DNA of 64,000 nt from Pelagibacteraceae bacterium AG-430-I06 (GTDB lineage: Bacteria > Pseudomonadota > Alphaproteobacteria > Pelagibacterales > Pelagibacteraceae): positions 1 to 64,000 of the forward strand of contig QCOH01000004.1 in the NCBI GenBank assembly GCA_003209895.1, written 5' to 3'. The notes under the pieces were generated by a model. It had not been told where the DNA came from. It saw nothing but the letters and a program-made list of their open reading frames with translations, and made no database searches. Shown here piece by piece: positions 1 to 64,000 of this stretch (its first letter is position 1; every line of letters begins with the position of its first letter). A program made the translations under genes and the position numbers.

Positions 1-1
1 G

Positions 2-925
2 TTTGAAGAACTTAAGAAAATTAATAAAAGCTTAATGGACTTTTCGCCAGATCTATTTATAGCTATTGGCGGAGGTTCAGTTTTAGATTACGGAAAAATT
101 GCCAATGTTTTTCTTTATAAAAATATAAAGAAACAAAAAATAATTTCAGGAAAAAATACTTTTAAAAAAAATTATAAACTTATTGCTATACCTACAACAG
201 CTGGTTCGGGAGCAGAAGTAACAAGTAATGCAGTAATATATGTAAACAAAAAAAAATATTCTATAGAAAATCAAAAAATTATGCCTGACTATTATTTTTT
301 AATACCTGAATTGTTGATTAAAGTACCGAAAAAAGTAAAAGCTTCTTCTGGATTTGATGCAATTGCGCAGGCTATTGAGTCAATGATATCAAAAAGATCG
401 AATAGTATAAGTTTTAAATTTGCAAAAAAATCATTAAAAATTTCTTTAAAAAATTTTATAAATTATATTGAGAGGCCGAATTTAAAAAATACAAAAGATA
501 TGTGCCTTGCAGCTAATTTTTGTGGAAAAGCAATTAATATATCAAAAACAACAGCACCCCACGCTGTTTCTTACCCTTTTACCTCAATATATAAATTAAG
601 TCATGGTCACGCCGTTTCCTTAAATTTTGAAAAGTTTTTAAAATTTAATTTTATCAATATGAGTCGTGCAAAATGTAAATTTAATTTAAAAAATCGCTAT
701 AAAAGTATATTTAAATTAATTGGTGTGAGAGATATATTGGAATTTGAAAATTATATAAAAAAAGTTAAAAAAAAGGCTGGCTTAGAAACTAATTTAAAAT
801 TGTTAAATATAAATTTAAAAGAAAATATTAATAAGATTGTATCTGGTATAAATATTAAGCGCCTAAACAACAATCCTGTAAATTTAACAAAACAAGATGT
901 AAAGAGAATCCTTTTAAAGCCTTGA
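2..925 (+). CDS. Iron-containing alcohol dehydrogenase, phosphonoacetaldehyde-reductase-like (5'-truncated by window edge)
   Basis: Group III iron-dependent alcohol dehydrogenase. The reading frame is open from base 2, so the first listed ATG (base 35) is internal and the N-terminus lies outside the window. Seen: the nucleotide-binding GGGS motif near the start, PTTAGSGAE around residue 53 of the listed ORF, an acidic metal ligand in GFDA (about 108), and histidines in KTTAPHAVSYP (176) and SHGHAVS (190-192). The usual second ligand His of DAxxH is Gln here (DAIAQ). From memory, the KAINISKTTAPHA...HGHAV block and the Gln are typical of phosphonoacetaldehyde reductases that make 2-hydroxyethylphosphonate after PEP mutase and phosphonopyruvate decarboxylase. 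Those two genes would have to lie upstream. Alternative: another sugar or alditol Fe-ADH, such as KdnB. Family is sure, substrate is inferred. Confidence 0.8.
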   Translation, partial: FEELKKINKSLMDFSPDLFIAIGGGSVLDYGKIANVFLYKNIKKQKIISGKNTFKKNYKLIAIPTTAGSGAEVTSNAVIYVNKKKYSIENQKIMPDYYFLIPELLIKVPKKVKASSGFDAIAQAIESMISKRSNSISFKFAKKSLKISLKNFINYIERPNLKNTKDMCLAANFCGKAINISKTTAPHAVSYPFTSIYKLSHGHAVSLNFEKFLKFNFINMSRAKCKFNLKNRYKSIFKLIGVRDILEFENYIKKVKKKAGLETNLKLLNINLKENINKIVSGINIKRLNNNPVNLTKQDVKRILLKP

Positions 926-929
926 TAAA

Positions 930-1670
930 ATGAATAAATTTAATAAAAAATACTCTGAAAATGGTTTTCTTATAGAAAAAAATTATTTTAATAAAGATGA
1001 TGTTAATAAAATCACTAATGAAATTCAAAACCTTAAAAAGAATGTCGATTTATATTACGATAAAAAAGGAAAACTTAGAAGAATCGAAAGACTTTATGAC
1101 AAAGGTGAGTCTTTAAATTTAGCAAATAGTAAAATTATGGATTTATTAAAAAAAATCTTTGAAACAAGTTTCACTATATTTAAAGATAAGTTTAATGCTA
1201 AGCCTCCGGGAGGAGAGGGTTTTTTTGCACATTATGATGGTATTTTTAAATTTAGAAATGAAAAAAATGAATTAAAAAAAGGTTGGTATGAGTATGGAAA
1301 TAAATTTGTAAATGTTTTGATAGCTCTCGATCAATTTGATGAAACAAATGGAACTATTGAAATAGCTAAAGCCGACGAGGGTAATTTTGATGAACTTTTC
1401 TTAAACACAAAAAAAAATGGGACACCTGATATTTTACCAGAGATTGAAAAAAAACTTAAATTTAATCCAATGAATTTAAATGTTGGTGATGTTGTTATCT
1501 TTAATAATACATGTCCACATAGATCTAAAAAGAACAATTCTAACAGTGATCGTAAATCTCTTTACTATACATATACACCGCTTGAATTAGGGTCTAAATA
1601 CGATGAGTATTTTAATGATAAATTAAAAAGTAAAAATACCACAAGTAAATCGCTCAGCGGAGATTTGTAA
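930..1670 (+). CDS. Phytanoyl-CoA dioxygenase (PhyH)-family Fe(II)/2-oxoglutarate oxygenase
   Basis: A 246-residue PhyH-like double-stranded beta-helix oxygenase. The facial triad is visible: HYD (HxD) in the middle, a distal His in TCPHRS, and a following Arg (DRKSLYYTYTPL) that would bind 2-oxoglutarate. It starts 4 bp after the Fe-ADH stop, so the two are probably co-transcribed. Next to a phosphonoacetaldehyde-reductase-like gene it could hydroxylate a hydroxyethylphosphonate-type intermediate or a sugar. PhyH-family oxygenases such as DhpA are known in phosphonate pathways. Substrate is inference; the fold and cofactor use are well supported by the motifs. Confidence 0.8.
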   Translation: MNKFNKKYSENGFLIEKNYFNKDDVNKITNEIQNLKKNVDLYYDKKGKLRRIERLYDKGESLNLANSKIMDLLKKIFETSFTIFKDKFNAKPPGGEGFFAHYDGIFKFRNEKNELKKGWYEYGNKFVNVLIALDQFDETNGTIEIAKADEGNFDELFLNTKKNGTPDILPEIEKKLKFNPMNLNVGDVVIFNNTCPHRSKKNNSNSDRKSLYYTYTPLELGSKYDEYFNDKLKSKNTTSKSLSGDL

Positions 1671-1704
1671 GAAATTATTACCTATATCAAAAAAATTTAA
1701 ATTT

Positions 1705-2241
1705 ATGAAAAAAATAAAAATTAATCACAGAAAAGGTATTTTATTTTTCATTCAAGGTTTGTCTGGTTCTGGAAAAACTGTGATTTCTAAAAAAATTAAA
1801 AAAGAAATTTCAAGAAAATATGGCCCAACAATTCTTATAAGCGGCGATAATCTTAGAAAAATTTTTGAACTTAATGATTACAGTTATAATGGAAGATTAT
1901 CTAATTCAATTAAATTTCGTAAGTTTTCTAAACTTATTACAAATCAAAAAATAAATCTCATATTTAATGTTGTTGGATTAATGCATTCTACTAGAAAATG
2001 GTATAGAAAAAATATTGATAATTATATTGAGATATTTGTAAAAGCTGACTTAAAAAAAATAATCAAATTTAAAAAAAAGAAAATTTATCATTCTAAAAAA
2101 AATAAAAATATTGTAGGTATATCGATAAAACCGGAATTTCCAAAAAATCCTCATATAATAATAAAAAATGATTTTAAAAAGCCGTCAAACTATTTAGCAA
2201 AACTCCTTATTGAAAAAATTAATTTATTAATAAAAAATTAA
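1705..2241 (+). CDS. Adenylylsulfate (APS) kinase-like P-loop kinase
   Basis: A 178-residue CysC-fold kinase. It has a Walker A motif GLSGSGKT (residues ~19-26), SGDNLRKIF in place of the CysC DGDNVR motif, and a late NIVGISIKPEFPKNPHIII segment resembling the GIDSxYExPExPE block of APS kinases. It is slightly shorter than E. coli CysC (about 200) and several canonical residues differ. It sits in the surface-glycan island, 1.7 kb upstream of a sulfotransferase-like gene, so making PAPS for sulfation is the simplest reading. No ATP sulfurylase is in the window. It could instead phosphorylate another island-specific substrate. Confidence 0.7.
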   Translation: MKKIKINHRKGILFFIQGLSGSGKTVISKKIKKEISRKYGPTILISGDNLRKIFELNDYSYNGRLSNSIKFRKFSKLITNQKINLIFNVVGLMHSTRKWYRKNIDNYIEIFVKADLKKIIKFKKKKIYHSKKNKNIVGISIKPEFPKNPHIIIKNDFKKPSNYLAKLLIEKINLLIKN

Positions 2242-2252
2242 TATTAAAAAAA

Positions 2253-3963
2253 ATGGAAAAAATAAATAAGCTCAAAAATATTCTTAATATATTTCAAAAA
2301 AAACAGTTTATTTTTTTGTTTTGCTTTATGTTATTAGCAGTTTTGTTGGAGATATTAGTTCTCAAATTTTTATTAATTATTCTGAATTTCTTTTCAAATC
2401 CAGGTAACGATATAAATTCGTCTACTGTTATATTTTTACAAAACTTAAAAGGTGATTTAAGCTTCCCCTTTTTAATAATTTGTATTTTCGTAATAATTTT
2501 TTTATTAAAAACTTTAATAAATATTTTTTTAAACTTTCAAAAAGGAAAATTTTTATTTAATACAAAAGCTGATGTCAGTTTAAGGCTTATGAGGGGTTAT
2601 TTATATATGCCAAGAGTTTTTCATATGAGAACCAATACTTCAGAGTTAGTCAGAAATATTACAGTTGAAGTAGACAACCTAATGACATCATTATTAAATA
2701 TTTTAACAATAATACTAGATGCTTCAGTTTTAATTGGATTAGTAATATTTTTATGCTTCGTAAATTTTGAAATCACTATTATAAGTTTTTTTGCATTAGT
2801 GTTTTTTTCATTTTTAGTATCTGGAGTTAATAGAAAAAAAACAATTCAATTAGGAAAAAAAAAGAGTTAAAATTATACAATTAAGACTTAAAAATATCAT
2901 AGAGGCCTTGTCAGGTTCTAAAACTTTTACTATTACAGGATCTAGAGACAAGGCAATTTCGGATTTTAGTGTTAATAATTCACAACTAGCTAAATTGTCC
3001 TATAAAAATTTTTTTAGAAACGGATTACCCAAACCATTATTTGAATTATTTACAGTATTAATCATAGGTTCGTTTTTTATTTTTGTGCAACAAAAAAATT
3101 TGGAGATAAGCTCAATAATACCAACCCTAGGCGTATTTTTAGCTGCTGTATATAGATTAATCCCCTCATTTGCTAATATTATGTCAAACATACAAAGCTA
3201 CCAGTTTAACATTCAATGTGTAACAAACCTTTCAAACGATCTAGAAAAATTTAAAAATATAAAAAATATTAACCAAGAAAAAATAAATTTTATTAAAAGT
3301 TTGGATTTTAACGACGTTACTTTTTCTTATGGCAGTAACGAAAGAAGCACGGTTTTTAAAAATATAAATATTTCAATAAAAAAAGGATCAAAAATTGGAA
3401 TAGTTGGGCCAAGCGGTTCTGGAAAAAGTACATTTCTTGACATATTTATGGGGTTACTACCAGTTCAATCTGGTCAAGTTCTCATAGACGGAAAAAATAT
3501 AAAAAACCAAGAAAGTGGTTGGCAGAAAAATATTGGTTGTGTTCCGCAAGAAGTTTTTATCAGTGATGATACTCTTAAAAAGAATGTTGCTTTTGGGGAA
3601 TCAGATGAGAAGATTGATAATACAAAATTATTGAGAGCAATTGAACTTGCTGGACTGAAAAATTTTGTAGAGAACTTAGATTTAAAGGAGAATACTATAA
3701 TTGGTGAGCGTGGGTCGAGAGTATCCGGCGGCCAAAGACAAAGAATAGGAATAGCCAGAGCTTTTTATAACAATCCCGATCTTCTAATATTAGATGAAGC
3801 AACAAATGCGCTTGATGAGCAAATAGAAAAAAAAATTATAGATGAAATTTTTTCAACAGGTATTAATCGTACTATTATATTTGTAAGTCATAATTACCAA
3901 AATCTACGACACTGCGATTCTATTTACAAAATAGAAAATCAAAGACTATCATTGATAGAATAA
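2253..3963 (+). pseudogene. MsbA-type ABC exporter (permease-ATPase fusion) interrupted by a +1 frameshift in an A9 run
   Basis: Two ORFs, 2253-2870 (frame 3) and 2908-3963 (frame 1), together form one ~569-residue half-transporter. The first holds the N-terminal transmembrane helices. The second holds the rest of the membrane domain and the ATPase: Walker A GPSGSGKST, signature SGGQRQR, Walker B LLILDEA and switch His (FVSHN). The break lies at TTAGG-A9-GAG near 2852-2862. Removing one A restores continuous reading through KKRVKIIQLRLKNIIEALSGS. It probably exports a lipid-linked glycan or a product of neighbouring genes. The interruption may be a sequencing error, a real mutation, phase variation, or an A9 transcript-slippage site. 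Only the sequence state is certain. Confidence 0.85.
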
Positions 3964-3964
3964 T

Positions 3965-5056
3965 ATGAAAATTTTGATTATTTTAACTGGTGGTAGATCA
4001 GGATCTGGTCTCTTACAAAGTCTTTTCGACGGACACAAAGAAATTCTACAATTTCCGGGTGAATTATTATTTACAGATGAGATAAAAAAAATATTTAAGG
4101 AAAATTCTCCTCCTAAATTTGTAAATTCATTTATTAATTTTAATCAGCACTTTTTTGACTCAAGGTTAAACACAATAGAACGACATAATAAACTAGGATC
4201 ATTAAAAAACGAATTTTATAAAGTAGATAAAAATAACTTTAAAAAAAGATTTCTTAAATTATTTAAAATATCAAAAAAAACTAACCTAGACAAATTGATA
4301 TGTTTACATAAAGCATACGAAGAAAAAGCGAATAATTTATCCAAAAAAAAAGTTATAGTTTTACATATTCACGATTTCATTTTCTTTAAGAATTATCTTC
4401 AAATTTTTAAAATAAAAGAAAATACAAAAATTTTCCTTACGATGAGAGACCCAATCGTTAGCCTATGTTCAACAATTAATAATTGGTTGAAATATAAAGA
4501 TGGTATTTATTTAACACCAAGAACTTTAGAAAGAAATTTTGATACGCATTTCAATATTTTTAATAATTTACATTTTTTAAGAAAAAAAATAAAAGTAATT
4601 AAATTGGAAAAATTACATCAATCAAGTCGAGATACTTTAAAAAAAATTTGCAAACATCTAAATATTAAATTTTCTCAATCACTTTTAAAATCTACATATC
4701 ATGGAAAAAAATGGTGGGGCGATTGTATCAGTCAAAAATACTTAAACGGGTTGAACCCAAAATTTAAAAATAAATTTGATGAAGATTTATTTAGTATTAA
4801 GGAATTAAAATTTCTTGAAAAGAAAATTCTTCCAGTTTTAAAAAAATATAAATATCCAATAAGAAGTGAGATCAATAGTGAAATAAATATTTTATATTTT
4901 TACCCATTCGGATTTGAAAAAAAAATTTGGGCGAAAACTTTGAAAAAAAATAAGTTAAAAACATCTTTATCTATACCTTATTTTTATATCAGAAGAATAC
5001 TTTTATTAGGTAAAAAAAATATTTTTTTACAAAATAATTTACCTAATGAAATTTAA
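3965..5056 (+). CDS. Sulfotransferase-like protein
   Basis: A 363-residue protein with a PAPS-dependent sulfotransferase signature. A 5'-phosphosulfate-binding loop lies at the N-terminus (TGGRSGSGLLQSLFDGH, residues ~8-24). A 3'-phosphate-binding RDP...S block (MRDPIVSLCSTINNWL) lies mid-protein. It starts 1 bp after the exporter frame and shares direction with an APS-kinase-like gene upstream, which supports sulfation of a surface glycan. The C-terminal ~90 residues are basic and not recognised. The acceptor is unknown. The family call rests on the two motifs and the overall length. Confidence 0.72.
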   Translation: MKILIILTGGRSGSGLLQSLFDGHKEILQFPGELLFTDEIKKIFKENSPPKFVNSFINFNQHFFDSRLNTIERHNKLGSLKNEFYKVDKNNFKKRFLKLFKISKKTNLDKLICLHKAYEEKANNLSKKKVIVLHIHDFIFFKNYLQIFKIKENTKIFLTMRDPIVSLCSTINNWLKYKDGIYLTPRTLERNFDTHFNIFNNLHFLRKKIKVIKLEKLHQSSRDTLKKICKHLNIKFSQSLLKSTYHGKKWWGDCISQKYLNGLNPKFKNKFDEDLFSIKELKFLEKKILPVLKKYKYPIRSEINSEINILYFYPFGFEKKIWAKTLKKNKLKTSLSIPYFYIRRILLLGKKNIFLQNNLPNEI

Positions 5057-5109
5057 TTAAATAGTATTTTGTTTTTTTTTAAATTGTAGTATGTTAAAAA
5101 TTAATTACC

Positions 5110-6240
5110 ATGAGCCAAAATAGTCCAAAAAAAATTCCAGTATTTGATATTTCAATCGGTCAAAAAGAGAAGGAATTTATTAAAGATTGCTTAGATACTT
5201 CTTTTGTTGGGCAGGGTCCGTACGTCAAAGAGTTCGAAAACAAATTTAGCAATTTCGTTAGTTGTAAATATGGTGTGACAACAACAAGTGGTACTACAGC
5301 TTTGCATCTTGCTCTTAAAACGGTTGGTGTTAAAGACGGTGATGAGGTTTTAGTATCTAGTAGTACAAATATGGCTTGTGCTTTCTCAATTGTATATTGC
5401 AATGCAAGACCAGTGCCAATCGATATTCACAAAGAAACTTGGCAACTAAACGCAGAATTAATTGAAAAAAAAATAACAAAAAAAACAAAAGCAATAATGG
5501 TTGTACATTTATTTGGTCAATCAGTTGATATGGACCCTATTATGGAAATCGCAAAAAAATATAATCTAAAAGTTGTGGAAGATTGTGCAGAGTCACACGG
5601 GGTAGAGTACAAAGGTAGAAAGGTAGGCTCAATAGGAGACATTGGTGCTTTTAGTTTTTTTTCAAATAAAACAATTACTTGTGGTGAAGGAGGAATGATA
5701 ACTACCAATTCTGAAGATTTAGCAAATAAAGCAAAAGGTTTAAAAAACCTTTGTTACGGTAAAACAAATAAATTTATGCACGAAGATGTTGGGTTTAATT
5801 ATAGACTTCCTAATGTAAGTGCCGCAATGGGGTTAGGTCAATTTAATCAAATATCAGAAATATTTGAGCAGAAAAAAAGAATAGATGAACGTTATAAAAA
5901 GAATTTGAAAAACGTTAAAGGTCTTAATATTCCAAAAATTGACCCAAGCACGACAAAATATATTATGTGGGTATTTAACCTTTATCTCGATGAAAATTTT
6001 GGAGTTTCAAGAGATGAACTTACAAAGAAATTAAAAGAGATTAATATTGATACTAGAGACGCCTTTGTTCCAATTAATATGCAAAAAATTTTTCAAAAAA
6101 ATTGGAATATAAATGAGAAAGATTGTCCAAACGCAAATTTTATTATGAAAAACGGTTTTTATATTCCATCGGGCAATACTATTAGTAATGAAGATATTGA
6201 TTATGTATCTGAAAAAATTATAAAAATAAGTAAACAATAA
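5110..6240 (+). CDS. DegT/DnrJ/EryC1/StrS-family PLP aminotransferase (first of three)
   Basis: A 376-residue nucleotide-sugar aminotransferase. Seen: GTTALHLAL (PLP-phosphate region, ~60), VVEDCAESHG with the pyridine-ring Asp, and the Schiff-base lysine in FFSNKTITCGEGGMI (~residue 185). These enzymes aminate 4-keto or 3-keto sugar nucleotides. It lies upstream of an Idh-type dehydrogenase and a second DegT enzyme, an arrangement seen in amino- and diamino-sugar pathways where a dehydrogenase makes the keto sugar first. A 53-bp AT-rich gap before it contains a possible weak promoter. The exact sugar is not determinable. Confidence 0.9.
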   Translation: MSQNSPKKIPVFDISIGQKEKEFIKDCLDTSFVGQGPYVKEFENKFSNFVSCKYGVTTTSGTTALHLALKTVGVKDGDEVLVSSSTNMACAFSIVYCNARPVPIDIHKETWQLNAELIEKKITKKTKAIMVVHLFGQSVDMDPIMEIAKKYNLKVVEDCAESHGVEYKGRKVGSIGDIGAFSFFSNKTITCGEGGMITTNSEDLANKAKGLKNLCYGKTNKFMHEDVGFNYRLPNVSAAMGLGQFNQISEIFEQKKRIDERYKKNLKNVKGLNIPKIDPSTTKYIMWVFNLYLDENFGVSRDELTKKLKEINIDTRDAFVPINMQKIFQKNWNINEKDCPNANFIMKNGFYIPSGNTISNEDIDYVSEKIIKISKQ

Positions 6241-6247
6241 TAATTAA

Positions 6248-7222
6248 ATGATTAATTTTGCAGTAATAGGAGCTGGTTCATTCGGTCTTAAAAGAGCGAA
6301 AGCTATTAAAGAATGTACAGGCGCCAAGTTAGTCGCTTTATGCGATAAAAACGAAGAGACTGCAGAAAAAGCGAAAAAAATTTTAGATGTAGATATAAAG
6401 TCTTTTGAAGAAATTTTGAATAATAAAAATATTCATGCTATTACTGTTTCTACACCAAATAAATTTCATTTACCTATAATTACAGAGGGCTTGAAAGCTA
6501 ACAAACACGTCTTCTCCGAAAAGCCTTTTTGTAGAAACTTAGAAGAGGCAAAAAAAATTTTCGAAGTTTCCAAAAAAGCTAATTCAATTTTTCAAATGGG
6601 CTCAAACCACAGATATTTTGAAAGCGTTATTTATGCAAAAAAATTAATCGATCAAAATGAAATTGGTGAAATTTTATCTTTTAATGGTAGAATTGGTCAC
6701 AATGGCGAAAGAATTAAAAATTCTTGGTTCTGGGATAAAGAACTTAGCGGAGGTGGCACATTATTAGATAACGGAGTTCATTTATTGGAATTATCTAGAT
6801 ATTTTTTAGGAGACTTTATTTCTGGAATTGGCAGCACTTCAAATGCTTATTGGAAAAATATTGATGTTGAAGACACGGCCAATGGTTTTTTTAAAACCGC
6901 TGATGGAAAAACTGCATCTATTTTTTGTTCATGGAGATTACTTTCAGGGTACTTCTTTTTTGAAATAAATGGTTCAGAAGGATATATAAATGTAGATGGT
7001 CGATTCGATACTCATGGGGGTGATAAAATATTTTGGCTTAACAAAAAAAATAATAAAATATTATCTAAAGATTTTAGTCATATTAAACCACAATCATACA
7101 AACTTGAAATGGAAAAATTTATAGAAACAGTAACTAAAAAAAAGAAACCTTCACCCTCAGCTAGGGATGGTTTAGAGGTGATGAGAATGATTGATTTTAT
7201 TTATTCTTCGAGTAAAAAATAA
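6248..7222 (+). CDS. Gfo/Idh/MocA-family NAD(P)-dependent oxidoreductase
   Basis: A 324-residue sugar or sugar-nucleotide dehydrogenase. The N-terminal Rossmann fold carries GAGSFGLKRA (~residues 8-17). It is followed by the family's STPNKFH and EKPFCRNLEEAK blocks (~75-105), the latter with the catalytic Lys. The C-terminal half has the GGGTLLDNGVHLLEL and EDTA motifs of the substrate domain. It is sandwiched between two DegT aminotransferases with gaps of 7 and 3 bp, so it probably makes the keto sugar that one of them aminates. WbpB/WlbA-type 3-dehydrogenases are a possible comparison, but assignment to one sugar is speculative. Confidence 0.9.
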   Translation: MINFAVIGAGSFGLKRAKAIKECTGAKLVALCDKNEETAEKAKKILDVDIKSFEEILNNKNIHAITVSTPNKFHLPIITEGLKANKHVFSEKPFCRNLEEAKKIFEVSKKANSIFQMGSNHRYFESVIYAKKLIDQNEIGEILSFNGRIGHNGERIKNSWFWDKELSGGGTLLDNGVHLLELSRYFLGDFISGIGSTSNAYWKNIDVEDTANGFFKTADGKTASIFCSWRLLSGYFFFEINGSEGYINVDGRFDTHGGDKIFWLNKKNNKILSKDFSHIKPQSYKLEMEKFIETVTKKKKPSPSARDGLEVMRMIDFIYSSSKK

Positions 7223-7225
7223 ATT

Positions 7226-8329
7226 ATGTTTGAATTAGATGAACCATACGTTGGAAAAGAAGAACACGCTTATTTAAAAGAGGCCATAGATAGTGGGTGG
7301 ATTAGTAGTTTAGGTCCATTTGTTGAAAAATTTGAAAAAAAATTCGCTGAATATATTGGTGTAAAATATGCTGTTAGTTGCGCAAGTGGAACAAGCGCAC
7401 TATCTTTATTGTGTTCAACATTGGGAATTAAACCCGGAGACGAAGTAATAATTCAATCACTAACTTTTACAGCTGATGCATTTGCTATGCATCAATCAGG
7501 TGCCAAAATTGTTTTTGCAGATTGTTCAAAAGATAGGTTTACAATAAGTCCTGAGGACGTTAAAAAAAAAATTACAAAAAAAACAAAAATTATTAGCCCA
7601 ACACATTTGTATGGTCGTGCAGCAGAAATGACAGAACTAAAAGAAATTTGCGACTCTAATAATATTTATTTAGTGGAAGATTGTTGTCAAGCTACAGGGG
7701 CCAAATATAATAATAAAATGCTTGGTAGCATCGGTCATTTTAATTTTCACAGTTTTCACAATAAACTTATTGCAAGTGGAGAAGGAGGAATGATTACCAC
7801 AAATTATAAAAATTTAGCTGAAAGATTTGAAAAACTAAAAAATCCTCCATCAGTTAATAGGCCTGATGAAAGAGACGGGTTTATGGAAATATCCATGAAT
7901 CATAGATTAAGCAATTTACATGCAGCTGTTGGTTTAGCCCAATTGGAAAGATTGGAAAAAAATATAGAGAAAAAAATTAAAATGGCAGAAATTTATGATA
8001 ATATATTTAAAGATGCTGAAGGCATTAAAATCATAAAATCAGATCCAGAACATCGAACGGTATGGTGGAGATATACTATATTATTAGATCAAAAAATTAA
8101 TTTGGGGGAATTTAAAAAAAAAGCCTTAGAAAATAAAATAGTTGTTAGGGAAGGTTATCTCCCTTTGCATAAACATCCGTTTTTCAAAGATCACAATAAA
8201 TTATCTTTACCGAACTCTGAGAAACTTGGTAAAGAAACAGTTGATATTCCTTCAAGTTTTAATTTGAAAGAAAATGAAATTATTTCTATAGGCCATACAC
8301 TCAAAAATATTGCCAAAAGTCTAATTTAA
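7226..8329 (+). CDS. DegT/DnrJ/EryC1/StrS-family PLP aminotransferase (second)
   Basis: A 367-residue aminotransferase. Its N-terminus (ELDEPYVGKEEHAYLKEAIDSGWISSLGP) is the classic DegT start. It has ASGTSALSLL, EDCCQATGA with the ring-binding Asp, and the PLP Lys in FHNKLIASGEGGMI. It is not a recent duplicate of the 5110-6240 enzyme: the active-site flanks differ (HSFHNK versus FSFFSNK). It starts 3 bp after the Idh-type gene and likely acts on its keto product to make an amino sugar for the surface polysaccharide. Confidence 0.9.
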   Translation: MFELDEPYVGKEEHAYLKEAIDSGWISSLGPFVEKFEKKFAEYIGVKYAVSCASGTSALSLLCSTLGIKPGDEVIIQSLTFTADAFAMHQSGAKIVFADCSKDRFTISPEDVKKKITKKTKIISPTHLYGRAAEMTELKEICDSNNIYLVEDCCQATGAKYNNKMLGSIGHFNFHSFHNKLIASGEGGMITTNYKNLAERFEKLKNPPSVNRPDERDGFMEISMNHRLSNLHAAVGLAQLERLEKNIEKKIKMAEIYDNIFKDAEGIKIIKSDPEHRTVWWRYTILLDQKINLGEFKKKALENKIVVREGYLPLHKHPFFKDHNKLSLPNSEKLGKETVDIPSSFNLKENEIISIGHTLKNIAKSLI

Positions 8330-8337
8330 TTTTTATA

Positions 8338-9552
8338 ATGAATAAAAAAAATATCGGTTTATTTGTCGACTCCAGACGAAAGTCTGGCGGCGCATATCAA
8401 GAACTGCTTTACAACATTAGTAATTTTCAAAAATTAAACAAAGAAAAATATAATATAAAAGTTATTTTTAGCTCTAAAAATTTAGATATTGATTTCAAAA
8501 AAATTAATTTTGATTATACTTTTATTAACTTAAATCCTATTGAAAGATTTATATGTTTTACAAGAAACTTTGGTAATTTAAATAGAAGAATTAAAAAATA
8601 CTTCTTTTTTAAGAATAAGTTTGAGAAATTTTTAAAAAGAAATGATATAGAGCTTGTTTTTTTTACCGGACCTTCTCAGTATAGTCTATACTTAGAAAAT
8701 ACAAAATTTATCATAACAATTCCCGATGTAAATCATAGGGAATTTGTTGAATTTCCTGAATTAGTTGATGACGCAGAATATCAAAGAAAAGATGAAATAT
8801 TTTCAAAGTCTCTACCAAGAGCATTAGGTATAATTACGAATGCACCAGTAATTAAGGAAAAAATTATTAAAATATATGGTGTAGAAGAAAAAAGAGTTCT
8901 CTTAATAAATCATCAGCCTAGTTTACCTGTAGATAATTTTAAAAAAATTGATGAAAATATACTTAAACAAATAAGGGAAGAATTTTCACTAAAAGATAAT
9001 TATATTTTCTATCCAGCAATGTATCTGCCTCATAAAAATCACAAAACAATTATAGACACGATATTTTTGTTAAAAAATAAATTCAATAAAAAGTATGATG
9101 TTGTTTTTTGTGGAAATGATGCAGGAAGTCAAAAATTCTTAAGAAAATATGCATCTCAAAAAAAGGTTGATAATCAATTCAACTTTTTAAATTTTGTTGA
9201 TGATGAAAAATTACCTTATTTATACTATCTATGCTCGATGCTTTTAATGCCCCCAATAATTGGCCCCACAATGATACCCCCGTGGGAAGCTTTTAAAATG
9301 AAAAAACCAGTCATTTACTCTTCTTTGCCAGGTGTTAAAGAAGTTTATCATGATTGTGTAAATTATATTGACCCATTTGATCATGAAGATATCGCAAAAA
9401 ATATAATTAAAGTTTCTGAAAATTCAGAGATAAGAAATAATTTAATAAGTAAAGGATTTGAAAAATACCAAATGGTTAAAAAATCAAATGAAAATGAAAA
9501 AATTTTTAAACTAATTGATAACTATTTTAAAATTAGATCACTATGGGAGTAA
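8338..9552 (+). CDS. GT-B glycosyltransferase (group 1/GT4-like)
   Basis: A 404-residue GT-B fold protein. Its N-terminal domain (GLFVDSRRKSGGAYQELLYNI) resembles acceptor domains of group 1 transferases. Its C-terminal domain has YPAMYLPHKNHKTIIDTI and the donor-binding stretch MPPIIGPTMIPPWEAFKMKKPVIYSSLPGVKEV, where E of PWEA would be the conserved acid. It probably adds one sugar to the growing glycan in the cytoplasm. Donor and linkage cannot be read. Its stop precedes the preferred start of the nucleotidyltransferase by about 20 bp. Confidence 0.8.
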   Translation: MNKKNIGLFVDSRRKSGGAYQELLYNISNFQKLNKEKYNIKVIFSSKNLDIDFKKINFDYTFINLNPIERFICFTRNFGNLNRRIKKYFFFKNKFEKFLKRNDIELVFFTGPSQYSLYLENTKFIITIPDVNHREFVEFPELVDDAEYQRKDEIFSKSLPRALGIITNAPVIKEKIIKIYGVEEKRVLLINHQPSLPVDNFKKIDENILKQIREEFSLKDNYIFYPAMYLPHKNHKTIIDTIFLLKNKFNKKYDVVFCGNDAGSQKFLRKYASQKKVDNQFNFLNFVDDEKLPYLYYLCSMLLMPPIIGPTMIPPWEAFKMKKPVIYSSLPGVKEVYHDCVNYIDPFDHEDIAKNIIKVSENSEIRNNLISKGFEKYQMVKKSNENEKIFKLIDNYFKIRSLWE

Positions 9553-9572
9553 AAAACTTGATTTCAAAGAGA

Positions 9573-10253
9573 ATGAAAGTTGTGATATTAGCTGGTGGCT
9601 TAGGAACAAGACTGTCTGAGTATACTCATTCAATACCAAAGCCAATGATAAAAATTAAAGGTAGACCAATGATTTACCATATAATGAAACATTATTCCAA
9701 ATTTGGTTTTAAAGAATTTTATATAGCCCTTGGTTATAAAGGAAATATAATTAAAAATTATTTTAAGAACAAAAACTTTGGATGGAAAATTCAATTAATT
9801 GAAACAGGCAAAAAAACAATGACGGGAGGGAGGTTGAAAAGATTATCTAAATACCTAAAAAATGAGAAATTTCTATTTACTTACGGAGATGGAATATCAA
9901 ATGTAAATATTAAAGAATTAATTCATTTTCACTCAAAAAAAAAGAAGCTTGTCACAATGACCGCCGTTAGGCCTCCTGCAAGATTTGGTGCAATAAAGTT
10001 TAAAGGGGATTACGTTGAATATTTTAAAGAAAAATCAAAATTAGATGAGGGGTGGATTAATGGTGGATTTTTTGTAATGGAGTCAAAATTTTTAAATTAT
10101 ATAAAAAATGACCAAACTTTTCTTGAGAGAGAACCATTGGAAAGAGCCTGTAACGAGAGCCAGCTCGTTGCTTATAAGCATAATGGTTTTTGGCAATGTG
10201 TTGATACAAAGAGAGATCTAGATTTAATAAAAGAAAATTATAATAAATTTTGA
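9573..10253 (+). CDS. Sugar-1-phosphate nucleotidyltransferase, glucose-1-phosphate cytidylyltransferase (RfbF)-like
   Basis: About 226 residues. It has the activated-sugar signature MKVVILAGGLGTRLSEYT...PKPMI, TYGDGISNVNI (metal-binding Asp), VRPPARFGAI, WINGGFFVME and FWQCVDTKRDLDLI. These blocks match CDP-glucose pyrophosphorylases better than RmlA or GalU. The ORF track starts at 9543, overlapping the previous gene. I prefer the internal ATG at 9573 because the family begins at MKVVILAGG and this removes the overlap. Typical RfbF is about 257 residues. It feeds a CDP-sugar branch together with the SDR that follows. Confidence 0.85.
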   Translation: MKVVILAGGLGTRLSEYTHSIPKPMIKIKGRPMIYHIMKHYSKFGFKEFYIALGYKGNIIKNYFKNKNFGWKIQLIETGKKTMTGGRLKRLSKYLKNEKFLFTYGDGISNVNIKELIHFHSKKKKLVTMTAVRPPARFGAIKFKGDYVEYFKEKSKLDEGWINGGFFVMESKFLNYIKNDQTFLEREPLERACNESQLVAYKHNGFWQCVDTKRDLDLIKENYNKF

Positions 10254-11179
10254 AAAAAAAAAAAATTTTAATTATTGGCGGTACAGGTTTTATAGGATAT
10301 CACCTTGCAAAAAAATGTATCAAATCTGGTTGGAATGTAACAAGTGTATCTGCTCATAAACCTAAAAAAATTCGTTTTATAAAAAAAGTAAAATATATTA
10401 TTTGTGACATAAGTAAGAAAAAAAAATTATATAAGAAAATAAATGCACAATACAATTATGTAATTAATCTTGGTGGTTATGTAGATCATTCAAATAGTAT
10501 AAAAACATTCAAAAGTCATTTTAATGGATGTAAAAATTTAGCAAATTATTTCTTAGATAAAAAAATTGATACATTTATTCAAATGGGTAGCAGCGGAGAA
10601 TATGGAAAGTTAAAATCTCCACATACCGAGTTAATTTCGGGGAGTCCAAAATCACCGTATGCTAGGGCAAAATTAAACGCTACAAATTATCTATCAGATC
10701 TTTATAAAAAAAAAAGATTTCCTGTTATTACACTAAGACTTTATCAAGCTTATGGACCTAGACAAGATATAAATAGATTAATACCAATAGTGATTTATAA
10801 TTCACTTAAATCAAAAAACTTTCCATGTTCTAATGGAAATCAAAAAAGAGATTTTATTTTTATAGATGATTTAATCTCACTTATCTTCAGATGCTTAAAA
10901 AAAAATAAAAAAAATCTTTTTGGGAAAATATTAAATGTAGGAACGGGAAAACCAATAAAAGTAAAAAAAATAATTCAACACATTTCGAGAAAGACTAAAA
11001 AAGGCAAACCTCTTTACGGGAAAATCAAAATGAGAAAAGATGAAATTTTAAATATTTATCCAAATATTAATAAAACAAAAAAATTGTTAGATTGGCGTCC
11101 TAAAACTACTTTATTTAAAGGTTTAGATAAAACCATAAAATCATATGAAAAAGAAATTAATAAATACACCTTTAGTTAG
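10250..11179 (+). CDS. NAD-dependent epimerase/dehydratase (extended SDR), TTG start
   Basis: A 309-residue extended SDR. The Rossmann motif is GGTGFIGYHLA (~residues 9-19), with MGSSGEYG carrying the catalytic Ser, and the YxxxK active site in SPYARAK. It starts with TTG, whose last two bases form the TGA stop of the upstream nucleotidyltransferase, suggesting translational coupling. Next to an RfbF-like enzyme it may be a CDP-sugar 4,6-dehydratase, epimerase or reductase; sequence alone does not decide. It ends with a 35-bp overlap into the next glycosyltransferase. Confidence 0.85.
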   Translation: MKKKKILIIGGTGFIGYHLAKKCIKSGWNVTSVSAHKPKKIRFIKKVKYIICDISKKKKLYKKINAQYNYVINLGGYVDHSNSIKTFKSHFNGCKNLANYFLDKKIDTFIQMGSSGEYGKLKSPHTELISGSPKSPYARAKLNATNYLSDLYKKKRFPVITLRLYQAYGPRQDINRLIPIVIYNSLKSKNFPCSNGNQKRDFIFIDDLISLIFRCLKKNKKNLFGKILNVGTGKPIKVKKIIQHISRKTKKGKPLYGKIKMRKDEILNIYPNINKTKKLLDWRPKTTLFKGLDKTIKSYEKEINKYTFS

Positions 11180-11951
11180 TATCATTATGAATTGTCATAA
11201 TGGAGAAAAGTACCTTAAAAAAAGTATAATTAGTGTAATTAAACAAACTTATAAAAATTGGGAATTAGTGTTTTTTGATAATATTTCTACGGACAAAAGT
11301 AAAAAAATTTTATTAGGTTTTAAAGATAAAAGAATTAAATATTTCAATTCAAAAAAATATTTTAAGTTATATAAGGCGAGAAATCTTGCAATTCGAAAAG
11401 CAAAAGGTGACTACCTGGCCTTTTTAGATACTGATGATTGGTGGAATAAAAATAAACTCAAAGAACAGGTTAATTTTATTAATAAAAATAAAAAATATCA
11501 AATTGTTTATTCCAATTTTCTCCTATACTGGGAAAATAAAAAGAAGTTTACAAAAAAATACGATTTGAAACTTCCCTCTGGTAAAATAACACAAGAATTA
11601 CTGAACGACTATTTCATTGCAATATCAAGCGCACTAATCAATATAAAAATTTTTAAATCAAGAATTTTTAATGAAAAATATAATATTATCGGTGATTTTG
11701 ATTTCTTTATTTATATCAGTAGATATCACTTAATTGGCGCAATAAATAAACCACTACTTTATTATAGGCTACACTCTGAAAATACTTCTAATAAAAAAAT
11801 TGATGTTTATTTTCGGGAACAAAAAAATTGGTTGCAAAAAAATAAAAAAAAACTTTTAAGAGAAAATTATAATCTGTCCAAATTAAAGTTTTATTTGATT
11901 AAGTTAAAAATTAAAGTACTTTTAAAAAATATAATAAATAAAGCCATATGA
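11145..11951 (+). CDS. Family 2 glycosyltransferase (GT-A)
   Basis: A 268-residue inverting-type GT2 enzyme. It begins VSIIMNCHNGEKYLKKSIISVIKQTYKNWELVFFDN, the canonical GT2 N-terminus, and carries the metal/donor site AFLDTDDWW (DxD-like, ~residues 90-98). The C-terminal end is highly basic and may contact the membrane. It overlaps the upstream SDR by 35 bp and the downstream HisH by 4 bp (ATGA), so it is in the same transcript. It likely adds a sugar to the lipid-linked repeat unit. Confidence 0.87.
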   Translation: MKKKLINTPLVSIIMNCHNGEKYLKKSIISVIKQTYKNWELVFFDNISTDKSKKILLGFKDKRIKYFNSKKYFKLYKARNLAIRKAKGDYLAFLDTDDWWNKNKLKEQVNFINKNKKYQIVYSNFLLYWENKKKFTKKYDLKLPSGKITQELLNDYFIAISSALINIKIFKSRIFNEKYNIIGDFDFFIYISRYHLIGAINKPLLYYRLHSENTSNKKIDVYFREQKNWLQKNKKKLLRENYNLSKLKFYLIKLKIKVLLKNIINKAI

Positions 11952-12586
11952 AAAAAATAACAATAGTTGATTACGGTTGTGGAAATATTTTAAGTTTAAA
12001 AAGAGGATTACAAGAAGTCGGTTATTCTAGCGAAGTAACCAACGATGATAAAAAAATTTTAAATTCTGATTTTTTAATACTACCTGGTGTTGGTGCATTT
12101 AAAAATGCTATGGACCTTTTAAAACAACATAACTTGATTGACCCATTAAAAGAGTATGTACAACATAAGAAAAAAAATATTTTTGGAATATGTTTGGGTA
12201 TGCAGGTTTTACTTACAAAAAGTTTTGAGATGGGAGAACATAACGGTCTTAATTTTATTAGTGGTGAAGTTCAAGAAATAAAAAAGTTTAGCAAAATCAA
12301 GAACCTAAAAATTCCACATATCAGCTGGAATGAAATTTTTTTAAATTTAAATGCAAAAGACATAAAAAAAATAAATATCAAGATTTCAAATGAAAGTTAT
12401 TATTTTGTACATTCTTACTTAGCGCATACGACTAATAATGAAGATACACTAGCTTTTTCTAATTATTTTGATGTTGAGATTCCTGCAGTTATTAAACATG
12501 AAAATATTATGGGTTGTCAATTTCATCCCGAAAAAAGCGGCAAAAACGGTTTGCGGTTTTTAAAAAATATAATATCCGGTTTTTAA
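11948..12586 (+). CDS. hisH: HisH-type glutamine amidotransferase in a glycan cluster
   Basis: A 212-residue class I glutamine amidotransferase closely matching HisH: VDYGCGNILSLKRGL at the N-terminus, LPGVGAF (oxyanion region), nucleophile Cys in GICLGMQ, and His-Glu in CQFHPEKSG. In histidine synthesis HisH gives ammonia to HisF. In surface-sugar clusters, HisH-HisF paralogs supply ammonia to a WbpG/PseA-like amidotransferase to build acetamidino groups. Here it lies between glycosyltransferases with no hisF or wbpG-like gene in the window, so it is probably the glycan paralog, with partners upstream or elsewhere. The symbol denotes the family, not proven histidine function. Confidence 0.85.
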   Translation: MKKITIVDYGCGNILSLKRGLQEVGYSSEVTNDDKKILNSDFLILPGVGAFKNAMDLLKQHNLIDPLKEYVQHKKKNIFGICLGMQVLLTKSFEMGEHNGLNFISGEVQEIKKFSKIKNLKIPHISWNEIFLNLNAKDIKKINIKISNESYYFVHSYLAHTTNNEDTLAFSNYFDVEIPAVIKHENIMGCQFHPEKSGKNGLRFLKNIISGF

Positions 12587-12595
12587 ATCTCCTTC

Positions 12596-13606
12596 ATGAA
12601 AAAGAAATTAGTAATATTGAATAATGAAAAAGTATTTTATGATAACAGTGGTTTTTATTGTGATAATTTAGATTTGAAAGTTGTGCCCGAGGGTTTAAAT
12701 AATTTTTTTGACGTTTGCTATATTGTAAGACGTTCTAAAAAAAAGGGTAAACAAAAAATAAATTTAGAAAATATTAAAATAGCCTCAAATATCTTTAAAT
12801 TTATCTATTTTGTTTACAAAACTTTCTCAAATAAAAATACAAGTTACTTAATAATTTCGATAACGCCTTATACATTTATTTCATTTTTAATATTATTTTT
12901 GTTTAGAAAAAAAATTTTTACATATTTATGGAGTAGTGGACATGAAGAATGGAAACATATTATAGGCGGTTGGTCTGTTTGGATTTACCATACAATGTAC
13001 TCAATAGTAACCTCTTGTTCTGAAGTTATAGTTTGTAATGAAAGATTAATTAAAAAGAAATCGCATGTCATATCTATTTCTCGTTTAGATTCAGAATGGT
13101 TTCAAAATCACAAAGAACCTTCAATTGATAAATTAAGACTTCTATATGTTGGAAGAATGAGTTCTGAAAAAGGTATTTTTAAATTTTTAGAAATGTTAGA
13201 TGAAATAAAATTGAATTACGAATTTTCTATAGTTGGGAATCCAATTGGCCAAAAAGTTAATAACAAAAATATAAAGTTATTAGGTTATATTTCAGATTCA
13301 AGGTCTTTAATAGAGGTATATGATAATCATAATATTTTAGTTCTTCCCTCCTATACAGAGGGATATCCGTATGTCATCGACGAGTCTCTTTCCCGTAAAA
13401 GACCAGTAATAATATTTGAGGATATATCTTACTTAGTGCAAAATAAAAAAGGTATTTTTATATCTCAAAGAAATACAGACTCTTTTTTAAAAACAGCAAA
13501 ATATATCATTGAAAATTATGCTGAAGTACAAAAGAATATGGAGAAAAATAACCTACCTACTAAAGAAAGTATGTTAAAACAAATTTCAAACATTATTAAT
13601 AATTAA
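12596..13606 (+). CDS. GT-B glycosyltransferase, group 1 (GT4-like)
   Basis: A 336-residue glycosyltransferase. The C-terminal donor domain is clear: LLYVGRMSSEKGIFKFLEML, SIVGNP, LLGYIS and LVLPSYTEGYPYVIDESLSRKRPVI with the paired Glu residues of GT4 enzymes. A hydrophobic segment near residues 85-105 (FISFLILFLF) may attach it to the membrane. It begins 9 bp after hisH. Donor and acceptor are unknown. Confidence 0.85.
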   Translation: MKKKLVILNNEKVFYDNSGFYCDNLDLKVVPEGLNNFFDVCYIVRRSKKKGKQKINLENIKIASNIFKFIYFVYKTFSNKNTSYLIISITPYTFISFLILFLFRKKIFTYLWSSGHEEWKHIIGGWSVWIYHTMYSIVTSCSEVIVCNERLIKKKSHVISISRLDSEWFQNHKEPSIDKLRLLYVGRMSSEKGIFKFLEMLDEIKLNYEFSIVGNPIGQKVNNKNIKLLGYISDSRSLIEVYDNHNILVLPSYTEGYPYVIDESLSRKRPVIIFEDISYLVQNKKGIFISQRNTDSFLKTAKYIIENYAEVQKNMEKNNLPTKESMLKQISNIINN

Positions 13607-13618
13607 AATATTTTATTT

Positions 13619-14542
13619 ATGAAAAAGGGAAGATATTTAATTACCGGTTCAGCAGGCTTTATAGGATCTAATTTGGTGAAAAGGATCTATAAAGATTTTG
13701 ATCTAATTTTAGTTGACGATCTGTCAGAAGGTTCAATTAAAAATCTTCCAAGAAGTATAAAAAAAAAATTAATTAAAAGGAAAATTCAGGATATTAAAAG
13801 TTTAAAATTAAAAAGATTAGACGGAATATTTCACCTCGCGGCACAATCTTCGGTTCCCCTTTCTTTAAAGGACTCTTATAATAGTAGCTCTAATAATATT
13901 AATAGCACTTTAAAAATTTTTGATATTTCAAAAAAATTTTCTGCACCAATTGTTTATGCTTCCTCCTCTGCCATTTATGGTAATCTTCCAAAAGGAGATG
14001 ATAAAATTGAAAAATTTTTGATTCAATCCCCCTATGCTCAAGATAAATTAACAATGGAGCATTATGCAAAAATGATGTTTAACATTTTTAAAATTTCATC
14101 TGTTGGTTTAAGATTGTTCAATGTTTATGGACCAGGACAAAGATTTGATAGTCCTTACTCAGCTGTAATACCAATTTTCATAGAAAGTATGAAAAAAAAT
14201 AGAACTATAATAATAAATGGAGGTTATCAAACCAGAGATTTTATTTATGTTGATGATGTCGTAAATATAATTTTAGACTCTATGAATAAAATTCAAAAAC
14301 AAAAAAATTTCAAAGTATTAAATGTGGGCACAGGAAATTCCATAAGCATCAACCATCTTTTTAAATTAATTAAAAAAATCTTATCAGCAAACCCAAGAGT
14401 AATTAAACGTAAACTAGATACTTTTGATCCTAAAAAATCATCTGGTACTTTTAATAAAATTAGAAATTTTTTAGGATATAAAAATAATAATTTTACAACT
14501 TTAAAACAGGGTCTCCTAAAAACTATTTATTCTACAAAATAA
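13619..14542 (+). CDS. NAD-dependent sugar-nucleotide epimerase/dehydratase (GalE/WbpP-like SDR)
   Basis: A 307-residue extended SDR. It has GSAGFIGSNLV (dinucleotide binding), HLAAQSS, YASSSAIYG with the catalytic Ser and SPYAQDK (YxxxK). GLRLFNVYGPGQ and RDFIYVDDVV match UDP-hexose C4-epimerases such as GalE/WbpP rather than dehydratases with a Glu in the active site. It likely supplies an epimerised UDP-sugar to the adjacent transferases. It is the second SDR in the island and clearly different from the one at 10250. Confidence 0.87.
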   Translation: MKKGRYLITGSAGFIGSNLVKRIYKDFDLILVDDLSEGSIKNLPRSIKKKLIKRKIQDIKSLKLKRLDGIFHLAAQSSVPLSLKDSYNSSSNNINSTLKIFDISKKFSAPIVYASSSAIYGNLPKGDDKIEKFLIQSPYAQDKLTMEHYAKMMFNIFKISSVGLRLFNVYGPGQRFDSPYSAVIPIFIESMKKNRTIIINGGYQTRDFIYVDDVVNIILDSMNKIQKQKNFKVLNVGTGNSISINHLFKLIKKILSANPRVIKRKLDTFDPKKSSGTFNKIRNFLGYKNNNFTTLKQGLLKTIYSTK

Positions 14543-14556
14543 AATTAATTGAAAAA

Positions 14557-15807
14557 ATGAAAAAGTTTGATTGGATAATTGTTGGGGGCGGAATTGCAGG
14601 AATTTCCCTCTCAGAAATTTTAACTAGAGAGGGATATTCAGTAGCCCTAATAGAAAAAAGAAAAAAACTAGCTTCTGCAACAACAAGAGAATTTCATGAA
14701 TGGGTTCACACCGGTTCTCTTTATACACTCGTAAAGGATGAAATGATGACACTTAAATATATCTTAGGGTCACTTGATGATATTTTAGAATTTTACTCTA
14801 GCTTTCCAAAAATGAATTTGAGCCCATCAGAAAAAGGATTAAAAATTTTAGATGAACAAAAGGGTTGGTTCTCTCCAAATTATATAAATTTTAAATATAG
14901 ATTAAAAAATAGAAAATTAATTTTACCTTGGATGTACTCTATAGCCAGGTCTATCTCATTAATCGAAGGTATAAAAAAACATGATTGGCTCAGACGGAGA
15001 GCAGGTATACTAGAGAGTGTTACATCAAAATATTATTTACCAATTCTAAAAAACCTTTTTAAAATCTTAAAAAATCCACAAAAATTTTATAAAGTTAAAA
15101 CAACGGACTTTACTACTAATTCTCGTATACTATTAAGAGATATGCTTACAACAGCAATGAAAAATGGTTTAGAAGTTTTTACGGATAACGAGCTAATAAA
15201 TATAAAAAATGATGGAGATCAAGTATTAGCAGAATGTAAAAGAGAGACAATAAAAGGTCAAAAAGCAGCTATTTGTTTAGGAGGAGATATTGAAAAATTC
15301 TCAGACGTTAAGATTAAAAAGTCCTTCGCGCCTATAGCAGTAGTAAAAAATGTCACAGCAGACACAAATTCTTTTGTTGAATTAGATTATTTTAGAAAAA
15401 AGTGCATAAATATAATTACAAAAGAAAAGTCCTTTGGATTAATTGGAGGAATTAGCTTATCAAAGAGAGAAGAAGTTGAGGAATATTTTAATTTTATGAT
15501 AAATGAGCATAAAAAATTAAACCCAAAAATTGAAATACTAGATAAGTATGTAGGGGAAAAAAATGAAATATCTTTAAGAAAAGAAAATAGAAATTATTTG
15601 TTTCACATAAACTCCTCTTCAAAATATAAAAATGTATGGAGTGTAATTCCAGGAAAATTTACACTAGCTTTTAGTATGGCTCCTGAGTTTTACAGAATTA
15701 TATATAAAAAAAATCCTAAAAAATTCTTTAAAGCATATTCTGATAATGGAGAATATTCTGATATTATAGATGAAACCGTATTTGGTAAATTTCAACAAAA
15801 AAATTAG
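14557..15807 (+). CDS. FAD-dependent oxidoreductase (DAO-like)
   Basis: A 416-residue flavoprotein. The N-terminal FAD Rossmann motif is WIIVGGGIAGISLSEIL, ending with the ribose-binding acidic residue in LIEKR (~residue 33). A second, less conserved part has ICLGGDIEKF and GLIGGISLSKREEVEEYF. No signal peptide is seen. It lies 3 bp upstream of the third DegT aminotransferase, so the pair may act on one sugar or amine, for example making a keto group that is then aminated. The substrate is not recognisable. Confidence 0.75.
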   Translation: MKKFDWIIVGGGIAGISLSEILTREGYSVALIEKRKKLASATTREFHEWVHTGSLYTLVKDEMMTLKYILGSLDDILEFYSSFPKMNLSPSEKGLKILDEQKGWFSPNYINFKYRLKNRKLILPWMYSIARSISLIEGIKKHDWLRRRAGILESVTSKYYLPILKNLFKILKNPQKFYKVKTTDFTTNSRILLRDMLTTAMKNGLEVFTDNELINIKNDGDQVLAECKRETIKGQKAAICLGGDIEKFSDVKIKKSFAPIAVVKNVTADTNSFVELDYFRKKCINIITKEKSFGLIGGISLSKREEVEEYFNFMINEHKKLNPKIEILDKYVGEKNEISLRKENRNYLFHINSSSKYKNVWSVIPGKFTLAFSMAPEFYRIIYKKNPKKFFKAYSDNGEYSDIIDETVFGKFQQKN

Positions 15808-15810
15808 TTT

Positions 15811-16860
15811 ATGGGCACTATAAAATTACCAACTAAATCAATCGACTTTTTTAAAAGTAAGCAAGATAAAATATTTAATACTGGAAGTTTAGCCGAGGGT
15901 CCATGGAACGAAGCCTTATCAAAAAAAATTAGAGCAATAACTGGTTCAAAAAATGCTGTTTGTTTTAACTCAAATGGAAGTGGTCTTGTTTCCTTATTAT
16001 TAATTTACAAAGAGTATTATGGAAGAACTGACATAATGATTCAATCAAATACAATGTATGGAGTTAAAACTATAACTGGTACAGCAGGATATAAAATTGT
16101 TGGATATATAGACTGTCAATTAACAACTTTAATGCCAAGTTTTAACGATTTAAAAAAGTCTGTAAAAAATTATAAAGGAGATGTTAAAAAATTAGTTATA
16201 ATGTTGAGTGATATTGGAGGAATAATAAATCCAGATATTGAAAAAATAGCCAAATTTTGTAAAGAAAAAAATATTATCTTGTTAGAAGATGCAGCACACA
16301 GTTTTGGCTCAAATTTAAATAAAAAATTTGCCGGCACATTTGGAAACGCTGGTGTTTATTCCTATTATTCCACAAAAGCAATTTTTGCAGGAGAAGGGGG
16401 TATTGCAGTAACAAATGATAATAATGTAGGAAACTTACTTAAGGATTTTAATGCATACGACAGATTTAAACAAAAAATGCCAATAGGATGTAATTTTCGT
16501 TTAACAGAACTCCAAGCTTTAATGATTTATTCAGTTGTAAAAGAGTACGAGGAAATAATTAAAAACAAATCAAAAACTGCTCAAAAGTATTTGGAAACAT
16601 GTAATTCGTTAAAAATTAAATATATAAGTCAAAATACTAACGACAATATTGGGAATTATTATAAATTTACAATAATTTCACCAAAAAAAAAGATATCTGA
16701 TTTACTTCCCAATTTAAAAACTACTACTTCAAAAGTTTATGATTATGCATTGGGTAATTGTAAAGATTTACCGTCTCAACACACATGCCTTCCAATATGG
16801 TTTAGTTTAGAGGAGTCAATCTCAGAAAAAGTAGTTCAAGAATTAAAAAGCTGTTTTTAA
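15811..16860 (+). CDS. DegT/DnrJ/EryC1/StrS-family PLP aminotransferase (third, divergent)
   Basis: A 349-residue DegT-family protein. The PLP-binding Lys is in YYSTKAIFAGEGGIAVT, and the ring Asp in LLEDAAHSFGS. NFRLTELQALMIYSVV matches the substrate/dimer helix. It is clearly more divergent than the other two: it begins MGTIKLPTKSIDFFKSKQDKIFNTGSLAEGP, and the usual loop before the phosphate site is altered to FNSNGSGLVSLLL. It pairs with the FAD oxidoreductase upstream and its stop overlaps the convergent O-antigen gene. It is the last + strand gene of the island. Confidence 0.85.
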   Translation: MGTIKLPTKSIDFFKSKQDKIFNTGSLAEGPWNEALSKKIRAITGSKNAVCFNSNGSGLVSLLLIYKEYYGRTDIMIQSNTMYGVKTITGTAGYKIVGYIDCQLTTLMPSFNDLKKSVKNYKGDVKKLVIMLSDIGGIINPDIEKIAKFCKEKNIILLEDAAHSFGSNLNKKFAGTFGNAGVYSYYSTKAIFAGEGGIAVTNDNNVGNLLKDFNAYDRFKQKMPIGCNFRLTELQALMIYSVVKEYEEIIKNKSKTAQKYLETCNSLKIKYISQNTNDNIGNYYKFTIISPKKKISDLLPNLKTTTSKVYDYALGNCKDLPSQHTCLPIWFSLEESISEKVVQELKSCF

Positions 16861-18212
16861 TTTCTCTTTGTTTTTCCCCTGATACCATTTATCAATCCTA
16901 ATATAAAAAAAATAAATGAAGCACTCGATGTTGAAAAGAAACTTCCAGAACTTTTAAGCGGAAAGAATTCTGCAAATAAAATTATCAAAAAACAGATTGC
17001 AACAAGCTTATCTCTCTCATTAAAATTTTTCAAATTATATAATTTATTTTTTACAAGAAAAAATAGTCCTAATAAAAGAATCATGGTTCCTATCAATCCA
17101 GTATCGTTTAGTAATTCTAAGTAATAATTATGTGGATGCGAAGAACAAACTCTATTTGGTAAATGTAGTTTACTTTTGCAGTTTAATCTAAACGATTTTA
17201 AGCCTCCTCCAAAAAATAAATTATCAGTCAAAATATCATAGGAAGTTAAATAAATTGGTATATGACCACTTCCAATGGGCGCAAAGGTGTATTTCTCTCT
17301 GAGTTTCTCTCTATCTTTTCCTTTTGCATACTCTTTGACGAAATATTGATCTTTTTTATTTTCCAGTTCAGGATATTTTTCTTTAGAATATTTTAAAAAA
17401 TTCTCAAATAAATTTAATGAGTGGTAATAATAATTACTATAGTGTTTTTTAAATTCTAGATTATTATTAAAAGTAAAGATGAAAATTAAGGTACAAAAAA
17501 TTAAACTAATGAAAATTTTAACTCTTAATTTATCTAGAAATGTCATCATTAATATCATTGAGATAGTAAACAAAATTAAAGGCATTCTATTACCAGAAAA
17601 TAAAATCCCTGAAAAAAAAATTATTATAAGTATAAAAAAAAGTATATTTTTTTTTGAGTCAAGCTTATTAAAAACAAAAGGTATACAGATCAAAGCTAAT
17701 AACGAAAACTTTTGCATATACCCTCCAGCTATCAGTTCCTCCCCAAAAATACTAGAGTTATGTCTACCTAAACTTTCTAAACCAAAAATATTTTTGCCAG
17801 AAAGTGTCTGAATAATAATATCAACTCCGATAAAAGACATTATTAAAGCACAACTAATTAATAGTAATTTTATATTTAAATCTTTGTTTTCAATCATGAA
17901 TGTTAAAACTAAAAAAAGGATAAGGTATCTTAAGTATAATAAAGATTTTAAAAAACCATCATAGTTTACATTTAAAAAATAATTGAAAAAAGAAACAATT
18001 ATTATAAATAAGAAAAATACAAATATAAAAAAATTTGATTTAATAAGATAAAACTTCAAAAATTTTTTTTTATAAGCAAAAATACCAAATAAACATATCA
18101 ATAAAACATTAATGTTTATTATAAAGTTTCCTGCAAGAGCTGCTAAGGGAAACAGAAATATCGAAACATTTAGTGCTGCAATATTTACCCTGGATATGTC
18201 TAATAATTTCAT
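16857..18212 (-). CDS. O-antigen ligase/polymerase-like membrane protein (WaaL/Wzy family)
   Basis: A 451-residue polytopic inner-membrane protein with about 10-12 hydrophobic segments. A large loop contains the diagnostic Wzy_C-type stretch SHPHNYYLELLNDTGLIGTMILLLG. O-antigen ligases and polymerases use such a loop His to join undecaprenyl-linked glycans. It is the only island gene on the minus strand. It converges on the third DegT gene (stop codons overlap) and starts only 24 bp from tRNA-Val. It is therefore probably separately transcribed, from near the tRNA/5S end. Polymerase versus ligase cannot be decided. Confidence 0.82.
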   Translation of the reverse strand: MKLLDISRVNIAALNVSIFLFPLAALAGNFIININVLLICLFGIFAYKKKFLKFYLIKSNFFIFVFFLFIIIVSFFNYFLNVNYDGFLKSLLYLRYLILFLVLTFMIENKDLNIKLLLISCALIMSFIGVDIIIQTLSGKNIFGLESLGRHNSSIFGEELIAGGYMQKFSLLALICIPFVFNKLDSKKNILFFILIIIFFSGILFSGNRMPLILFTISMILMMTFLDKLRVKIFISLIFCTLIFIFTFNNNLEFKKHYSNYYYHSLNLFENFLKYSKEKYPELENKKDQYFVKEYAKGKDREKLREKYTFAPIGSGHIPIYLTSYDILTDNLFFGGGLKSFRLNCKSKLHLPNRVCSSHPHNYYLELLNDTGLIGTMILLLGLFFLVKNKLYNLKNFNERDKLVAICFLIILFAEFFPLKSSGSFFSTSSASFIFFILGLINGIRGKTKRN

Positions 18213-18236
18213 TTAAAAAAATAAGATAATTTAATT

Positions 18237-18311
18237 GGGCGTGTAGTTCAATGGTAGAACGCTACGTTGACATCGTAGAGGTCATAAGTTCGATTCTTAT
18301 CACGCCCACCA
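18237..18311 (+). tRNA. tRNA-Val (GAC)
   Basis: The full cloverleaf can be folded by eye. The acceptor stem is GGGCGTG/CACGCCC, the D arm GTTC..GAAC, the anticodon stem CTACG/CGTAG around loop TTGACAT (anticodon GAC), and the T arm ATAAG-TTCGATT-CTTAT. Discriminator A is followed by an encoded CCA. It sits at the edge of the glycan island, between the O-antigen gene and 5S rRNA. Confidence 0.97.
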
Positions 18312-18373
18312 AAGCTACTAAGCTGACCATCTATAAACTATTTACAAGTCTAAAAAAAAATAATATAAATTCT

Positions 18374-18491
18374 TGCCTGGTGATTATTGCGAAGGGGTAA
18401 TACCCGATCCCATTCCGAACTCGGAAGTCAAGCCCTTCAGCGCCGATGGTACTTTGTCTTAAGATATGGGAGAGTAGGTCGTTGCCAGGCT
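18374..18491 (+). rRNA. rrf: 5S ribosomal RNA (solitary)
   Basis: About 118 nt. The terminal helix is GCCTGG (18375-18380) with CCAGGC (18485-18490). The conserved internal segments CCGATCCCATTCCGAACTCGGAAG and GCGCCGATGGTACT are present, as in all bacterial 5S genes. No 16S or 23S gene is in the 18 kb upstream, so the rRNA operon is split, with the surface-glycan island in the gap or beyond. Ends are accurate to a few bases. Confidence 0.96.
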
Positions 18492-18501
18492 TTAAAAAAT
18501 T

Positions 18502-18627
18502 ATGAAAATCTCAAGTTCTTTAAAATCATTAAAAAAAAGAGATCTTAATTCAAAAATGGTTAAGAGAAGAGGAAAGATTTACATAATTAATAAAAAAAAA
18601 CCCAAATTCAAAGCTAGACAAGGTTAA
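18502..18627 (+). CDS. rpmJ: 50S ribosomal protein L36 (41 aa, below ORF-track cutoff)
   Basis: The translated sequence ([41 protein letters not shown]) is the alphaproteobacterial L36, ending in the family's KARQG. It is the cysteine-free form: the zinc-binding CxxC and following Cys/His of zinc-type L36 are absent. It begins 11 bp after 5S rRNA and ends 7 bp before pntA, so it may be read through from the 5S transcript. Confidence 0.95.
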
Positions 18628-18634
18628 TTTTTAA

Positions 18635-19721
18635 ATGAACGTTGGGTCAACAAAAGAAACAAGTCCAGAAAAAAGAATTTCAATTACTCCAGATACAAGC
18701 AAAAGCTTTCTAAACTTAGGATTAAAAGTCTTAATTGAAAAAGGATATGGTGCAAGCCTAGGTTATGACGATAGTGATTATAAAAATAATGGAGCAGAAG
18801 TTTTAAATAGTCCTGATGAAGTTTTATCTAAATCTGATTTAATTTGTAAAGTTAATTTTCCAACAGAAAAAGAGATGGAACTATTTAAAGAAAATTCTAA
18901 TCTTATTGTTTCTAATTACAATCCAGATAAAGATAAAAAATTTTTAAAAAATAAATTTAAAATTTTCGCATTAAATTTACTTCCTAGAATTACACGGGCT
19001 CAATCTATGGATGTTTTATCTTCACAAGCCAATTTAGCAGGTTACAGGGCAGTAATCGAGTCAATCTACGAATATCAAAAAAGCAGTTCCGATGATGATG
19101 ACAGCAGCAGGCACAGTTCCTGCAGCAAAAGTTTTAATAGTAGGTGCTGGAGTTGCTGGCTTACAAGCAATAGCAACAGCAAAAAGATTAGGAGCTATAG
19201 TAACTGCAACAGACGTTAGAATAACCGCAAAAGAACAGGTAGAAAGTTTAGGAGGTAAATTTTTAACAGTAGAGGGTTCTGAGGATTTAGAAACGAAAGG
19301 TGGTTATGCCAAGGAAGCAAGCGAAGATTTTAAAAAGAAACAAGCTGAAATGTTAGAAAAAGCGGCATCAAAAAGTGATATTATTATTTGCACAGCGCTA
19401 ATACCCGGAAGAGCTGCACCAAGAATAATAAATGAAAAAATGATCGACAGCATGAAATCAGGATCAGTTATTTTTGACCTAGCAGTTTCCCAAGGTGGCA
19501 ATTCTGCCTATTCTGAAATTGATAAAATTGTTGACAAAAAAGGTGTAAAAATAATTGGAATATCAAATGTTATGAACAAATTACCTTTAACAGCATCAAA
19601 TTTATATTCAAAAAATTTATTTAGCTTTGTAAGAAATCTTTATAGTAGAGACAAAAAGCAATTTGTTATTAATCTTGAGGATGAAATAATTAAAAATACT
19701 TTATTAAAGGAGCAAAATTAA
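18635..19721 (+). pseudogene. pntA: NAD(P) transhydrogenase subunit alpha part 1, PntAA, split by a one-base frameshift
   Basis: The soluble NAD(H)-binding subunit of the proton-translocating transhydrogenase. ORF 18635-19219 gives the N-terminal half (STKETSPEKRISITPDT start, as in alanine dehydrogenase/PntA). ORF 19092-19721 gives VLIVGAGVAGLQAIATAKRLGA and the C-terminus. In TATC-A6-GCAG near 19077, deleting one A restores EYQKAVPMMMTAAGTVPAAK, the expected family sequence, for a ~361-residue protein. pntAB and pntB downstream are intact, and a whole transhydrogenase would be pointless without this subunit. A sequencing or assembly indel is therefore the likeliest cause, though a real mutation cannot be excluded. 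Confidence 0.9.
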
Positions 19722-19722
19722 T

Positions 19723-20031
19723 ATGGAAATTGATCCGTTTATATTTAGATTTAGTATATTTATTTTAGCAATTTTCGTGGGTTACTATGTAGTTTGGAGT
19801 GTTACACCATCTCTTCATACACCACTAATGTCTGTTACAAATGCAATTTCTTCAGTAATTATTGTTGGTGCAATTATCGCTGCTTTAGCAGGCTCTTCAG
19901 AAAACATTTTTGAAACTTCAAGTATTTTTGGATTTTTGGCCATAGTTTTAGCCGCAGTAAATATATTTGGTGGATTCCTAGTTACTCAAAGAATGCTTCA
20001 AATGTATAAGAAAAAGAAGAAGAATAAATAA
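19723..20031 (+). CDS. pntAB: NAD(P) transhydrogenase subunit alpha part 2 (membrane), PntAB
   Basis: A 102-residue membrane subunit with three to four hydrophobic helices and the conserved TPSLHTPLMSVTNAISSVIIVGA stretch that lines the proton channel. In many bacteria it is fused to PntA; in alphaproteobacteria it is a separate gene, as here. It starts 1 bp after the pntA stop and overlaps pntB by one base. Confidence 0.95.
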   Translation: MEIDPFIFRFSIFILAIFVGYYVVWSVTPSLHTPLMSVTNAISSVIIVGAIIAALAGSSENIFETSSIFGFLAIVLAAVNIFGGFLVTQRMLQMYKKKKKNK

Positions 20032-21428
20032 TGATATCAGCAAACCTATCAGCAATATTTTATTTAATTTCGGGAATACTTTTCATTCTTGCGCTCAGAG
20101 GTCTTTCTTCACCTGAAACATCTAGGCAAGGAAACCTTTTTGGAATTCTAGGAATGATAATTGCTATAACTGTTACTTTTCTAACAGTAGGTAACTTTTC
20201 TACTTCAACAATTTATGTGTTTATATTTTTACTTATTGGTGGAGCAATCGGAGCATTTATCGCTTTTAAAATTCCAATGACTGCTATGCCAGAGTTAGTA
20301 GCTGGTTTTCATAGTCTTGTTGGTTTAGCTGCAGTTTTTGTAGCTATATCTGCATTTAAAAATCCAGAAGCTTTTAACCTTGGTATCCCAGGCGATATAA
20401 AACTGGCAAGCTTGATTGAGATGTCAATTGGTGCAGCAGTAGGTGCAATTACCTTTTCTGGTTCAATAATAGCTTTTTTAAAACTAAGAGGAATAATGTC
20501 AGGATCGCCTATTACTTTTCCTGGCCAACACATTGTTAATTTATTAATTGGAATATCAATTTTTGTATTAATTTATTTTTTATGTAGCTCACAGTCAGAA
20601 AGCTTCTTTTGGAGCATGATCGTAATATCTTTTTTAATTGGCGTTCTTTTAATTATTCCAATTGGTGGAGCAGATATGCCTGTGGTAATTTCAATGTTAA
20701 ATTCTTACTCAGGTTGGGCGGCAGCTGGTATTGGTTTTACTTTAGAAAATACAGCATTAATAATAACAGGAGCACTTGTAGGATCATCAGGTGCAATTCT
20801 TTCATATATAATGTGTAAGGGAATGAATAGATCATTCTTTAGTGTGATACTTGGTGGATTTGGTGGAGACGCAAGCGTTAGCAAAGATAAGAAAAAAGAT
20901 CAAAAGCCAGTTAAAAGTGGTAATGCAGAAGACGCAGCATTTCTTTTAAAAAATGCTTCCTCAGTAATTATTGTTCCAGGGTATGGTATGGCAGTTGCAC
21001 AAGCTCAACATGCACTAAGGGAGATGGTAGATACTTTAAAGAAAAACGATATCAAAGTTTCTTATGCTGTTCACCCTGTAGCTGGAAGAATGCCTGGACA
21101 TATGAATGTTTTATTAGCAGAAGCAAACGTGCCATATGATGAAGTATTTGAATTAGATGATATTAACAATGACTTTGCAAATACAGATGTTGCTTTTGTT
21201 ATTGGTGCTAACGATGTTACTAACCCTGTCGCAAAAACTGACCCACAAAGCCCAATTTTTGGAATGCCAGTATTAGATGTTGAAAAATGTAAGTCTGTTT
21301 TGTTTGTTAAAAGAAGTTTATCCCCAGGGTATGCAGGTGTTGACAATGAACTCTTCTACCGTGAAAATACTATGATGTTATTTGCTGACGCTAAAAAAAT
21401 GACAGAAGACATAGTTAAAAATATTTAA
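20031..21428 (+). CDS. pntB: NAD(P) transhydrogenase subunit beta, PntB
   Basis: A 465-residue integral membrane subunit. The first ~270 residues form about nine helices. The C-terminal soluble domain binds NADP(H): VPGYGMAVAQAQHALREM, YAVHPVAGRMPGHMNVLLAEA and GANDVTNPVAKTDPQSPIFGMPVLDV are all canonical. It uses the proton gradient to make NADPH from NADH. It completes the pntA-pntAB-pntB operon and is intact. Confidence 0.97.
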   Translation: MISANLSAIFYLISGILFILALRGLSSPETSRQGNLFGILGMIIAITVTFLTVGNFSTSTIYVFIFLLIGGAIGAFIAFKIPMTAMPELVAGFHSLVGLAAVFVAISAFKNPEAFNLGIPGDIKLASLIEMSIGAAVGAITFSGSIIAFLKLRGIMSGSPITFPGQHIVNLLIGISIFVLIYFLCSSQSESFFWSMIVISFLIGVLLIIPIGGADMPVVISMLNSYSGWAAAGIGFTLENTALIITGALVGSSGAILSYIMCKGMNRSFFSVILGGFGGDASVSKDKKKDQKPVKSGNAEDAAFLLKNASSVIIVPGYGMAVAQAQHALREMVDTLKKNDIKVSYAVHPVAGRMPGHMNVLLAEANVPYDEVFELDDINNDFANTDVAFVIGANDVTNPVAKTDPQSPIFGMPVLDVEKCKSVLFVKRSLSPGYAGVDNELFYRENTMMLFADAKKMTEDIVKNI

Positions 21429-21430
21429 AA

Positions 21431-22132
21431 ATGCCAAAAACAAAAATCTTCTGTGATATTGCCGACAGTAAGGCAATAAATAAGTTTAATAAAAAATCAA
21501 TTGTTAATGGTTTTACTACTAATCCAAGCTTAATGAGAAAAGCTGGCGCCAAAAGTTATGAAAAATATTCAAAAATTTTACTAAAAATTTGTAAAAAGAA
21601 ACCAATTTCTTTAGAAGTTTTTGCAGATAATTTTAAAGATATGGAAAAACAAGCTTTGAAAATAAACTCTTGGGGAAAAAATATTTATGTTAAAATTCCT
21701 GTAGTAAACAGCAAAGGAAAATTTACCGGTCAATTAATAAGAAAATTAAACAAAAAAAGAATTAAACTTAATATAACTGCTGTTTACACAATTGCTCAAG
21801 TTAAGAAAATCAATAGATGTCTTGATAATAAAACTAATTCAATCATTTCAATTTTTTCTGGTCGTATGGCTGATGTTGGTAAAGATCCAGTACCTATTAT
21901 TAAAAAAGCTGTACAAATGACCAATAAAAAAAATAAGGTTGAAATACTTTGGGCAAGCGTAAGAGAACCATATAACTATATTCAAGCCAAGCAATTAGGT
22001 TGCCAAATCATCACAATGCCACCTAAAATAATTGAAAAGGTATCTAATTTTGGAAAATCATTTGAACGACTAACCAAAGATACTGTGATAGCATTCTTAA
22101 AAGATAGTAGAAAATCAAAGTTTAGAATTTAG
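21431..22132 (+). CDS. Transaldolase family protein (short TalC/FSA-like form)
   Basis: A 233-residue TIM-barrel enzyme of the transaldolase/fructose-6-phosphate aldolase group. Seen: DIAD at the N-terminus, NGFTTNPSLM, the Schiff-base Lys in IYVKIPVV (K88), LNITAVYT, SIFSGRMADVGKDP and EILWASVREP. It fits the short transaldolases (about 215-230) rather than the 315-residue TalB type. It would interconvert sugar phosphates in the non-oxidative pentose phosphate pathway together with the transketolase at 47 kb. It starts 2 bp after pntB. Confidence 0.85.
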   Translation: MPKTKIFCDIADSKAINKFNKKSIVNGFTTNPSLMRKAGAKSYEKYSKILLKICKKKPISLEVFADNFKDMEKQALKINSWGKNIYVKIPVVNSKGKFTGQLIRKLNKKRIKLNITAVYTIAQVKKINRCLDNKTNSIISIFSGRMADVGKDPVPIIKKAVQMTNKKNKVEILWASVREPYNYIQAKQLGCQIITMPPKIIEKVSNFGKSFERLTKDTVIAFLKDSRKSKFRI

Positions 22133-22158
22133 GTTTTCTCAAAAAAATATAGTCAAAA

Positions 22159-22187
22159 TTGAAAAATATAGAATAATTTGGTTAAAT
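22159..22187 (+). promoter_or_regulatory. Candidate sigma-70 promoter before the PanB-like gene
   Basis: TTGAAA, a 17-bp spacer, then TTAAAT. The -10 box ends 6 bp before the ATG at 22194, and no Shine-Dalgarno is visible, so the transcript could be leaderless or nearly so. The AT-rich background makes chance matches likely. Confidence 0.35.
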
Positions 22188-22193
22188 ATAAAA

Positions 22194-23006
22194 ATGAAAA
22201 ATATTTATACTTGGGCGGCTAATCCTGCAAAAAGAACTGTCACTGTAGATGATATTATAAAAGCTAAAGGAAAAAAAATTCTTACACAAGTAACTGCAAA
22301 TAATTCATTAGAGGCAAAAGCAGCTGAAGAAGCTGGTTTTGACATGATAATAGGAAGTGCTTCAAATGTTAAGAAGGTTCGGGGAGGATCTAAATCTCTT
22401 TTTTATACAGCAGCACTTGAACTACATAATTATCCTACAGCCGAAGATGTGTTACGTGGTGCCTTTAAAGCTTTAGAGAATGGTGCTGATGCGGTTATGA
22501 CTGCTAGAAGTATGGATGTTGTTACTATGCTTGCAAAAGAAGATGTTCCAGTTATGGGTCATTTAGGTTTAGTTCCTAGAAAATCAACATGGATTGGTGG
22601 ATTAAGAGCTGTAGGTAAAACTGCTGATGAAGCATACGAATTATATAAAAAATTTAAACGTTTAGAAGATGCTGGTGCCTTTTCAGCCGAATGTGAAGTT
22701 ATTCCTGAAAATATTATGGGGGAAATATCAAAAAGGACAAGTATTGTTACTGTATCTCTTGGATCTGGAAAAAAAGCCGATGTTATGTATCTCTTCATGA
22801 ATGATATCTGTGGTGAGCAAGAAAAGTCCCCTAGACATGCAAAAGCTTATACAAATTTAAAAAAGATGAAAGATGAAATTGAAATCGAAAGAGTTAAAGC
22901 CTTAAAAGCATTTATTAAAGATAGTTTAGAGGGGAAGTTTCCTGGGCCTGAAAATTCAGTAAATGTTAGTGAAGAAATTCTAGAAAATTTTAAAAAGAAA
23001 CTTTAA
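22194..23006 (+). CDS. PanB-like (ketopantoate hydroxymethyltransferase family) TIM-barrel protein lacking canonical active-site residues
   Basis: A 270-residue protein of the PanB/PEP-mutase superfamily. The C-terminal half is strongly PanB-like: VPVMGHLGLVPR, GGLRAVGKTADEAYELYKKFKRLEDAGAF, AECEVIPENI and SLGSGKKADVMYLFMNDICG. Yet the PanB metal loop VGDS is IGSA here (~residue 54), and the VKLEGG strand with catalytic Lys and metal-binding Glu is VMTARS (~101-106). Ordinary ketopantoate synthesis therefore looks unlikely, and an unknown C-C bond or carboxylic-acid reaction is plausible. Its stop overlaps the convergent permease gene by 4 bp. Family 0.9, true PanB function low. Confidence 0.8.
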   Translation: MKNIYTWAANPAKRTVTVDDIIKAKGKKILTQVTANNSLEAKAAEEAGFDMIIGSASNVKKVRGGSKSLFYTAALELHNYPTAEDVLRGAFKALENGADAVMTARSMDVVTMLAKEDVPVMGHLGLVPRKSTWIGGLRAVGKTADEAYELYKKFKRLEDAGAFSAECEVIPENIMGEISKRTSIVTVSLGSGKKADVMYLFMNDICGEQEKSPRHAKAYTNLKKMKDEIEIERVKALKAFIKDSLEGKFPGPENSVNVSEEILENFKKKL

Positions 23007-23926
23007 TCTTTTTTAATAGGGATAGTCGGGTGTCTAGCTGTTGAAGTAACAATATTTTTCTTAAGCTGCATTTCTCTAAACACAATATATAAACCTGCGC
23101 CTATTATTATTATATTCCCGATATAATTATTTAGTGTTGGAATTTCAGAGAAAACAAAATAACCCACTAAAACCCCACCAAATATTTGTACATAAAGAAT
23201 TGAGCCAAAAATAGCTCCGGGTAAATGTCTTGCTGCATTTACTACAAAAATTGTTGCAATTCCCCTCATTAAACCTGCAGCCCCATTTAACATTAAGTGG
23301 TCTAGAGAGACTGGCTTAAAAATAAATAAAGCAAAAACTCCTGTTAAAACAAGCATTAATATTTTTCCATAAATCAAAAATGAGAATAAATTTTCTTTAA
23401 AACCGTACTTTCTAACTATTAAATAACTTGCTGAAGCAAATATTGGGCAGAAAAGCGCTAAAAAAATATAATTATCATACTCTGTACCAAAAGGATTAAT
23501 GGAAATTATTGCTCCAATAAAACCAATCAATATTGCTGTAAACCTTTTCCATCTTACCACCTCACCTAAAAAGAAAACTGATCCAATTGTAATCATTAAA
23601 GGTATCAAGAATACAATGCTGTACATCGTAACCATTGGTAATCGGTAAAAACCGGTGTAACCGAAAAATAATGCTAAAGCCATTGTTAAAGCTCTAAAAA
23701 AGTGAACTGTAAAATTAGCTTTTTTTAATTTTCTCCAACCATTTAAAGTTTGCGTGTACAAAACTATTGGAATTAAAGCGAACCAAGAATTTACAAAAAT
23801 AATTTGAACAATTGAATAATCTGAACCTAAGTATTTAACAATTGAATCACTTCCTACAAATAGGCAATAAGCAAGGCATGCAAGAATAAAGTCTGTAAGG
23901 TAGACCCTTTCCGTAACTGATTTCAT
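23003..23926 (-). CDS. DMT-superfamily (EamA) permease
   Basis: A 307-residue inner-membrane protein with about ten hydrophobic helices arranged as two EamA repeats. Recognisable are AYCLFVGSDSIVKYLG in the first helix, the FFRALTMALALFFGYTGFYRLPM segment, and IYVQIFGGVLVGYFVFSE in the second repeat. Such permeases move metabolites or amino acids, usually as exporters. It lies 3 bp downstream of a dioxygenase on the same strand, so the two may share a transcript and a substrate. The substrate is unknown. Confidence 0.85.
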   Translation of the reverse strand: MKSVTERVYLTDFILACLAYCLFVGSDSIVKYLGSDYSIVQIIFVNSWFALIPIVLYTQTLNGWRKLKKANFTVHFFRALTMALALFFGYTGFYRLPMVTMYSIVFLIPLMITIGSVFFLGEVVRWKRFTAILIGFIGAIISINPFGTEYDNYIFLALFCPIFASASYLIVRKYGFKENLFSFLIYGKILMLVLTGVFALFIFKPVSLDHLMLNGAAGLMRGIATIFVVNAARHLPGAIFGSILYVQIFGGVLVGYFVFSEIPTLNNYIGNIIIIGAGLYIVFREMQLKKNIVTSTARHPTIPIKKD

Positions 23927-23929
23927 AAA

Positions 23930-24919
23930 TTAATTTAATTTCTTAGAATAATCTTGCTTGGAATGTTTATAAACAGGTAAATAATATTTGAATGTATATC
24001 CCTTGTTTAATGATTTCATGTAAGCTTTGTTCCAAAGAGCGACCCATTGTTGGTAAGTTTTAACTTTGATATTTTCTTTTTTGGCACTTCTTACATAAAA
24101 ACTTGGTAATGGCTCTCTCCCTGAACTTTGCCCAGCTTTATGAAATCTAATGTCCATACTTATCCTAATATTTTTTGAAACATTTGGAAGAGAACAGTGA
24201 ATTAATCTTTTGTCTAAAATAATTATATCGCCAACATCAGCTTCAAGTGGAACCATTTTGCTATACTTATGGATAAGTTCTGAATTTTTTATTTCCACCT
24301 GACCTTTTGATCCGTGGTGGTGATTTAACAAACCTAGTTTATTACTTTTAGGTACAGCCAACATACAGCCGTTCTTAGCATTAGTTTTTGTAAATGGTAT
24401 CCAGACTGTCACCAAGTCAGTTTTGAATCTTGCTTTTTTATTTATAGTTCCTTCATCTTGGTGCCATGGTGTTCTACCAATTAAACCATCCATAAAATTT
24501 TTACCTGAATTTATATTTGGTTTTTTCACCCTAAAAGTTTGAACTGGATTTGAAAAAATTTCTTTACCAATAATTTTCTCAACTACATTTAAAATTTTAT
24601 CCGATTTAATTAAATTGAATATTGACTCAGGATTAAAATATTCAACATTTTCATGTTTTTTAAAGTTTTGTGGGGGTCTATTATTAAAAACTTTTTCAAA
24701 AGTTACCCCAGATTTTTTGGTTAATGCAAAATACTTATCCTGAAACTTTAATTTAAATAATCTCTTCGCTTCCTTCGTTGTAAAGTACTTTTCTATTAGT
24801 TTATTAGCTTTTGCTTCTAAATCATTAAGTACAGGCTTGATATCTTTTTGAAAATTAAGGACGTTTCTTATTCTTATGAAACCTTTGGCTTTTAGCTCTT
24901 TATTTATTTTGTTTTTCAC
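23930..24919 (-). CDS. Phytanoyl-CoA dioxygenase (PhyH)-family oxygenase
   Basis: A 329-residue Fe(II)/2-oxoglutarate-dependent oxygenase. The HxD motif is in TPWHQDEG, the distal His in KRLIHCSLPN, and the 2-oxoglutarate Arg in RISMDIRF. VTVWIPFTKTNAKNGCMLAVPKS is typical of bacterial PhyH proteins acting on small polar metabolites. It is upstream of the DMT permease and 46 bp from livG, both also on the minus strand. It shares only the fold with the oxygenase at 930. Substrate is unassigned. Confidence 0.85.
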   Translation of the reverse strand: MKNKINKELKAKGFIRIRNVLNFQKDIKPVLNDLEAKANKLIEKYFTTKEAKRLFKLKFQDKYFALTKKSGVTFEKVFNNRPPQNFKKHENVEYFNPESIFNLIKSDKILNVVEKIIGKEIFSNPVQTFRVKKPNINSGKNFMDGLIGRTPWHQDEGTINKKARFKTDLVTVWIPFTKTNAKNGCMLAVPKSNKLGLLNHHHGSKGQVEIKNSELIHKYSKMVPLEADVGDIIILDKRLIHCSLPNVSKNIRISMDIRFHKAGQSSGREPLPSFYVRSAKKENIKVKTYQQWVALWNKAYMKSLNKGYTFKYYLPVYKHSKQDYSKKLN

Positions 24920-24965
24920 AGTCTTAGAATCTTAATTTATTAATTAAAATCATATATCGTCCGTA

Positions 24966-25763
24966 TTAAACTGCAAGTGCTTTTCTCATTTCTTCGTCAT
25001 CCATTTTTTTACCTAAATAAGCCTCAATTACAGCGTTATCATCCTTGATCTGGGAAGGGGTTCCCTCTGCTATCTTTTCACCATGATCAAGAACTGTAAC
25101 TTTACTACAGGTGTCCATAACCACTTTTAATATGTGCTCAATTATAATTAGTGTTAAGCCATATTTTTCTTTTAACCGCATTAATATCTTCATCAAATTA
25201 TCAACGTTCACCGGTGATAGACCTGCAGCAGGTTCATCTAACATTAATAACTTTGGTTTTCCTGCAATAGCTCTAGCTAAAACGAGAAGTCTTCTTTGAC
25301 CTCCAGATAATTCACTAGCGTTCATCTCTGCATAATCTGCTAACCCTACAAAGGATAAAAGTTCCATCATTTCTTCTTTAATTACTTTTTCCTGATCCCA
25401 AATTTTTTTTCTACCTATTACCGCATCAATAAACTTGTATGGAACTAAAGTGTGATAACCAGACATTACATTGTTTATCACTGACATATCTTGATACAAT
25501 CTCAATAATTGAAAAGTTCTTGCCAAGCCGAGTTCACCTACTTTATGTGGAGGTTCATTAGTTATATCATGTCCATCAAATTCTATATAACTACCTGGGT
25601 CAGGATCATAAACACCAGATACTAAGTTAAAAAAAGTACTTTTGCCCGAGCCATTTGGTCCAATTATTCCTCTAATTTCATTTTTAGGTAATTCAAAATC
25701 GACTTTATTAATAGCTTTTAAACCACCAAATGCCTTCATTAATTTTTTAGTTTTTAAAAGCAT
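24966..25763 (-). CDS. livG: Liv-type ABC transporter ATP-binding protein (LivG)
   Basis: A 265-residue ATPase of the branched-chain amino acid/amide (HAAT) importer family. Seen: Walker A GPNGSGKST, LARTFQLLRLYQDMSVINNVMSG (LivG hallmark), signature LSGGQRR, Walker B LLMLDEPAAGLSP and switch His in IIIEHILKVV. It overlaps livM by one base (TAATG) and is the last gene of livKMG. With LivF it forms the cytoplasmic ATPase pair. Confidence 0.93.
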   Translation of the reverse strand: MLLKTKKLMKAFGGLKAINKVDFELPKNEIRGIIGPNGSGKSTFFNLVSGVYDPDPGSYIEFDGHDITNEPPHKVGELGLARTFQLLRLYQDMSVINNVMSGYHTLVPYKFIDAVIGRKKIWDQEKVIKEEMMELLSFVGLADYAEMNASELSGGQRRLLVLARAIAGKPKLLMLDEPAAGLSPVNVDNLMKILMRLKEKYGLTLIIIEHILKVVMDTCSKVTVLDHGEKIAEGTPSQIKDDNAVIEAYLGKKMDDEEMRKALAV

Positions 25764-26752
25764 TATTTACTAGCCACCCCTTGTTTTTTTTTAAATCTTC
25801 GGTCTATGAAGTATTTATCAATAAAACCGCCAATACCTTTTGGCATAAATAAAATTGTCAAAACAATAGTTAAACCAAATATAAATAATTGATATTCATA
25901 AAGCGGTCTTGTTAAATCGTAAACAATGGTAATTATCACAGCTCCGATTATTCCTCCCCATATGTGTCCTAAACCACCAAATACAACCATGGCAAGGAAA
26001 GTTACCATTTCAATAACAGTGTAATTATTTGGATGGATGTAACCCGGTGGTAAATGAGCGTAAACAGCTCCTGCAGCTCCAGCAAACATGGCGCTTAAAA
26101 TAAAAGCTAACATTTTATGTTTTTTTACATTTATTCCTGATGCAGCTGCAGAAATAGGATCTTCTCTAACTGCCATGAAGGCTCGTCCGATTGATGATCT
26201 TAAAACACTGAAAGAGAAATATATTGCAATTAACATTATAGGCATTGAAATATAATAATACTTATCAGGTGTATCAAAAGTAATCCCAAATAGTTCAGGT
26301 TGAGATATACTTGAAATACCATAAGTCGAACCAAAAAATTCACCGTTCTCAATAAATAGTCTTATAGCTTCACCACCTCCTAAAGTGGCAAGTGCTAAAT
26401 ATGGTCCCTCAAGTCTAAAAGATGGAATTGCAAAAGCAACACCAAACAAACCTGTTACTAAAATAGCAACTGGCAAAGTTATCCATAGCGATGCACCTAG
26501 ATACATAAACATACATCCAGCAGTATAAGAACCAACAGCATATAAACCTACGTGTCCAACAGTAACTTGTCCGCAATAACCCTTAACAATATTCAAACCA
26601 GCTGCAACAATGATGTTTATAAAAATTAGACTTGATAAATGAGATTGATAAAGATCGGTAAAAAAAATTGATGGTATTGCCATCAAAATAAAAAAAGCAA
26701 TAATGAAACCTAAAAAAGGATACTGTCTAATAATATCTTTAAATTTTTCCAT
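25763..26752 (-). CDS. livM: Liv-type ABC transporter permease (LivM)
   Basis: A polytopic permease of about 329 residues with roughly ten helices. It has NIVKGYCGQVTVGHVGLYAVGSY near the N-terminus and the permease loop RSSIGRAFMAVREDPISAAASGINV. The ORF track starts at 26797, but that start lies inside a strong hairpin between livK and livM. I prefer the ATG at 26752 (MEKFKDIIRQYPF), just after it. It works with LivH to form the membrane channel. Confidence 0.9.
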   Translation of the reverse strand: MEKFKDIIRQYPFLGFIIAFFILMAIPSIFFTDLYQSHLSSLIFINIIVAAGLNIVKGYCGQVTVGHVGLYAVGSYTAGCMFMYLGASLWITLPVAILVTGLFGVAFAIPSFRLEGPYLALATLGGGEAIRLFIENGEFFGSTYGISSISQPELFGITFDTPDKYYYISMPIMLIAIYFSFSVLRSSIGRAFMAVREDPISAAASGINVKKHKMLAFILSAMFAGAAGAVYAHLPPGYIHPNNYTVIEMVTFLAMVVFGGLGHIWGGIIGAVIITIVYDLTRPLYEYQLFIFGLTIVLTILFMPKGIGGFIDKYFIDRRFKKKQGVASK

Positions 26753-26776
26753 TATTTTTACTCTTGAAACTAAAAA

Positions 26777-26803
26777 TGAGCGGTGGTTTTTAATCACCGC
26801 TCA
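26777..26803 (-). terminator. Intrinsic terminator/attenuator between livK and livM
   Basis: Perfect 9-bp inverted repeat TGAGCGGTG/CACCGCTCA with a 9-nt loop. On the minus strand it is followed by ATTTTTAG, a short U tract. It begins 15 bp after the livK stop. It would let most transcripts end after the binding protein while some continue into livMG. Confidence 0.8.
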
Positions 26804-26817
26804 TAAATTTTTATTTA

Positions 26818-28008
26818 TTACAGACCGTCGGTAGGTTTAAAAGTAACTGTACCAGCTACTGCTGTCTTCCAGTTTTTACCACCTCTAGTGTATTCAATCA
26901 TAACAGGCGTTTTGTTACCATCTCTACACTCCGGAGATCCTGCTGCACAAAAACTTATCGGCCCAGAAGCTAATCCAGTAAAGTTTCTAATGTTAGCTAT
27001 TGAATCTCTAACAGCGTTTCTATCAGCAGCTAAATTGCCAGTAAAGTTAACTTTTTCTAAAGCTGGTTTTAGCATGTCTAATAGATCTTGCATTTGTGAA
27101 AAATCATGGCCCGGTGTTACACCGTATTTACTTTTAACCATCTTCACAAATTTTTTAGCAATTGGTCGTGTGTCAGATGCCGCAAATGCAGCAGAGTAAA
27201 CAACACCAACAGCTGCTTTACCAGCGTTTGTTGGTACTTCTACTTTTGATGCTACAGAATTTGCAACTCTATGAACACCTTTTGGTATTCCAACCTCGTA
27301 AGATTGTACAAGCATACGAACAGTTTCATCAACTAATCCTGATAAAACAATTACATCTGGGTTAGCTGCTTTAGCTTTCATTAAATATGATCTAAAGTCA
27401 GTTTCTTTTTCACCAGCTTGAACTTGATAAACAGGATCAACTCCATATTCATCTTTCATATACTTCATCATCTCTTTTGCAAAGACCATACTCGCTTGGT
27501 CAGGTACATAGATATAAGCTATCTTTTTCCCTTGTTGTTCAGCAGTAAACTTTCCTTGCACAATTTTATAAAATCTAGATGAAACAGGTACTCTGAATAT
27601 ATATTCACTACCCGTCATCGTTATTTTTGAACTTGTCGAGTGAGGTATAATTTGTGGAACGCCAGCTTTAGTTATTACAGGTACCATAGGTAATGTAACA
27701 GAACTACAGCTAGATCCAATTATAACGTGGACTTTGTCTTGGTAAGCAAGCTTCGTTGCATTTGCTACACCTTTTTCAGACTTACACTCATCATTGTAAA
27801 GAGTTAAATCAATTTTTTTACCATTAATTCCACCCTGAGAGTTCCACATTTTGACCGTGTCTTCAATTAGCATTCCATGCTTGTAACCAACATCTGACAG
27901 CATTCTGAAAGAAACACCAATTTTGATGTTATCAGCTTGCGCCAATGTCGTAACTAGTAAACTAGCAGTGAACACTAGACTTGAAAAAATAATATTTATT
28001 TTCTTCAT
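26818..28008 (-). CDS. livK: Liv-type periplasmic substrate-binding protein (LivK)
   Basis: A 396-residue type I periplasmic binding protein. A signal peptide is clear (KINIIFSSLVFTASLLVTTLAQA, cleavage after AQA). The mature start NIKIGVSFRMLSDVGYKHG and the IIGSSCSSVTLPMVPVITKAGVPQIIPHSTSSKIT block, which contacts the ligand carboxylate/amine, mark the HAAT family. A Cys pair late in the protein (ISFCAAGSPECRDG) may form a disulfide. The ligand is not predictable. The neighbouring CoA-ligase/dehydratase genes hint at an organic acid rather than a branched-chain amino acid. A strong GGGGG ribosome site lies just upstream of the ATG. Confidence 0.92.
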   Translation of the reverse strand: MKKINIIFSSLVFTASLLVTTLAQADNIKIGVSFRMLSDVGYKHGMLIEDTVKMWNSQGGINGKKIDLTLYNDECKSEKGVANATKLAYQDKVHVIIGSSCSSVTLPMVPVITKAGVPQIIPHSTSSKITMTGSEYIFRVPVSSRFYKIVQGKFTAEQQGKKIAYIYVPDQASMVFAKEMMKYMKDEYGVDPVYQVQAGEKETDFRSYLMKAKAANPDVIVLSGLVDETVRMLVQSYEVGIPKGVHRVANSVASKVEVPTNAGKAAVGVVYSAAFAASDTRPIAKKFVKMVKSKYGVTPGHDFSQMQDLLDMLKPALEKVNFTGNLAADRNAVRDSIANIRNFTGLASGPISFCAAGSPECRDGNKTPVMIEYTRGGKNWKTAVAGTVTFKPTDGL

Positions 28009-28031
28009 TATTTCCCCCTTATTGTTTTTAA

Positions 28032-28066
28032 AATTCCTCGGCGTTTTTAATTGACGACTAGGAATT
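28032..28066. promoter_or_regulatory. Imperfect inverted repeat in the livK-livF divergent promoter region
   Basis: AATTCCTCGGCG (28032-28043) and CGACTAGGAATT (28055-28066) are 12-bp arms with two mismatches, separated by 11 bp. It lies in the 106-bp space between divergent livK and livF and overlaps the candidate livF -35 box. It could be an operator or a 5'-UTR hairpin in the livK transcript. Confidence 0.5.
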
Positions 28067-28079
28067 AATTTAATTAAAT
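28051..28079 (+). promoter_or_regulatory. Candidate promoter for livF-livH
   Basis: TTGACG, a 17-bp spacer, and TTAAAT, ending 35 bp before the livF ATG. The -35 box sits in the spacer/right arm of the inverted repeat, so a bound regulator would block it. Confidence 0.45.
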
Positions 28080-28114
28080 GCAGGAAAACATATTAAAGAC
28101 TTAAAAACAACAGC

Positions 28115-28840
28115 ATGCTTAAAATAAATAATTTAGTTTCCGGTTACGGCAGTGTCCAAATTTTAAATGGTTCAAATATGGAAGTAAAAAATCAATCCAT
28201 AGTTGCATTACTTGGTGGTAATGGAACTGGTAAATCTACTATTCTTAAAGCGTGTTCAGGAATAATAAGAGCTTGGAAAGGAACAATAAGTTTTGATGGT
28301 GAGGAAATACAAAATCTTGCTCCCCATAAAATTGTTGAAAAAGGTTTAGTCCAAGTAACACAAGGAAAAGATGTTTTCCCAGCCATGACTGTTTTAGAAA
28401 ACTTAAGATTGGGTGGATTTGTATTAAAATCAAATATTGATTTAAAAAATAACCTAGAAAAAGTTTTTAATTATTTTCCAAGATTAAATGAGAGAAAAAA
28501 TCAACTTGCAGCTACCCTATCAGGTGGAGAATTACAAATGCTTTGTATCGGTAGAGGATTAATGTCTAACCCCAAAATGATAATGTTAGATGAACCTAGT
28601 GCCGCTTTAGCGCCCCAGATTGTAATGGATATATTTAAAAATATTAACAAAATTAGAAAAGATGGACTTACAGTATTAGTAGTTGAACAAAACGTAAGAA
28701 TGGCTCTTTTACTTGCAGACTATGGATACGTTATAAAGGATGGAGCTATTAATGTTGAAGGAGATTCAAAAAAATTAATGTACGACGAGTCGGTGAAAGA
28801 CTCTTATTTAGGCGGGGGAGGTACTACGGTTAATGTTTAA
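28115..28840 (+). CDS. livF: Liv-type ABC transporter ATP-binding protein (LivF)
   Basis: A 241-residue ATPase. It begins MLKINNLVSGYGSVQILNGSNM, the typical LivF start, with Walker A GGNGTGKST, the LivF-specific VTQGKDVFPAMTVLENLRLG, signature LSGGELQML, Walker B MIMLDEPSAALAP and VVEQNVRMAL. It is divergent from livK and overlaps livH by 8 bp. Splitting the five Liv genes into livKMG and livFH arms is less usual than a single operon. Confidence 0.93.
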   Translation: MLKINNLVSGYGSVQILNGSNMEVKNQSIVALLGGNGTGKSTILKACSGIIRAWKGTISFDGEEIQNLAPHKIVEKGLVQVTQGKDVFPAMTVLENLRLGGFVLKSNIDLKNNLEKVFNYFPRLNERKNQLAATLSGGELQMLCIGRGLMSNPKMIMLDEPSAALAPQIVMDIFKNINKIRKDGLTVLVVEQNVRMALLLADYGYVIKDGAINVEGDSKKLMYDESVKDSYLGGGGTTVNV

Positions 28841-29870
28841 AAAACTTAGATTAACTTCAAAAATTGAAAATGCTTTAATGCTTACTTTTACATTAATTTT
28901 TTTAATATTCATAAGCATAAGTCCGGATATGAACCTTGAGTCTCTTAAAGGTGTTTTGATAATAGGTATTACAGTTGGAATAATTTATGGATTAGTCGCT
29001 GTAGGAATTTCTTTAATTTACACTGGTTTAGATGTAGTAAATTTTTCACATGGTGAATTTTTTATGCTTGGCGCTTTCACTGGCTTAACCGTCTATAATT
29101 TTCTCATAGATGGAGAAATAATTTATAAAATATTTCCTGAGGCATACGGTTGGGTAGGATATGTAATTGGTCTTTTCTTAGCCTTTGTAACTATGGGTTT
29201 ATTTGGAATATTGATTGAGCGAATATTTTTAAGACCACTAACTAAAAAAGGTGGTGGTTACACAGTTGCTGGTATGGGTATAATAATATGTGGTTTTGGT
29301 TTATCAGTTATTTTACAAAACGTAGCTTACGTAATTTGGGATCCAACAGCCCACCCATTCCATGCTGATTTAGGTTTGCCTATAACACTTGGAGGAGTGA
29401 CGCTACCAATGACTTACCTCTGGATGTTAGTAACAGGTTTTATTGTTGCTGGTGCTTTATATTTTTTTTTAAATAAAACTAAAATGGGGTTAGGGGTAAG
29501 AGCCGTTGCTTATTCAAAAGTAGTATCAAACCTTGTTGGGATAAATGTTCCTTTATATATTTCAATTATATTTGGGATCGCATGTGCTTTAGCAGGAATA
29601 GCTGGTACTTTAGTTGGCCCAACTTACCAAGTAGTTATTTATATGGGATATATAATTTTATTAAAAGCTTTCGCGGCTGCCGTGGTCGGAGGCTTTGGTA
29701 GTTTACCTGGTGCCATTATTGGTGGTTTTACAGTTGGACTTTTTGAAACCGCATGTGCCTTCTTTATATCAGGTAGTCACAAAGATGCTTACGCATTCCT
29801 CTTAATGATCGTAGTTTTACTAATAAAGCCAACTGGTTTTTTTGGTGTTCAAGTCAAAATGAAAGCTTAA
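28833..29870 (+). CDS. livH: Liv-type ABC transporter permease (LivH)
   Basis: A 345-residue permease, longer than E. coli LivH (308). It has about nine helices and the family blocks VAVGISLIYTGLDVVNFSHGEFFMLGAF and GLGVRAVAYSKVVSNLVGINV, plus AAAVVGGFGSLPGAIIGGFTVGL near the end. It pairs with LivM. Its stop overlaps the start of the ketopantoate-reductase-like gene by one base, which links importer and catabolic genes in one transcript. Confidence 0.92.
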   Translation: MFKKLRLTSKIENALMLTFTLIFLIFISISPDMNLESLKGVLIIGITVGIIYGLVAVGISLIYTGLDVVNFSHGEFFMLGAFTGLTVYNFLIDGEIIYKIFPEAYGWVGYVIGLFLAFVTMGLFGILIERIFLRPLTKKGGGYTVAGMGIIICGFGLSVILQNVAYVIWDPTAHPFHADLGLPITLGGVTLPMTYLWMLVTGFIVAGALYFFLNKTKMGLGVRAVAYSKVVSNLVGINVPLYISIIFGIACALAGIAGTLVGPTYQVVIYMGYIILLKAFAAAVVGGFGSLPGAIIGGFTVGLFETACAFFISGSHKDAYAFLLMIVVLLIKPTGFFGVQVKMKA

Positions 29871-30814
29871 TGATTAATAAAAATACAAAAGTTGCTGTAC
29901 TTGGCGCAGGAGCTATGGGTTGTCTCTTCGGCGGTTTATTAGCCGAAAAAGGTTTAAGCGTAGTACTTATTGATGTGTGGAAAGAACACGTAGATGAAAT
30001 AAATAACAAGGGTCTAAAAATGATGGGCCATGGTGGCGATAGAACAGTTAAAATTGAGGCAACTACAGACCCAAAAAAACTACAACCAGTTGATGCTATA
30101 ATTATAATGTGTAAAGCAACAGCTTTAGAACAGGCGCTTACGAACTCGAAGAATATTATTGGAGACAAAACCATGCTTATGTCTTTTCAAAACGGAATAG
30201 GCCACGAGGAAATTATGCAAAATATAGCTGGCAAAGATAAAGTTTTGGGTGGATCAACTACTCAAGCATCTAGTATTCAAGGACCTGGAATTATTCAAAA
30301 CCACGCGAGCTTACCATCTTGGATTGGAGAATATGAAGGTGGTCATAGCGAAAGAGTCAAAAATCTTGCTGAAGTATTTACTGCACATGGGTTAGAAACT
30401 TTTGCAGAAGAGAATATTAAAAGAAGAAAATGGATGAAATTATTTGCACTTACAGCCATAGGTCCTCTTTCAGCAATATTCGATCTTCACCATACTGATC
30501 TTTACATATCTAACAAAAATCAAAATATGTCTCGAAATCTAGGTAAAGAAATAATCTTAGAAACAAGAGAAGTCGCTAAAGCAGATGGTGTTGATGTAAG
30601 TGAAAAAGATTGTCTTGAAATGTTCAACAGAATTATAGACTCAAGACAAACCAATAAATCTTCCATGGCTTTTGATGTACTAAAGCACAGAAAAACTGAG
30701 ATAGATTTTATTAGCGGAGCTGTATCAAGAATTGGAAAAAAACATGGGATTAAAACACCACTAAATGATTTAATGTACAATATTATTAAAATCAAAGAAG
30801 GAATGTATATCTAA
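29870..30814 (+). CDS. Ketopantoate reductase (ApbA/PanE)-family oxidoreductase, atypical
   Basis: A 314-residue NAD(P)-dependent 2-hydroxyacid dehydrogenase of the PanE fold. The Rossmann motif is VLGAGAMGCLFGGLLA, followed by FQNGIGHEE, and SSMAFDVLKHRKTEIDFISGAV, which holds the conserved Ser and Glu. The helix that in true PanE reads KLxxNxxxNPLTA is KLFALTAIGPLSA, so both pantoate-site Asn are replaced while Lys is kept. It is coupled to livH, which suggests a reductase/dehydrogenase step on the imported compound rather than pantothenate synthesis. Confidence 0.8.
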   Translation: MINKNTKVAVLGAGAMGCLFGGLLAEKGLSVVLIDVWKEHVDEINNKGLKMMGHGGDRTVKIEATTDPKKLQPVDAIIIMCKATALEQALTNSKNIIGDKTMLMSFQNGIGHEEIMQNIAGKDKVLGGSTTQASSIQGPGIIQNHASLPSWIGEYEGGHSERVKNLAEVFTAHGLETFAEENIKRRKWMKLFALTAIGPLSAIFDLHHTDLYISNKNQNMSRNLGKEIILETREVAKADGVDVSEKDCLEMFNRIIDSRQTNKSSMAFDVLKHRKTEIDFISGAVSRIGKKHGIKTPLNDLMYNIIKIKEGMYI

Positions 30815-30818
30815 ACCA

Positions 30819-32738
30819 GTGTCAAAAGAAATCATTTGGAAACCATCTAAAGACTTAATTAAAAGCTCTAAACTTACTAAGTTTTTAAATTTTTCAAAAA
30901 CAAAAGATTATGATGATCTTGAAAAAAAAAGCTCGTCTGATCCTGGATGGTTATGGGATAATGTAATTAAATTTGCTGATTTAAAATTTTTTAAACCATA
31001 TTCTAAAATTATGGATGAAAGCAAAGGTATACCTTGGACTAAATGGTGTGTAGATGGCAAAACAAATATCGTACTTAATTGCATTGATCGCCACAAAGAT
31101 AAAGAATTTTTTAAGCAAACTTTTATTTTTTCCGAGAGGGAAGACGGAGAAGAAGACTCAATTACTTATGAAGAATTTGATAAAAGAATCTCAAAGGTTG
31201 GAAATACATTAAAAAATAATGGTTTCAAAAAAGGTGATGTAATAGCACTCTATATGCCTCAATTTATTGAAACCTATATTGCTTACTTTGCTATTTTAAA
31301 AATAGGTTGTATCGTTTTGCCTCTCTTCTCTGGTTACGGCTCTAAAGCTGTAATTGAAAGATTAAATATTTCAAAGGCAAAAGGTATTTTCACAGTAGAT
31401 AAAACTTTTAGAAAAGCAAAAGAAATAAGAATGTTTGATCAAATAAAAGATGATCTGAACCAAGTTAATTCATTAGTAAAAATATTCCTTTTGGGAAATG
31501 ACAAAGGTAAAAAAATATTTAATTGGAGTAACTTTGAAAATGTATCAGATAAATTAAAAACGGAAGAAATGAATGCTGAAGATCCAGCTATAATACATTT
31601 TACCTCTGGTACCACAGGAAAACCAAAAGGATGTGTTTATACCCACATAGGCCTTGTAGCAAAAATGGCATTTGATGAAGGAATACTAGCTGACTTTAAA
31701 CAGACCGACGTTCATTTATGTATGGCAGATATGGGTTGGATGGTTGGATCGAAATCAGCAACTATTGCATCATCACACGGTGCTAAAATGATAATTGCAG
31801 AAGGTGTTCCAGATTTTCCAAATGAATTAAGATTTTGGAAATTAATTGAAAAATATAAAGTATCTTGGACCGAGTTATCCCCTGCATTAATTAGAAATCA
31901 AATGACAAAAAATGAAATACTTTTTAAAAATTTAAATTTAGATTCATTAAGAATTGTTTGTACAGGCGGGGAACCATGGACAGAAAAACCATGGAAGTGG
32001 TTATTTGAATTTATTGGTAAATCAAAAGTACCTATTATGAATTCAGCTGGTGGAACCGAGGTATCTGGATCTATACTGCACTGTTGCTTGCATAGACCCT
32101 TTAAAGTTGGTTCTTTTAATGCACCCATTCCTGGAATGAGTGCAGATATTGTGGATTCAAAAGGCGAAAAAGTATCTGCTGATCAAATGGGAGAATTGGT
32201 AATGAGAAAATCATCAATAGGATTAACTAAAAGTTTATGGAATGATGATGAAAGATACATACAGAATTATTGGAACGTAATAAAAAATGACTTATGGGTT
32301 CATGGCGATTTAGCTAGTAAGGATAAAGACGGTCACTGGTATCTTCACGGTAGGTCAGACGATACAATTAAAATTTCAGGTAAAAGAATTGGTCCATCAG
32401 AGTTAGAAAGTGTAATTGTCAAAAGTGGTAAAGTCAAAGAGGCTGCGGCCGTTGGAATTCCAGATGAAGGAAAAGGATCTAAGATAATTTTATCTATAGT
32501 TCCTCTTGAAAGTGAAAAAAACCCTAAAGAAAACTTGTTTATTGATTTAATTATAAAAGATTTAGGAAAATCATTTAAGCCTGATAAAGTAATATTTGTT
32601 AAGGATTTACCTAAAACAAGAAATATGAAAATAATGAGGAGAGTAATAAAATCGTGTTTAACAAATGAGGACCCTGGCGATATTTCAACTTTATTAAACC
32701 CAGAGTCAGTAGAGGAAATAAAACAGCATGCAATTTAA
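30819..32738 (+). CDS. AMP-forming acyl-CoA synthetase (acetyl/acetoacetyl-CoA synthetase-like), GTG start
   Basis: A 639-residue adenylate-forming ligase. It has an ACAS-type N-terminus (PWTKWCVDGKTNIVLNCIDRH), the P-loop FTSGTTGKPKG (~residue 260), the A5-like SAGGTEVSG, HGDLASKDKDGHWYLHGRSDD, the hinge ISGKRIGPSELE and a C-terminal KTRNMKIMRR carrying the adenylation Lys. It starts at GTG, 4 bp after the previous stop. It would activate a carboxylic acid with CoA and ATP. It overlaps the crotonase gene by 11 bp, so acid activation followed by a crotonase step is likely. Confidence 0.9.
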   Translation: MSKEIIWKPSKDLIKSSKLTKFLNFSKTKDYDDLEKKSSSDPGWLWDNVIKFADLKFFKPYSKIMDESKGIPWTKWCVDGKTNIVLNCIDRHKDKEFFKQTFIFSEREDGEEDSITYEEFDKRISKVGNTLKNNGFKKGDVIALYMPQFIETYIAYFAILKIGCIVLPLFSGYGSKAVIERLNISKAKGIFTVDKTFRKAKEIRMFDQIKDDLNQVNSLVKIFLLGNDKGKKIFNWSNFENVSDKLKTEEMNAEDPAIIHFTSGTTGKPKGCVYTHIGLVAKMAFDEGILADFKQTDVHLCMADMGWMVGSKSATIASSHGAKMIIAEGVPDFPNELRFWKLIEKYKVSWTELSPALIRNQMTKNEILFKNLNLDSLRIVCTGGEPWTEKPWKWLFEFIGKSKVPIMNSAGGTEVSGSILHCCLHRPFKVGSFNAPIPGMSADIVDSKGEKVSADQMGELVMRKSSIGLTKSLWNDDERYIQNYWNVIKNDLWVHGDLASKDKDGHWYLHGRSDDTIKISGKRIGPSELESVIVKSGKVKEAAAVGIPDEGKGSKIILSIVPLESEKNPKENLFIDLIIKDLGKSFKPDKVIFVKDLPKTRNMKIMRRVIKSCLTNEDPGDISTLLNPESVEEIKQHAI

Positions 32739-33498
32739 AGATATAATATATGAAGTTAAAAGTGATTATGCTTATGTAACTATAAATAGACCCAAAGTAT
32801 TAAACGCGTTCACACCCGTCACTCTTCAAGAATTGAAAACTGCTTTAGATAGTGCTGAAAAAGATAAAAATGTTGGCGTAATTATTTTATCTGGCGCTGG
32901 GGATAGAGCTTTTTGTGCAGGAGGAGATATGAACTGGGAAAGTTCAAAAGAATTTCAAGACCATGAATATGAATTTCATATCCACTTAACAAAATGTAGT
33001 AAACCAATTATTGCAAAAGTAGATGGATATGCAATTGGAGGAGGAAACCATATGGCATATTTCTGCGATCTGACAATTGCTAGTGAGAATTCAATTTTTG
33101 GACAAAACGGACCAAGGGTTGGTTCACCCGCGGGTGGAGCAATCGTTGCTCACTCTGCGAATATTTTAGGTCATAAACGTGCAAGAGAAATGTGGATGAC
33201 GTGCAAACGATATTCCGCAAAAGAGATGATGAATTGGGGATTAGTCAACTCTGTTGTAAAAAGAGAAAAATTAGATGAGGAAGTTAAAAAATATGGGGAT
33301 GAAATATTAAAAGGAGCACCCACTTGTATAAAGATTTTAAAGGCTAGTTTTAGAAAACAGTTTGAAGAAATTTTAAAAATTACCCAAAAAGGTATGGTTG
33401 AAGAAGTTGCTCCTGGTTATTTTAAAACTGGTGAACAGACAGAAGGCGCTAAAGCCTTTCTAGAAAAAAGAAAGCCAAATTTCAAAAAATTTAGATAA
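32728..33498 (+). CDS. Crotonase-fold enoyl-CoA hydratase/isomerase, MenB/BadI-like
   Basis: A 256-residue crotonase. The oxyanion hole residues are in DRAFCAGGDMNW and GYAIGGGNHMAY. The later block FGQNGPRVGSPAGGAIVAHSANILGHKRAREMWMTCKRYSAKEMMNWGLVN is much closer to MenB/BadI than to ordinary hydratases. MenB closes a naphthoquinone ring and BadI opens 2-ketocyclohexane-carboxyl-CoA. SAR11-type bacteria use ubiquinone, so a ring-opening or C-C cleaving catabolic role is the better guess. It is tightly coupled to the CoA ligase. Confidence 0.85.
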   Translation: MQFKDIIYEVKSDYAYVTINRPKVLNAFTPVTLQELKTALDSAEKDKNVGVIILSGAGDRAFCAGGDMNWESSKEFQDHEYEFHIHLTKCSKPIIAKVDGYAIGGGNHMAYFCDLTIASENSIFGQNGPRVGSPAGGAIVAHSANILGHKRAREMWMTCKRYSAKEMMNWGLVNSVVKREKLDEEVKKYGDEILKGAPTCIKILKASFRKQFEEILKITQKGMVEEVAPGYFKTGEQTEGAKAFLEKRKPNFKKFR

Positions 33499-34652
33499 TG
33501 AAAAAAATTTTTTTTTTATTCATTCTATTATTTTACACACCTGCTAATTCTGCTGAAGTAAGTAAAAAAGAATGGAATAAAAAATTTCCTAACGTATCTT
33601 ATCCAAAAGATAATTGCGAAAAATGTAGTAGAGCTCACGCTGATTGGGCTTATGGATGGTATAGAAAAGCTACTTTAATGAATAGAGATTATAAATCAAA
33701 TGGTGGACTAAAATCTCTTAATTTTAACAAATCTAAAAATCCATCTAAGATTAAAAAAAATATAAATAGTTTACCTAAAAATATTTTCAATTTTGTAAAT
33801 AATCGAGACATTATGAGTTTAATGGTCTACGAAAACGGTGAACTAATTTACAATTGGAAAAGGGACTATGTTGATAATAGTAAACCTATAAACGGAGAAA
33901 GTAGATCTAAATCAATTGTTGGTGTTGTGGTAGCAACTTTAAAATGCCAAAATAAAATTGATCTTAATAAAAATCATTCATTCTATACAAAAGAATTAAA
34001 AGATTCTTACTACGGAAATGTTACTGTTCTTCAATCATTAAATATGATGGCCCGTGACGAGTACATAGTTGGCTATGAATTAAATGAGATACACAGAAAA
34101 AAAATTGATATACTAACAAAAGCTAATAAATATCGAAGCGATTTAGAATCACCAGGCGAAAATAAATTTAGATATCACAATATTAACACTGATTTAATTA
34201 TGCTAGATCTATTTAATATCTTGAAAGGGAAAAAGGGTTTCAAAAAGTGGTTCGAAAAAAATATAGTTGAACCTGCTGGCTTCTCAAATAAGTCAAAACT
34301 TTTACTAGACAAAAAAGGCAACGGTATAGGTTCTTCAAGTTTTTACCTTTCAAGAGAGGATTGGATGAGATTTGGAGTTTATACTATGTCTTTACTTAAT
34401 GATCCCAATAAATGTGAGGGTAAGTTTTTAAGAGACTCATTTAATAAAGCTCCAAAAACTTTTAAAAAATTTGCACCTAATTATGCTATGCAGTTTTGGC
34501 TAAATGGATATGGCGTAAAAGATCTCGTTCAGATGCGGGGACACGGTTTAAGGCTTTCATTATTAGACTGGAAGAATAATAGAATAATTCAAACTAACGG
34601 GTTTGCTATAAGCTGGAAACCTCAAAAATTAATAGATCTTATTTGGAATTGA
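33498..34652 (+). CDS. Exported serine hydrolase, beta-lactamase/6-aminohexanoate-dimer hydrolase-like
   Basis: A 384-residue protein with an N-terminal signal peptide (FFLFILLFYTPANSA). It shows serine beta-lactamase-fold motifs: SxxK as SRSK (S135-K138), YxN as YHN in FRYHNINTDLIM, and MRGHGLRL near the C-terminus in place of KTG. A CxxC pair (DNCEKCSRAHADW, ~40-43) follows the signal peptide and may be oxidised in the periplasm. It begins on the last base of the crotonase stop. It probably cleaves an ester, amide or lactone before uptake by the Liv importer. The target is unknown. Confidence 0.78.
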   Translation: MKKIFFLFILLFYTPANSAEVSKKEWNKKFPNVSYPKDNCEKCSRAHADWAYGWYRKATLMNRDYKSNGGLKSLNFNKSKNPSKIKKNINSLPKNIFNFVNNRDIMSLMVYENGELIYNWKRDYVDNSKPINGESRSKSIVGVVVATLKCQNKIDLNKNHSFYTKELKDSYYGNVTVLQSLNMMARDEYIVGYELNEIHRKKIDILTKANKYRSDLESPGENKFRYHNINTDLIMLDLFNILKGKKGFKKWFEKNIVEPAGFSNKSKLLLDKKGNGIGSSSFYLSREDWMRFGVYTMSLLNDPNKCEGKFLRDSFNKAPKTFKKFAPNYAMQFWLNGYGVKDLVQMRGHGLRLSLLDWKNNRIIQTNGFAISWKPQKLIDLIWN

Positions 34653-34653
34653 T

Positions 34654-35742
34654 ATGAAAATTAAATCAATCAAAGCAATCACTTTGAGTATGCCATTCAG
34701 CCATGGAGGAAAGAAAGTAATTTTTCATGGAAAAGAATGGAAAAGTTTAGAATTTAACTTAGTAAAAATTGAAACTGACAAAGGTATTACCGGTTGGGGT
34801 GAGGCTTTTGGTTATACAAGTTGGAAAGCTGTAAAAATTGCTATTGAGGATATGGTTGCTCCACTACTCGTTGGAAAAGATATCATCAATATACCAGAGC
34901 TTCTTTTAACACTTCAAAAATCTTTACATTTATTTGGTAGATACGGGATTACAATGTTTGCGATATCTGGAGTTGAAATAGCATTGTGGGATGCTTTAGG
35001 AAAAGAAAAAAATAAGCCAATCCACGAATTATTAGGAAAAAAAAATAAAGATTTATTTAAAGCCTATTCTAGCCTTTTTAGATATGGAGATCCAAAAATT
35101 ATTGAACAAAAATGTAAACAATCATTAGACGATGGTTATCAAGCTATAAAATTACATGAAATAGAAAATAATTGTATTGAAGCTGGAAGAAAAGGCACAG
35201 GCAATCTTCCTTTAATGTTAGATACTAACTGTCCTTGGACTTATGAGGAAACTCTAGCCAAAAAAGATTTTTTAAAAAATATGAAGCTTACTTGGTTAGA
35301 GGAACCTATATATCCACCAGAAGATTATGAAGCTCTTGCTAAATTAAATAAAGAGCTTGGAATACCAATAGCATGTGGAGAGAATGCATGTACAGAATTT
35401 GAGTTTAAGTCAATGATTAAGCAAAAAGCTGCTACATATATTCAGCCGTCAGTAATTAAAGTTGGTGGTATTTACGAAATGTATAAAATTATAAAACATG
35501 CAGAAAAAAATAATATTTCTGTAATGCCTCATACTGCTTATTTTGGACCAGGATTTCTTGCCACTCTTCAACTAGCATCCTTGATGAAAAAAGAAACATA
35601 TATAGAGAGATTTTACCTTGATATTGACCAAGAGTTCTACCCAAATTTTAAAAAAGCTATGAATGGAAAATATAAATTACCCTCAGGTCCTGGCTTAGGT
35701 ATTGACTTAGACTATAAAAGGTTAAGTAAATATGAAATATAG
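34654..35742 (+). CDS. Mandelate racemase/muconate lactonizing enzyme-family (enolase superfamily) protein
   Basis: A 362-residue enolase-superfamily enzyme. The capping domain is N-terminal. The barrel carries a KLH base motif (AIKLHE), metal ligands in LMLDTN, WLEEPIYP and ACGENA, then QPSVIKVGG and MPHTAYFGPG, where the His would be the second base. The Asp usually paired with that His (QPDxxxxGG) is Ser here. Members dehydrate or epimerise acid sugars and related carboxylates. Between a hydrolase and a CitE-like lyase, a dehydratase giving a 2-oxo acid is a reasonable inference. Confidence 0.88.
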   Translation: MKIKSIKAITLSMPFSHGGKKVIFHGKEWKSLEFNLVKIETDKGITGWGEAFGYTSWKAVKIAIEDMVAPLLVGKDIINIPELLLTLQKSLHLFGRYGITMFAISGVEIALWDALGKEKNKPIHELLGKKNKDLFKAYSSLFRYGDPKIIEQKCKQSLDDGYQAIKLHEIENNCIEAGRKGTGNLPLMLDTNCPWTYEETLAKKDFLKNMKLTWLEEPIYPPEDYEALAKLNKELGIPIACGENACTEFEFKSMIKQKAATYIQPSVIKVGGIYEMYKIIKHAEKNNISVMPHTAYFGPGFLATLQLASLMKKETYIERFYLDIDQEFYPNFKKAMNGKYKLPSGPGLGIDLDYKRLSKYEI

Positions 35743-36373
35743 ATCAGTTTTATTTGTTCCTGGTCATGAGGAAAAAAAAATAAAAAAAGCATATACTTTA
35801 GACGCTGATCTAGTTGTAATTGATTTAGAATCTACAGTTCCTGATAATGAAAAACAAAATGCAAGGAAAATTATTAAAAATTGCAAAGTAGATAAAAAAA
35901 AAACTTATATCAGGATTAACAATATTGAAGATTTAGACTTTGTAGTTAAAGAGGAATTTATTGGTATTTTTCTTCCTTTTACCGAAAGCAGAGAACAACT
36001 TTTAAATATTGATAAAATTTTAAAATCAAACGAAAAGCTTAAAACAGATATAATTCCGATTATAGAAAGTGAAAAGGGAATTGAAAACCTTAAGGAAATT
36101 TGTGAGTTTAAAGAAAGAATAAAAGTTATCTCTTTTGGATCACATGATTTAGCTAAATCTATTAATCTTAAAGTATCTGATGATGAAAATGAAATTCTTA
36201 ATTATAGAAAACTTATAGTCTCACATTCAAAAGACCCTATTGATACTTCATATCTTAATTTCAAAGATTTAATAGGTTTTGAGAAGTCATGTAATTTAGC
36301 CAAGAGCATCGGGTTTGCTGGAAAAGCTTGTATCCATCCTGGACAAGTTGATATATCAAATAAAATATTTTAA
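35732..36373 (+). CDS. HpcH/HpaI aldolase / CitE-like lyase, short form
   Basis: A 213-residue member of the CitE/malyl-CoA lyase family. It begins YRSVLFVPGHEEKKIKKA, has DLVVIDLESTVPD with the acidic residue that supports Mg binding, PIIESEKGIENL with a metal Glu, ISFGSHDLA and GKACIHPGQ. It is shorter than CitE (about 290); the C-terminal lid is missing and the central part is reduced. It overlaps the upstream enolase-family gene by 11 bp and the following Idh-type gene by one base. It may cleave a 2-oxo acid or CoA thioester to pyruvate, acetyl-CoA or glyoxylate-type products. Confidence 0.83.
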   Translation: MKYRSVLFVPGHEEKKIKKAYTLDADLVVIDLESTVPDNEKQNARKIIKNCKVDKKKTYIRINNIEDLDFVVKEEFIGIFLPFTESREQLLNIDKILKSNEKLKTDIIPIIESEKGIENLKEICEFKERIKVISFGSHDLAKSINLKVSDDENEILNYRKLIVSHSKDPIDTSYLNFKDLIGFEKSCNLAKSIGFAGKACIHPGQVDISNKIF

Positions 36374-37413
36374 TGAAAAATAAAACCAAAATAGCCGTGG
36401 TTGGTATTGGGTTAATGGGCAGCCAACATTTAATAGCTATTAAAAATTCTAAAAAAGCAGTTTTGCATTCAATAGTGGATATAAACGAAAGGTCAAGAGC
36501 GCACGCCAAAAAGTTTAACGTTCCATTTTACAAAAACTCATCAGCATTAATTAAAAACAATAAACCTGACGCTGTGATTGTTGCAACACCTAATCAATTT
36601 CATGAAAAGCATACTATAAGCTTTTTAAATGCTAAAATTCCTGTTTTATTAGAAAAACCAATCTCTAGTAACATCCAAAAAGCCAAAAAAATTATTTCAT
36701 CTTCAAGAAAAAATAAGACTCATTTACTAATTGGATATCACAGGCGGCACAATTCAATTTCAACAAAAGTTAAAAATAAAATAAATAATGGTAAATTAGG
36801 AAAAATAGTATCAATTAATGTTATGTGTTGGTTATATAAAAATAAAGAATGGTTTAAAGAAAAATGGAGAGTAAAAAAGGGCGGAGGGCCTCTTGGTATA
36901 AATCTTGTTCATGATATCGATTTAATTTGTTATTTGTTAGGACCTGTTGAGTATGTACAGGCATCATCTTCTAATAAAATCAGAAAATATGATGTTGAAG
37001 ATACAGCGGTAGTAAATTTTGTTTTTAAATCAGGAGCATTAGGTGTTCTGAGCGTTTCAGACACAATAGTATCACCGTGGAGTTACGAATTAACCGCAGG
37101 TGAAAACCCCGCTTATCCAATAACAAATCAATCTGCTTACTACATTGGTGGTACAAAAAGCTCAATACAATTTCCAAATTATAAAGAGTGGTACAATAAA
37201 AAAGAGAGAAGTTGGTGGAAGCCAATATTACATAAAGATGAGAGCACTCGCGAAAGTAGATATACACTTACAAACCAGATTAATCATTTATGTGATGTTG
37301 TTAATAAAAAAACAAAACCTAAAATTACCGGAGAAGATGGTTTGTTATCACTTAAAATATTCGCAGCAATTATTAAAAGCGCAAAAACAGGAAAAAAAGT
37401 AAAAATTAAATAA
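36373..37413 (+). CDS. Gfo/Idh/MocA-family dehydrogenase
   Basis: A 346-residue NAD(P)-dependent dehydrogenase. It has VVGIGLMGSQHLIAI, VIVATPNQFHE, the catalytic Lys block LLEKPISSNIQKAKK and the substrate-domain GGGPLGINLVHDIDLI. It belongs with inositol or sugar-acid dehydrogenases. The start overlaps the lyase stop (TAATG). Its 3' end overlaps the convergent MhpD-like gene by 8 bp. It is presumably a dehydrogenation step in the same catabolic route. Confidence 0.88.
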   Translation: MKNKTKIAVVGIGLMGSQHLIAIKNSKKAVLHSIVDINERSRAHAKKFNVPFYKNSSALIKNNKPDAVIVATPNQFHEKHTISFLNAKIPVLLEKPISSNIQKAKKIISSSRKNKTHLLIGYHRRHNSISTKVKNKINNGKLGKIVSINVMCWLYKNKEWFKEKWRVKKGGGPLGINLVHDIDLICYLLGPVEYVQASSSNKIRKYDVEDTAVVNFVFKSGALGVLSVSDTIVSPWSYELTAGENPAYPITNQSAYYIGGTKSSIQFPNYKEWYNKKERSWWKPILHKDESTRESRYTLTNQINHLCDVVNKKTKPKITGEDGLLSLKIFAAIIKSAKTGKKVKIK

Positions 37414-38176
37414 AATCTAAATTTATTTTACCTAATGATCTAAAGTCGACTTTAAGTTTGTCGCCTTTATTGACTTTAAAAGGCTGTATAACCGAACCAG
37501 TCATAAACCAATCACCCTTTTTAAAAGTTACAGGATCATCTTTAAACTCATCAATTATACATTTAATTGCTATTTTTGGACCAGCTCGCTTTTCTCCTTT
37601 AAAAAAAGGTTCTGTTACTTTTCCATTTAAATTTATTTCAACTTGAATTGTGTCTAAGTCAACTTTATCCAGATTTTGTATTTTATCTCCAACAACTATT
37701 GCTCCAGCACCACCATTATCTGCAATATTTAAATTCATCATTCCAACTGGATCTAAACCTTTTTTAGAATCTGAATGAACTCTTGTAGATACAAGTTCTA
37801 AAGCTATATAAGCCTCGTAGTTTCCTATTTTATTTTCAGCACCAGGTACCATTTTTGTATCCTCTAAAAATTTTAAACAAAATTCACATTCAAGAATACA
37901 ATCAGGTACTTTACTGTATTCAATTTTTGACGGGTTTATTAAAACTGTTTCATCTATAATTTTTCCAATCATGGGACCTTCGACTTTTGCACCGTCCTGT
38001 AAATTCTTTGATACTAATCCAATTTTCCAGCCAACTGTTTTTTTCTTTAAGACAGCATGAAATTGTTTTTGAATTGCGTGAGAATCTTCTCTATTTTTTG
38101 GAAGTTCATCTGATTTAAGTTGAATTAAATCTCTTTTTATCCATGCATCTGCCAATTTTTCTGCTAATGTACTCAT
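37406..38176 (-). CDS. 2-oxopent-4-enoate hydratase / fumarylacetoacetate hydrolase-family protein (MhpD-like)
   Basis: A 256-residue FAH-superfamily enzyme. Seen: VGWKIGLVSKNLQDGAKVEGPMIGKI, the metal-binding CILECEFCLKFLED (ExE pattern), YEAYIALELVSTRV, and MTGSVIQPFKVNKGDKL at the C-terminus. These match MhpD/HpaH hydratases and related decarboxylases acting on 2-oxo-enoic acids. It is divergent from the DUF1907 gene, with only 17 bp between start codons. It fits a pathway in which the enolase-family enzyme makes a 2-oxo acid. Confidence 0.87.
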   Translation of the reverse strand: MSTLAEKLADAWIKRDLIQLKSDELPKNREDSHAIQKQFHAVLKKKTVGWKIGLVSKNLQDGAKVEGPMIGKIIDETVLINPSKIEYSKVPDCILECEFCLKFLEDTKMVPGAENKIGNYEAYIALELVSTRVHSDSKKGLDPVGMMNLNIADNGGAGAIVVGDKIQNLDKVDLDTIQVEINLNGKVTEPFFKGEKRAGPKIAIKCIIDEFKDDPVTFKKGDWFMTGSVIQPFKVNKGDKLKVDFRSLGKINLDFI

Positions 38177-38193
38177 ATCCTATAAGTAATCAC

Positions 38194-39168
38194 ATGAAGC
38201 TGAAATTTGAAAGTGGAAAATTCGCAACACCTTCTCTAGAAGATGTAAAAAAAGCATTGTTAATTGGACTAAAAGAGAATTACGAACAAGTAAATATTGA
38301 AGTTGTCGACTGCCCAAACTTAAAAGATTGGGGATGTCCATCTGAGGGAATTTCTGGGAATGAAAAAATAATAGATGTAGGGGGAGAACCTTATATGCAC
38401 GATAAAAGATACATTGGTACAGAATTCGATTATAAGGAAATTGCTAAAAATATTGGCTCAGAAAAATCTTATGCATTAGGTGCCGGATCTGGAGCTATGT
38501 CTTGTTTACAGGGACACTGTGGCGAGTTGGTTATTAATGAAAATTTTATTACCTCAGAGTCAAAATCTATAATCGCGAGAGTCGGAAAGAATAAAGAGTG
38601 TATAGTTAGTAAATACACTGCAAAAAAGCACGGAGGTTTATCAAATATTTATTACTCAGATGGAAAAAAAGGAAAGGTAATTCAAATAAAAATTAAAAAA
38701 AGAATAGGAAAGCAAGGGTCTTTATCTCAAGCGATGAGACAATCATTAAAAACCCATCTTCCAGTAAAGGGTAATAGCCATGTAGCTTTAGCAGGTATCA
38801 TTAGAATTCTTAATGGAAAAATAAAATCACACGTTCAACCAGATTATGATGATGTTAAAATTGATTACTATGATCCAAATCAAATGAAGTGCGTAAAAGA
38901 CTTTTTACAATTTTATGAACCTGTAGGACCAGAGCTACAATGTTACTCAGTACTTTGGACTGGAGATCCTACTGGTGGTAATTTAAATCTTAGAGAGTCA
39001 GGCGAACATACTCATTTTCATTCTTATAAACATTTGAAAGATGCAGGACATTATCATTTTGATGTTTCACCTGAAGAAATTAACTATATTGGGTATTTTA
39101 ATATTCCGAAAGAAGTGCATAGAGTTAACAATATTTATAAAGAATTAACCAATAAAAAATCAGCTTAA
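38194..39168 (+). CDS. DUF1907 / C11orf54-like putative zinc ester hydrolase
   Basis: About 324 residues. The listed ORF begins at 38143 inside the divergent gene; the ATG at 38194 (MKLKFESGKF) is the better start. From memory it aligns along its length with human C11orf54: DVGGEPYMHDKRY, ALGAGSGAM, GKVIQIKIKKRIG and the metal site GEHTHFHSYKHLKDAGHYHFDVSPEEINYIGYF (HxH...H pattern). The human protein is described as a zinc-dependent ester hydrolase of unclear physiological substrate. Here it sits at the end of the catabolic cluster and may open a lactone or ester. Confidence 0.82.
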   Translation: MKLKFESGKFATPSLEDVKKALLIGLKENYEQVNIEVVDCPNLKDWGCPSEGISGNEKIIDVGGEPYMHDKRYIGTEFDYKEIAKNIGSEKSYALGAGSGAMSCLQGHCGELVINENFITSESKSIIARVGKNKECIVSKYTAKKHGGLSNIYYSDGKKGKVIQIKIKKRIGKQGSLSQAMRQSLKTHLPVKGNSHVALAGIIRILNGKIKSHVQPDYDDVKIDYYDPNQMKCVKDFLQFYEPVGPELQCYSVLWTGDPTGGNLNLRESGEHTHFHSYKHLKDAGHYHFDVSPEEINYIGYFNIPKEVHRVNNIYKELTNKKSA

Positions 39169-39905
39169 TTAGAAAATTTTATTTTAATCTTTTTTAAAAT
39201 ATTTATTAGAAAAGTAGGTAATAATTTTTTCAACAAAGGTTTTAAAAGACCATCTTTCTTTTTTAACCAGGATTTATCAAATAATTTATTTGGATCTTTT
39301 AATAAATCTTCATCATAATTTATCTTATTTATAAAATCTTCTCTTAAAAAAATACAATTTCCAGTATGCTGTACAAGAACATAGCCTTTTATCTTGCCAA
39401 CATTTACTGTTGCCGAAAAACTATTTCCCTGATTATTTTCGTCATGACGCTGGATTATTCCAGGCTTTATCGAACTATTTACTTCTATAACAACTATTTT
39501 AGGACGATATTTTTCAAAGGTTTCCCAAACGTCCAAGTCATAAGAGTCAATATCAATTGAAAGAACTTCAAAATCAATTGGAATTTCCGTTCCTTCTAAA
39601 ACTTTTGTTAAAGAATTGTTTGAGTTTTTGTTTTTCTCAATAGTCTTATTTAAAGCTAATATGTTAGGATATTCTTTCTCTGTCTTTTTTAAATTTTTAA
39701 ATTTTTCAGCATCATTTTCAATATATATTGCTTTAAAATTAAAATTTTTTACTAAATTAAAAGTATTGCTGCCAACTTTACCATCCCACGCACCAAACTC
39801 ACAACACCATCCGTTTTGCTCAAAATTTATTCTTCTTAGAATCTCTTGTATAATTCCATCCTCACCATTTTCAGAGTACAAATTCTTTTTAAATTTGTTG
39901 AACAT
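39165..39905 (-). CDS. FkbM-like SAM-dependent methyltransferase-fold protein
   Basis: A 246-residue protein with SAM-binding-like motifs: WCCEFGAWDGKVGSNTF (motif I region, ~33-49), FKAIYIENDAEKFKNLKK (acidic ribose-binding Glu/Asp), and LSIDIDSYDLDVWETF followed by KIVVIEVNSS. The start FSENGEDGIIQEIL-type sequence is common in FkbM-like proteins of glycan clusters. The C-terminus is very basic. It is convergent with DUF1907 (4-bp overlap) and downstream of an SGNH protein on the same strand. Target unknown. Confidence 0.7.
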   Translation of the reverse strand: MFNKFKKNLYSENGEDGIIQEILRRINFEQNGWCCEFGAWDGKVGSNTFNLVKNFNFKAIYIENDAEKFKNLKKTEKEYPNILALNKTIEKNKNSNNSLTKVLEGTEIPIDFEVLSIDIDSYDLDVWETFEKYRPKIVVIEVNSSIKPGIIQRHDENNQGNSFSATVNVGKIKGYVLVQHTGNCIFLREDFINKINYDEDLLKDPNKLFDKSWLKKKDGLLKPLLKKLLPTFLINILKKIKIKFSN

Positions 39906-39938
39906 GTTTTTATTAATCTCTAACTTCTGTTTATCAAA

Positions 39939-40925
39939 TTAAAGAAGTTTATTTTTATTTATAAAGTTTTTAATACAAGTGCTGTACATACTATGACCTT
40001 TTTCATTTGGATGATAGTCTCCCTTTATTAAAGTTTCTTTATTTAATAAAATCTTACAATCAACAAAACTTATATTTTGGTCAGCCATAAACTTTTTATA
40101 TTCATCATTTGTGAATTCATTTGACCAATCTAAAATAACTAATAAAAATTTCGAATTATTTTTCTTAGAAATTTCATCCATCTCTAATATTATTTTTTTG
40201 GTAATAATTTTTTGACCCCTCTTTCTTTTTTTTGTTATCTGTTTCATATAAAATTTTTCTATGAGTGTCACTATTGAGGAATATTCCCTTAAGGGTAACT
40301 GCAAGTACCCAATTGGTGGGTTAATTAAAAGTTTATTTTCATTATTAAGTGATGCATAAGGAATTTTAGGAATTTCAGAATAACCACGTCTTGAATATTT
40401 TGCTAAGGTTTCTAACCACGCACTTCTCGCGACATTTCTATATTCATGATGTTCAATAAAACCATAGACAACCAAATTTATATCTTTTATTTGATTGAGC
40501 TCCTCCTGCAGCATTACTAATGACTGAGTCCCTCCAAAACCTGCTTGAGCAAAATTATAAAAAGTGAAATTTTTATATTCATTTTGTAGTTTAGACACAT
40601 AAGTTTGTTTATCATTAACTCCCCAACCTTGCGTGAAAGAACCCCCAAAAAACAAAACTGCAGGATTATTTAATTCATTGTGGTATTCATTTATCCTATT
40701 GCCTTTTTTCCCAAAAGTCATAGAAGTTTTTTTATCACTATTAGGATTTTTGATAGTGTGAGATCCCTCTTTAGCTCTCCAGCCCAGAGACTTGTCTATA
40801 TTAAAAAAGGTCGGAGTATTGAACTCAGCATAACTCCAAGGTTTTATCGAGATAGACCTTAATAAGACTTCTACTAAGCAAAGAGATAAAATTATAGATA
40901 AAAATATTAAAATAATTTTTTTCAC
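39939..40925 (-). CDS. Membrane-anchored SGNH/GDSL-like hydrolase
   Basis: A 328-residue protein with an N-terminal hydrophobic anchor or signal (IILIFLSIILSLCLVEVLL). SGNH blocks: FFGGSFTQGWGV (nucleophile Ser), QAGFGGTQS (Gly block), and GDYHPNEKGH (catalytic Asp/His). It likely de-acetylates or acetylates a glycan outside the inner membrane. It may be expressed with the FkbM-like gene 33 bp downstream. Substrate unknown. Confidence 0.8.
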   Translation of the reverse strand: MKKIILIFLSIILSLCLVEVLLRSISIKPWSYAEFNTPTFFNIDKSLGWRAKEGSHTIKNPNSDKKTSMTFGKKGNRINEYHNELNNPAVLFFGGSFTQGWGVNDKQTYVSKLQNEYKNFTFYNFAQAGFGGTQSLVMLQEELNQIKDINLVVYGFIEHHEYRNVARSAWLETLAKYSRRGYSEIPKIPYASLNNENKLLINPPIGYLQLPLREYSSIVTLIEKFYMKQITKKRKRGQKIITKKIILEMDEISKKNNSKFLLVILDWSNEFTNDEYKKFMADQNISFVDCKILLNKETLIKGDYHPNEKGHSMYSTCIKNFINKNKLL

Positions 40926-40931
40926 TTTTGT

Positions 40932-41008
<77 letters not shown>

Positions 41009-41016
41009 ATATTTAA

Positions 41017-41220
41017 TTATTTGCTTTTTAAATTTACAGCTTTTAGCTTACCCTGTTCTTCTTTTATTTCAAATTGAATTTTTTGGTTTTCTCTTATTTT
41101 TCTAAATTTTGATTTTTCTAAAGCTGATACGTGTAAAAATATATCTTTATTGCTATTTTCTGATGTTATAAAACCATAACCTTTTTTTGCATCAAACCAC
41201 TTAACTCTGCCCCACGGCAT
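41017..41220 (-). CDS. Cold-shock domain protein (CspA family)
   Basis: A 67-residue single cold-shock domain: GRVKWFDAKKGYGFITSE carries RNP1 (KGYGFI) and DIFLHVSAL carries RNP2. The C-terminus is lysine-rich. It binds single-stranded nucleic acid and acts as an RNA chaperone. It lies 8 bp upstream of tRNA-fMet and downstream of rpsU on the same strand. Confidence 0.95.
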   Translation of the reverse strand: MPWGRVKWFDAKKGYGFITSENSNKDIFLHVSALEKSKFRKIRENQKIQFEIKEEQGKLKAVNLKSK

Positions 41221-41247
41221 AATTTTTACTCCTGAAATTGTTATTGA

Positions 41248-41442
41248 TTAAAATCTATTTCTAAGTCGCTGAAACTTTTTTAGTCTTTTGATATTCTCTA
41301 TTTTAACTCTTTTTTTCTTTTCAGAAGGCTTTTCGTAAGTACTTTTCATTTTCATAATTCTAAAAAAACCTTCTTTTTGAAGTTTTCTTTTTAGAACACG
41401 AATTGCCTGCTCAACATTATTATCTTTAACGTCTATTTTAAT
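41248..41442 (-). CDS. rpsU: 30S ribosomal protein S21, apparent ATT start codon
   Basis: The minus-strand frame encodes (I/M)KIDVKDNNVEQAIRVLKRKLQKEG...YEKPSEKKKR...RLRNRF, 64 residues, matching S21 from its usual first residue. An in-frame TGA lies six codons upstream (41460-41458), and no ATG, GTG or TTG occurs until residue 30. Initiation must therefore use ATT at 41442 (or ATA two codons on), unless a base is miscalled. A strong GGAGG (41447-41451 complement) sits 4 nt before ATT. This explains its absence from the ORF track although it is over 60 residues. Confidence 0.9.
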   Translation of the reverse strand: MKIDVKDNNVEQAIRVLKRKLQKEGFFRIMKMKSTYEKPSEKKKRVKIENIKRLKKFQRLRNRF

Positions 41443-41502
41443 AAATCCTCCGTAATTTCAAAGTGTAGTTATCACGATGTGTTGATATTGTCTATATGTG
41501 AT

Positions 41503-41994
41503 TTAATATGGTCTAGTTGGAATATTTTGTTCAAACTCTGATCTATATTTTTTTAGTTTTTGTTTAATTTTTGGATATTTCTGACTTAAAATGGCAACAG
41601 CAAACAAAGCTGAGTTTTTTGCTCCTGCTTTACCAATAGCTAAAGTTGCAACCGGTACGCCAGCTGGCATCTGAACAGTTGAATATAGGCTATCAACACC
41701 ATTCGTTACACTCGGCATTGGAACGCCAAGGACAGGTATTGTTGTTAAAGCAGCCGTGACACCTGCTAAATGTGCCGCTCCTCCAGCTGCAGCAATAATT
41801 ACTTCATAATCTTTTTTTTCAGCTTCAGCTACAAATCTCTCAAGTCTTTTAGGAGTTCTGTGAGCAGATATTACTCTTACATCATTTTTAATTCCAAATT
41901 CTTTTAACATCTCGCTACAGTGTTCCATAACACCTTTCCAATCAGACTTGCTCCCCATAATTATACCAACTGTAGGATTTTTATTAATTTTCAT
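41503..41994 (-). CDS. purE: N5-carboxyaminoimidazole ribonucleotide mutase (PurE)
   Basis: A 163-residue class I PurE: VGIIMGSKSDWKGVMEHC, VISAHRTPKR with the conserved His, AAAGGAAHLAGVTAALTTIPVLGVP and MPAGVPVATLAIG. It converts N5-CAIR to CAIR in purine synthesis. It overlaps the upstream DUF1013 gene by 11 bp. purK is not adjacent. Confidence 0.97.
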   Translation of the reverse strand: MKINKNPTVGIIMGSKSDWKGVMEHCSEMLKEFGIKNDVRVISAHRTPKRLERFVAEAEKKDYEVIIAAAGGAAHLAGVTAALTTIPVLGVPMPSVTNGVDSLYSTVQMPAGVPVATLAIGKAGAKNSALFAVAILSQKYPKIKQKLKKYRSEFEQNIPTRPY

Positions 41995-42634
41995 TTGTGT
42001 TTTCCTCTTTTTTATTTTCCTCTTGTTTATTTTCCTCTTGTTTATTTTCCTCTTGTTCTTTTGCTTTTAGTTTTTCTTCTTTAGCCTTTAATTTTTTCTC
42101 TCGTTCTTTTCTTCTATTTGCTTTTCCAATCGCTTTCTCAAAGTTGATCTGTGTGCACAAACCGAGAATTACAGGGTCTCTAGCTGTCAAACTTGAAAAA
42201 TTCCAAAAAGTTCTATTTCTTATTAATGATACAGTTCCTTTAGTGCTTCCCACTAATTTTGCAATTTGACCATCAGAAAGTTGTGGAAAGTTTTTTAACA
42301 ACCACAAAACAGAGTCAGGCCTATCTTTTCTTTTTGAAATTGGGGTATATTTTGTTTTTTTTCTGCCTTCAGATATAACTATATTCTCTTTTTTTTTGTT
42401 TAACTTGAGCTCTCTTTCATGATTTTTTGAACATAAATCAACTTCTTCCCTTGTTAATTGTCCAGCAAGAATTGGATTGTACGCTTTAATACCTTTTGCA
42501 ACATCTCCATCTGCAATTCCCTTAATTTCTAATTCATGCAAATTACAAAAATTAGCAATTTGTTTAAAGCTTAGAGTAGTGTTTTCGACTAACCAAACCG
42601 CAGTGGCTTTTGGCATAAAAGGTGCATCTGACAT
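41984..42634 (-). CDS. DUF1013 / TrcR-like cell-cycle transcriptional regulator with repeat tail
   Basis: A 216-residue DUF1013 protein, found across alphaproteobacteria. The core includes MPKATAVWLVENTTLSFKQIANFCNLHELEIKGIADGDVA (helix-turn-helix-like), KRKDRPDSVLWLLKNFPQLSDGQIAKLVGSTKGTVSLIRNRTFWN (second HTH-like) and DPVILGLCTQINFEKAI. TrcR of Caulobacter is the characterised relative I recall. The C-terminal ~45 residues are a charged low-complexity tail built on KQEEN repeats. It overlaps purE. Confidence 0.88.
   Translation of the reverse strand: MSDAPFMPKATAVWLVENTTLSFKQIANFCNLHELEIKGIADGDVAKGIKAYNPILAGQLTREEVDLCSKNHERELKLNKKKENIVISEGRKKTKYTPISKRKDRPDSVLWLLKNFPQLSDGQIAKLVGSTKGTVSLIRNRTFWNFSSLTARDPVILGLCTQINFEKAIGKANRRKEREKKLKAKEEKLKAKEQEENKQEENKQEENKKEENTNEN
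42000..42059. repeat. 15-bp tandem repeat (about four units) in the DUF1013 gene
   Basis: Unit TTTTCCTCTTGTTTA, repeated about four times with few changes (first unit has G to T). On the coding strand it encodes repeated KQEEN. Since 15 is divisible by three, copy-number change would keep the frame. Confidence 0.9.
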
Positions 42635-42638
42635 AAAC

Positions 42639-42866
42639 TTAGTTTTTTACTTTTCTTAGGTTACTGAACTTTTTATTATATTTGCTTACTCTGCCTTTAT
42701 CTAAAATCTTTTGGCTTCCACCAGTCCATGCTGAATGAGATATCGGATCAATATCTAATTTTAGTGTATCACCCTCTTTCCCCCAAGTAGATTTGGTTTC
42801 AAATGAGGAACCATCTGTCATCACAACTTTAATTTTATGATAATTTGGATGAATTTTTTTTTTCAT
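42639..42866 (-). CDS. rpmE: 50S ribosomal protein L31 (cysteine-free form)
   Basis: 75 residues. [53 protein letters not shown] is clearly L31. The ORF track extends 12 residues upstream, but the family starts at MKKxIHP, so 42866 is the start. The zinc-binding CxxC is absent. It lies 4 bp upstream of DUF1013. Confidence 0.95.
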
Positions 42867-42909
42867 ATTAAAATTAATATAATAATATTTTAAATTGCTC
42901 AATAATTTT

Positions 42910-43689
42910 TTAAAGAAAATCAGTTAATTTCTTGTGTATTTTAGAATTAGAGGCTACTAAATCAATTTTTCCCTCGCCCAAACTTTCCCCTGTTAAATTT
43001 TCTATAAAACCCCCAGATTCTTTTACAATTATTGCTCCAGCAGCAATATCCCAGTAATTAAGTTCTCTTTGCCAATATCCGTCATATTTTCCGGCTGCAA
43101 CATAAGCTAAATCTAAAGCAGCACTTCCCGACTTTCTAATATGTGCACGAACTTCCATAGAAATTTTAGTATATTCATCAAGGATTTTTTTTCTATTTTT
43201 ACTTGTAAATTTTGGTCCTCCGGTAACCAAACATGCACTTTTGAAGTCTGATTTATTTGAAACTCTAATTCTTGAATTATTTAAATATGCACCGTTACCT
43301 TTCTCTGCGTAATACATTTCATTTTTTATTGGGTCAAATATTATACCAGATATTACTTCTGCTTTTTCTTCGTACGCTATTGAAATTGCAAAATGAGGTA
43401 ACCCATTCAAAAAATTAAAAGTTCCATCTATTGGATCAATTATCCATCTTTTTTCATTATTCTTTCCCTCGATCTTACCTGTTTCTTCAGTTAAAAATGA
43501 ATAATTAGATTTTTCTAATTCTTCAATAAGTATCTTTTCTACACGTCTATCAGATGCAGTTACAAAGTCTCCAGGACCCTTTTCAGAAACTTGTAATTTT
43601 TCAATTTCACCAAAATCTCTTATAATAACTTTTGAAGCTTTTAAGCAGGCTTTATACATTAAATTGAATTGTGAAGATTTAATTTTCAT
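42910..43689 (-). CDS. suhB: Inositol monophosphatase family protein (SuhB-like)
   Basis: A 259-residue Mg-dependent phosphatase. Metal motifs: FLTEETG (Glu), [19 protein letters not shown] (DPIDGT) and [19 protein letters not shown] (WDxAA). It belongs with bacterial SuhB/IMPase proteins that hydrolyse inositol phosphates and assist rRNA transcription in E. coli. It is 2 bp from efp. Confidence 0.92.
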
Positions 43690-43691
43690 TT

Positions 43692-44255
43692 TTAATTAAC
43701 TTTTTTTACATACTCTAAAGTTCTGGTATCTAAAATAATTTTATCTCCTTCTTCTATAAAAGGCGGAACCATTACATCTACTCCATTAATAAGTTTTGCT
43801 GGTTTATATGAAGAAGCAGCCGTTTGACCCCTTACTACACCTTCTGTATTATCAATAACACACTCAATATTATTTGGTAATTCAACGGAGAGTGGTTTTT
43901 CCTCAAGATATGAGATTGTTACTTCAATATTTTCAGAAAGTAGTTTTAATTTATCACCTAGAATATCTGATTTTAAAGAAATTTGTTCAAAAGTTTTTGG
44001 TTCCATGAAAAAACACTCTTCATCACTTGAATATAAAAAGTTAAACTTTTTTTCTTCAAGTTGAGCTCTTTCTATGTTTTCACTTGATCTGAAACGTTGA
44101 TTTAGTTTTGTTCCTTTTGTTAAACTTTTTAACTCTACCTGATTAAAGGCTCCACCCTTCCCAGGTTTTACATGTTGAGACTTTAGTACTGTCCAATGAT
44201 CATTATTAAACTCAATAATCATTCCAGGTTTAATTTCGTTTCCTTGTATTTTCAT
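43692..44255 (-). CDS. efp: Translation elongation factor P
   Basis: A 187-residue EF-P with the three OB-like domains. The tip loop is VKPGKGGAF, with Lys at the modification site (K33), the type usually lysylated by EpmA/EpmB rather than rhamnosylated. EpmAB are not in this window. The C-terminal GDKIILDTRTLEYVKKV is canonical. It relieves ribosome stalling at proline runs. Confidence 0.96.
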   Translation of the reverse strand: MKIQGNEIKPGMIIEFNNDHWTVLKSQHVKPGKGGAFNQVELKSLTKGTKLNQRFRSSENIERAQLEEKKFNFLYSSDEECFFMEPKTFEQISLKSDILGDKLKLLSENIEVTISYLEEKPLSVELPNNIECVIDNTEGVVRGQTAASSYKPAKLINGVDVMVPPFIEEGDKIILDTRTLEYVKKVN

Positions 44256-44861
44256 TTATTTAAGTTTTTTAATAGCTTGTTTTGGTTTTAAGCGTGGGTT
44301 ATTCCAAATATAACTTGATATTGCAAGATAATTTACTCCTAAATTCCTCAAAGTTTTATAATTTTTATTGTTAATTCCACCAATGGCAACAATGGGCAAG
44401 CTAGTTCTTTTTTTAGACCATTTTATTAAATTTTTTCTGGCCTTTTTAGCACCAGGTTTTAATTTTGATTTAAAAAATGATCCCAATGCTAAATAATTTG
44501 GTTTTTCTTTTAAAGCATCTAAAATTAATTTTTTTGAACCATGGCATGTTATACCTATTATTTTATTACTTTTAAGTAATAACCTTGCATCCTTTATTGA
44601 TCCATCAGATTGACCTAAGTGGCATCCATCTGCATTTATTTTCTTTGCTAATTGTGGGGAGTCATTAATTATAAGTTTAACGTTATATTTTTTTGTAATA
44701 GCTTTAACTTTGTAAGCAATATTCACCACTTTAATATCAGAGTGTCTTTTAAGTCTTAATTGAAAGTACTTTACTTTTCTTGAAGCCAAAACATCATTTA
44801 AATCTTTAAAGAAGTTTTGCTTGATTATTACTGGGGATATTAAATATAAAAATCTTCTCAA
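44256..44861 (-). CDS. thiE: Thiamine-phosphate synthase-like protein (ThiE/TenI family)
   Basis: A 201-residue TIM barrel. FQLRLK (~35), LIINDSPQLAKKINADGCHLGQSD (diphosphate/Mg site), IGITCHG, YLALGSFFKSKLKPGA and PIVAIGGINNKN follow ThiE order. It is basic and divergent, so a TenI-like role is possible. With thiD at 62.8 kb it could join HMP-PP to the thiazole. No thiC is in the window. It starts 2 bp after the aldolase gene's stop on the same strand. Confidence 0.82.
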   Translation of the reverse strand: MRRFLYLISPVIIKQNFFKDLNDVLASRKVKYFQLRLKRHSDIKVVNIAYKVKAITKKYNVKLIINDSPQLAKKINADGCHLGQSDGSIKDARLLLKSNKIIGITCHGSKKLILDALKEKPNYLALGSFFKSKLKPGAKKARKNLIKWSKKRTSLPIVAIGGINNKNYKTLRNLGVNYLAISSYIWNNPRLKPKQAIKKLK

Positions 44862-44863
44862 TT

Positions 44864-45880
44864 TTAAGCGGTGAAACTTTGCTCAAGTTTTTCGTTCCAT
44901 TTTGCTTCTGTAGAAGCACTGTTCATTTTAGCTCTGTGGTCAAAAGTTTTTTGAACTTTAATTGTATCTTTCATTGATTTTGCCCATGTTTTTAAAGCTG
45001 ATTGCTGTAGAGCTCTACCATATGAGAATGTGAAGTGAAAAGATGTATCGTTAATTTTATTTATTTCATTTAAGTTTTTCGTAGCTTCTATTTCACCCTG
45101 GCCGCCAGACAAAAAAGCAATACCAGGAACTTCGCTAGGCACATTTTTTTTTAGGCAGTCTAGAGTTTTTTTAGCTATTTCCTCTGAAGTAACTTTCTGT
45201 TTACAATCTGATCCAGGTAGTATCATATTTGGTTTTAATACCGTTCCTTTTAAATTGACATTATGTAGAGCAAGTTCTTTATAGCATTCATCTAAAACTT
45301 TACTAGTTATGTCGTAGCATTTATCTATATTGTGATTTCCATCCATTAAAACTTCCGGTTCAACAATTGGTACCATTTTTGCATTTTGAACAATCGCTGC
45401 ATATCTTGCTAATGCGTGAGCATTTGTTTTTATACACTGTTCACTTGGATGTTTAGATGAGATTGAGTAGACAGCACGCCATTTAGCAAATCTTGCTCCT
45501 AATTTGTAATATTCTTCCATTCTCTCCCTTAAACCATCTAAACCTTCCGTCACTTTCTCATTGTCAGATCCTGCTAAAAGTTTTGCTCCCTTGTCTACTT
45601 TAATTCCAGGGATAGATCCATTTTTTTGAATTAATTCAGGTATAGTTATTCCGCTGCTTGAGGTTTGTCTAAGAGTTTCATCAAATAATATAACACCACT
45701 TATCGATGTTTTCATCGAATTGGATGAGAAAAGTGTTTCCCTAAAGTTTAGTCTATTTTCTTCAGTACATTCAACGTTCACACTTTTTAATCTTTTTTCC
45801 ATTGTACCGGTGCTTTCGTCAGCTGCCAGTATTCCCTTGCCCTTCACAACCATTTTTTTTGCTATTTCAAATATATCCAT
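44864..45880 (-). CDS. Fructose-bisphosphate aldolase, class I
   Basis: A 338-residue class I aldolase of the eukaryote-like type: GKGILAADESTGTMEKRL, FDETLRQ, ARFAKWRAVYSI, PIVEPEVLMDGNH, Schiff-base Lys in TVLKPNMILPG, LSGGQGEIEAT and FTFSYGRALQQSAL. It joins or splits triose phosphates. It is 4 bp after pgk and in the same strand block as tkt, so central carbon genes cluster here; gapA is absent from the block. Confidence 0.95.
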   Translation of the reverse strand: MDIFEIAKKMVVKGKGILAADESTGTMEKRLKSVNVECTEENRLNFRETLFSSNSMKTSISGVILFDETLRQTSSSGITIPELIQKNGSIPGIKVDKGAKLLAGSDNEKVTEGLDGLRERMEEYYKLGARFAKWRAVYSISSKHPSEQCIKTNAHALARYAAIVQNAKMVPIVEPEVLMDGNHNIDKCYDITSKVLDECYKELALHNVNLKGTVLKPNMILPGSDCKQKVTSEEIAKKTLDCLKKNVPSEVPGIAFLSGGQGEIEATKNLNEINKINDTSFHFTFSYGRALQQSALKTWAKSMKDTIKVQKTFDHRAKMNSASTEAKWNEKLEQSFTA

Positions 45881-45884
45881 ATAC

Positions 45885-47078
45885 TTAAATTCTTTTTAAT
45901 GCTTTTATACCAGGGAGTTCTTTTCCTTCAAGAGATTCCAGGAATGCACCGCCGGCTGTTGATAAATGGGTGAAAAACTTTTCCAATCCAGTTTTTTTAA
46001 TTGCCGCAACTGTATCCCCGCCGCCAACAATAGATATTAAGAACTTTGAATTTGTGTTTTCAGCAATTTTTTTTCCAATAGATATAGTCCCAGTTGAAAA
46101 ATTTTTATTTTCATAATAACCAGCTGGTCCGTTCCAAAAAACTGTATTAGAGGAGTCTATTATATCTTCTATTAAATTTATCGTATCTTTTCCAATGTCC
46201 AAAATAATATCATTAGAGTCTAAACTTTTTAAAGTTTTGTAAGTCGCATCACCATTAAATTTTGAAGAAGTATTACAGTCGATTGGTATTATAATTCTAC
46301 ATTTATTTTTTTTGGCTAAATCAATTATTTTCCTAATCACACCTTCAGACCCTCCCTCTAATAGAGACGCGCCAACATTGACTCCTTTAAATTTTAAAAA
46401 GTTATTTGCCATTGCTCCTACAATTATTAGATTCTCAGCTTTTTCTGACAAGGTGGACAATATATTTATCTTGGTTGAAACTTTTGATCCTCCAATTATA
46501 CAAGTAACTGGTTTTTTTTTATTATTCGTAATTAATTCAATTGATTGAATCTCTTTTTTTAAAATTGGTCCCCCAAAACTTTCGATAAATTTTGTAATTT
46601 TGTGAATAGATGCTTGTTTTCTATGCGAGCAAGAGAACGCTTCATTAATAAAAATATCACCAAGATTAGAAAGATTTTTTGCAAATTTTTCATCATCGGC
46701 TTCTTCCTCTTTGAAGAAACGAATATTTTCAAACAACAAAACCTCTCCAGATTTTAATTTTTTTGAGGCATCAATGGCTTTCGAGTCAATATTTCCATCG
46801 TAAAAATTAACTTTTCCTATAAGATTTTTTTCTAAATATTTAAATATTGGTTTAAGAGATAGTTCGGGTACAATCTTACCTTTGGGTCTACCAAGGTGTG
46901 AAAGAAGAATAATTTTTGCTTTTTTCTCTATAAGACTATTTATAAAAGGTTCAACAACCTCAATTCTTGTAGTGTCATCTATTTTTGAATTAGAGATGGG
47001 AACATTTAAATCTAGTCTAACAATGATTCTTTTACCGTTAATAGGCAAATCGTCAGAAAAAATTTTTAAGTTAGACAT
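45885..47078 (-). CDS. pgk: Phosphoglycerate kinase
   Basis: A 397-residue PGK: GKRIIVRLDLNVPI, ILLSHLGRPKG, LLFENIRFFKEEEADDE, GGSKVSTKINIL, MANNFLKFKGVNVGASL, FWNGPAGYYE and SIVGGGDTVAAIKKTG, which hold the substrate arginines and the ATP site. It lies between tkt (7 bp upstream) and the aldolase (4 bp downstream). Confidence 0.97.
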   Translation of the reverse strand: MSNLKIFSDDLPINGKRIIVRLDLNVPISNSKIDDTTRIEVVEPFINSLIEKKAKIILLSHLGRPKGKIVPELSLKPIFKYLEKNLIGKVNFYDGNIDSKAIDASKKLKSGEVLLFENIRFFKEEEADDEKFAKNLSNLGDIFINEAFSCSHRKQASIHKITKFIESFGGPILKKEIQSIELITNNKKKPVTCIIGGSKVSTKINILSTLSEKAENLIIVGAMANNFLKFKGVNVGASLLEGGSEGVIRKIIDLAKKNKCRIIIPIDCNTSSKFNGDATYKTLKSLDSNDIILDIGKDTINLIEDIIDSSNTVFWNGPAGYYENKNFSTGTISIGKKIAENTNSKFLISIVGGGDTVAAIKKTGLEKFFTHLSTAGGAFLESLEGKELPGIKALKRI

Positions 47079-47085
47079 TCGCCTT

Positions 47086-49068
47086 TTATTTATTAAACCT
47101 TGTATTTACAATATCTAAGATTTTATCACTTGTTAAATTTAATAGTTTATAAATATCTTTATAAGGCGCGCTTTTTCCAAAAGTAGTAAGTCCTAGTGTA
47201 ACACCATCTTTTCCTACTAAACTTTTCCATCCAGACTCAGTAGATGCTTCTATTGAAATTTTTAAATTATTCTTTCCAAGCGTTTCCTCTTTATAATCAT
47301 TAGTTTGATCTTGAAATAAATCATAACAAGGGACAGAAACTACTTTTGAATTTATACCAAGCCCAAACAGTTTTTCCTGAGCTTCTAAAGCAATTTCAAC
47401 TTCAGAGCCTGAAGCAATTAAAGTAACTTTTGTATCCTTAGAAGTCGCTTTTAAAACATACGCACCTTTTGAACATTTGTTTTCACCACTTTTGTGTTCA
47501 CTCACATAAGGTATTTTTTGTCTAGACAACGCTATCGCACTAGGACCATTTTTATTTTTTAAAGCTATTTCCCAACACTCAAATGTTTCATTTATATCGG
47601 CTGGTCTAAATACATTTAAATTGGGTATCGCTCTCAAGTGTTCTAATTGTTCTACTGGTTGGTGTGTAGGGCCATCTTCTCCTAACCCAATAGAGTCATG
47701 AGAAAATATATAAATAACTTTCAATTTCATAATTGATGATAATCTCATTGAAGGCTTCAGATAATCTGAAAAAATCAAAAAGGTTCCTCCAAATGGAATT
47801 AAACAACCATATAAGGCTAGACCATTCATTATACCTGCCATTGCATGTTCTCTAACTCCATAATGAATGTAATTTCCTGAAAAATTTTTAGAATTAATTA
47901 CTTTTGAGCTTTCTGTTTTAGTATTATTTGACCCACTAAGATCGGCAGAACCCCCAATTAATTCTGGTAAAATATTTGATATAGAATTAATCACATAAGA
48001 AGAACTTTGCCTTGTTGCCATTTTTGGCTTTGATTGAAAAAATTTTAATTTTTCATCTCCTAATACTTTGTCCAAAGATAATGGAAGCTCTCCTTTCATA
48101 AGTCTATCGTATTCCTCTTTAATTTTATTATTTTTTTTATTCAAAATTTTATTCCATTCCCCCTCTATCATTTCCCCTTTATTCCCTATCTCCCTCCAAG
48201 AGTCTGTTAATTCTTGTGGAATTTCAAAAGGATCATATTTCCATTTTAGTTTTTTTCTCACTAACTTTATTTCATCATCACCCAAAGGGGCACCATGAGA
48301 CGAAGCTTTTCCAGATTTATTAGGCGACCCAAAACCAATGATTGTTTTACAAGAAATTATTGATGGTTTTTTTGACTTATTTGCTTTTTTAATAGCATTA
48401 AAAATTTGCTTAAAATTATGTCCATTTATTTCTTGAAAAGACCATCCGTAGCTTTCAAATCTTTTTTTATAGTCATCAGAAACACTTAAAGAGGTAGGTC
48501 CGTCTATAGATATTTTATTATTATCAAAGAAAACAATTAAGTTTTTTAAATTTAAATGACCAGCTAGACTCATCGACTCATGACTAATACCTTCCATAAA
48601 ATCACCATCACTAGCCACGACATATGTCTTGTTATTAATCAAATCGGATCCAAACCTTTTCTTTAAAATTTCTTGAGCAAGAGCCATGCCCACAGAATTA
48701 CTCAAACCCTGACCCAGCGGCCCCGTAGTTGTCTCAATACCAGAGTCTTTTTGATACTCAGGATGACCTGCACAAATTGAATTTAATTGTCTAAAATTTT
48801 TAATATCATCAAGTTTAATTTTTTTGTATCCCGTTAGGTAAAGCAAAGAGTATAAGAGCATGGATCCGTGCCCGGCTGAAAGAACAAATCTATCTCTATT
48901 TAACCAGCTTGGATTTTTTGGGTTAAACCGCAGGTAGTATTTAAATAATACTGTCGCAACATCAGCCATACCCATAGGCATGCCTGGGTGCCCAGAATTT
49001 GCTTTTTGCACAGCATCTATTGATAAAAATCTTATTGCGTTAGATAAATCTTTTAATTTTGGATCCAC
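47086..49068 (-). CDS. tkt: Transketolase
   Basis: A 660-residue transketolase. Thiamine diphosphate site: GHPGMPMGMADV, TTGPLGQGLSNSVG, and SDGDFMEGISHE...FFDNNKIS. Pyrimidine domain: YGVREHAMAGIMNG and GLGEDGPTHQPVEQLEHLR. It is full length and upstream of pgk. With the short transaldolase it gives a non-oxidative pentose phosphate route. Confidence 0.97.
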   Translation of the reverse strand: MDPKLKDLSNAIRFLSIDAVQKANSGHPGMPMGMADVATVLFKYYLRFNPKNPSWLNRDRFVLSAGHGSMLLYSLLYLTGYKKIKLDDIKNFRQLNSICAGHPEYQKDSGIETTTGPLGQGLSNSVGMALAQEILKKRFGSDLINNKTYVVASDGDFMEGISHESMSLAGHLNLKNLIVFFDNNKISIDGPTSLSVSDDYKKRFESYGWSFQEINGHNFKQIFNAIKKANKSKKPSIISCKTIIGFGSPNKSGKASSHGAPLGDDEIKLVRKKLKWKYDPFEIPQELTDSWREIGNKGEMIEGEWNKILNKKNNKIKEEYDRLMKGELPLSLDKVLGDEKLKFFQSKPKMATRQSSSYVINSISNILPELIGGSADLSGSNNTKTESSKVINSKNFSGNYIHYGVREHAMAGIMNGLALYGCLIPFGGTFLIFSDYLKPSMRLSSIMKLKVIYIFSHDSIGLGEDGPTHQPVEQLEHLRAIPNLNVFRPADINETFECWEIALKNKNGPSAIALSRQKIPYVSEHKSGENKCSKGAYVLKATSKDTKVTLIASGSEVEIALEAQEKLFGLGINSKVVSVPCYDLFQDQTNDYKEETLGKNNLKISIEASTESGWKSLVGKDGVTLGLTTFGKSAPYKDIYKLLNLTSDKILDIVNTRFNK

Positions 49069-49131
49069 TTATTAATTACCTATATAGACTTCAATTCATG
49101 ATATCAATATTATGATATAAATAAAATTAAG

Positions 49132-49455
49132 ATGGAAAGTTTATACAATAAAGAAAAGCAACTTGAAACAGCCTTAAACAAATTAATGAGTTTAAGTAAA
49201 TCGTCCACAAGTCATATTGGAGATATTAATGATGTAATAAATGAAAAAAATCAATTAAAAATAGAAAAAAACGAGATAGAAAATAAATTTAACCAGCTCC
49301 TTGAAGAACATAATAACTTAAAAAGTAAACTAAAAAACTTAGAGGAAGAAAATAAGAAAAATAAGAGGTTTCAGGATGAGCTGAACCAAGATATTAATGA
49401 ACTTAGTCAAGAAACCGACTCATTAGTAGAGGAAATAGACAAGTGGCAAACGTAA
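49132..49455 (+). CDS. Coiled-coil protein upstream of zapA (DUF4164-like)
   Basis: 107 residues, almost entirely heptad-rich charged helix (NEKNQLKIEKNEIENKFNQLLEEHNNLKSKLKNLEEENKK). No membrane segment or enzyme motif is seen. Small coiled-coil proteins at this position before zapA are common in alphaproteobacteria. It overlaps the GTG start of zapA by 13 bp, so it may partner ZapA at the division ring. Confidence 0.75.
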   Translation: MESLYNKEKQLETALNKLMSLSKSSTSHIGDINDVINEKNQLKIEKNEIENKFNQLLEEHNNLKSKLKNLEEENKKNKRFQDELNQDINELSQETDSLVEEIDKWQT

Positions 49456-49889
49456 ATGTAAGATTTAACAATAAAGATTACTTGCTTTCATGTGATGATG
49501 GGCAGGAGGAGGATCTTAAAAAACTAACTAGTTTTTTAGATAAAAAATATTCAGATTTAAAAACAAAATTGGGAAATCTTGGTGAGAATAAATTATTGTT
49601 AATAACAGCAATACAGGTCATAGATGAGTATTTTGATCTCAAAAGAAGAGTAGAATCTCAAAAAAATAATTTTGAAAAATTATCTTCAAAATTTAAGGAA
49701 ATGAAGTCCCTAGCAATTGACTATAAGCAGGTAAAAGATACTGAAATATCAAAACTTAATACAGATTTGGATAATTTAAAAAAGATGGTAGATGATAGCC
49801 AATCAATTTACGAGTCAATGCTTGAAAAAACTACTAAATCTTTAGAAGAAATTATAAGAAATACTGAAAATAAAACAAAAGTTCAGTAA
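49443..49889 (+). CDS. zapA: Cell division protein ZapA, GTG start
   Basis: 148 residues. The N-terminal ZapA domain (VNVRFNNKDYLLSCDDGQEEDLKKLTSFLDKKYSDL) and the LLITAIQVIDEYFDLKRR helix are typical. A longer than usual coiled-coil tail follows (E. coli ZapA is 109). The GTG start lies within the previous gene. Its stop overlaps the folate gene's start (TAATG). ZapA bundles FtsZ filaments. Confidence 0.85.
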   Translation: MANVNVRFNNKDYLLSCDDGQEEDLKKLTSFLDKKYSDLKTKLGNLGENKLLLITAIQVIDEYFDLKRRVESQKNNFEKLSSKFKEMKSLAIDYKQVKDTEISKLNTDLDNLKKMVDDSQSIYESMLEKTTKSLEEIIRNTENKTKVQ

Positions 49890-50434
49890 TGTTCTCAAAA
49901 GAAAAATTGAGAAAAAAATTCACTGCGCTTAGAAAAAATAAATATTTTACTTTTAAACCAAGTTTTTTTAATCCTTTAATAAAAGTAATTAAATATAAAA
50001 AAGAAAATAAAATATCTTTATATTATCCTTCAAACTATGAAGTCGATACTTTAATTCTAGCAAAAATTTTAAATAAAAAAAAATTTACCATATCTCTTCC
50101 AAAAATTTTTAAAAATGGGAGGATGAAATTTATAAACTGGAAAATTCACGATCCTCTTATAGTTAATAAATTTGGGTTTTTGGAACCGACAGTAAGCAAA
50201 AAAAATGTAAACCCAAATATAATAATTGTACCGCTTCTAGCTTTTGATAGGTTTAAAAATCGGCTAGGATACGGTAAGGGGTATTATGATAAATTTTTAT
50301 CCAGTTATTCCAGACGCAAAAAGTCAGTTTTAACAATTGGACTTGCTTTTTCTTTCCAAAAATATAAAAAAATTCCAATAACAAAATCTGATATTAAATT
50401 AGACTATATTTTAACCGAGAAAGGAATTTTTTAA
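49889..50434 (+). CDS. 5-formyltetrahydrofolate cyclo-ligase
   Basis: A 181-residue MTHFS-family enzyme. KEKLRKKFTALRK at the start, SLYYPSNYEVDT, VPLLAFDRFKNRLGYGKGYYDKFL (ATP/folate site) and GLAFSFQ are canonical. It converts 5-formyl-THF to 5,10-methenyl-THF. The zapA-MTHFS order is conserved widely; the 6S RNA often found here has no space, because the genes overlap. Confidence 0.9.
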   Translation: MFSKEKLRKKFTALRKNKYFTFKPSFFNPLIKVIKYKKENKISLYYPSNYEVDTLILAKILNKKKFTISLPKIFKNGRMKFINWKIHDPLIVNKFGFLEPTVSKKNVNPNIIIVPLLAFDRFKNRLGYGKGYYDKFLSSYSRRKKSVLTIGLAFSFQKYKKIPITKSDIKLDYILTEKGIF

Positions 50435-50440
50435 TTAATA

Positions 50441-51250
50441 ATGAATATATTAGTTCTTGGAGATGTTATGGGACCGTCTGGTGTCAAAGCTATCAAAGAA
50501 AAACTACCAGATCTAATTAAGAAAAAAGAAATAGACTTTGTTGTTATAAATGGAGAAAACGCCGGTGACAAAGGCGTAGGTATTACGAAAAAAATATTTG
50601 AGGATTTTTTAAATGCAGGTGCCGATGTTATTACTACTGGAAATCATGTATGGGATGAAAAAGAAGCAATTCAATTTATTTCAAAAGATATCAGATTACT
50701 AAGACCTTCAAATTTAATTAATGGTTCCCCGGGAAATGGTATGGGCATTTATATATCCAAAAACAAAAAAAAAATTGCAGTACTTAATTTGATGGGCAAT
50801 GTATTTATGAAAAAATGTGAAGATGTTTTTGAAGAAGCAAAAAAATTTATTAATAAAATTAAATTAAAACAAGATGTAGATTTTATAGTTGTTGATATGC
50901 ACGGAGAAATAACAAGCGAGAAAATGGCAATGGGCTTTTTGTTTGATGGAAAAGCAACAATGATAGTTGGAACACATACTCATGTACCCACCTCTGATCA
51001 TAGGATTTTGCAAAAAGGAACTGCTTATCAAACTGATCTAGGAATGTGTGGCGACTACGAATCTGTTATTGGAATGAATAGAGAAAACTCGTTAAAAAAA
51101 TTTCTTAAAGATCCATCTGCAAAACATCATTTTCCAGCTTTAGGAGAAGCTACGCTTTCTGGTTTAATTGTTTCAGCCGACGATTCAACTGGACTGGCAA
51201 AAAAAGTACAACCAATAATTTTAGGTGGATCTTTACAGGAGAGAAAATAG
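50441..51250 (+). CDS. YmdB-family (TIGR00282) metallophosphoesterase
   Basis: 269 residues. Metal-binding motifs: ILVLGDVMG, VINGENAGDKGVGIT, TTGNHVWDEKE, VVDMHGEITSEK, VGTHTHVPTSDHRIL and GMCGDYESVIGM. YmdB proteins hydrolyse 2',3'-cAMP-type nucleotides in Bacillus, and their alphaproteobacterial role is unclear. It starts 6 bp after the cyclo-ligase gene. Confidence 0.92.
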   Translation: MNILVLGDVMGPSGVKAIKEKLPDLIKKKEIDFVVINGENAGDKGVGITKKIFEDFLNAGADVITTGNHVWDEKEAIQFISKDIRLLRPSNLINGSPGNGMGIYISKNKKKIAVLNLMGNVFMKKCEDVFEEAKKFINKIKLKQDVDFIVVDMHGEITSEKMAMGFLFDGKATMIVGTHTHVPTSDHRILQKGTAYQTDLGMCGDYESVIGMNRENSLKKFLKDPSAKHHFPALGEATLSGLIVSADDSTGLAKKVQPIILGGSLQERK

Positions 51251-51253
51251 TAT

Positions 51254-51973
51254 ATGGCCGGTCATTCACATTGGGCAGGTATAAAGCATAAAAAAGGAAG
51301 ACAGGATAAACTAAGATCAAAAATTTTTTCTAAAATTTCAAGAGAAATTACAGTAGCAGCAAAACTAGGATCAAAAGATCCAGACACAAATCACAGATTA
51401 AGAGCGGCCATTGAGACTGCTAAAGAAGCTAATATGCCTAAGGACAATATTAGTAGAGCAATTAGCAAATCTGAAATTAACAAAAACCTAAATTTTGAAA
51501 ATCTAAGATATGAGGGTTTTGGTCCAAAAAATGTTGCTTTAATAGTAGAGACTTTAACAGACAACAAAAATAGGACTGCTGGCAAAATAAGAACTACACT
51601 TCAGAAGTTCGGTGGGAATTTGGGAACTTCTGGATCCACGATACATTTTTTTGATAACAATGGGATTATAAAAATTGTCAGAAACGATATATCAGATGAA
51701 AAAGCTTTAGATCTTGCAACCACGGTCGGGGCCTCAGATTGTTTTAGTAATAAAGATTTTCATGAGATTATAACAAAAAAGGAGGATTTTTATAAAGTAA
51801 AAAATGAGCTTCAAAAGCTAAAAAAAAACTTTCTCTATTCTGGAATTGAGTGGAGAGCTAAAAATTTTGTAAGTTTAAGAAAGGAAGAAAGTTTAGAATT
51901 AGAAAATATGCTTGAACTACTTCAGGATGACGATGATGTTCAAAAGATATTTCATAATTGTAATTTTATATGA
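51254..51973 (+). CDS. yebC: YebC/PmpR (TACO1)-family protein
   Basis: A 239-residue YebC protein: AGHSHWAGIKHKKGRQDKLRSKIFSKISREI at the start, PKDNISRAI, YEGFGPKNVALIVETLTDNKNRT and FGGNLGTSGST. The family has been described as transcription regulators and, more recently, as translation factors that help ribosomes on difficult peptides. It overlaps ruvC by 4 bp, the usual alphaproteobacterial pairing. Confidence 0.95.
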   Translation: MAGHSHWAGIKHKKGRQDKLRSKIFSKISREITVAAKLGSKDPDTNHRLRAAIETAKEANMPKDNISRAISKSEINKNLNFENLRYEGFGPKNVALIVETLTDNKNRTAGKIRTTLQKFGGNLGTSGSTIHFFDNNGIIKIVRNDISDEKALDLATTVGASDCFSNKDFHEIITKKEDFYKVKNELQKLKKNFLYSGIEWRAKNFVSLRKEESLELENMLELLQDDDDVQKIFHNCNFI

Positions 51974-52461
51974 GAATAATTGGAATAGACCCAGGATTAA
52001 GCGGAGCGATTGCAATATTAGATGGTTTAAAAATCTTTGATATGTTTGACATGCCAGTTATGTCTGAAGGAAAGAAAAATAAAAATCAGCTAAATAGCGC
52101 TCAGTTGGTAAATATAATTAGGCAACATATTCTTCAAGGCGACAACACTTTTGTAATTGTAGAGCAGGTAAGTGCGATGCCTGGCCAAGGGGTTACAAGT
52201 ATGTTTAATTTTGGACAAACTTTTGGAGCTATAAAAGGCATTTGCGCCTCATTAAATCTTCCAATTTTTTATGTAAGACCTGCAAAATGGAAAAAGCATT
52301 TTGACTTAATTAATGCATCAAAAGATGCAAGCCGAACTAAAGTTATTGAGATGTACCCATCAATATCTGATCGTTTACGTAAAAAAAAAGATGTAAACAA
52401 AGCAGACGCTATTCTCATAGCCAGATATTTTAAAGAGTGCAAAGCTCAGTTTGCTGATTAA
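51970..52461 (+). CDS. ruvC: RuvC-like Holliday junction resolvase, phage/plasmid-like type
   Basis: A 163-residue RNase H-fold nuclease with acidic residues D7 (GIDPGLSGAIAILD), E65 (VIVEQVSAMPGQG) and D146 (NKADAILIARY). It sits where chromosomal ruvC belongs. However, the SGAIAILD...DMPVMSEGKKNKNQLNSAQL pattern is closer to phage-type RuvC-like resolvases than to E. coli RuvC (PGLRxTG). ruvA and ruvB, which normally follow, are missing and tolQ comes next. It may act alone or with ruvAB elsewhere. Confidence 0.82.
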   Translation: MRIIGIDPGLSGAIAILDGLKIFDMFDMPVMSEGKKNKNQLNSAQLVNIIRQHILQGDNTFVIVEQVSAMPGQGVTSMFNFGQTFGAIKGICASLNLPIFYVRPAKWKKHFDLINASKDASRTKVIEMYPSISDRLRKKKDVNKADAILIARYFKECKAQFAD

Positions 52462-52525
52462 ATAATCAATTATTAATAAATTTAAACGCCAAATTGATGA
52501 CACATTCTATAAGTAATTAATTCAA

Positions 52526-53206
52526 ATGGAACAAGATATAGCAACACAAGTTGTTGGACTGGGAGGCGCAACTGACTTTTCACTATGGCAACTTTTTTTA
52601 AGAGCTGATTTTATTGTAAAGAGTGTAATCATAATTCTAATTGCATGTTCAATTTTTTCATGGGCATTAATTTTTGAAAAAGCCAGACTTTTTAGAAAAA
52701 TAGACAAAAGTACTCAATTGTTTGAAGATAGGTTTTGGAAAGCAAAATCAGCAGAAGCTTTCTATAAAAACTTACCAAATAAAACAGAGGATCCTTTAAC
52801 AAATATATTTAAATCAGCAATGACAGAATTAATTAAAACTAGATCTAAGTCTTCAAGTGTTCAAAGTGCTAGAGTGGAGAGAGTCGTGGAGGTTTCGATT
52901 GATAAACAATTAAAAAATGTTGAAAAAAATTTTACTTATTTAGCTACGATAGGTTCCACCGCGCCTTTTATTGGACTGTTTGGAACAGTCTGGGGAATTA
53001 TGAACTCTTTCCAATCAATTGCGATCTCCAGAAATACAAGTTTAGCAATTGTTGCTCCAGGCATAGCAGAAGCGTTATTTGCAACAGCACTAGGATTATT
53101 AGCAGCCATTCCTGCAGTTATTGCTTACAATAAATTTAATAGTGACAGTCAAAGATATTTTTCAAGAGTAGACAATTTTTGTAAAAGATTTTTATCAATA
53201 GTTTAA
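52526..53206 (+). CDS. tolQ: Tol-Pal system proton channel subunit TolQ
   Basis: 226 residues with three transmembrane helices: one near residues 28-50 and two in the TIGSTAPFIGLFGTVWGIMNSF and GIAEALFATALGLLAAIPAVIAY segments, the latter with the conserved Thr/Glu of the ExbB/TolQ channel. It starts the tolQRAB-pal-cpoB operon after a 64-bp AT-rich gap. Confidence 0.96.
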   Translation: MEQDIATQVVGLGGATDFSLWQLFLRADFIVKSVIIILIACSIFSWALIFEKARLFRKIDKSTQLFEDRFWKAKSAEAFYKNLPNKTEDPLTNIFKSAMTELIKTRSKSSSVQSARVERVVEVSIDKQLKNVEKNFTYLATIGSTAPFIGLFGTVWGIMNSFQSIAISRNTSLAIVAPGIAEALFATALGLLAAIPAVIAYNKFNSDSQRYFSRVDNFCKRFLSIV

Positions 53207-53209
53207 TTT

Positions 53210-53623
53210 ATGGGTTTCATTATTAATCGTTCAAAAAAAGAACCAATGAGCGAAATCAACGTTACGCCTTTCGTTGATGTAATGTTGGTATTGCTTATTA
53301 TCTTCATGGTGACTGCTCCACTTTTAACTGTCGGAGTACAAGTTGATTTACCGGAGTCCGCAGCAGATTCATTGCCTGATGATCAAGAACCATTAACTGT
53401 TAGTATAAATTCTAAAGGTGAAATATTTATTCAAGAACATAAAGTAGGTTTTGATACGATCGTTCCAAAAATATTAGCTATATCGAAAAATAGAACTGAT
53501 ACAAGAATTTATGTAAGGGGCGATAAAACAATTAATTACGGTAGAGTGTTAGAAGTAATGGGACGTTTATCTGGAGCTGGATTTTCGAAAGTGGCCTTAA
53601 TATCTGAACCTTATAAAAAATAA
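53210..53623 (+). CDS. tolR: Tol-Pal system protein TolR
   Basis: 137 residues with a single transmembrane helix bearing the proton-carrying Asp (INVTPFVDVMLVLLIIFMVTAPLL) and a periplasmic domain (LTVSINSKGEIFI...IYVRGDKTINYGRVLEVMG). Standard length. It lies 3 bp after tolQ. Confidence 0.96.
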   Translation: MGFIINRSKKEPMSEINVTPFVDVMLVLLIIFMVTAPLLTVGVQVDLPESAADSLPDDQEPLTVSINSKGEIFIQEHKVGFDTIVPKILAISKNRTDTRIYVRGDKTINYGRVLEVMGRLSGAGFSKVALISEPYKK

Positions 53624-53628
53624 AATTT

Positions 53629-54435
53629 ATGAGTAGAAACTTAATTTTTTCTTTTTTATTTCATGCATTCATAATATACCTAACAGCTTTAACACTTCCT
53701 TTTATGTTGAGAGAACCAATTGATTTACCACCAATAGTTTCAGTAGAATTTATTGAGATTAAAGATAAAACTTATATACCATTTGCTCCAAAAGCTAGGG
53801 AAATAATAGAAAAGGTAAAAGAGGAGGAAAAAAGAGTCGTATCCGAACAAGCTCCTCCAGCTGCAAAGGCAAAAGAAAAACCAGATAGAATTCCAATGCC
53901 AGAGGATAATAAAGAGAAAAAAGAGTTAAAAAAGAAAAAACAAAATCCAGAAGAAATAAAACCACAAATTAGACAAGCGTCAGAATTTGAAAAGAAAGAA
54001 TTATTTGATTCAAATGAAATAGCAGCCTTGATTGATAAAGCAAAAGAGGAACAAGCTCAAACGCAGAAAAAAAGTGATAAATTAACACAAAGCAGTGTCA
54101 AAAACTCTTTTGCTCAAGCGTTGTCTTTGTCCGAAGAAGATGCTTTAAGAGCTCAAATTTTTGGATGCTGGAGTGTACCATTGGGTTTACCATATGATAA
54201 AAACTTGTTAGTGAGAATTAAGCTTAAATTAAAGCCGGACGGTACTATTCTCAAATCAGAAATCTTGGACCATGCAAGAATGAATACTCCAGGTCAAAGT
54301 TTTTACAAAATTTTAGCAGAAAGCGCTTTAAGAGCAGTGAGAATTTGTCAACCTCTCAAGGTACCACCTACAGGATATGAGAGGTGGAGAGATTTACAAT
54401 TAAATTTTGATCCTACAGAAATGTTGAAAGGCTGA
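53629..54435 (+). CDS. tolA: Tol-Pal system protein TolA
   Basis: 268 residues: an N-terminal membrane anchor ([23 protein letters not shown]), a Lys/Glu/Gln-rich helical linker (~60-165), and a C-terminal domain with [30 protein letters not shown] and a late [15 protein letters not shown]. It spans the periplasm to Pal/TolB. It is much shorter than E. coli TolA (421), mainly in the linker, as expected in a small cell. Confidence 0.92.
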
Positions 54436-54439
54436 GAAA

Positions 54440-55777
54440 ATGAAAAAAATAATTATTTTTTTATTATATGTATCTTTAAATTTTACAAATGTAAAAGCTT
54501 TAATCAAAGTTGATATAACAAGGGGAAATCTTGATCCTTTGCCAATAGCGATCTCACCTCTGCACGTTGATAAGAATTCTGAAAAATTGGATATAATAGA
54601 TACAGATAAATTAGGTAACGAAATTTCGAAAATTATTGAAAGTAACGCCAAATCTACCGGCTTGTTTAATCCTTTAAATAAAGATGCATTTGTACAAAAA
54701 CCAGATATAGCCCATTTAAAACCAAGATTTGAGGATTGGAGATTAATAAAAGCACAGGCATTAGTAACCGGCAAGCTTTTGATTAAAGATAATAAATTAA
54801 AAGTCGAGTTTAGGCTTTGGGATTTAACAGCTGCTAAAGAAATGCTGGCTCTTTCATTTACTACTACCCCGGCAAATTGGAGGCGTGTAGCCCATATAAT
54901 TTCAGATAAAGTTTATGAAAGATTAACAGGAGAAGGAGGGTATTTTGATACCAGAATAATTTATGTATCTGAAACTGGACCAAAAGATCAAAGGGTTAAA
55001 AAATTAGCGTTGATGGATCAAGATGGCTATAATATTAAATATCTTACATTAGGTAACGAATTAGTTCTAACACCAAGATTTAATCCAACAAATCAATTAG
55101 TTACTTACATGTCTTACTTTAAAAATATGCCAAGAGTTTATTTATTGGATATAGAAACAGGTATACAAGAAATTGTAGGAAACTTCCCAGGCATGACTTT
55201 TGCTCCGAGATTCTCTCCTGACGGACAAAAAATAATTATGAGTTTTGCAAAAGAGGGTAATTCAGATATTTATTCTATGGATTTAAAAAGTAGGATTGTA
55301 GAACAAATAACAAAACATCCCTCAATAGATACTTCACCAACTTATTCCCCTGATGGCAAATATATAGCTTTCAATTCTGATAGAAGTGGACTTCAACAAA
55401 TTTACGTGATGAGGAGCGATGGGACTGGAGTTAAAAGAATAACTCATGGTAAAGGGATTTACGGAACTCCTGTATGGTCGCCAAGAGGAGATCTAATTGC
55501 ATTCACCAAAGTTAGAAAAGGAAGATTTTATATTGGTGTAATGAGATCCGATGGTACCGGAGAGAGATTGCTAACTGAAAATTTTTATCAAGAAGCCCCA
55601 TCGTGGTCTCCAAATGGCAGAGTTCTGATTTTTTATAGAGAAACAAAGGCCGATAAAACTGGCAAAGGTTTTTCAGCCAAATTATGGTCAATAGATATTA
55701 CCGGTTATAATGAGAGGAAAGTAAAAACAGAAACAGATGCCTCTGACCCATCTTGGTCCTCATTATTGTCAAAATAA
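54440..55777 (+). CDS. tolB: Tol-Pal system beta-propeller protein TolB
   Basis: 445 residues with a signal peptide ([17 protein letters not shown]), an N-terminal alpha/beta domain and a six-bladed propeller of PD40 repeats ([64 protein letters not shown]). Periplasmic; binds Pal and TolA. It begins 4 bp after tolA. Confidence 0.96.
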
Positions 55778-55787
55778 TTGTTTTTTC

Positions 55788-55802
55788 AGCACAATTTGTG
55801 CT
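55788..55802. promoter_or_regulatory. 15-bp perfect palindrome upstream of pal
   Basis: AGCACAATTTGTGCT, two 7-bp arms around one T, in the 86-bp tolB-pal gap. The spacing is too tight for a stable hairpin, so a dimeric repressor or activator site is possible. Function not known. Confidence 0.35.
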
Positions 55803-55851
55803 TGCAAGATACTTATAAATTTGAAATATTACAGCCACCTTAAATATATTT

Positions 55852-55856
55852 AGGAG
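55852..55856 (+). promoter_or_regulatory. Strong ribosome-binding site for pal
   Basis: AGGAG, 7 nt before the pal ATG. It stands out in this AT-rich genome, where most genes show weak or no Shine-Dalgarno, and fits high expression of the abundant lipoprotein Pal. Confidence 0.7.
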
Positions 55857-55863
55857 ATTAAAT

Positions 55864-56337
55864 ATGAAATTTAATTTAGCGCTTAGAAACCTTTTAATAG
55901 TTTTGTTTGGTGCTTTAGTTCTATCTGCTTGCTCTACTGCAAAGAAGGGTGATCTTACTGGGGACGTATATACCGGAACTGAAACTATTGAATATTTAGC
56001 GAAAGGAGTTCCGGACAGAGTTTTTTTTGCTACAAACAAATCTAGCTTAACTACAGCTGCTCGTGACACTTTAAGAAAACAAGCTACTTGGTTAAGAAAA
56101 AACAAAGACCTAACAGTAACAGTTGAAGGTCATGCCGACGAAAGAGGCACAAGAGAATATAACTTAGCATTAGGCGAGAGAAGAGCAAACGCTGCTAAGG
56201 ACTATTTGATGACTTATGGAATTTCTGGAAAAAGAATTAGCGTAATTAGTTACGGTAAAGAAAAGCCAGTTAACCCTGCTTCGAATCCTTTAGCCTGGTC
56301 TCAAAATAGAAGATCGGTAACTGTTAAGACAAACTAG
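55864..56337 (+). CDS. pal: Peptidoglycan-associated lipoprotein Pal
   Basis: 157 residues. A lipoprotein signal with lipobox LSAC (Cys ~22) is followed by an OmpA-type peptidoglycan-binding domain: VFFATNKSSLTTAARDTL, VEGHADERGTREYNLALGERRANAAKDYL and RRSVTVK. It anchors the outer membrane to the wall. A terminator follows immediately, making Pal the end of one transcript class. Confidence 0.96.
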   Translation: MKFNLALRNLLIVLFGALVLSACSTAKKGDLTGDVYTGTETIEYLAKGVPDRVFFATNKSSLTTAARDTLRKQATWLRKNKDLTVTVEGHADERGTREYNLALGERRANAAKDYLMTYGISGKRISVISYGKEKPVNPASNPLAWSQNRRSVTVKTN

Positions 56338-56350
56338 TTTATTAAATATA

Positions 56351-56392
56351 AAAGACCCTGCTATTATTGAAAAATAACAGGGTCTTTTTTTT
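56351..56392 (+). terminator. Intrinsic terminator after pal
   Basis: AAAGACCCTG pairs with CAGGGTCTTT (10 bp), with an inner A/T extension, followed by a run of T (TTTTTTTT including the stem end). It separates pal from cpoB. Confidence 0.9.
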
Positions 56393-56419
56393 GCCATTTT
56401 TTTATAAATAAATGTATTA

Positions 56420-57379
56420 ATGGTAATTAAAAAAAATACTTTGAAAAAAATAGTTTTTCTATTAATTGTTTCTACCATCATTTCCTCATCTAGCTTTTTG
56501 AAGGCCGAGGACGAAATAATCGATGTAACAAGTGAGCTCCAAAAAATTAGCGCAGATTTAAAAACACTCGAGAAAGCTTTTTATAAAACATCAGAAATGA
56601 AAACTTCTAAAGTTTCACCTGGCAATTTAAATGAAGACGTATTAACAAGACATCTATTGAAACTCAACGAGATTGAAGAACAATTTCAGGAATTAACTAA
56701 CAAATATGAGGAAGTGAATTTTAAAATCGATAGGCTTTCTAACAGAATAACTAAAATGCAATCTGATAATCAGATGAGGTTTAGCGATATAGAAAATTCT
56801 GGAGTTTCACAACAGATTGTCTCGAAAGAGAAAAAACGACTTCCTGGCACTGATTTACCCCAAGACCTTGGAAGAATTTCAAATGAAGATTTATCAAACG
56901 CAAATGAAGTTCAACAAACTCAATCAGTCGAAACAGCCGGTTTAGTAGTTACAGAAAAACAACCAAGAAAGTCATTGCTGCCAGATAAATCTGCAAAAGA
57001 ACAATATGACTTTGCTGTGAGCTTTATTAAAGTTGGTGATTATGAAACTGCTGAATTTGCTTTGAGAGAATTTATTGATAAGAATAAGGATAATCAATTA
57101 GCTGGCAGCGCTCAGTATTGGTACGGAGAAACTTTTAGAGTTAGACAACTTTACCAAGATGCTGCTGCAGCATACCTAGATGGTTATCAGAACTATCCTA
57201 AAAGCAAAAAGGCACCGATTAATCTACTCAAACTTGGAAGTACTCTAGTTAAAATGGGCGAAAAAGAACAAGGATGTTTAATGATAAACGGAGTTAAAAA
57301 AGAATATCCAAAAGCTAATCAGTCTGTGCTACAAAAAGCTGAGTATGAAAAGAAAAAGTTTAAATGTTCAAAAACTTAA
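56420..57379 (+). CDS. cpoB: Cell division coordinator CpoB (YbgF-like)
   Basis: 319 residues. A signal peptide (IVFLLIVSTIISSSSFLKA) is followed by a coiled coil (residues ~40-120, NEIEEQFQELTNKYEEVNFKIDRL) and a C-terminal TPR domain beginning AKEQYDFAVSFIKVGDYETAEFALREFIDKN, as in YbgF/CpoB. It acts in the periplasm to couple Tol with cell-wall synthesis at division. It overlaps tilS by 35 bp. Confidence 0.9.
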   Translation: MVIKKNTLKKIVFLLIVSTIISSSSFLKAEDEIIDVTSELQKISADLKTLEKAFYKTSEMKTSKVSPGNLNEDVLTRHLLKLNEIEEQFQELTNKYEEVNFKIDRLSNRITKMQSDNQMRFSDIENSGVSQQIVSKEKKRLPGTDLPQDLGRISNEDLSNANEVQQTQSVETAGLVVTEKQPRKSLLPDKSAKEQYDFAVSFIKVGDYETAEFALREFIDKNKDNQLAGSAQYWYGETFRVRQLYQDAAAAYLDGYQNYPKSKKAPINLLKLGSTLVKMGEKEQGCLMINGVKKEYPKANQSVLQKAEYEKKKFKCSKT

Positions 57380-58364
57380 ATTTATAGATAAAGATAAAAA
57401 ATTTTCAAAATTATACTCAAAATTAAGTAAAATAATCTCCAGAAATAAAAATATCAATTCATTTACAGTTGCTGTTTCTGGCGGCCCAGACAGTATGGCA
57501 TTAGCTGGTTTGAGTAATTTATTGATGAACAAAGAAAATTATAAAGTATTTTTTGTACTTGTTGATCATGGAATTAGAAAAGATTCTAAAAAAGAAGCTT
57601 TACAAGTCAAAAAAGTACTTAGCAGAAATAATATTAAATTAAGGATTTTATCAAATAATACTAAAATTCTGAGCAATATTCAAAAAAATGCTAGAGATAT
57701 CAGATACAAGTTATTATCTGATTTTTGTAAGAAAAATAAGGTTAAATATTTAATTACCGCACATCATCAAGATGATCAAATCGAAACTTTTTTAATAAGA
57801 CTTTCGAGAGGAAGTGGTGTCGAGGGCCTTTCTTCTATGAATGAAAAAACAGAATTAAAAAAAGGGTTTTATTTATTAAGACCATTTCTTGATATTGAAA
57901 AAAGTGAATTATCCTATGTTTCTAAAAAAATATTCAACAAAACATTTAAGGATCCAACTAATAAAAATAAAAAATTTTTAAGGACAAACATAAGAAATTT
58001 AAAAAAGATCCTGGAGAAAAAAGGCATTAATCCACAGAGAATTGCTAACTCAATTAGAAATATTTCATTAACTAAAGAGGCAATAAACTTCTATGTAAAA
58101 AAATCTATCAAAAAATACGTTAAATTTAAAAAAAAAGAAACTATTCTCAATTTTACCGACTTTAGAAAAGAACCAAAAGAAATAAAATTTAGAATAATGA
58201 ACATTATTGTAAAAAAAAGAGGAAATAATTACTACCCCCCAAGATCATATAAAATTGTTAATTTGATTGATCGTTTTGAGACCAACAAGCTATCGAAATG
58301 TACTTTGGGTGGCTGCGTTTTTGAAAAAAAGAAAAATTTGCTGCACGTTTACAGAGAAATATAA
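57345..58364 (+). CDS. tilS: tRNA(Ile)-lysidine synthase
   Basis: 339 residues. The N-type ATP pyrophosphatase loop is AVSGGPDSMALAGL (~44-57), then VDHGIRKDSKKEA, TAHHQDDQIETFLIRLSRGSGVEGLSSM and RPFLDIEKSEL. It makes lysidine at the wobble C of tRNA-Ile(CAT), allowing AUA decoding, essential here since AUA is frequent. The C-terminal domain is short. The start lies inside cpoB. Confidence 0.94.
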   Translation: MKRKSLNVQKLKFIDKDKKFSKLYSKLSKIISRNKNINSFTVAVSGGPDSMALAGLSNLLMNKENYKVFFVLVDHGIRKDSKKEALQVKKVLSRNNIKLRILSNNTKILSNIQKNARDIRYKLLSDFCKKNKVKYLITAHHQDDQIETFLIRLSRGSGVEGLSSMNEKTELKKGFYLLRPFLDIEKSELSYVSKKIFNKTFKDPTNKNKKFLRTNIRNLKKILEKKGINPQRIANSIRNISLTKEAINFYVKKSIKKYVKFKKKETILNFTDFRKEPKEIKFRIMNIIVKKRGNNYYPPRSYKIVNLIDRFETNKLSKCTLGGCVFEKKKNLLHVYREI

Positions 58365-58479
58365 AAAACTGCATAATTTTAATTATTTTATTGTAATTAG
58401 GTACAAATTGCCTCATTTTTACCAATTGTTTTTACTTAAATATACTTGTTAAAATAAAAATTATAACTATTTATATAAT

Positions 58480-60375
58480 ATGAACTTTAGAAATTTAATT
58501 ATGTGGGGTTTAATAGTCCTTCTTTCAGTTGGACTTTTTAACCTATTTCAAGATCCAAGGGGTGCCCAAGCCAGAAGCGATCAAATCGCTTTCTCAAAAT
58601 TCTTACAAGAAGTTGATTCAGGCAGGGTAGTTCAAGTTGAAATCAGAGGTAATAACATTGAAGGAGTATTATCTGATGGATCAAAGTTCAATACCTATTC
58701 TCCAAATTATCCGGAACTAGTCGGAAAGCTTTCTGAAAGAGGTGTAAATATAATTGCGTCACCAGTTGAAGATAAAATGCCTTCACTATTAGGTGTTTTA
58801 TTATCGTGGTTTCCTATGTTGCTTTTAATCGGCGTATGGATTTTCTTTATGAGACAAATGCAAGGTGGAAGAGGCGGGGCTATGGGATTTGGAAAATCCA
58901 AAGCTAAACTTCTAACCGAAGCTCAAGGGAAAGTTACATTTAATGACGTTGCTGGTATTGAGGAAGCAAAAGAAGAAGTTGAAGAGATTGTTGAATTTTT
59001 AAAAGATCCAAAAAAATTTAGAAGATTGGGAGGAAAAATTCCAAAAGGAGCACTTCTAATAGGACCTCCTGGAACAGGAAAAACTTTATTAGCAAAAGCT
59101 ATTGCCGGTGAAGCTGATGTTCCATTTTTTACAATATCGGGATCAGACTTTGTAGAGATGTTCGTTGGAGTTGGCGCTTCAAGAGTGAGAGATATGTTTG
59201 AACAAGGTAAAAAACATGCTCCATGCATAATTTTTATTGACGAAATAGATGCAGTTGGAAGAAGTAGAGGAGCAGGCTTAGGAGGGGGTAACGATGAAAG
59301 AGAGCAAACTTTAAACCAACTACTAGTTGAGATGGATGGTTTTGATACTAACGAGGGAATAATTTTAATAGCTGCAACTAACAGGCCAGACGTATTAGAC
59401 CCAGCTTTGTTAAGACCAGGAAGATTTGATAGACAAGTTGTTGTTCCTAATCCGGATATACTCGGAAGAGAAGCGATTTTAAAAGTTCATGTCAAAAAAA
59501 TTAATGTTGGACCAGATGTAAAATTAAGAACTATAGCAAGAGGAACACCTGGATTTTCAGGTGCTGATTTAGCCAATCTTATAAATGAGTCAGCTTTATT
59601 AGCTGCAAGAAAAAATAAAAGAGTTGTTACAATGTCTGACGTTGAGGAGGCGAAAGACAAAGTTATGATGGGCGCTGAAAGAAGATCGATGGTTATGAGC
59701 GAGGAAGAAAAAAAACTTACCGCGTATCATGAAGGCGGTCACGCAATAGTAGCTCTTAACGAAAAAGCATCTGATCCGATCCATAAAGCTACTATTATTC
59801 CAAGAGGTAGAGCGTTAGGTATGGTAATGAGACTTCCTGAAAGAGATCAATTATCAGTCACAAGAGAGAAAATGTATTCTGATATTGCCGTCGCAATGGG
59901 AGGTAGAATTGCTGAAGAATTAATTTTCGGATATGAAAAAATAACTTCCGGAGCATCTTCTGATATAGATATGGCGACTAAGATGGCAAAAAACATGGTG
60001 ACAAGATATGGAATGAGCAAAGACCTTGGTACCGTTGCGTATGGAGAAAACGAAGAAGAGGTATTTCTAGGAAGATCGGTAACAAGACAACAAAATATGT
60101 CAGAGGAAACAGCAAAAAAAGTAGATGCTGAAGTTAAAAAGATTATCGATACAAGCTATGAAAGAGCAAAAAAAGTTTTAACTCAAAAAATTGATGATCT
60201 TCATAAGATAGCTAAAGCTTTACTAGTTTATGAGACTTTATCTGGTGATGAAATTAGAGATTTAATATTAAAAAATATACAGCCTGCCAAACTATCAAAG
60301 AAAGAAGAAGAATCTGAAGATAAAGCATCTTCTGCAATAGATTCTATTGGTTTAAAACCTAAACCAGCATTATAA
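58480..60375 (+). CDS. ftsH: ATP-dependent zinc metalloprotease FtsH
   Basis: 631 residues: two transmembrane helices ([19 protein letters not shown] and [18 protein letters not shown]) around a periplasmic domain. The AAA module has [19 protein letters not shown] and [20 protein letters not shown], and the zinc protease site is [10 protein letters not shown]. It degrades membrane and regulatory proteins. A 115-bp AT-rich gap before it may hold a promoter (TTGTTT, 17 bp, TTAAAA around 58430-58458), but the match is weak. Confidence 0.97.
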
Positions 60376-60387
60376 TACATTTAAATC

Positions 60388-61449
60388 ATGAGAAAGTATT
60401 ACACTAGGGCGTGTAATTTTTATCATGGAAAAGCTGCGAGAAGCCTCATCAAATTAAACAAAGCTTTTCCACTAAATGGTAAAAAAAATATTGCCTTTGA
60501 TAAATTAGAAATTTTTTCAAGGGAAAAGAATAAAGTTAAAACAAATTTAATTCATATAAAACAGGTAAATAGTCTCAATAAAAATATAAAGAAAGTTGTC
60601 AAACAGGATTTAAAAAAAATTGTTTCAAAAAGAAAAAATTTCCTTAAAAATATTAATTTCAATAAAACAACGATAATGGGAATCTTAAATTTGACTCCAG
60701 ATAGTTTTTCTGACGGAGGAAAATTTAATAGCAATCAAAAGGCAAACAAACAAATTTCTTACATGATTGACTCCGGAGCAAAAATTATTGATGTAGGCGG
60801 GGAGTCAACTAGACCAGGTTCATTAACTGTTGATCCAAGTGCTGAATGGAGAAGAATTAAGTATATTATCAAAAACTTTAAAAAAAAATATAAAAAAATT
60901 TGCTTATCAATTGATACAAGAAAATCTGAAATAATGATTAAAAGTATAAAATATGGAGCAGGTCTCATTAATGACGTATCAGGTTTTAATTACGATCCAT
61001 ATGCAATTTCAAAATTAAAAAATAATAATATTCCAAAAGTTTTGCACCATATGCAGGGAACCCCAAATACTATGCAAAAAAACCCTAAGTATCAAAATGT
61101 ATTGCTAGATATTTATGATTTTTTTGAAAAGGAATTTTCAAATATATCCAATAATAAAAAAATTATCTTAGACCCTGGAATTGGGTTTGGTAAAAATTTG
61201 AAACATAATTTGACTTTAATTTCGAAAATATCTTTGTTTCATAGTATTGGCTTTCCTATTTTGATTGGAACATCAAGAAAAAGATTTATTAATCAAATAT
61301 CCGGGAAGTATGACAGTAAAGATAGAACAGGTGGTACTTTGGCATCAGTTCTTTTTTTATTATCCCAAGGTGTACAAGTTTTTAGGGTACACAATGTTAG
61401 GGAAGTAAAACAAGGAATTATGGTATTTGAAAAAATAAATGAAAAATAA
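60388..61449 (+). CDS. folP: Dihydropteroate synthase with N-terminal extension
   Basis: 353 residues. The DHPS barrel begins near residue 94 (TTIMGILNLTPDSFSDGGKF). It has IIDVGGESTRPGS, SIDTRKSEIM, GLINDVSGF, LDPGIGFGKN and LIGTSRKRFI. The first ~90 residues are a basic extension not present in E. coli FolP (282). It joins pABA to the pterin in folate synthesis. The ftsH-folP-glmM order is widely conserved; it overlaps glmM by 11 bp. Confidence 0.94.
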   Translation: MRKYYTRACNFYHGKAARSLIKLNKAFPLNGKKNIAFDKLEIFSREKNKVKTNLIHIKQVNSLNKNIKKVVKQDLKKIVSKRKNFLKNINFNKTTIMGILNLTPDSFSDGGKFNSNQKANKQISYMIDSGAKIIDVGGESTRPGSLTVDPSAEWRRIKYIIKNFKKKYKKICLSIDTRKSEIMIKSIKYGAGLINDVSGFNYDPYAISKLKNNNIPKVLHHMQGTPNTMQKNPKYQNVLLDIYDFFEKEFSNISNNKKIILDPGIGFGKNLKHNLTLISKISLFHSIGFPILIGTSRKRFINQISGKYDSKDRTGGTLASVLFLLSQGVQVFRVHNVREVKQGIMVFEKINEK

Positions 61450-62770
61450 ATATTTTGGTACAGATGGTATAAGGGGAACAGTAAATCAAGGAAATATTAC
61501 TGGAGAAAAATTTTTCAAATTTGGTTTAGCATCGGGAACTTATTTTAAAAACCAAAAAAAAACTAAACAGATTGCAATTATAGCAAAAGACACAAGACTT
61601 TCTGGATACACTTTGGAACCAGCTTTAGTATCCGGGTTAGTTTCTGGAGGTATGCATGTTTTTACCTTAGGCCCATTACCGACGAATGGTCTTGCAATGC
61701 TGACAAAGTCTATGAAAGCAAATATGGGCATAATGATAACTGCATCACATAACCCTTTTTACGATAATGGTTTAAAACTATTTGGTCCCGATGGAATGAA
61801 ATTGTCTGATAATATTGAAAAAAAGATTGAAAAACTTATAGATGCTAAAAATACGAAACAATTAACAAACCCAAAGTTGTTAGGACGTGTAAAACGATTA
61901 GAAGATGGAAATGACAAATACATTAAAATACTAAAAAATAATTTTCCAAGTAATTTTCATCTTAAAGGAACGAAAATAGTTTTAGATTGTGCTAATGGTG
62001 CTTCCTATAAAGCCGCACCTAAATTACTCAAAGAGCTTGGTGCAAAAGTTATTTCTATGGGAGTAAATCCAAATGGATTAAATATAAATGAAAAGTGCGG
62101 ATCAACATATCCCTCAAAAATAAAGACTGCAGTTAAAAAGTATAAAGCTAGTGTTGGAATAGCATTTGATGGAGATGCAGATAGAGTAATTATGTGTGAT
62201 GAAAAAGGCAAAATAATAGATGGCGATCAAATTATTGCAATGTTAGCACGTCGTTGGAAATCAAAAAAAATTTTAAAGGGTGGTGTGATTGGGACACTCA
62301 TGTCTAATTATGGTTTACAAAAATTTCTAGAAAACGAAAAAATAAAGTTTTCTAGATCTAAAGTTGGAGACAGATATGTTAAAGCAAAAATGAAAAAACT
62401 AAATTATAACTTGGGAGGCGAACAATCTGGACATATTATTTTAGGAAAATTTGCAACAACTGGAGATGGTTTATTAGTGGCCTTAGAAGTTTTATTCTCT
62501 TTAAGAAAAGGTAAAAAGGCCAGCCAACTTTTAAAAGTTTTTAAACCTTTACCTCAAATTTTAGAGAACGTATTAGTTAATGATAAAAATATTATTGGCA
62601 AATTAAAATGTAGAAAAGCAATAAAAAAAGCTAACAAATTAATGGGTCAAAAGGGAAGAATATTAGTAAGAAAATCTGGAACAGAACCAAAAATTAGGAT
62701 AATGGCTGAGTCATATGATAAAAGTTTAATTTTTAAATGTATTAAAATAGTGAAAAAATCAATTAAATAA
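61439..62770 (+). CDS. glmM: Phosphoglucosamine mutase
   Basis: 443 residues. KYFGTDGIRGTVNQG at the start, phosphoserine loop GIMITASHNPFYDNG (~100), metal loop AFDGDADRVI, GGEQSGHII and the C-terminal RKSGTEPKIRIMAE. It converts glucosamine-6-P to glucosamine-1-P for peptidoglycan and lipid A. Confidence 0.97.
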   Translation: MKNKYFGTDGIRGTVNQGNITGEKFFKFGLASGTYFKNQKKTKQIAIIAKDTRLSGYTLEPALVSGLVSGGMHVFTLGPLPTNGLAMLTKSMKANMGIMITASHNPFYDNGLKLFGPDGMKLSDNIEKKIEKLIDAKNTKQLTNPKLLGRVKRLEDGNDKYIKILKNNFPSNFHLKGTKIVLDCANGASYKAAPKLLKELGAKVISMGVNPNGLNINEKCGSTYPSKIKTAVKKYKASVGIAFDGDADRVIMCDEKGKIIDGDQIIAMLARRWKSKKILKGGVIGTLMSNYGLQKFLENEKIKFSRSKVGDRYVKAKMKKLNYNLGGEQSGHIILGKFATTGDGLLVALEVLFSLRKGKKASQLLKVFKPLPQILENVLVNDKNIIGKLKCRKAIKKANKLMGQKGRILVRKSGTEPKIRIMAESYDKSLIFKCIKIVKKSIK

Positions 62771-62783
62771 AAAAGTTATAAAG

Positions 62784-64000
<1,217 letters not shown>

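Follow-up and report, generated by a model that had tools for sequence, protein, structure and literature searches.

SAR11 bacteria have been estimated to be major marine producers of phosphonates (PMC8931226), and phosphonate genes lying beside glycan and ligase genes have already been described in this group (PMC8931226, PMC9381506). In the available portions of these reports, phpC is syntenic among phosphonate producers (PMC9381506) and, within the phosphonate glycan clusters of SAR11 and Prochlorococcus, the Pelagibacterales carry pepM, phosphonopyruvate decarboxylase (Ppd) and a phosphonoacetaldehyde reductase beside glycan assembly and O-oligosaccharyltransferase-type genes (PMC8931226), as in the locus described here. 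The chemical form of a phosphonate decides which organisms degrade it and whether methane is released.

The window analysed here covers 64,000 nucleotides from the first base of contig C4 onwards in Pelagibacteraceae bacterium AG-430-I06, whose genome is assembled in 27 contigs and is 78% complete. We consider it very likely that this genome carries a cluster for phosphonate biosynthesis and attachment within a SAR11-type surface-glycan island, split over contigs C14 and C4. Two features of the window, a PhyH hydroxylase and an APS-kinase-like gene, find no mention for SAR11 or Prochlorococcus clusters in the available portions of PMC8931226 and PMC9381506. Against those portions, what is new is the hydroxylase clade with its split into amino and hydroxy branches, and the occurrence of the APS-kinase-like gene where the genome has no ATP sulfurylase. 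The dedicated hydroxylase is more of a surprise than the rest of the gene set. The features discussed below are as follows.

2 to 925, forward strand: predicted phosphonoacetaldehyde reductase, an Fe-dependent alcohol dehydrogenase (Fe-ADH), PhpC-like, with about 65 N-terminal residues lost at the contig edge (Pfam, tree, motifs).
930 to 1670, forward strand: PhyH-family Fe(II)/2-oxoglutarate oxygenase, PhnY*-like, a proposed phosphonate alpha-hydroxylase (Pfam, NCBIfam, pepM co-occurrence, AF2).
1705 to 2241, forward strand: stand-alone APS-kinase-like kinase (APS_kinase, 63 bits), which may act on a nucleotide-activated phosphonate.
2253 to 3963, forward strand: PglK/MsbA-like ABC flippase, its frame broken once (2253-2870 and 2908-3963).
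3965 to 5056, forward strand: sulfotransferase-like protein (Sulfotransfer_3, Pfam, 30 bits).
16857 to 18212, reverse strand: O-antigen ligase or O-oligosaccharyltransferase-like protein (Wzy_C), part of the surface-glycan context.

The first gene encodes 307 residues of an Fe-ADH that is open at its 5' end (Pfam Fe-ADH 83 bits, ADH_Fe_C 73 bits). An earlier note, made from the DNA letters, had picked out in this truncated protein the KTTAPHA and HGHAV blocks and a DAxxQ substitution, and all three are present, the last as DAIAQAIE. The great majority of the PepM-linked ADHs that we compared share the DAxxQ motif, apart from a SAR11/SAR116 subgroup with DGIKH at this place; the five E. coli Fe-ADHs in the comparison all read DAxxH. 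In a tree where PepM-linked ADHs and a Segatella copy stood in for PhpC and FomC, the window protein is nested within the PepM-linked enzymes (98% SH-aLRT) and apart from E. coli FucO, EutG, AdhE, YiaY and YqhD, in line with the phosphonate assignment that the note had proposed over FucO. The Segatella plasmid copy, which NCBI names phosphonoacetaldehyde reductase, shares DAxxQ and falls outside the SAR11 set in a quick tree. The solved structure of KdnB matches the window protein with only 45 bits. Against TIGR03405 (Phn_Fe-ADH) the truncated window copy scores 118 bits, below the curated cut-off of 424. Locus L151, labelled in the tree as a non-phosphonate ADH, was rejected as a counterexample because its gene sits after PepM-Ppd. 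No other Fe-ADH was found in the 78% complete assembly of this genome. By family and context the prediction that the enzyme reduces phosphonoacetaldehyde to 2-hydroxyethylphosphonate (HEP) is well supported.

The earlier note had also placed the gene at the left edge of the island. This edge is where contig C4 starts, an assembly break, and we rejected it as the true border; glycan genes occur on both contigs and run on to C14 of the same assembly. C14 ends inside a Ppd gene, directly 3' of a Fom1-type cytidylyltransferase-PEP mutase fusion, so the PEP mutase and Ppd for which the note had advised looking upstream are both encoded in this genome, at the very end of C14 that is expected to adjoin C4. 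Compared with full-length relatives, the Fe-ADH on C4 lacks its first 65 residues and the Ppd on C14 its last 87, and a search of all other contigs of the assembly found no copy of either missing part. In a set of 58 related marine loci (57 from Pelagibacterales and one from SAR116), picked by PepM similarity or PhyH so that the fractions are no unbiased census, Ppd is present in 54 and this type of Fe-ADH in 43, mostly as the first and second genes after PepM. Since the truncations are complementary, the missing parts are nowhere else and Ppd is followed by Fe-ADH in most of these loci, we infer that the contigs join, giving a predicted gene order of PepM, Ppd, gap, Fe-ADH, PhyH and kinase with a gap estimated at about 0.47 kb. 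The GC content of C14 (25.8%) is closer to the 26.3% of the window's initial 16 kb than to the 31.4% of its remainder. The join is a prediction, which leaves room for a different arrangement, with the Fe-ADH acting on sugars or alditols in the glycan island and the C14 phosphonate genes forming a separate locus. The tree placement and the three motifs, together with the conserved Ppd-FeADH adjacency and the complementary truncations, argue against this; we strongly disfavour such an arrangement and regard it as highly improbable.

Within a single phosphonate locus spanning both contigs, the C14 fusion would supply the first step. A search of the genome for PEP mutase gave matches at C14 8923-9699 and C5 64927-65637. 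The C5 match (PF13714) was rejected as methylisocitrate lyase-like, as it adjoins citrate synthase and has the motif EDQ..KRCGH. The C14 gene product is a protein of 437 residues in which a cytidylyltransferase domain is fused to PEP mutase; it scores 362.7 bits against TIGR02320, above the curated cut-off of 319.6, and contains the EDKxxxxxNS motif as EDKVGLKKNS. Its nearest homologues among named records are nearly all from uncultured Pelagibacteraceae (SAR11). The N-terminal domain and the cytidylyltransferase domain of Fom1 (5x3d) are 55% identical over 132 residues (174 bits), and the domain order is the same. Its identification as a Fom1-type PepM fusion, predicted to be CMP-activating, is thus well supported. 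The product of Fom1 is CMP-HEP (PMC6697681), and the likeness of the two domains suggests that the Fe-ADH product is HEP. Fom1 belongs to fosfomycin biosynthesis, whereas the C14 fusion lies within a glycan island, and unlike the fosfomycin pathway this genome has no Fom3-like methylase, only a distant radical SAM match of 27 bits, on which account a B12 radical SAM methylase was rejected as a cluster member. The Ppd on C14, which has lost about 24% of its length to the contig break, scores 309.4 bits against TIGR03297 (cut-off 312.5). By family and context the assignments of the first three steps are well supported: PEP mutase would form phosphonopyruvate, Ppd would convert this to phosphonoacetaldehyde, and the window Fe-ADH would reduce the aldehyde to HEP.

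The PhyH gene begins 4 bp 3' of the Fe-ADH, as the earlier note had seen, and is intact, encoding 246 residues with a Pfam PhyH (PF05721) score of 53 bits, above cut-off. The facial triad His101, Asp103 and His197 and also Arg208 are invariant in 20 homologues. Its best NCBIfam match is the methylphosphonate hydroxylase PhnY* (NF052437), at 60 bits, far below the cut-off of 500; the same model is matched by all 20 relatives in the alignment, while control PhyH proteins whose loci have no pepM find their best match in other families. PhnY*, an alpha-hydroxylase of 2-aminoethylphosphonate (2-AEP) or methylphosphonate, is likewise a PhyH-type 2-oxoglutarate oxygenase and the nearest curated model, but it accompanies PhnZ catabolism, whereas the window enzyme sits in a biosynthetic cluster. 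DhpA, the HEP hydroxylase of dehydrophos biosynthesis, which converts HEP to 1,2-dihydroxyethylphosphonate, is another PhyH-type 2-oxoglutarate oxygenase, likened here by family and reaction rather than by sequence comparison. The AF2 model (pLDDT 92) has a fold resembling PhyH-type proline, leucine and ectoine hydroxylases; reading the substrate from this comparison was rejected, as the matches are generic PhyH hydroxylases that do not fix it.

The distribution of the oxygenase is informative. A survey of 397 genomes from the order gave strong PhyH matches in 15, and 14 of the 15 also have the PepM fusion, itself present in 42 of the 397 (p=3e-14; p=3e-12 with two seed genomes left out). Eleven SAR11 clusters combine PhyH with the Fe-ADH and six others combine it with a class V aminotransferase; none shows the opposite pairing, and on the PhyH tree this split is a single change. 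The Fe-ADH clusters are of the hydroxyethyl type and the aminotransferase clusters of the aminoethyl type, each with a separate set of PhyH proteins. As a PhnY*-type dioxygenase, there called phnY', acts on 2-AEP in the account given in the available part of PMC9381506, an amino-type and a hydroxy-type substrate would fit the two groups, and so clean a split of the oxygenase yields two testable substrates. It is possible instead that plain HEP, or methylphosphonate at a later stage, is the product and that the oxygenase modifies a different part of the glycan. PhyH is absent from most comparable SAR11 pepM-Ppd-FeADH clusters, from which hydroxylation appears to be optional, and there are SAR11 genomes that have other PhyH enzymes but no pepM. 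However, the clade of the window enzyme hardly occurs outside pepM genomes and tracks the amino or hydroxy branch, the closest named family, PhnY*, hydroxylates phosphonates, and in L018, L056, L028 and L029 the gene lies between or beside pepM and Ppd, making a plain HEP product quite unlikely in our view. We favour alpha-hydroxylation of HEP by the window PhyH, probably to 1,2-dihydroxyethylphosphonate. Of the hydroxyethyl- or dihydroxyethylphosphonate surface decoration suggested in the earlier note, the HEP part is therefore well supported, and the dihydroxy form is proposed from PhyH only. If true, alpha-hydroxylation would yield a phosphonate beyond those considered in the surveys, going by the available portions of PMC8931226 and PMC9381506.

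Downstream, the Fom1-type domain would activate the phosphonate as a CMP ester, possibly before or after hydroxylation, and a transferase may then move the activated group onto a glycan acceptor. The kinase and sulfotransferase-like genes are candidates for these later steps. The kinase scores 65.7 bits against the adenylylsulfate kinase model TIGR00455, below its cut-off of 138.7. Among 397 genomes, 44 have a stand-alone kinase of this type and CysD is found in none of these, while a longer, fused-type frame is found in 13, of which 11 have CysD. Fifteen genomes have both the stand-alone kinase and PepM, none with CysD, and in 11 of these the two lie on the same contig, 1.4-3.8 kb apart; the kinase is enriched with pepM (p=7e-8). 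In two pepM clusters, L037 and L056, a homologue of the sulfotransferase-like gene directly follows the APS-kinase-like gene. A single-sequence AlphaFold model of the sulfotransferase-like protein had a pLDDT of 36.5.

The Pfam names APS_kinase and Sulfotransfer_3, and a second sulfotransferase on C14, could instead point to ordinary sulfation unrelated to the phosphonate. A search for CysD or Sat (ATP sulfurylase) found neither in this genome, an absence that is weak for a 78% complete assembly taken alone, and ATP sulfurylase is present in only five of 101 relatives. Set against sulfation, this scarcity, the contrast in CysD between stand-alone and fused-type kinases and the enrichment with pepM leave it, we think, somewhat unlikely.

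A phosphonate role for the two genes has a parallel in Campylobacter, where the phosphoramidate pathway includes a cytidine diphosphoramidate kinase and the end donor is 3'-phosphorylated, CDP-phosphoramidate 3'-phosphate (PMC11800397). The Cj1415-Cj1418 pathway decorates the capsule with methyl-phosphoramidate using a kinase and a 3'-phosphate donor, much as we envisage for the window, but its group is a phosphoramidate and here it would be a phosphonate, and the window kinase and Cj1415 are likened by role rather than by sequence comparison. We hypothesise, by this analogy, a phosphonate counterpart of PAPS-dependent sulfation. The APS-kinase-like enzyme would yield a 3'-phosphorylated CMP-phosphonate that the sulfotransferase-like enzyme passes to the glycan, with PhyH adding the alpha-hydroxyl. 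SAR11 surfaces would then bear dihydroxyethylphosphonate where the cluster is of the Fe-ADH type and a hydroxylated aminoethylphosphonate where it is of the aminotransferase type. As a complete scheme this is speculative, and we think it unlikely to hold in every part.

Several further observations concern the genes around these steps. LIC12162-type transferases at C14 6722-8419 and in L018 are alternative candidate transferases. At L003 3509-5176 (C14) a Sulfotransfer_1-type protein adjoins a fusion of APS-kinase-like and nucleotidyltransferase-like domains, possibly another activated-group system. The break in the flippase frame falls in a poly-A run near 2855-2864, where inactivation, slippage and assembly error look alike; a second break in contig C4, at 18635-19721, where a transhydrogenase-like protein appears as two overlapping frames, favours assembly indels.

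Beyond SAR11, the PepM-Ppd-FeADH order is also seen in Bacteroidota, Falkowbacteria, Woesearchaeota and Ignavibacteria, and searches of plasmid and phage collections returned only distant homologues. Five SAR11 aminotransferase-type pepM clusters (L122, L125, L128, L129 and L130) carry a B12 radical SAM protein, whose L017 homologue is similar to P-methyltransferases of the Sden_1168/PhpK families. On the Rhizobium rhizogenes plasmid pC5.7d (L174 1677-3938 and 11106-15533) a cytidylyltransferase-PhyH-LicD trio lies about 10 kb from Ppd, AEP transaminase and PepM, and its PhyH scores 140 bits against the PhnY* model.

Follow-up and report, generated by a model that had tools for sequence, protein, structure and literature searches.

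What compound does a SAR11 bacterium take up and degrade when a Liv-type transporter is encoded together with a CoA ligase, a crotonase, an enolase-superfamily enzyme and a CitE-like lyase? The window analysed here, a 64,000-nucleotide stretch of contig QCOH01000004.1 from Pelagibacteraceae bacterium AG-430-I06, carries such a set (Table 1), of which no description was found as an exact gene set in the openly accessible literature. It is most likely a portable SAR11 catabolic island of approximately 15.3 kb, running from a PanB-like gene through idh and carried by some uncultured lineages. We consider it moderately likely that the island imports and degrades a carboxylic acid lacking an α-amino group, likely hydroxylated, sugar-acid-like or lactone-forming, by way of a CoA arm and an acid-sugar arm. 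Most annotations are based on homology far below NCBIfam cut-offs, and the residue roles used to assign families are drawn from knowledge of model enzymes.

Table 1 Features of the island and its flanks, with positions in the window
Feature	Position	Strand	Matches and remarks
Divergent PanB-like protein, 270 aa	22194–23006	+	PF02548 match 22368–22946; island left end
EamA/DMT-like membrane transporter	23003–23926	−	Weak NCBIfam match, carboxylate/amino acid/amine transporter; syntenic in G046, L095
PhyH-family 2OG-Fe(II) dioxygenase	23930–24919	−	PF05721, E=3.2e-20; adjoins livG at many loci, 45–100% identical
livG, ABC ATPase	24966–25763	−	
livM, ABC permease	25763–26797	−	
livK, periplasmic binding protein	26818–28008	−	PF13458; altered ligand pocket
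Divergent livK/livF intergenic region	28009–28114	.	Presumed promoters
livF, ABC ATPase	28115–28840	+	
livH, ABC permease	28833–29870	+	PF02653
PanE-like 2-hydroxyacid/2-oxoacid dehydrogenase (panE)	29870–30814	+	PF02558/PF08546; best PDB match 3wfi
Acetyl/acetoacetyl-CoA-synthetase-like acyl-CoA ligase (acsL)	30819–32738	+	PF16177/PF00501/PF13193
Crotonase, separate His-type subfamily near MenB/BadI (menB-like, menBl)	32728–33498	+	
β-Lactamase-like serine hydrolase	33498–34652	+	PF00144 below cut-off, E=1.4e-4; optional cassette
Enolase-superfamily (MR/MLE) enzyme (enol)	34654–35742	+	PF13378/PF02746; KxH and QPS signature
Short CitE/HpcH-type lyase (citE)	35732–36373	+	PF03328; no C-terminal lid
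Gfo/Idh/MocA dehydrogenase (idh)	36373–37413	+	PF01408/PF02894; island right end
FAH/MhpD-like hydratase (fah)	37406–38176	−	HpaH match below cut-off; flanking backbone gene, not core
DUF1907 protein	38143–39168	+	PF08925, E=8.4e-59; flanking, not core

Layout and conservation of the island

The genes livF, livH, panE, acsL, menB-like, the β-lactamase-like gene, enolase, citE and idh form an overlapping run (28115–37413), with junction spacings, in that order, of −8, −1, +4, −11, −1, +1, −11 and −1 bp. The original prediction of genes overlapping or lying within 5 bp from livF to idh is borne out, with spacings of −11 to +4 bp conserved across 68 SAR11 loci, and every family that it named was found in its place. 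Its gene list missed the PanE-like and β-lactamase-like genes of the run, as well as the PhyH, EamA and divergent PanB-like genes outside it; of the importer that it joined to the enzymes, livF and livH lie within the run, whereas livK, livM and livG, followed by phyH, are arranged in the opposite orientation. Promoter and terminator scans returned nothing exceeding chance, and promoter-like sites in the livK/livF intergenic region occurred no more often than by chance. To the left, the conserved unit extends through phyH and the EamA-like transporter gene to the divergent PanB-like gene.

The span of the island, approximately 22133–37405, was set by comparison with an island-free genome in which talB and fah abut, and an empty or filled-in site was found in genomes G003, G029 and G030. 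The chromosomal setting of the block differs, with talB and fah around it in the window and lpx-type genes in L036 and G046. As fah still adjoins talB where the island is absent, it belongs to the chromosomal backbone and not, as originally supposed, to the core. The DUF1907 gene, with a more likely start at 38188, also drops out as a core member, being full length in only 17 of the 68 loci, and a full-length copy of the β-lactamase-like gene (98% identity) occurs in only 5 of them. Additional Gfo/Idh proteins are encoded downstream of idh at other loci. Going by record titles, none of the 68 loci appears to come from a cultured isolate.

The crotonase, enolase and CitE genes co-occur in an identical set of 19 of the 149 genomes searched, a distribution nearly matched by that of the PanE-like gene. 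Junctions at the 68 loci are nearly fixed: the enol–citE spacing is −11 bp in 61 of 61 loci, that of livH–panE is −1 or 0 in 56 of 56, and that of acsL–menBl is −11 in 59 of 64. Purifying selection is apparent in the core genes, for which pN/pS is mostly 0.01–0.27. Co-occurrence and synteny, with gene order and overlaps fixed, show that the island is conserved as a single unit, and the site that it leaves empty can be identified. The co-conservation across genomes on which its initial description as one transport-plus-catabolism unit depended is borne out.

Transporter and ligand pocket

In a low-identity alignment with LivJ of Escherichia coli, LivK has D121 replaced by Ser, Y150 by Ala, Y202 by Leu and E226 by Ala or Thr, and keeps S79 and T102. 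Asp121 and Glu226 are the acids that hold the ammonium group of amino acids in E. coli LivJ and LivK; with both replaced, LivK departs from the branched-chain amino acid binding proteins, and its sequence leans towards a ligand other than ordinary branched-chain amino acids. Shallow alignments left the AlphaFold models of LivK (pLDDT 47) and of the crotonase (pLDDT 32) unsuitable for fold searches, and a search of the openly accessible literature for SAR11 binding-protein assays returned nothing directly on this set.

Ordinary branched-chain amino acid uptake coupled to leucine or valine catabolism would account for the Liv-type transporter and for a ligase distantly like acetoacetyl-CoA synthetase, and G347 has a related ligase and a true BadI-like crotonase close to apparent leucine-degradation genes (identities from ORF sizes only). 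We regard it as very improbable, given the LivK replacements, the absence from the block of any carboxylase, acyl-CoA dehydrogenase and lyase belonging to these pathways, and a G347 crotonase that belongs to the other, BadI, clade. The adjacent ligase and crotonase of G347 were rejected as an orthologous pair on the same ground.

The proposed CoA arm

In the ligase, NSAGGTE aligns with DTWWQTE, the second Trp of the TWWQTE motif of acetyl-CoA synthetase being replaced by Gly. This position, Trp414, is the one that closes the acetate pocket, and its loss sets the ligase apart from acetyl-CoA synthetase. The crotonase has His at the position of Glu144 and Gly at that of Glu164, so that both catalytic glutamates of an enoyl-CoA hydratase are absent. 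Its nearest characterised families are BadI and MenB, both of which are among its top NCBIfam matches, and it keeps the oxyanion Gly-Gly, Gln154, Gly156 and Ser161. Relative to E. coli MenB, however, D163 is replaced by Ala and Y258 by Phe, residues retained in every BadI and MenB sequence of the comparison set; the loop at the active site is shorter. The His-type group splits from BadI and MenB as a separate clade, with support of 99/100 when taken together with the Celeribacter type and of 100/100 in the group test. To our knowledge, no member of this His-type subfamily has a tested function.

These differences bear on a BadI-type reaction that opens the ring of an alicyclic acid, known from the catabolism of cyclohexanecarboxylate or benzoate; possible ring opening had been part of the first reading. 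The NCBIfam matches, the adjacent CoA ligase and one relative near aliA/aliB-like genes in G328 speak for it, but with the Asp and Tyr replaced, the loop shortened, the clade separate and no acyl-CoA dehydrogenase in the block, we consider it improbable.

The His-type subfamily is also found in a roseobacter and in other Alphaproteobacteria. A plasmid cluster of Leisingera sp. M527 (NZ_CP081040.1) places a 58.6% identical crotonase beside an acetoacetate-CoA-ligase-type enzyme and a hydratase approximately 25% identical to the fah product of the window; unlike the island, it has TRAP import and a molybdenum hydroxylase, and enolase, CitE and Idh are absent nearby. The molybdenum hydroxylase beside the crotonase in Leisingera and in G169 brought the furoyl-CoA (Hmf) pathway into consideration; it was rejected, as a search of the window's genome (78% complete) showed no molybdenum hydroxylase domain.

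PanE-like and PanB-like proteins

The PanE-like protein keeps K176, E256 and N98 of ketopantoate reductase, with N180 replaced by Leu, N184 by Gly and R31 by Val, and is probably NAD-dependent. The PanB-like gene and panE are approximately 7.5 kb apart in genomes that carry the cluster, and the PanB-like product is 98% identical in G046. The sharing of one conserved locus by these two genes would suit a pantoate or pantothenate module, which we nevertheless hold to be the least probable of the readings considered: the PanB-like protein lacks the PanB metal ligands D45, D84 and E114 as well as K112, with only H136 and the base E181 kept of seven positions checked, many genomes of the genus encode a much stronger PanB match (approximately 250–285 bits) at another site, and the remaining enzymes would stay unexplained. 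For a rhizobial PanB-like cluster, the openly accessible literature yielded nothing directly relevant.

The proposed acid-sugar arm

SCO3480, a 3,6-anhydro-L-galactonate cycloisomerase, has an active site composed of KxK, Asp-Glu-Glu metal ligands and an Asp-His dyad (PMC9706016). In the enolase-superfamily enzyme of the island, KxH stands for KxK and QPS for QPD (Ser for Asp), whereas the Asp-Glu-Glu ligands and the His are kept; it thus matches neither the MR-type acid-sugar dehydratases nor the 3,6-anhydro-L-galactonate cycloisomerases, and its signature is common to relatives of approximately 40–61% identity. The CitE-like protein, 213–220 aa in 61 loci, retains the metal-site Glu and Asp and the substrate Arg (RIN, PIIES and SFGSHDLA motifs aligned). 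It lacks the C-terminal lid with its catalytic Asp, and the long C-terminal extension of an Octadecabacter protein is absent. Its top NCBIfam match is RipC, at 110.6 bits against a cut-off of 375, and that of Idh is inositol 2-dehydrogenase, also below cut-off.

Dehydrogenase, enolase-family enzyme and aldolase or lyase also act in series in known acid-sugar pathways, such as those of D-galacturonate via galactarolactone cycloisomerase and of 3,6-anhydro-L-galactonate (PMC9706016). Their layout is shared by a SAR11 cluster in G007, where an HpaI/GarL-type aldolase occupies the place of CitE; the enolase paralogue of G003 and G007, 61% identical, lies near TRAP transporter genes and an NAD-dependent epimerase-type dehydrogenase. 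The island differs in having KxH and Ser where SCO3480 has its second Lys and its Asp, a CitE-like protein instead of an HpaI/GarL aldolase, an additional CoA ligase and crotonase, and Liv instead of TRAP import. The itaconate/citramalyl-CoA pathway (RipC/CLYBL lyases) similarly unites a ligase, a crotonase and a CitE-type lyase, but the island's crotonase is without the hydratase glutamates and its CitE without the lid.

The operon might instead hold two separate pathways with substrates of their own, one comprising the PanE-like enzyme, ligase and crotonase and the other the enolase, CitE and Idh. The crotonase occurs with a ligase and without the enolase in Leisingera sp. M527 and G169, enolase relatives elsewhere lack a ligase or crotonase of these types, and citE and idh diverge faster (approximately 70–80%) than panE, menBl and enol. 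Within SAR11, however, the arms were not found apart in the 149 genomes, contig-end remnants excepted, and in 60 of 61 loci no gap separates menBl from enol, which either overlap or abut; we judge this division unlikely.

Proposed route and significance

From this conserved unit we infer the following steps, whose order is tentative. LivKHMGF would take up the acid, possibly a cyclic or lactone-forming one. The PanE-like enzyme may oxidise a 2-hydroxy acid with NAD or reduce a 2-oxo acid, and the ligase would form the CoA thioester of an acid that exceeds acetate and propionate in size. The His-type crotonase would catalyse a step outside both ordinary enoyl-CoA hydration and standard MenB/BadI chemistry. 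Within the acid-sugar arm, Idh would oxidise a hydroxyl, the enolase-family enzyme would act by β-elimination, as a dehydratase or in ring opening, and the short CitE/HpcH-type protein would cleave the resulting 2-oxo acid by a retro-aldol reaction. The two arms need not act on one compound. More tentatively, the island may represent an undescribed aerobic pathway of uncultured, widespread SAR11 lineages that acts on marine dissolved organic matter, its substrate being a cyclic, lactone or branched hydroxy acid. The crotonase would then catalyse a new reaction, and the CitE variant would cleave a 2-oxo acid in its free form and not a CoA ester.

SAR11 bacteria rank among the ocean's most abundant cells and retain few genes. 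That such cells keep a 15 kb block under purifying selection at varied chromosomal positions suggests a compound for which competition pays. The block gives a defined way towards this compound, through a single binding protein, a single ligase and a single crotonase, and it marks a crotonase subfamily common to a roseobacter and other Alphaproteobacteria.

Boundaries and gene organization of the island

The convergent genes talB and fah overlap by 4 bp in G003, a compared genome without the cluster, and the interval between them is ~250 bp in genome G029 and holds one 241-aa ORF in genome G030. Because these two genes abut without the island and enclose it in the window, the island is defined as extending from the PanB-like gene to idh, a Gfo/Idh/MocA dehydrogenase gene. 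The same island genes lie at another chromosomal site in genome G046 and locus L095, with panB-like, DUF1907 and FAH-like genes (the last 40–85% identical) close by. FAH and DUF1907, counted as members in the original prediction, are recurrent neighbours that are not required, FAH being present in several island-free genomes.

The ORF listing of the window bore out the predicted ORF positions. From livF to idh, the eight successive junctions measure −8, −1, +4, −11, −1, +1, −11 and −1 bp. The proposed single run of importer and enzymes holds for livF and livH; livK, livM and livG are on the opposite strand, making livK–livF a divergent pair. Pfam and NCBIfam matches comprise a BPD_transp_2 permease, ApbA/PanE reductase, ACS-type AMP-binding ligase (acsL), enoyl-CoA hydratase/isomerase (the MenB/BadI-like crotonase, menBl), a weak beta-lactamase match, MR/MLE (enol), HpcH/HpaI (citE) and GFO/IDH/MocA, with a 2-oxo-hept-4-ene-1,7-dioate-hydratase-like protein and DUF1907 as neighbours; the predicted families are all present, and the PanE-like and beta-lactamase-like genes had been left out. 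In a few genomes the latter (also at loci L045, L047 and L087) forms an insertion precisely at the menBl–enol junction. It is 98% identical among carriers versus ~70–95% for its neighbours; it is a recently exchanged cassette, and its product is likely to carry a signal peptide.

Coordinates of features in the window and in two compared loci
Feature	Sequence	Position	Observation
Polysaccharide genes	Window	8338–18212	Apparent surface-polysaccharide region left of the island, with genes for glycosyltransferase, nucleotidyltransferase and epimerase
pntA	Window	18635–19721	A frameshift, real or from assembly, divides the gene into overlapping frames of 194 and 209 aa; single 366-aa ORF in G003
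Interval flanked by talB and fah	Window	22133–37405	
PanB-like gene	Window	22194	
livF	Window	28115	
Beta-lactamase-like gene	Window	33498–34652	
idh	Window	37413	
ORF between livK and livM	L204 (G046)	1605–2468	288 aa; no match in NCBIfam search
fah	L205 (G029, no island)	9518–10027	In two pieces

Distribution and conservation

The comparison set comprised 149 genomes centred on that of the window, the majority belonging to the same genus, family and order. The crotonase, at an identity of at least 94%, was found in 19 of them (17 in the window's genus, its own genome included, and 2 in another genus), and the enolase (at least 86% identity) and CitE in the same 19; one genome more, G013, has the enolase and CitE only as partial copies on a single contig. 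The distribution of panE is approximately the same, differing by its absence from G011 and its presence in G001 and G085. These counts are lower bounds, since G008, scored core-negative, has idh at a contig end.

A scan with a single genome for each species yielded 68 loci. All have Pelagibacteraceae or Pelagibacterales in their titles, and most are single-cell genomes judging by their names. The order livGMK–livFH–panE–acsL–menBl–enol–citE–idh is kept in these loci, with panE–livH–livF inverted in L086. The enol–citE junction is −11 bp in 61 of 61 loci, menBl–enol is −1 or 0 in 60 of 61, and livH–panE is −1 or 0 in all 56. This fixed order and the shared 19-genome distribution uphold the proposal of a single conserved unit. 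Values of pN/pS are mostly 0.01–0.27, with a higher value (0.48) for the divergent PhyH of L095. Other loci contain an ORF between citE and idh that we read as gamma-glutamylcyclotransferase-like, and further Gfo/Idh/MocA-type proteins after idh, of which the domain scan covered only the 376-aa one.

Importer, proposed CoA-dependent arm and PanB-like protein

Residue roles are established for the model enzymes; the alignments are ours. LivK has D121S, Y150A, Y202L and E226A or E226T substitutions, keeps S79 and T102, and has a conserved Arg beside the D121 position; these pocket residues argue for a carboxylate ligand without an ammonium group. Ala-Gly takes the place of the ACS Trp pair in the ligase, suggesting an enlarged acyl pocket.

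In the crotonase, the two Glu of hydratases are replaced by His and Gly, MenB D163 by Ala and Y258 by Phe, and the loop is shorter. Crotonases 55–58% identical from other Alphaproteobacteria have the same His and Ala, and their residue at Y258 is Phe or His; lower-identity BadI/MenB relatives retain Val, Gly, Asp and Tyr at those positions, and the tree splits the His-type and BadI/MenB groups with strong support. This pattern and split do not support the BadI-type ring opening previously suggested, and make a simple hydratase unlikely. In Leisingera sp. M527 (L125), a crotonase of the same subfamily occurs with an acetoacetate-CoA-ligase-type enzyme, FAH-type proteins, a TRAP transporter and a molybdenum hydroxylase, a second uncharacterised pathway.

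The PanE-like protein keeps the catalytic Lys and Glu and has lost Asn180 and Arg31; its LID-W-EHV stretch shares an Asp with its best PDB match, 3wfi, which we take to be an NAD-dependent D-mandelate dehydrogenase. Residues and likeness fit a putative oxidation with NAD. The PanB-like protein has lost the PanB metal ligands. Its nearest plasmid relatives (54–57% identity), in the rhizobia Mesorhizobium and Bradyrhizobium (L208–L210), sit in a conserved ribokinase, sterol-desaturase-like, Rieske and FAD-oxidoreductase cluster and carry a PanB annotation despite absent metal ligands.

Proposed enolase–CitE–Idh arm

The enolase keeps its metal ligands and His, and has a KxH and QPS signature common to relatives whose neighbours are dehydrogenases and TRAP or ABC transporters. 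CitE (213–220 aa, no C-terminal lid) keeps its metal ligands and has Ser in the usual Glu-Asp motif. Two island-free genomes of the same genus, G003 and G007 (L200, L201), contain TRAP genes and an NAD-dependent epimerase-type dehydrogenase clustered with an enolase paralogue at 61% identity; in G007 only, an HpaI/GarL-type aldolase comes directly after this enolase, in the slot that CitE occupies in the island. Octadecabacter arcticus has TRAP, MR-type, BKACE and CitE genes in series. From these paralogue clusters and this series, we infer that enol–citE–idh may form an acid-sugar-like arm with retro-aldol cleavage.

Proposed function

Each protein family of the island is already known; we found no description of the gene set, its portability or several of its active-site departures in the open-access literature searched. 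Work on marine SAR202 connects its enolase-superfamily expansion with resistant dissolved organic matter (PMC6946804), a parallel to the SAR11 island and not evidence for it. The chief alternative is a pair of arms, CoA-dependent and acid-sugar-like, with a different compound for each. At least one tested feature counts against each of leucine or valine use, BadI-type ring opening and pantoate metabolism. On the best reading, this transporter-linked catabolic island, as we file it, would import a carboxylate without an amino group, with one arm CoA-dependent and the other acid-sugar-like, the latter including retro-aldol cleavage.
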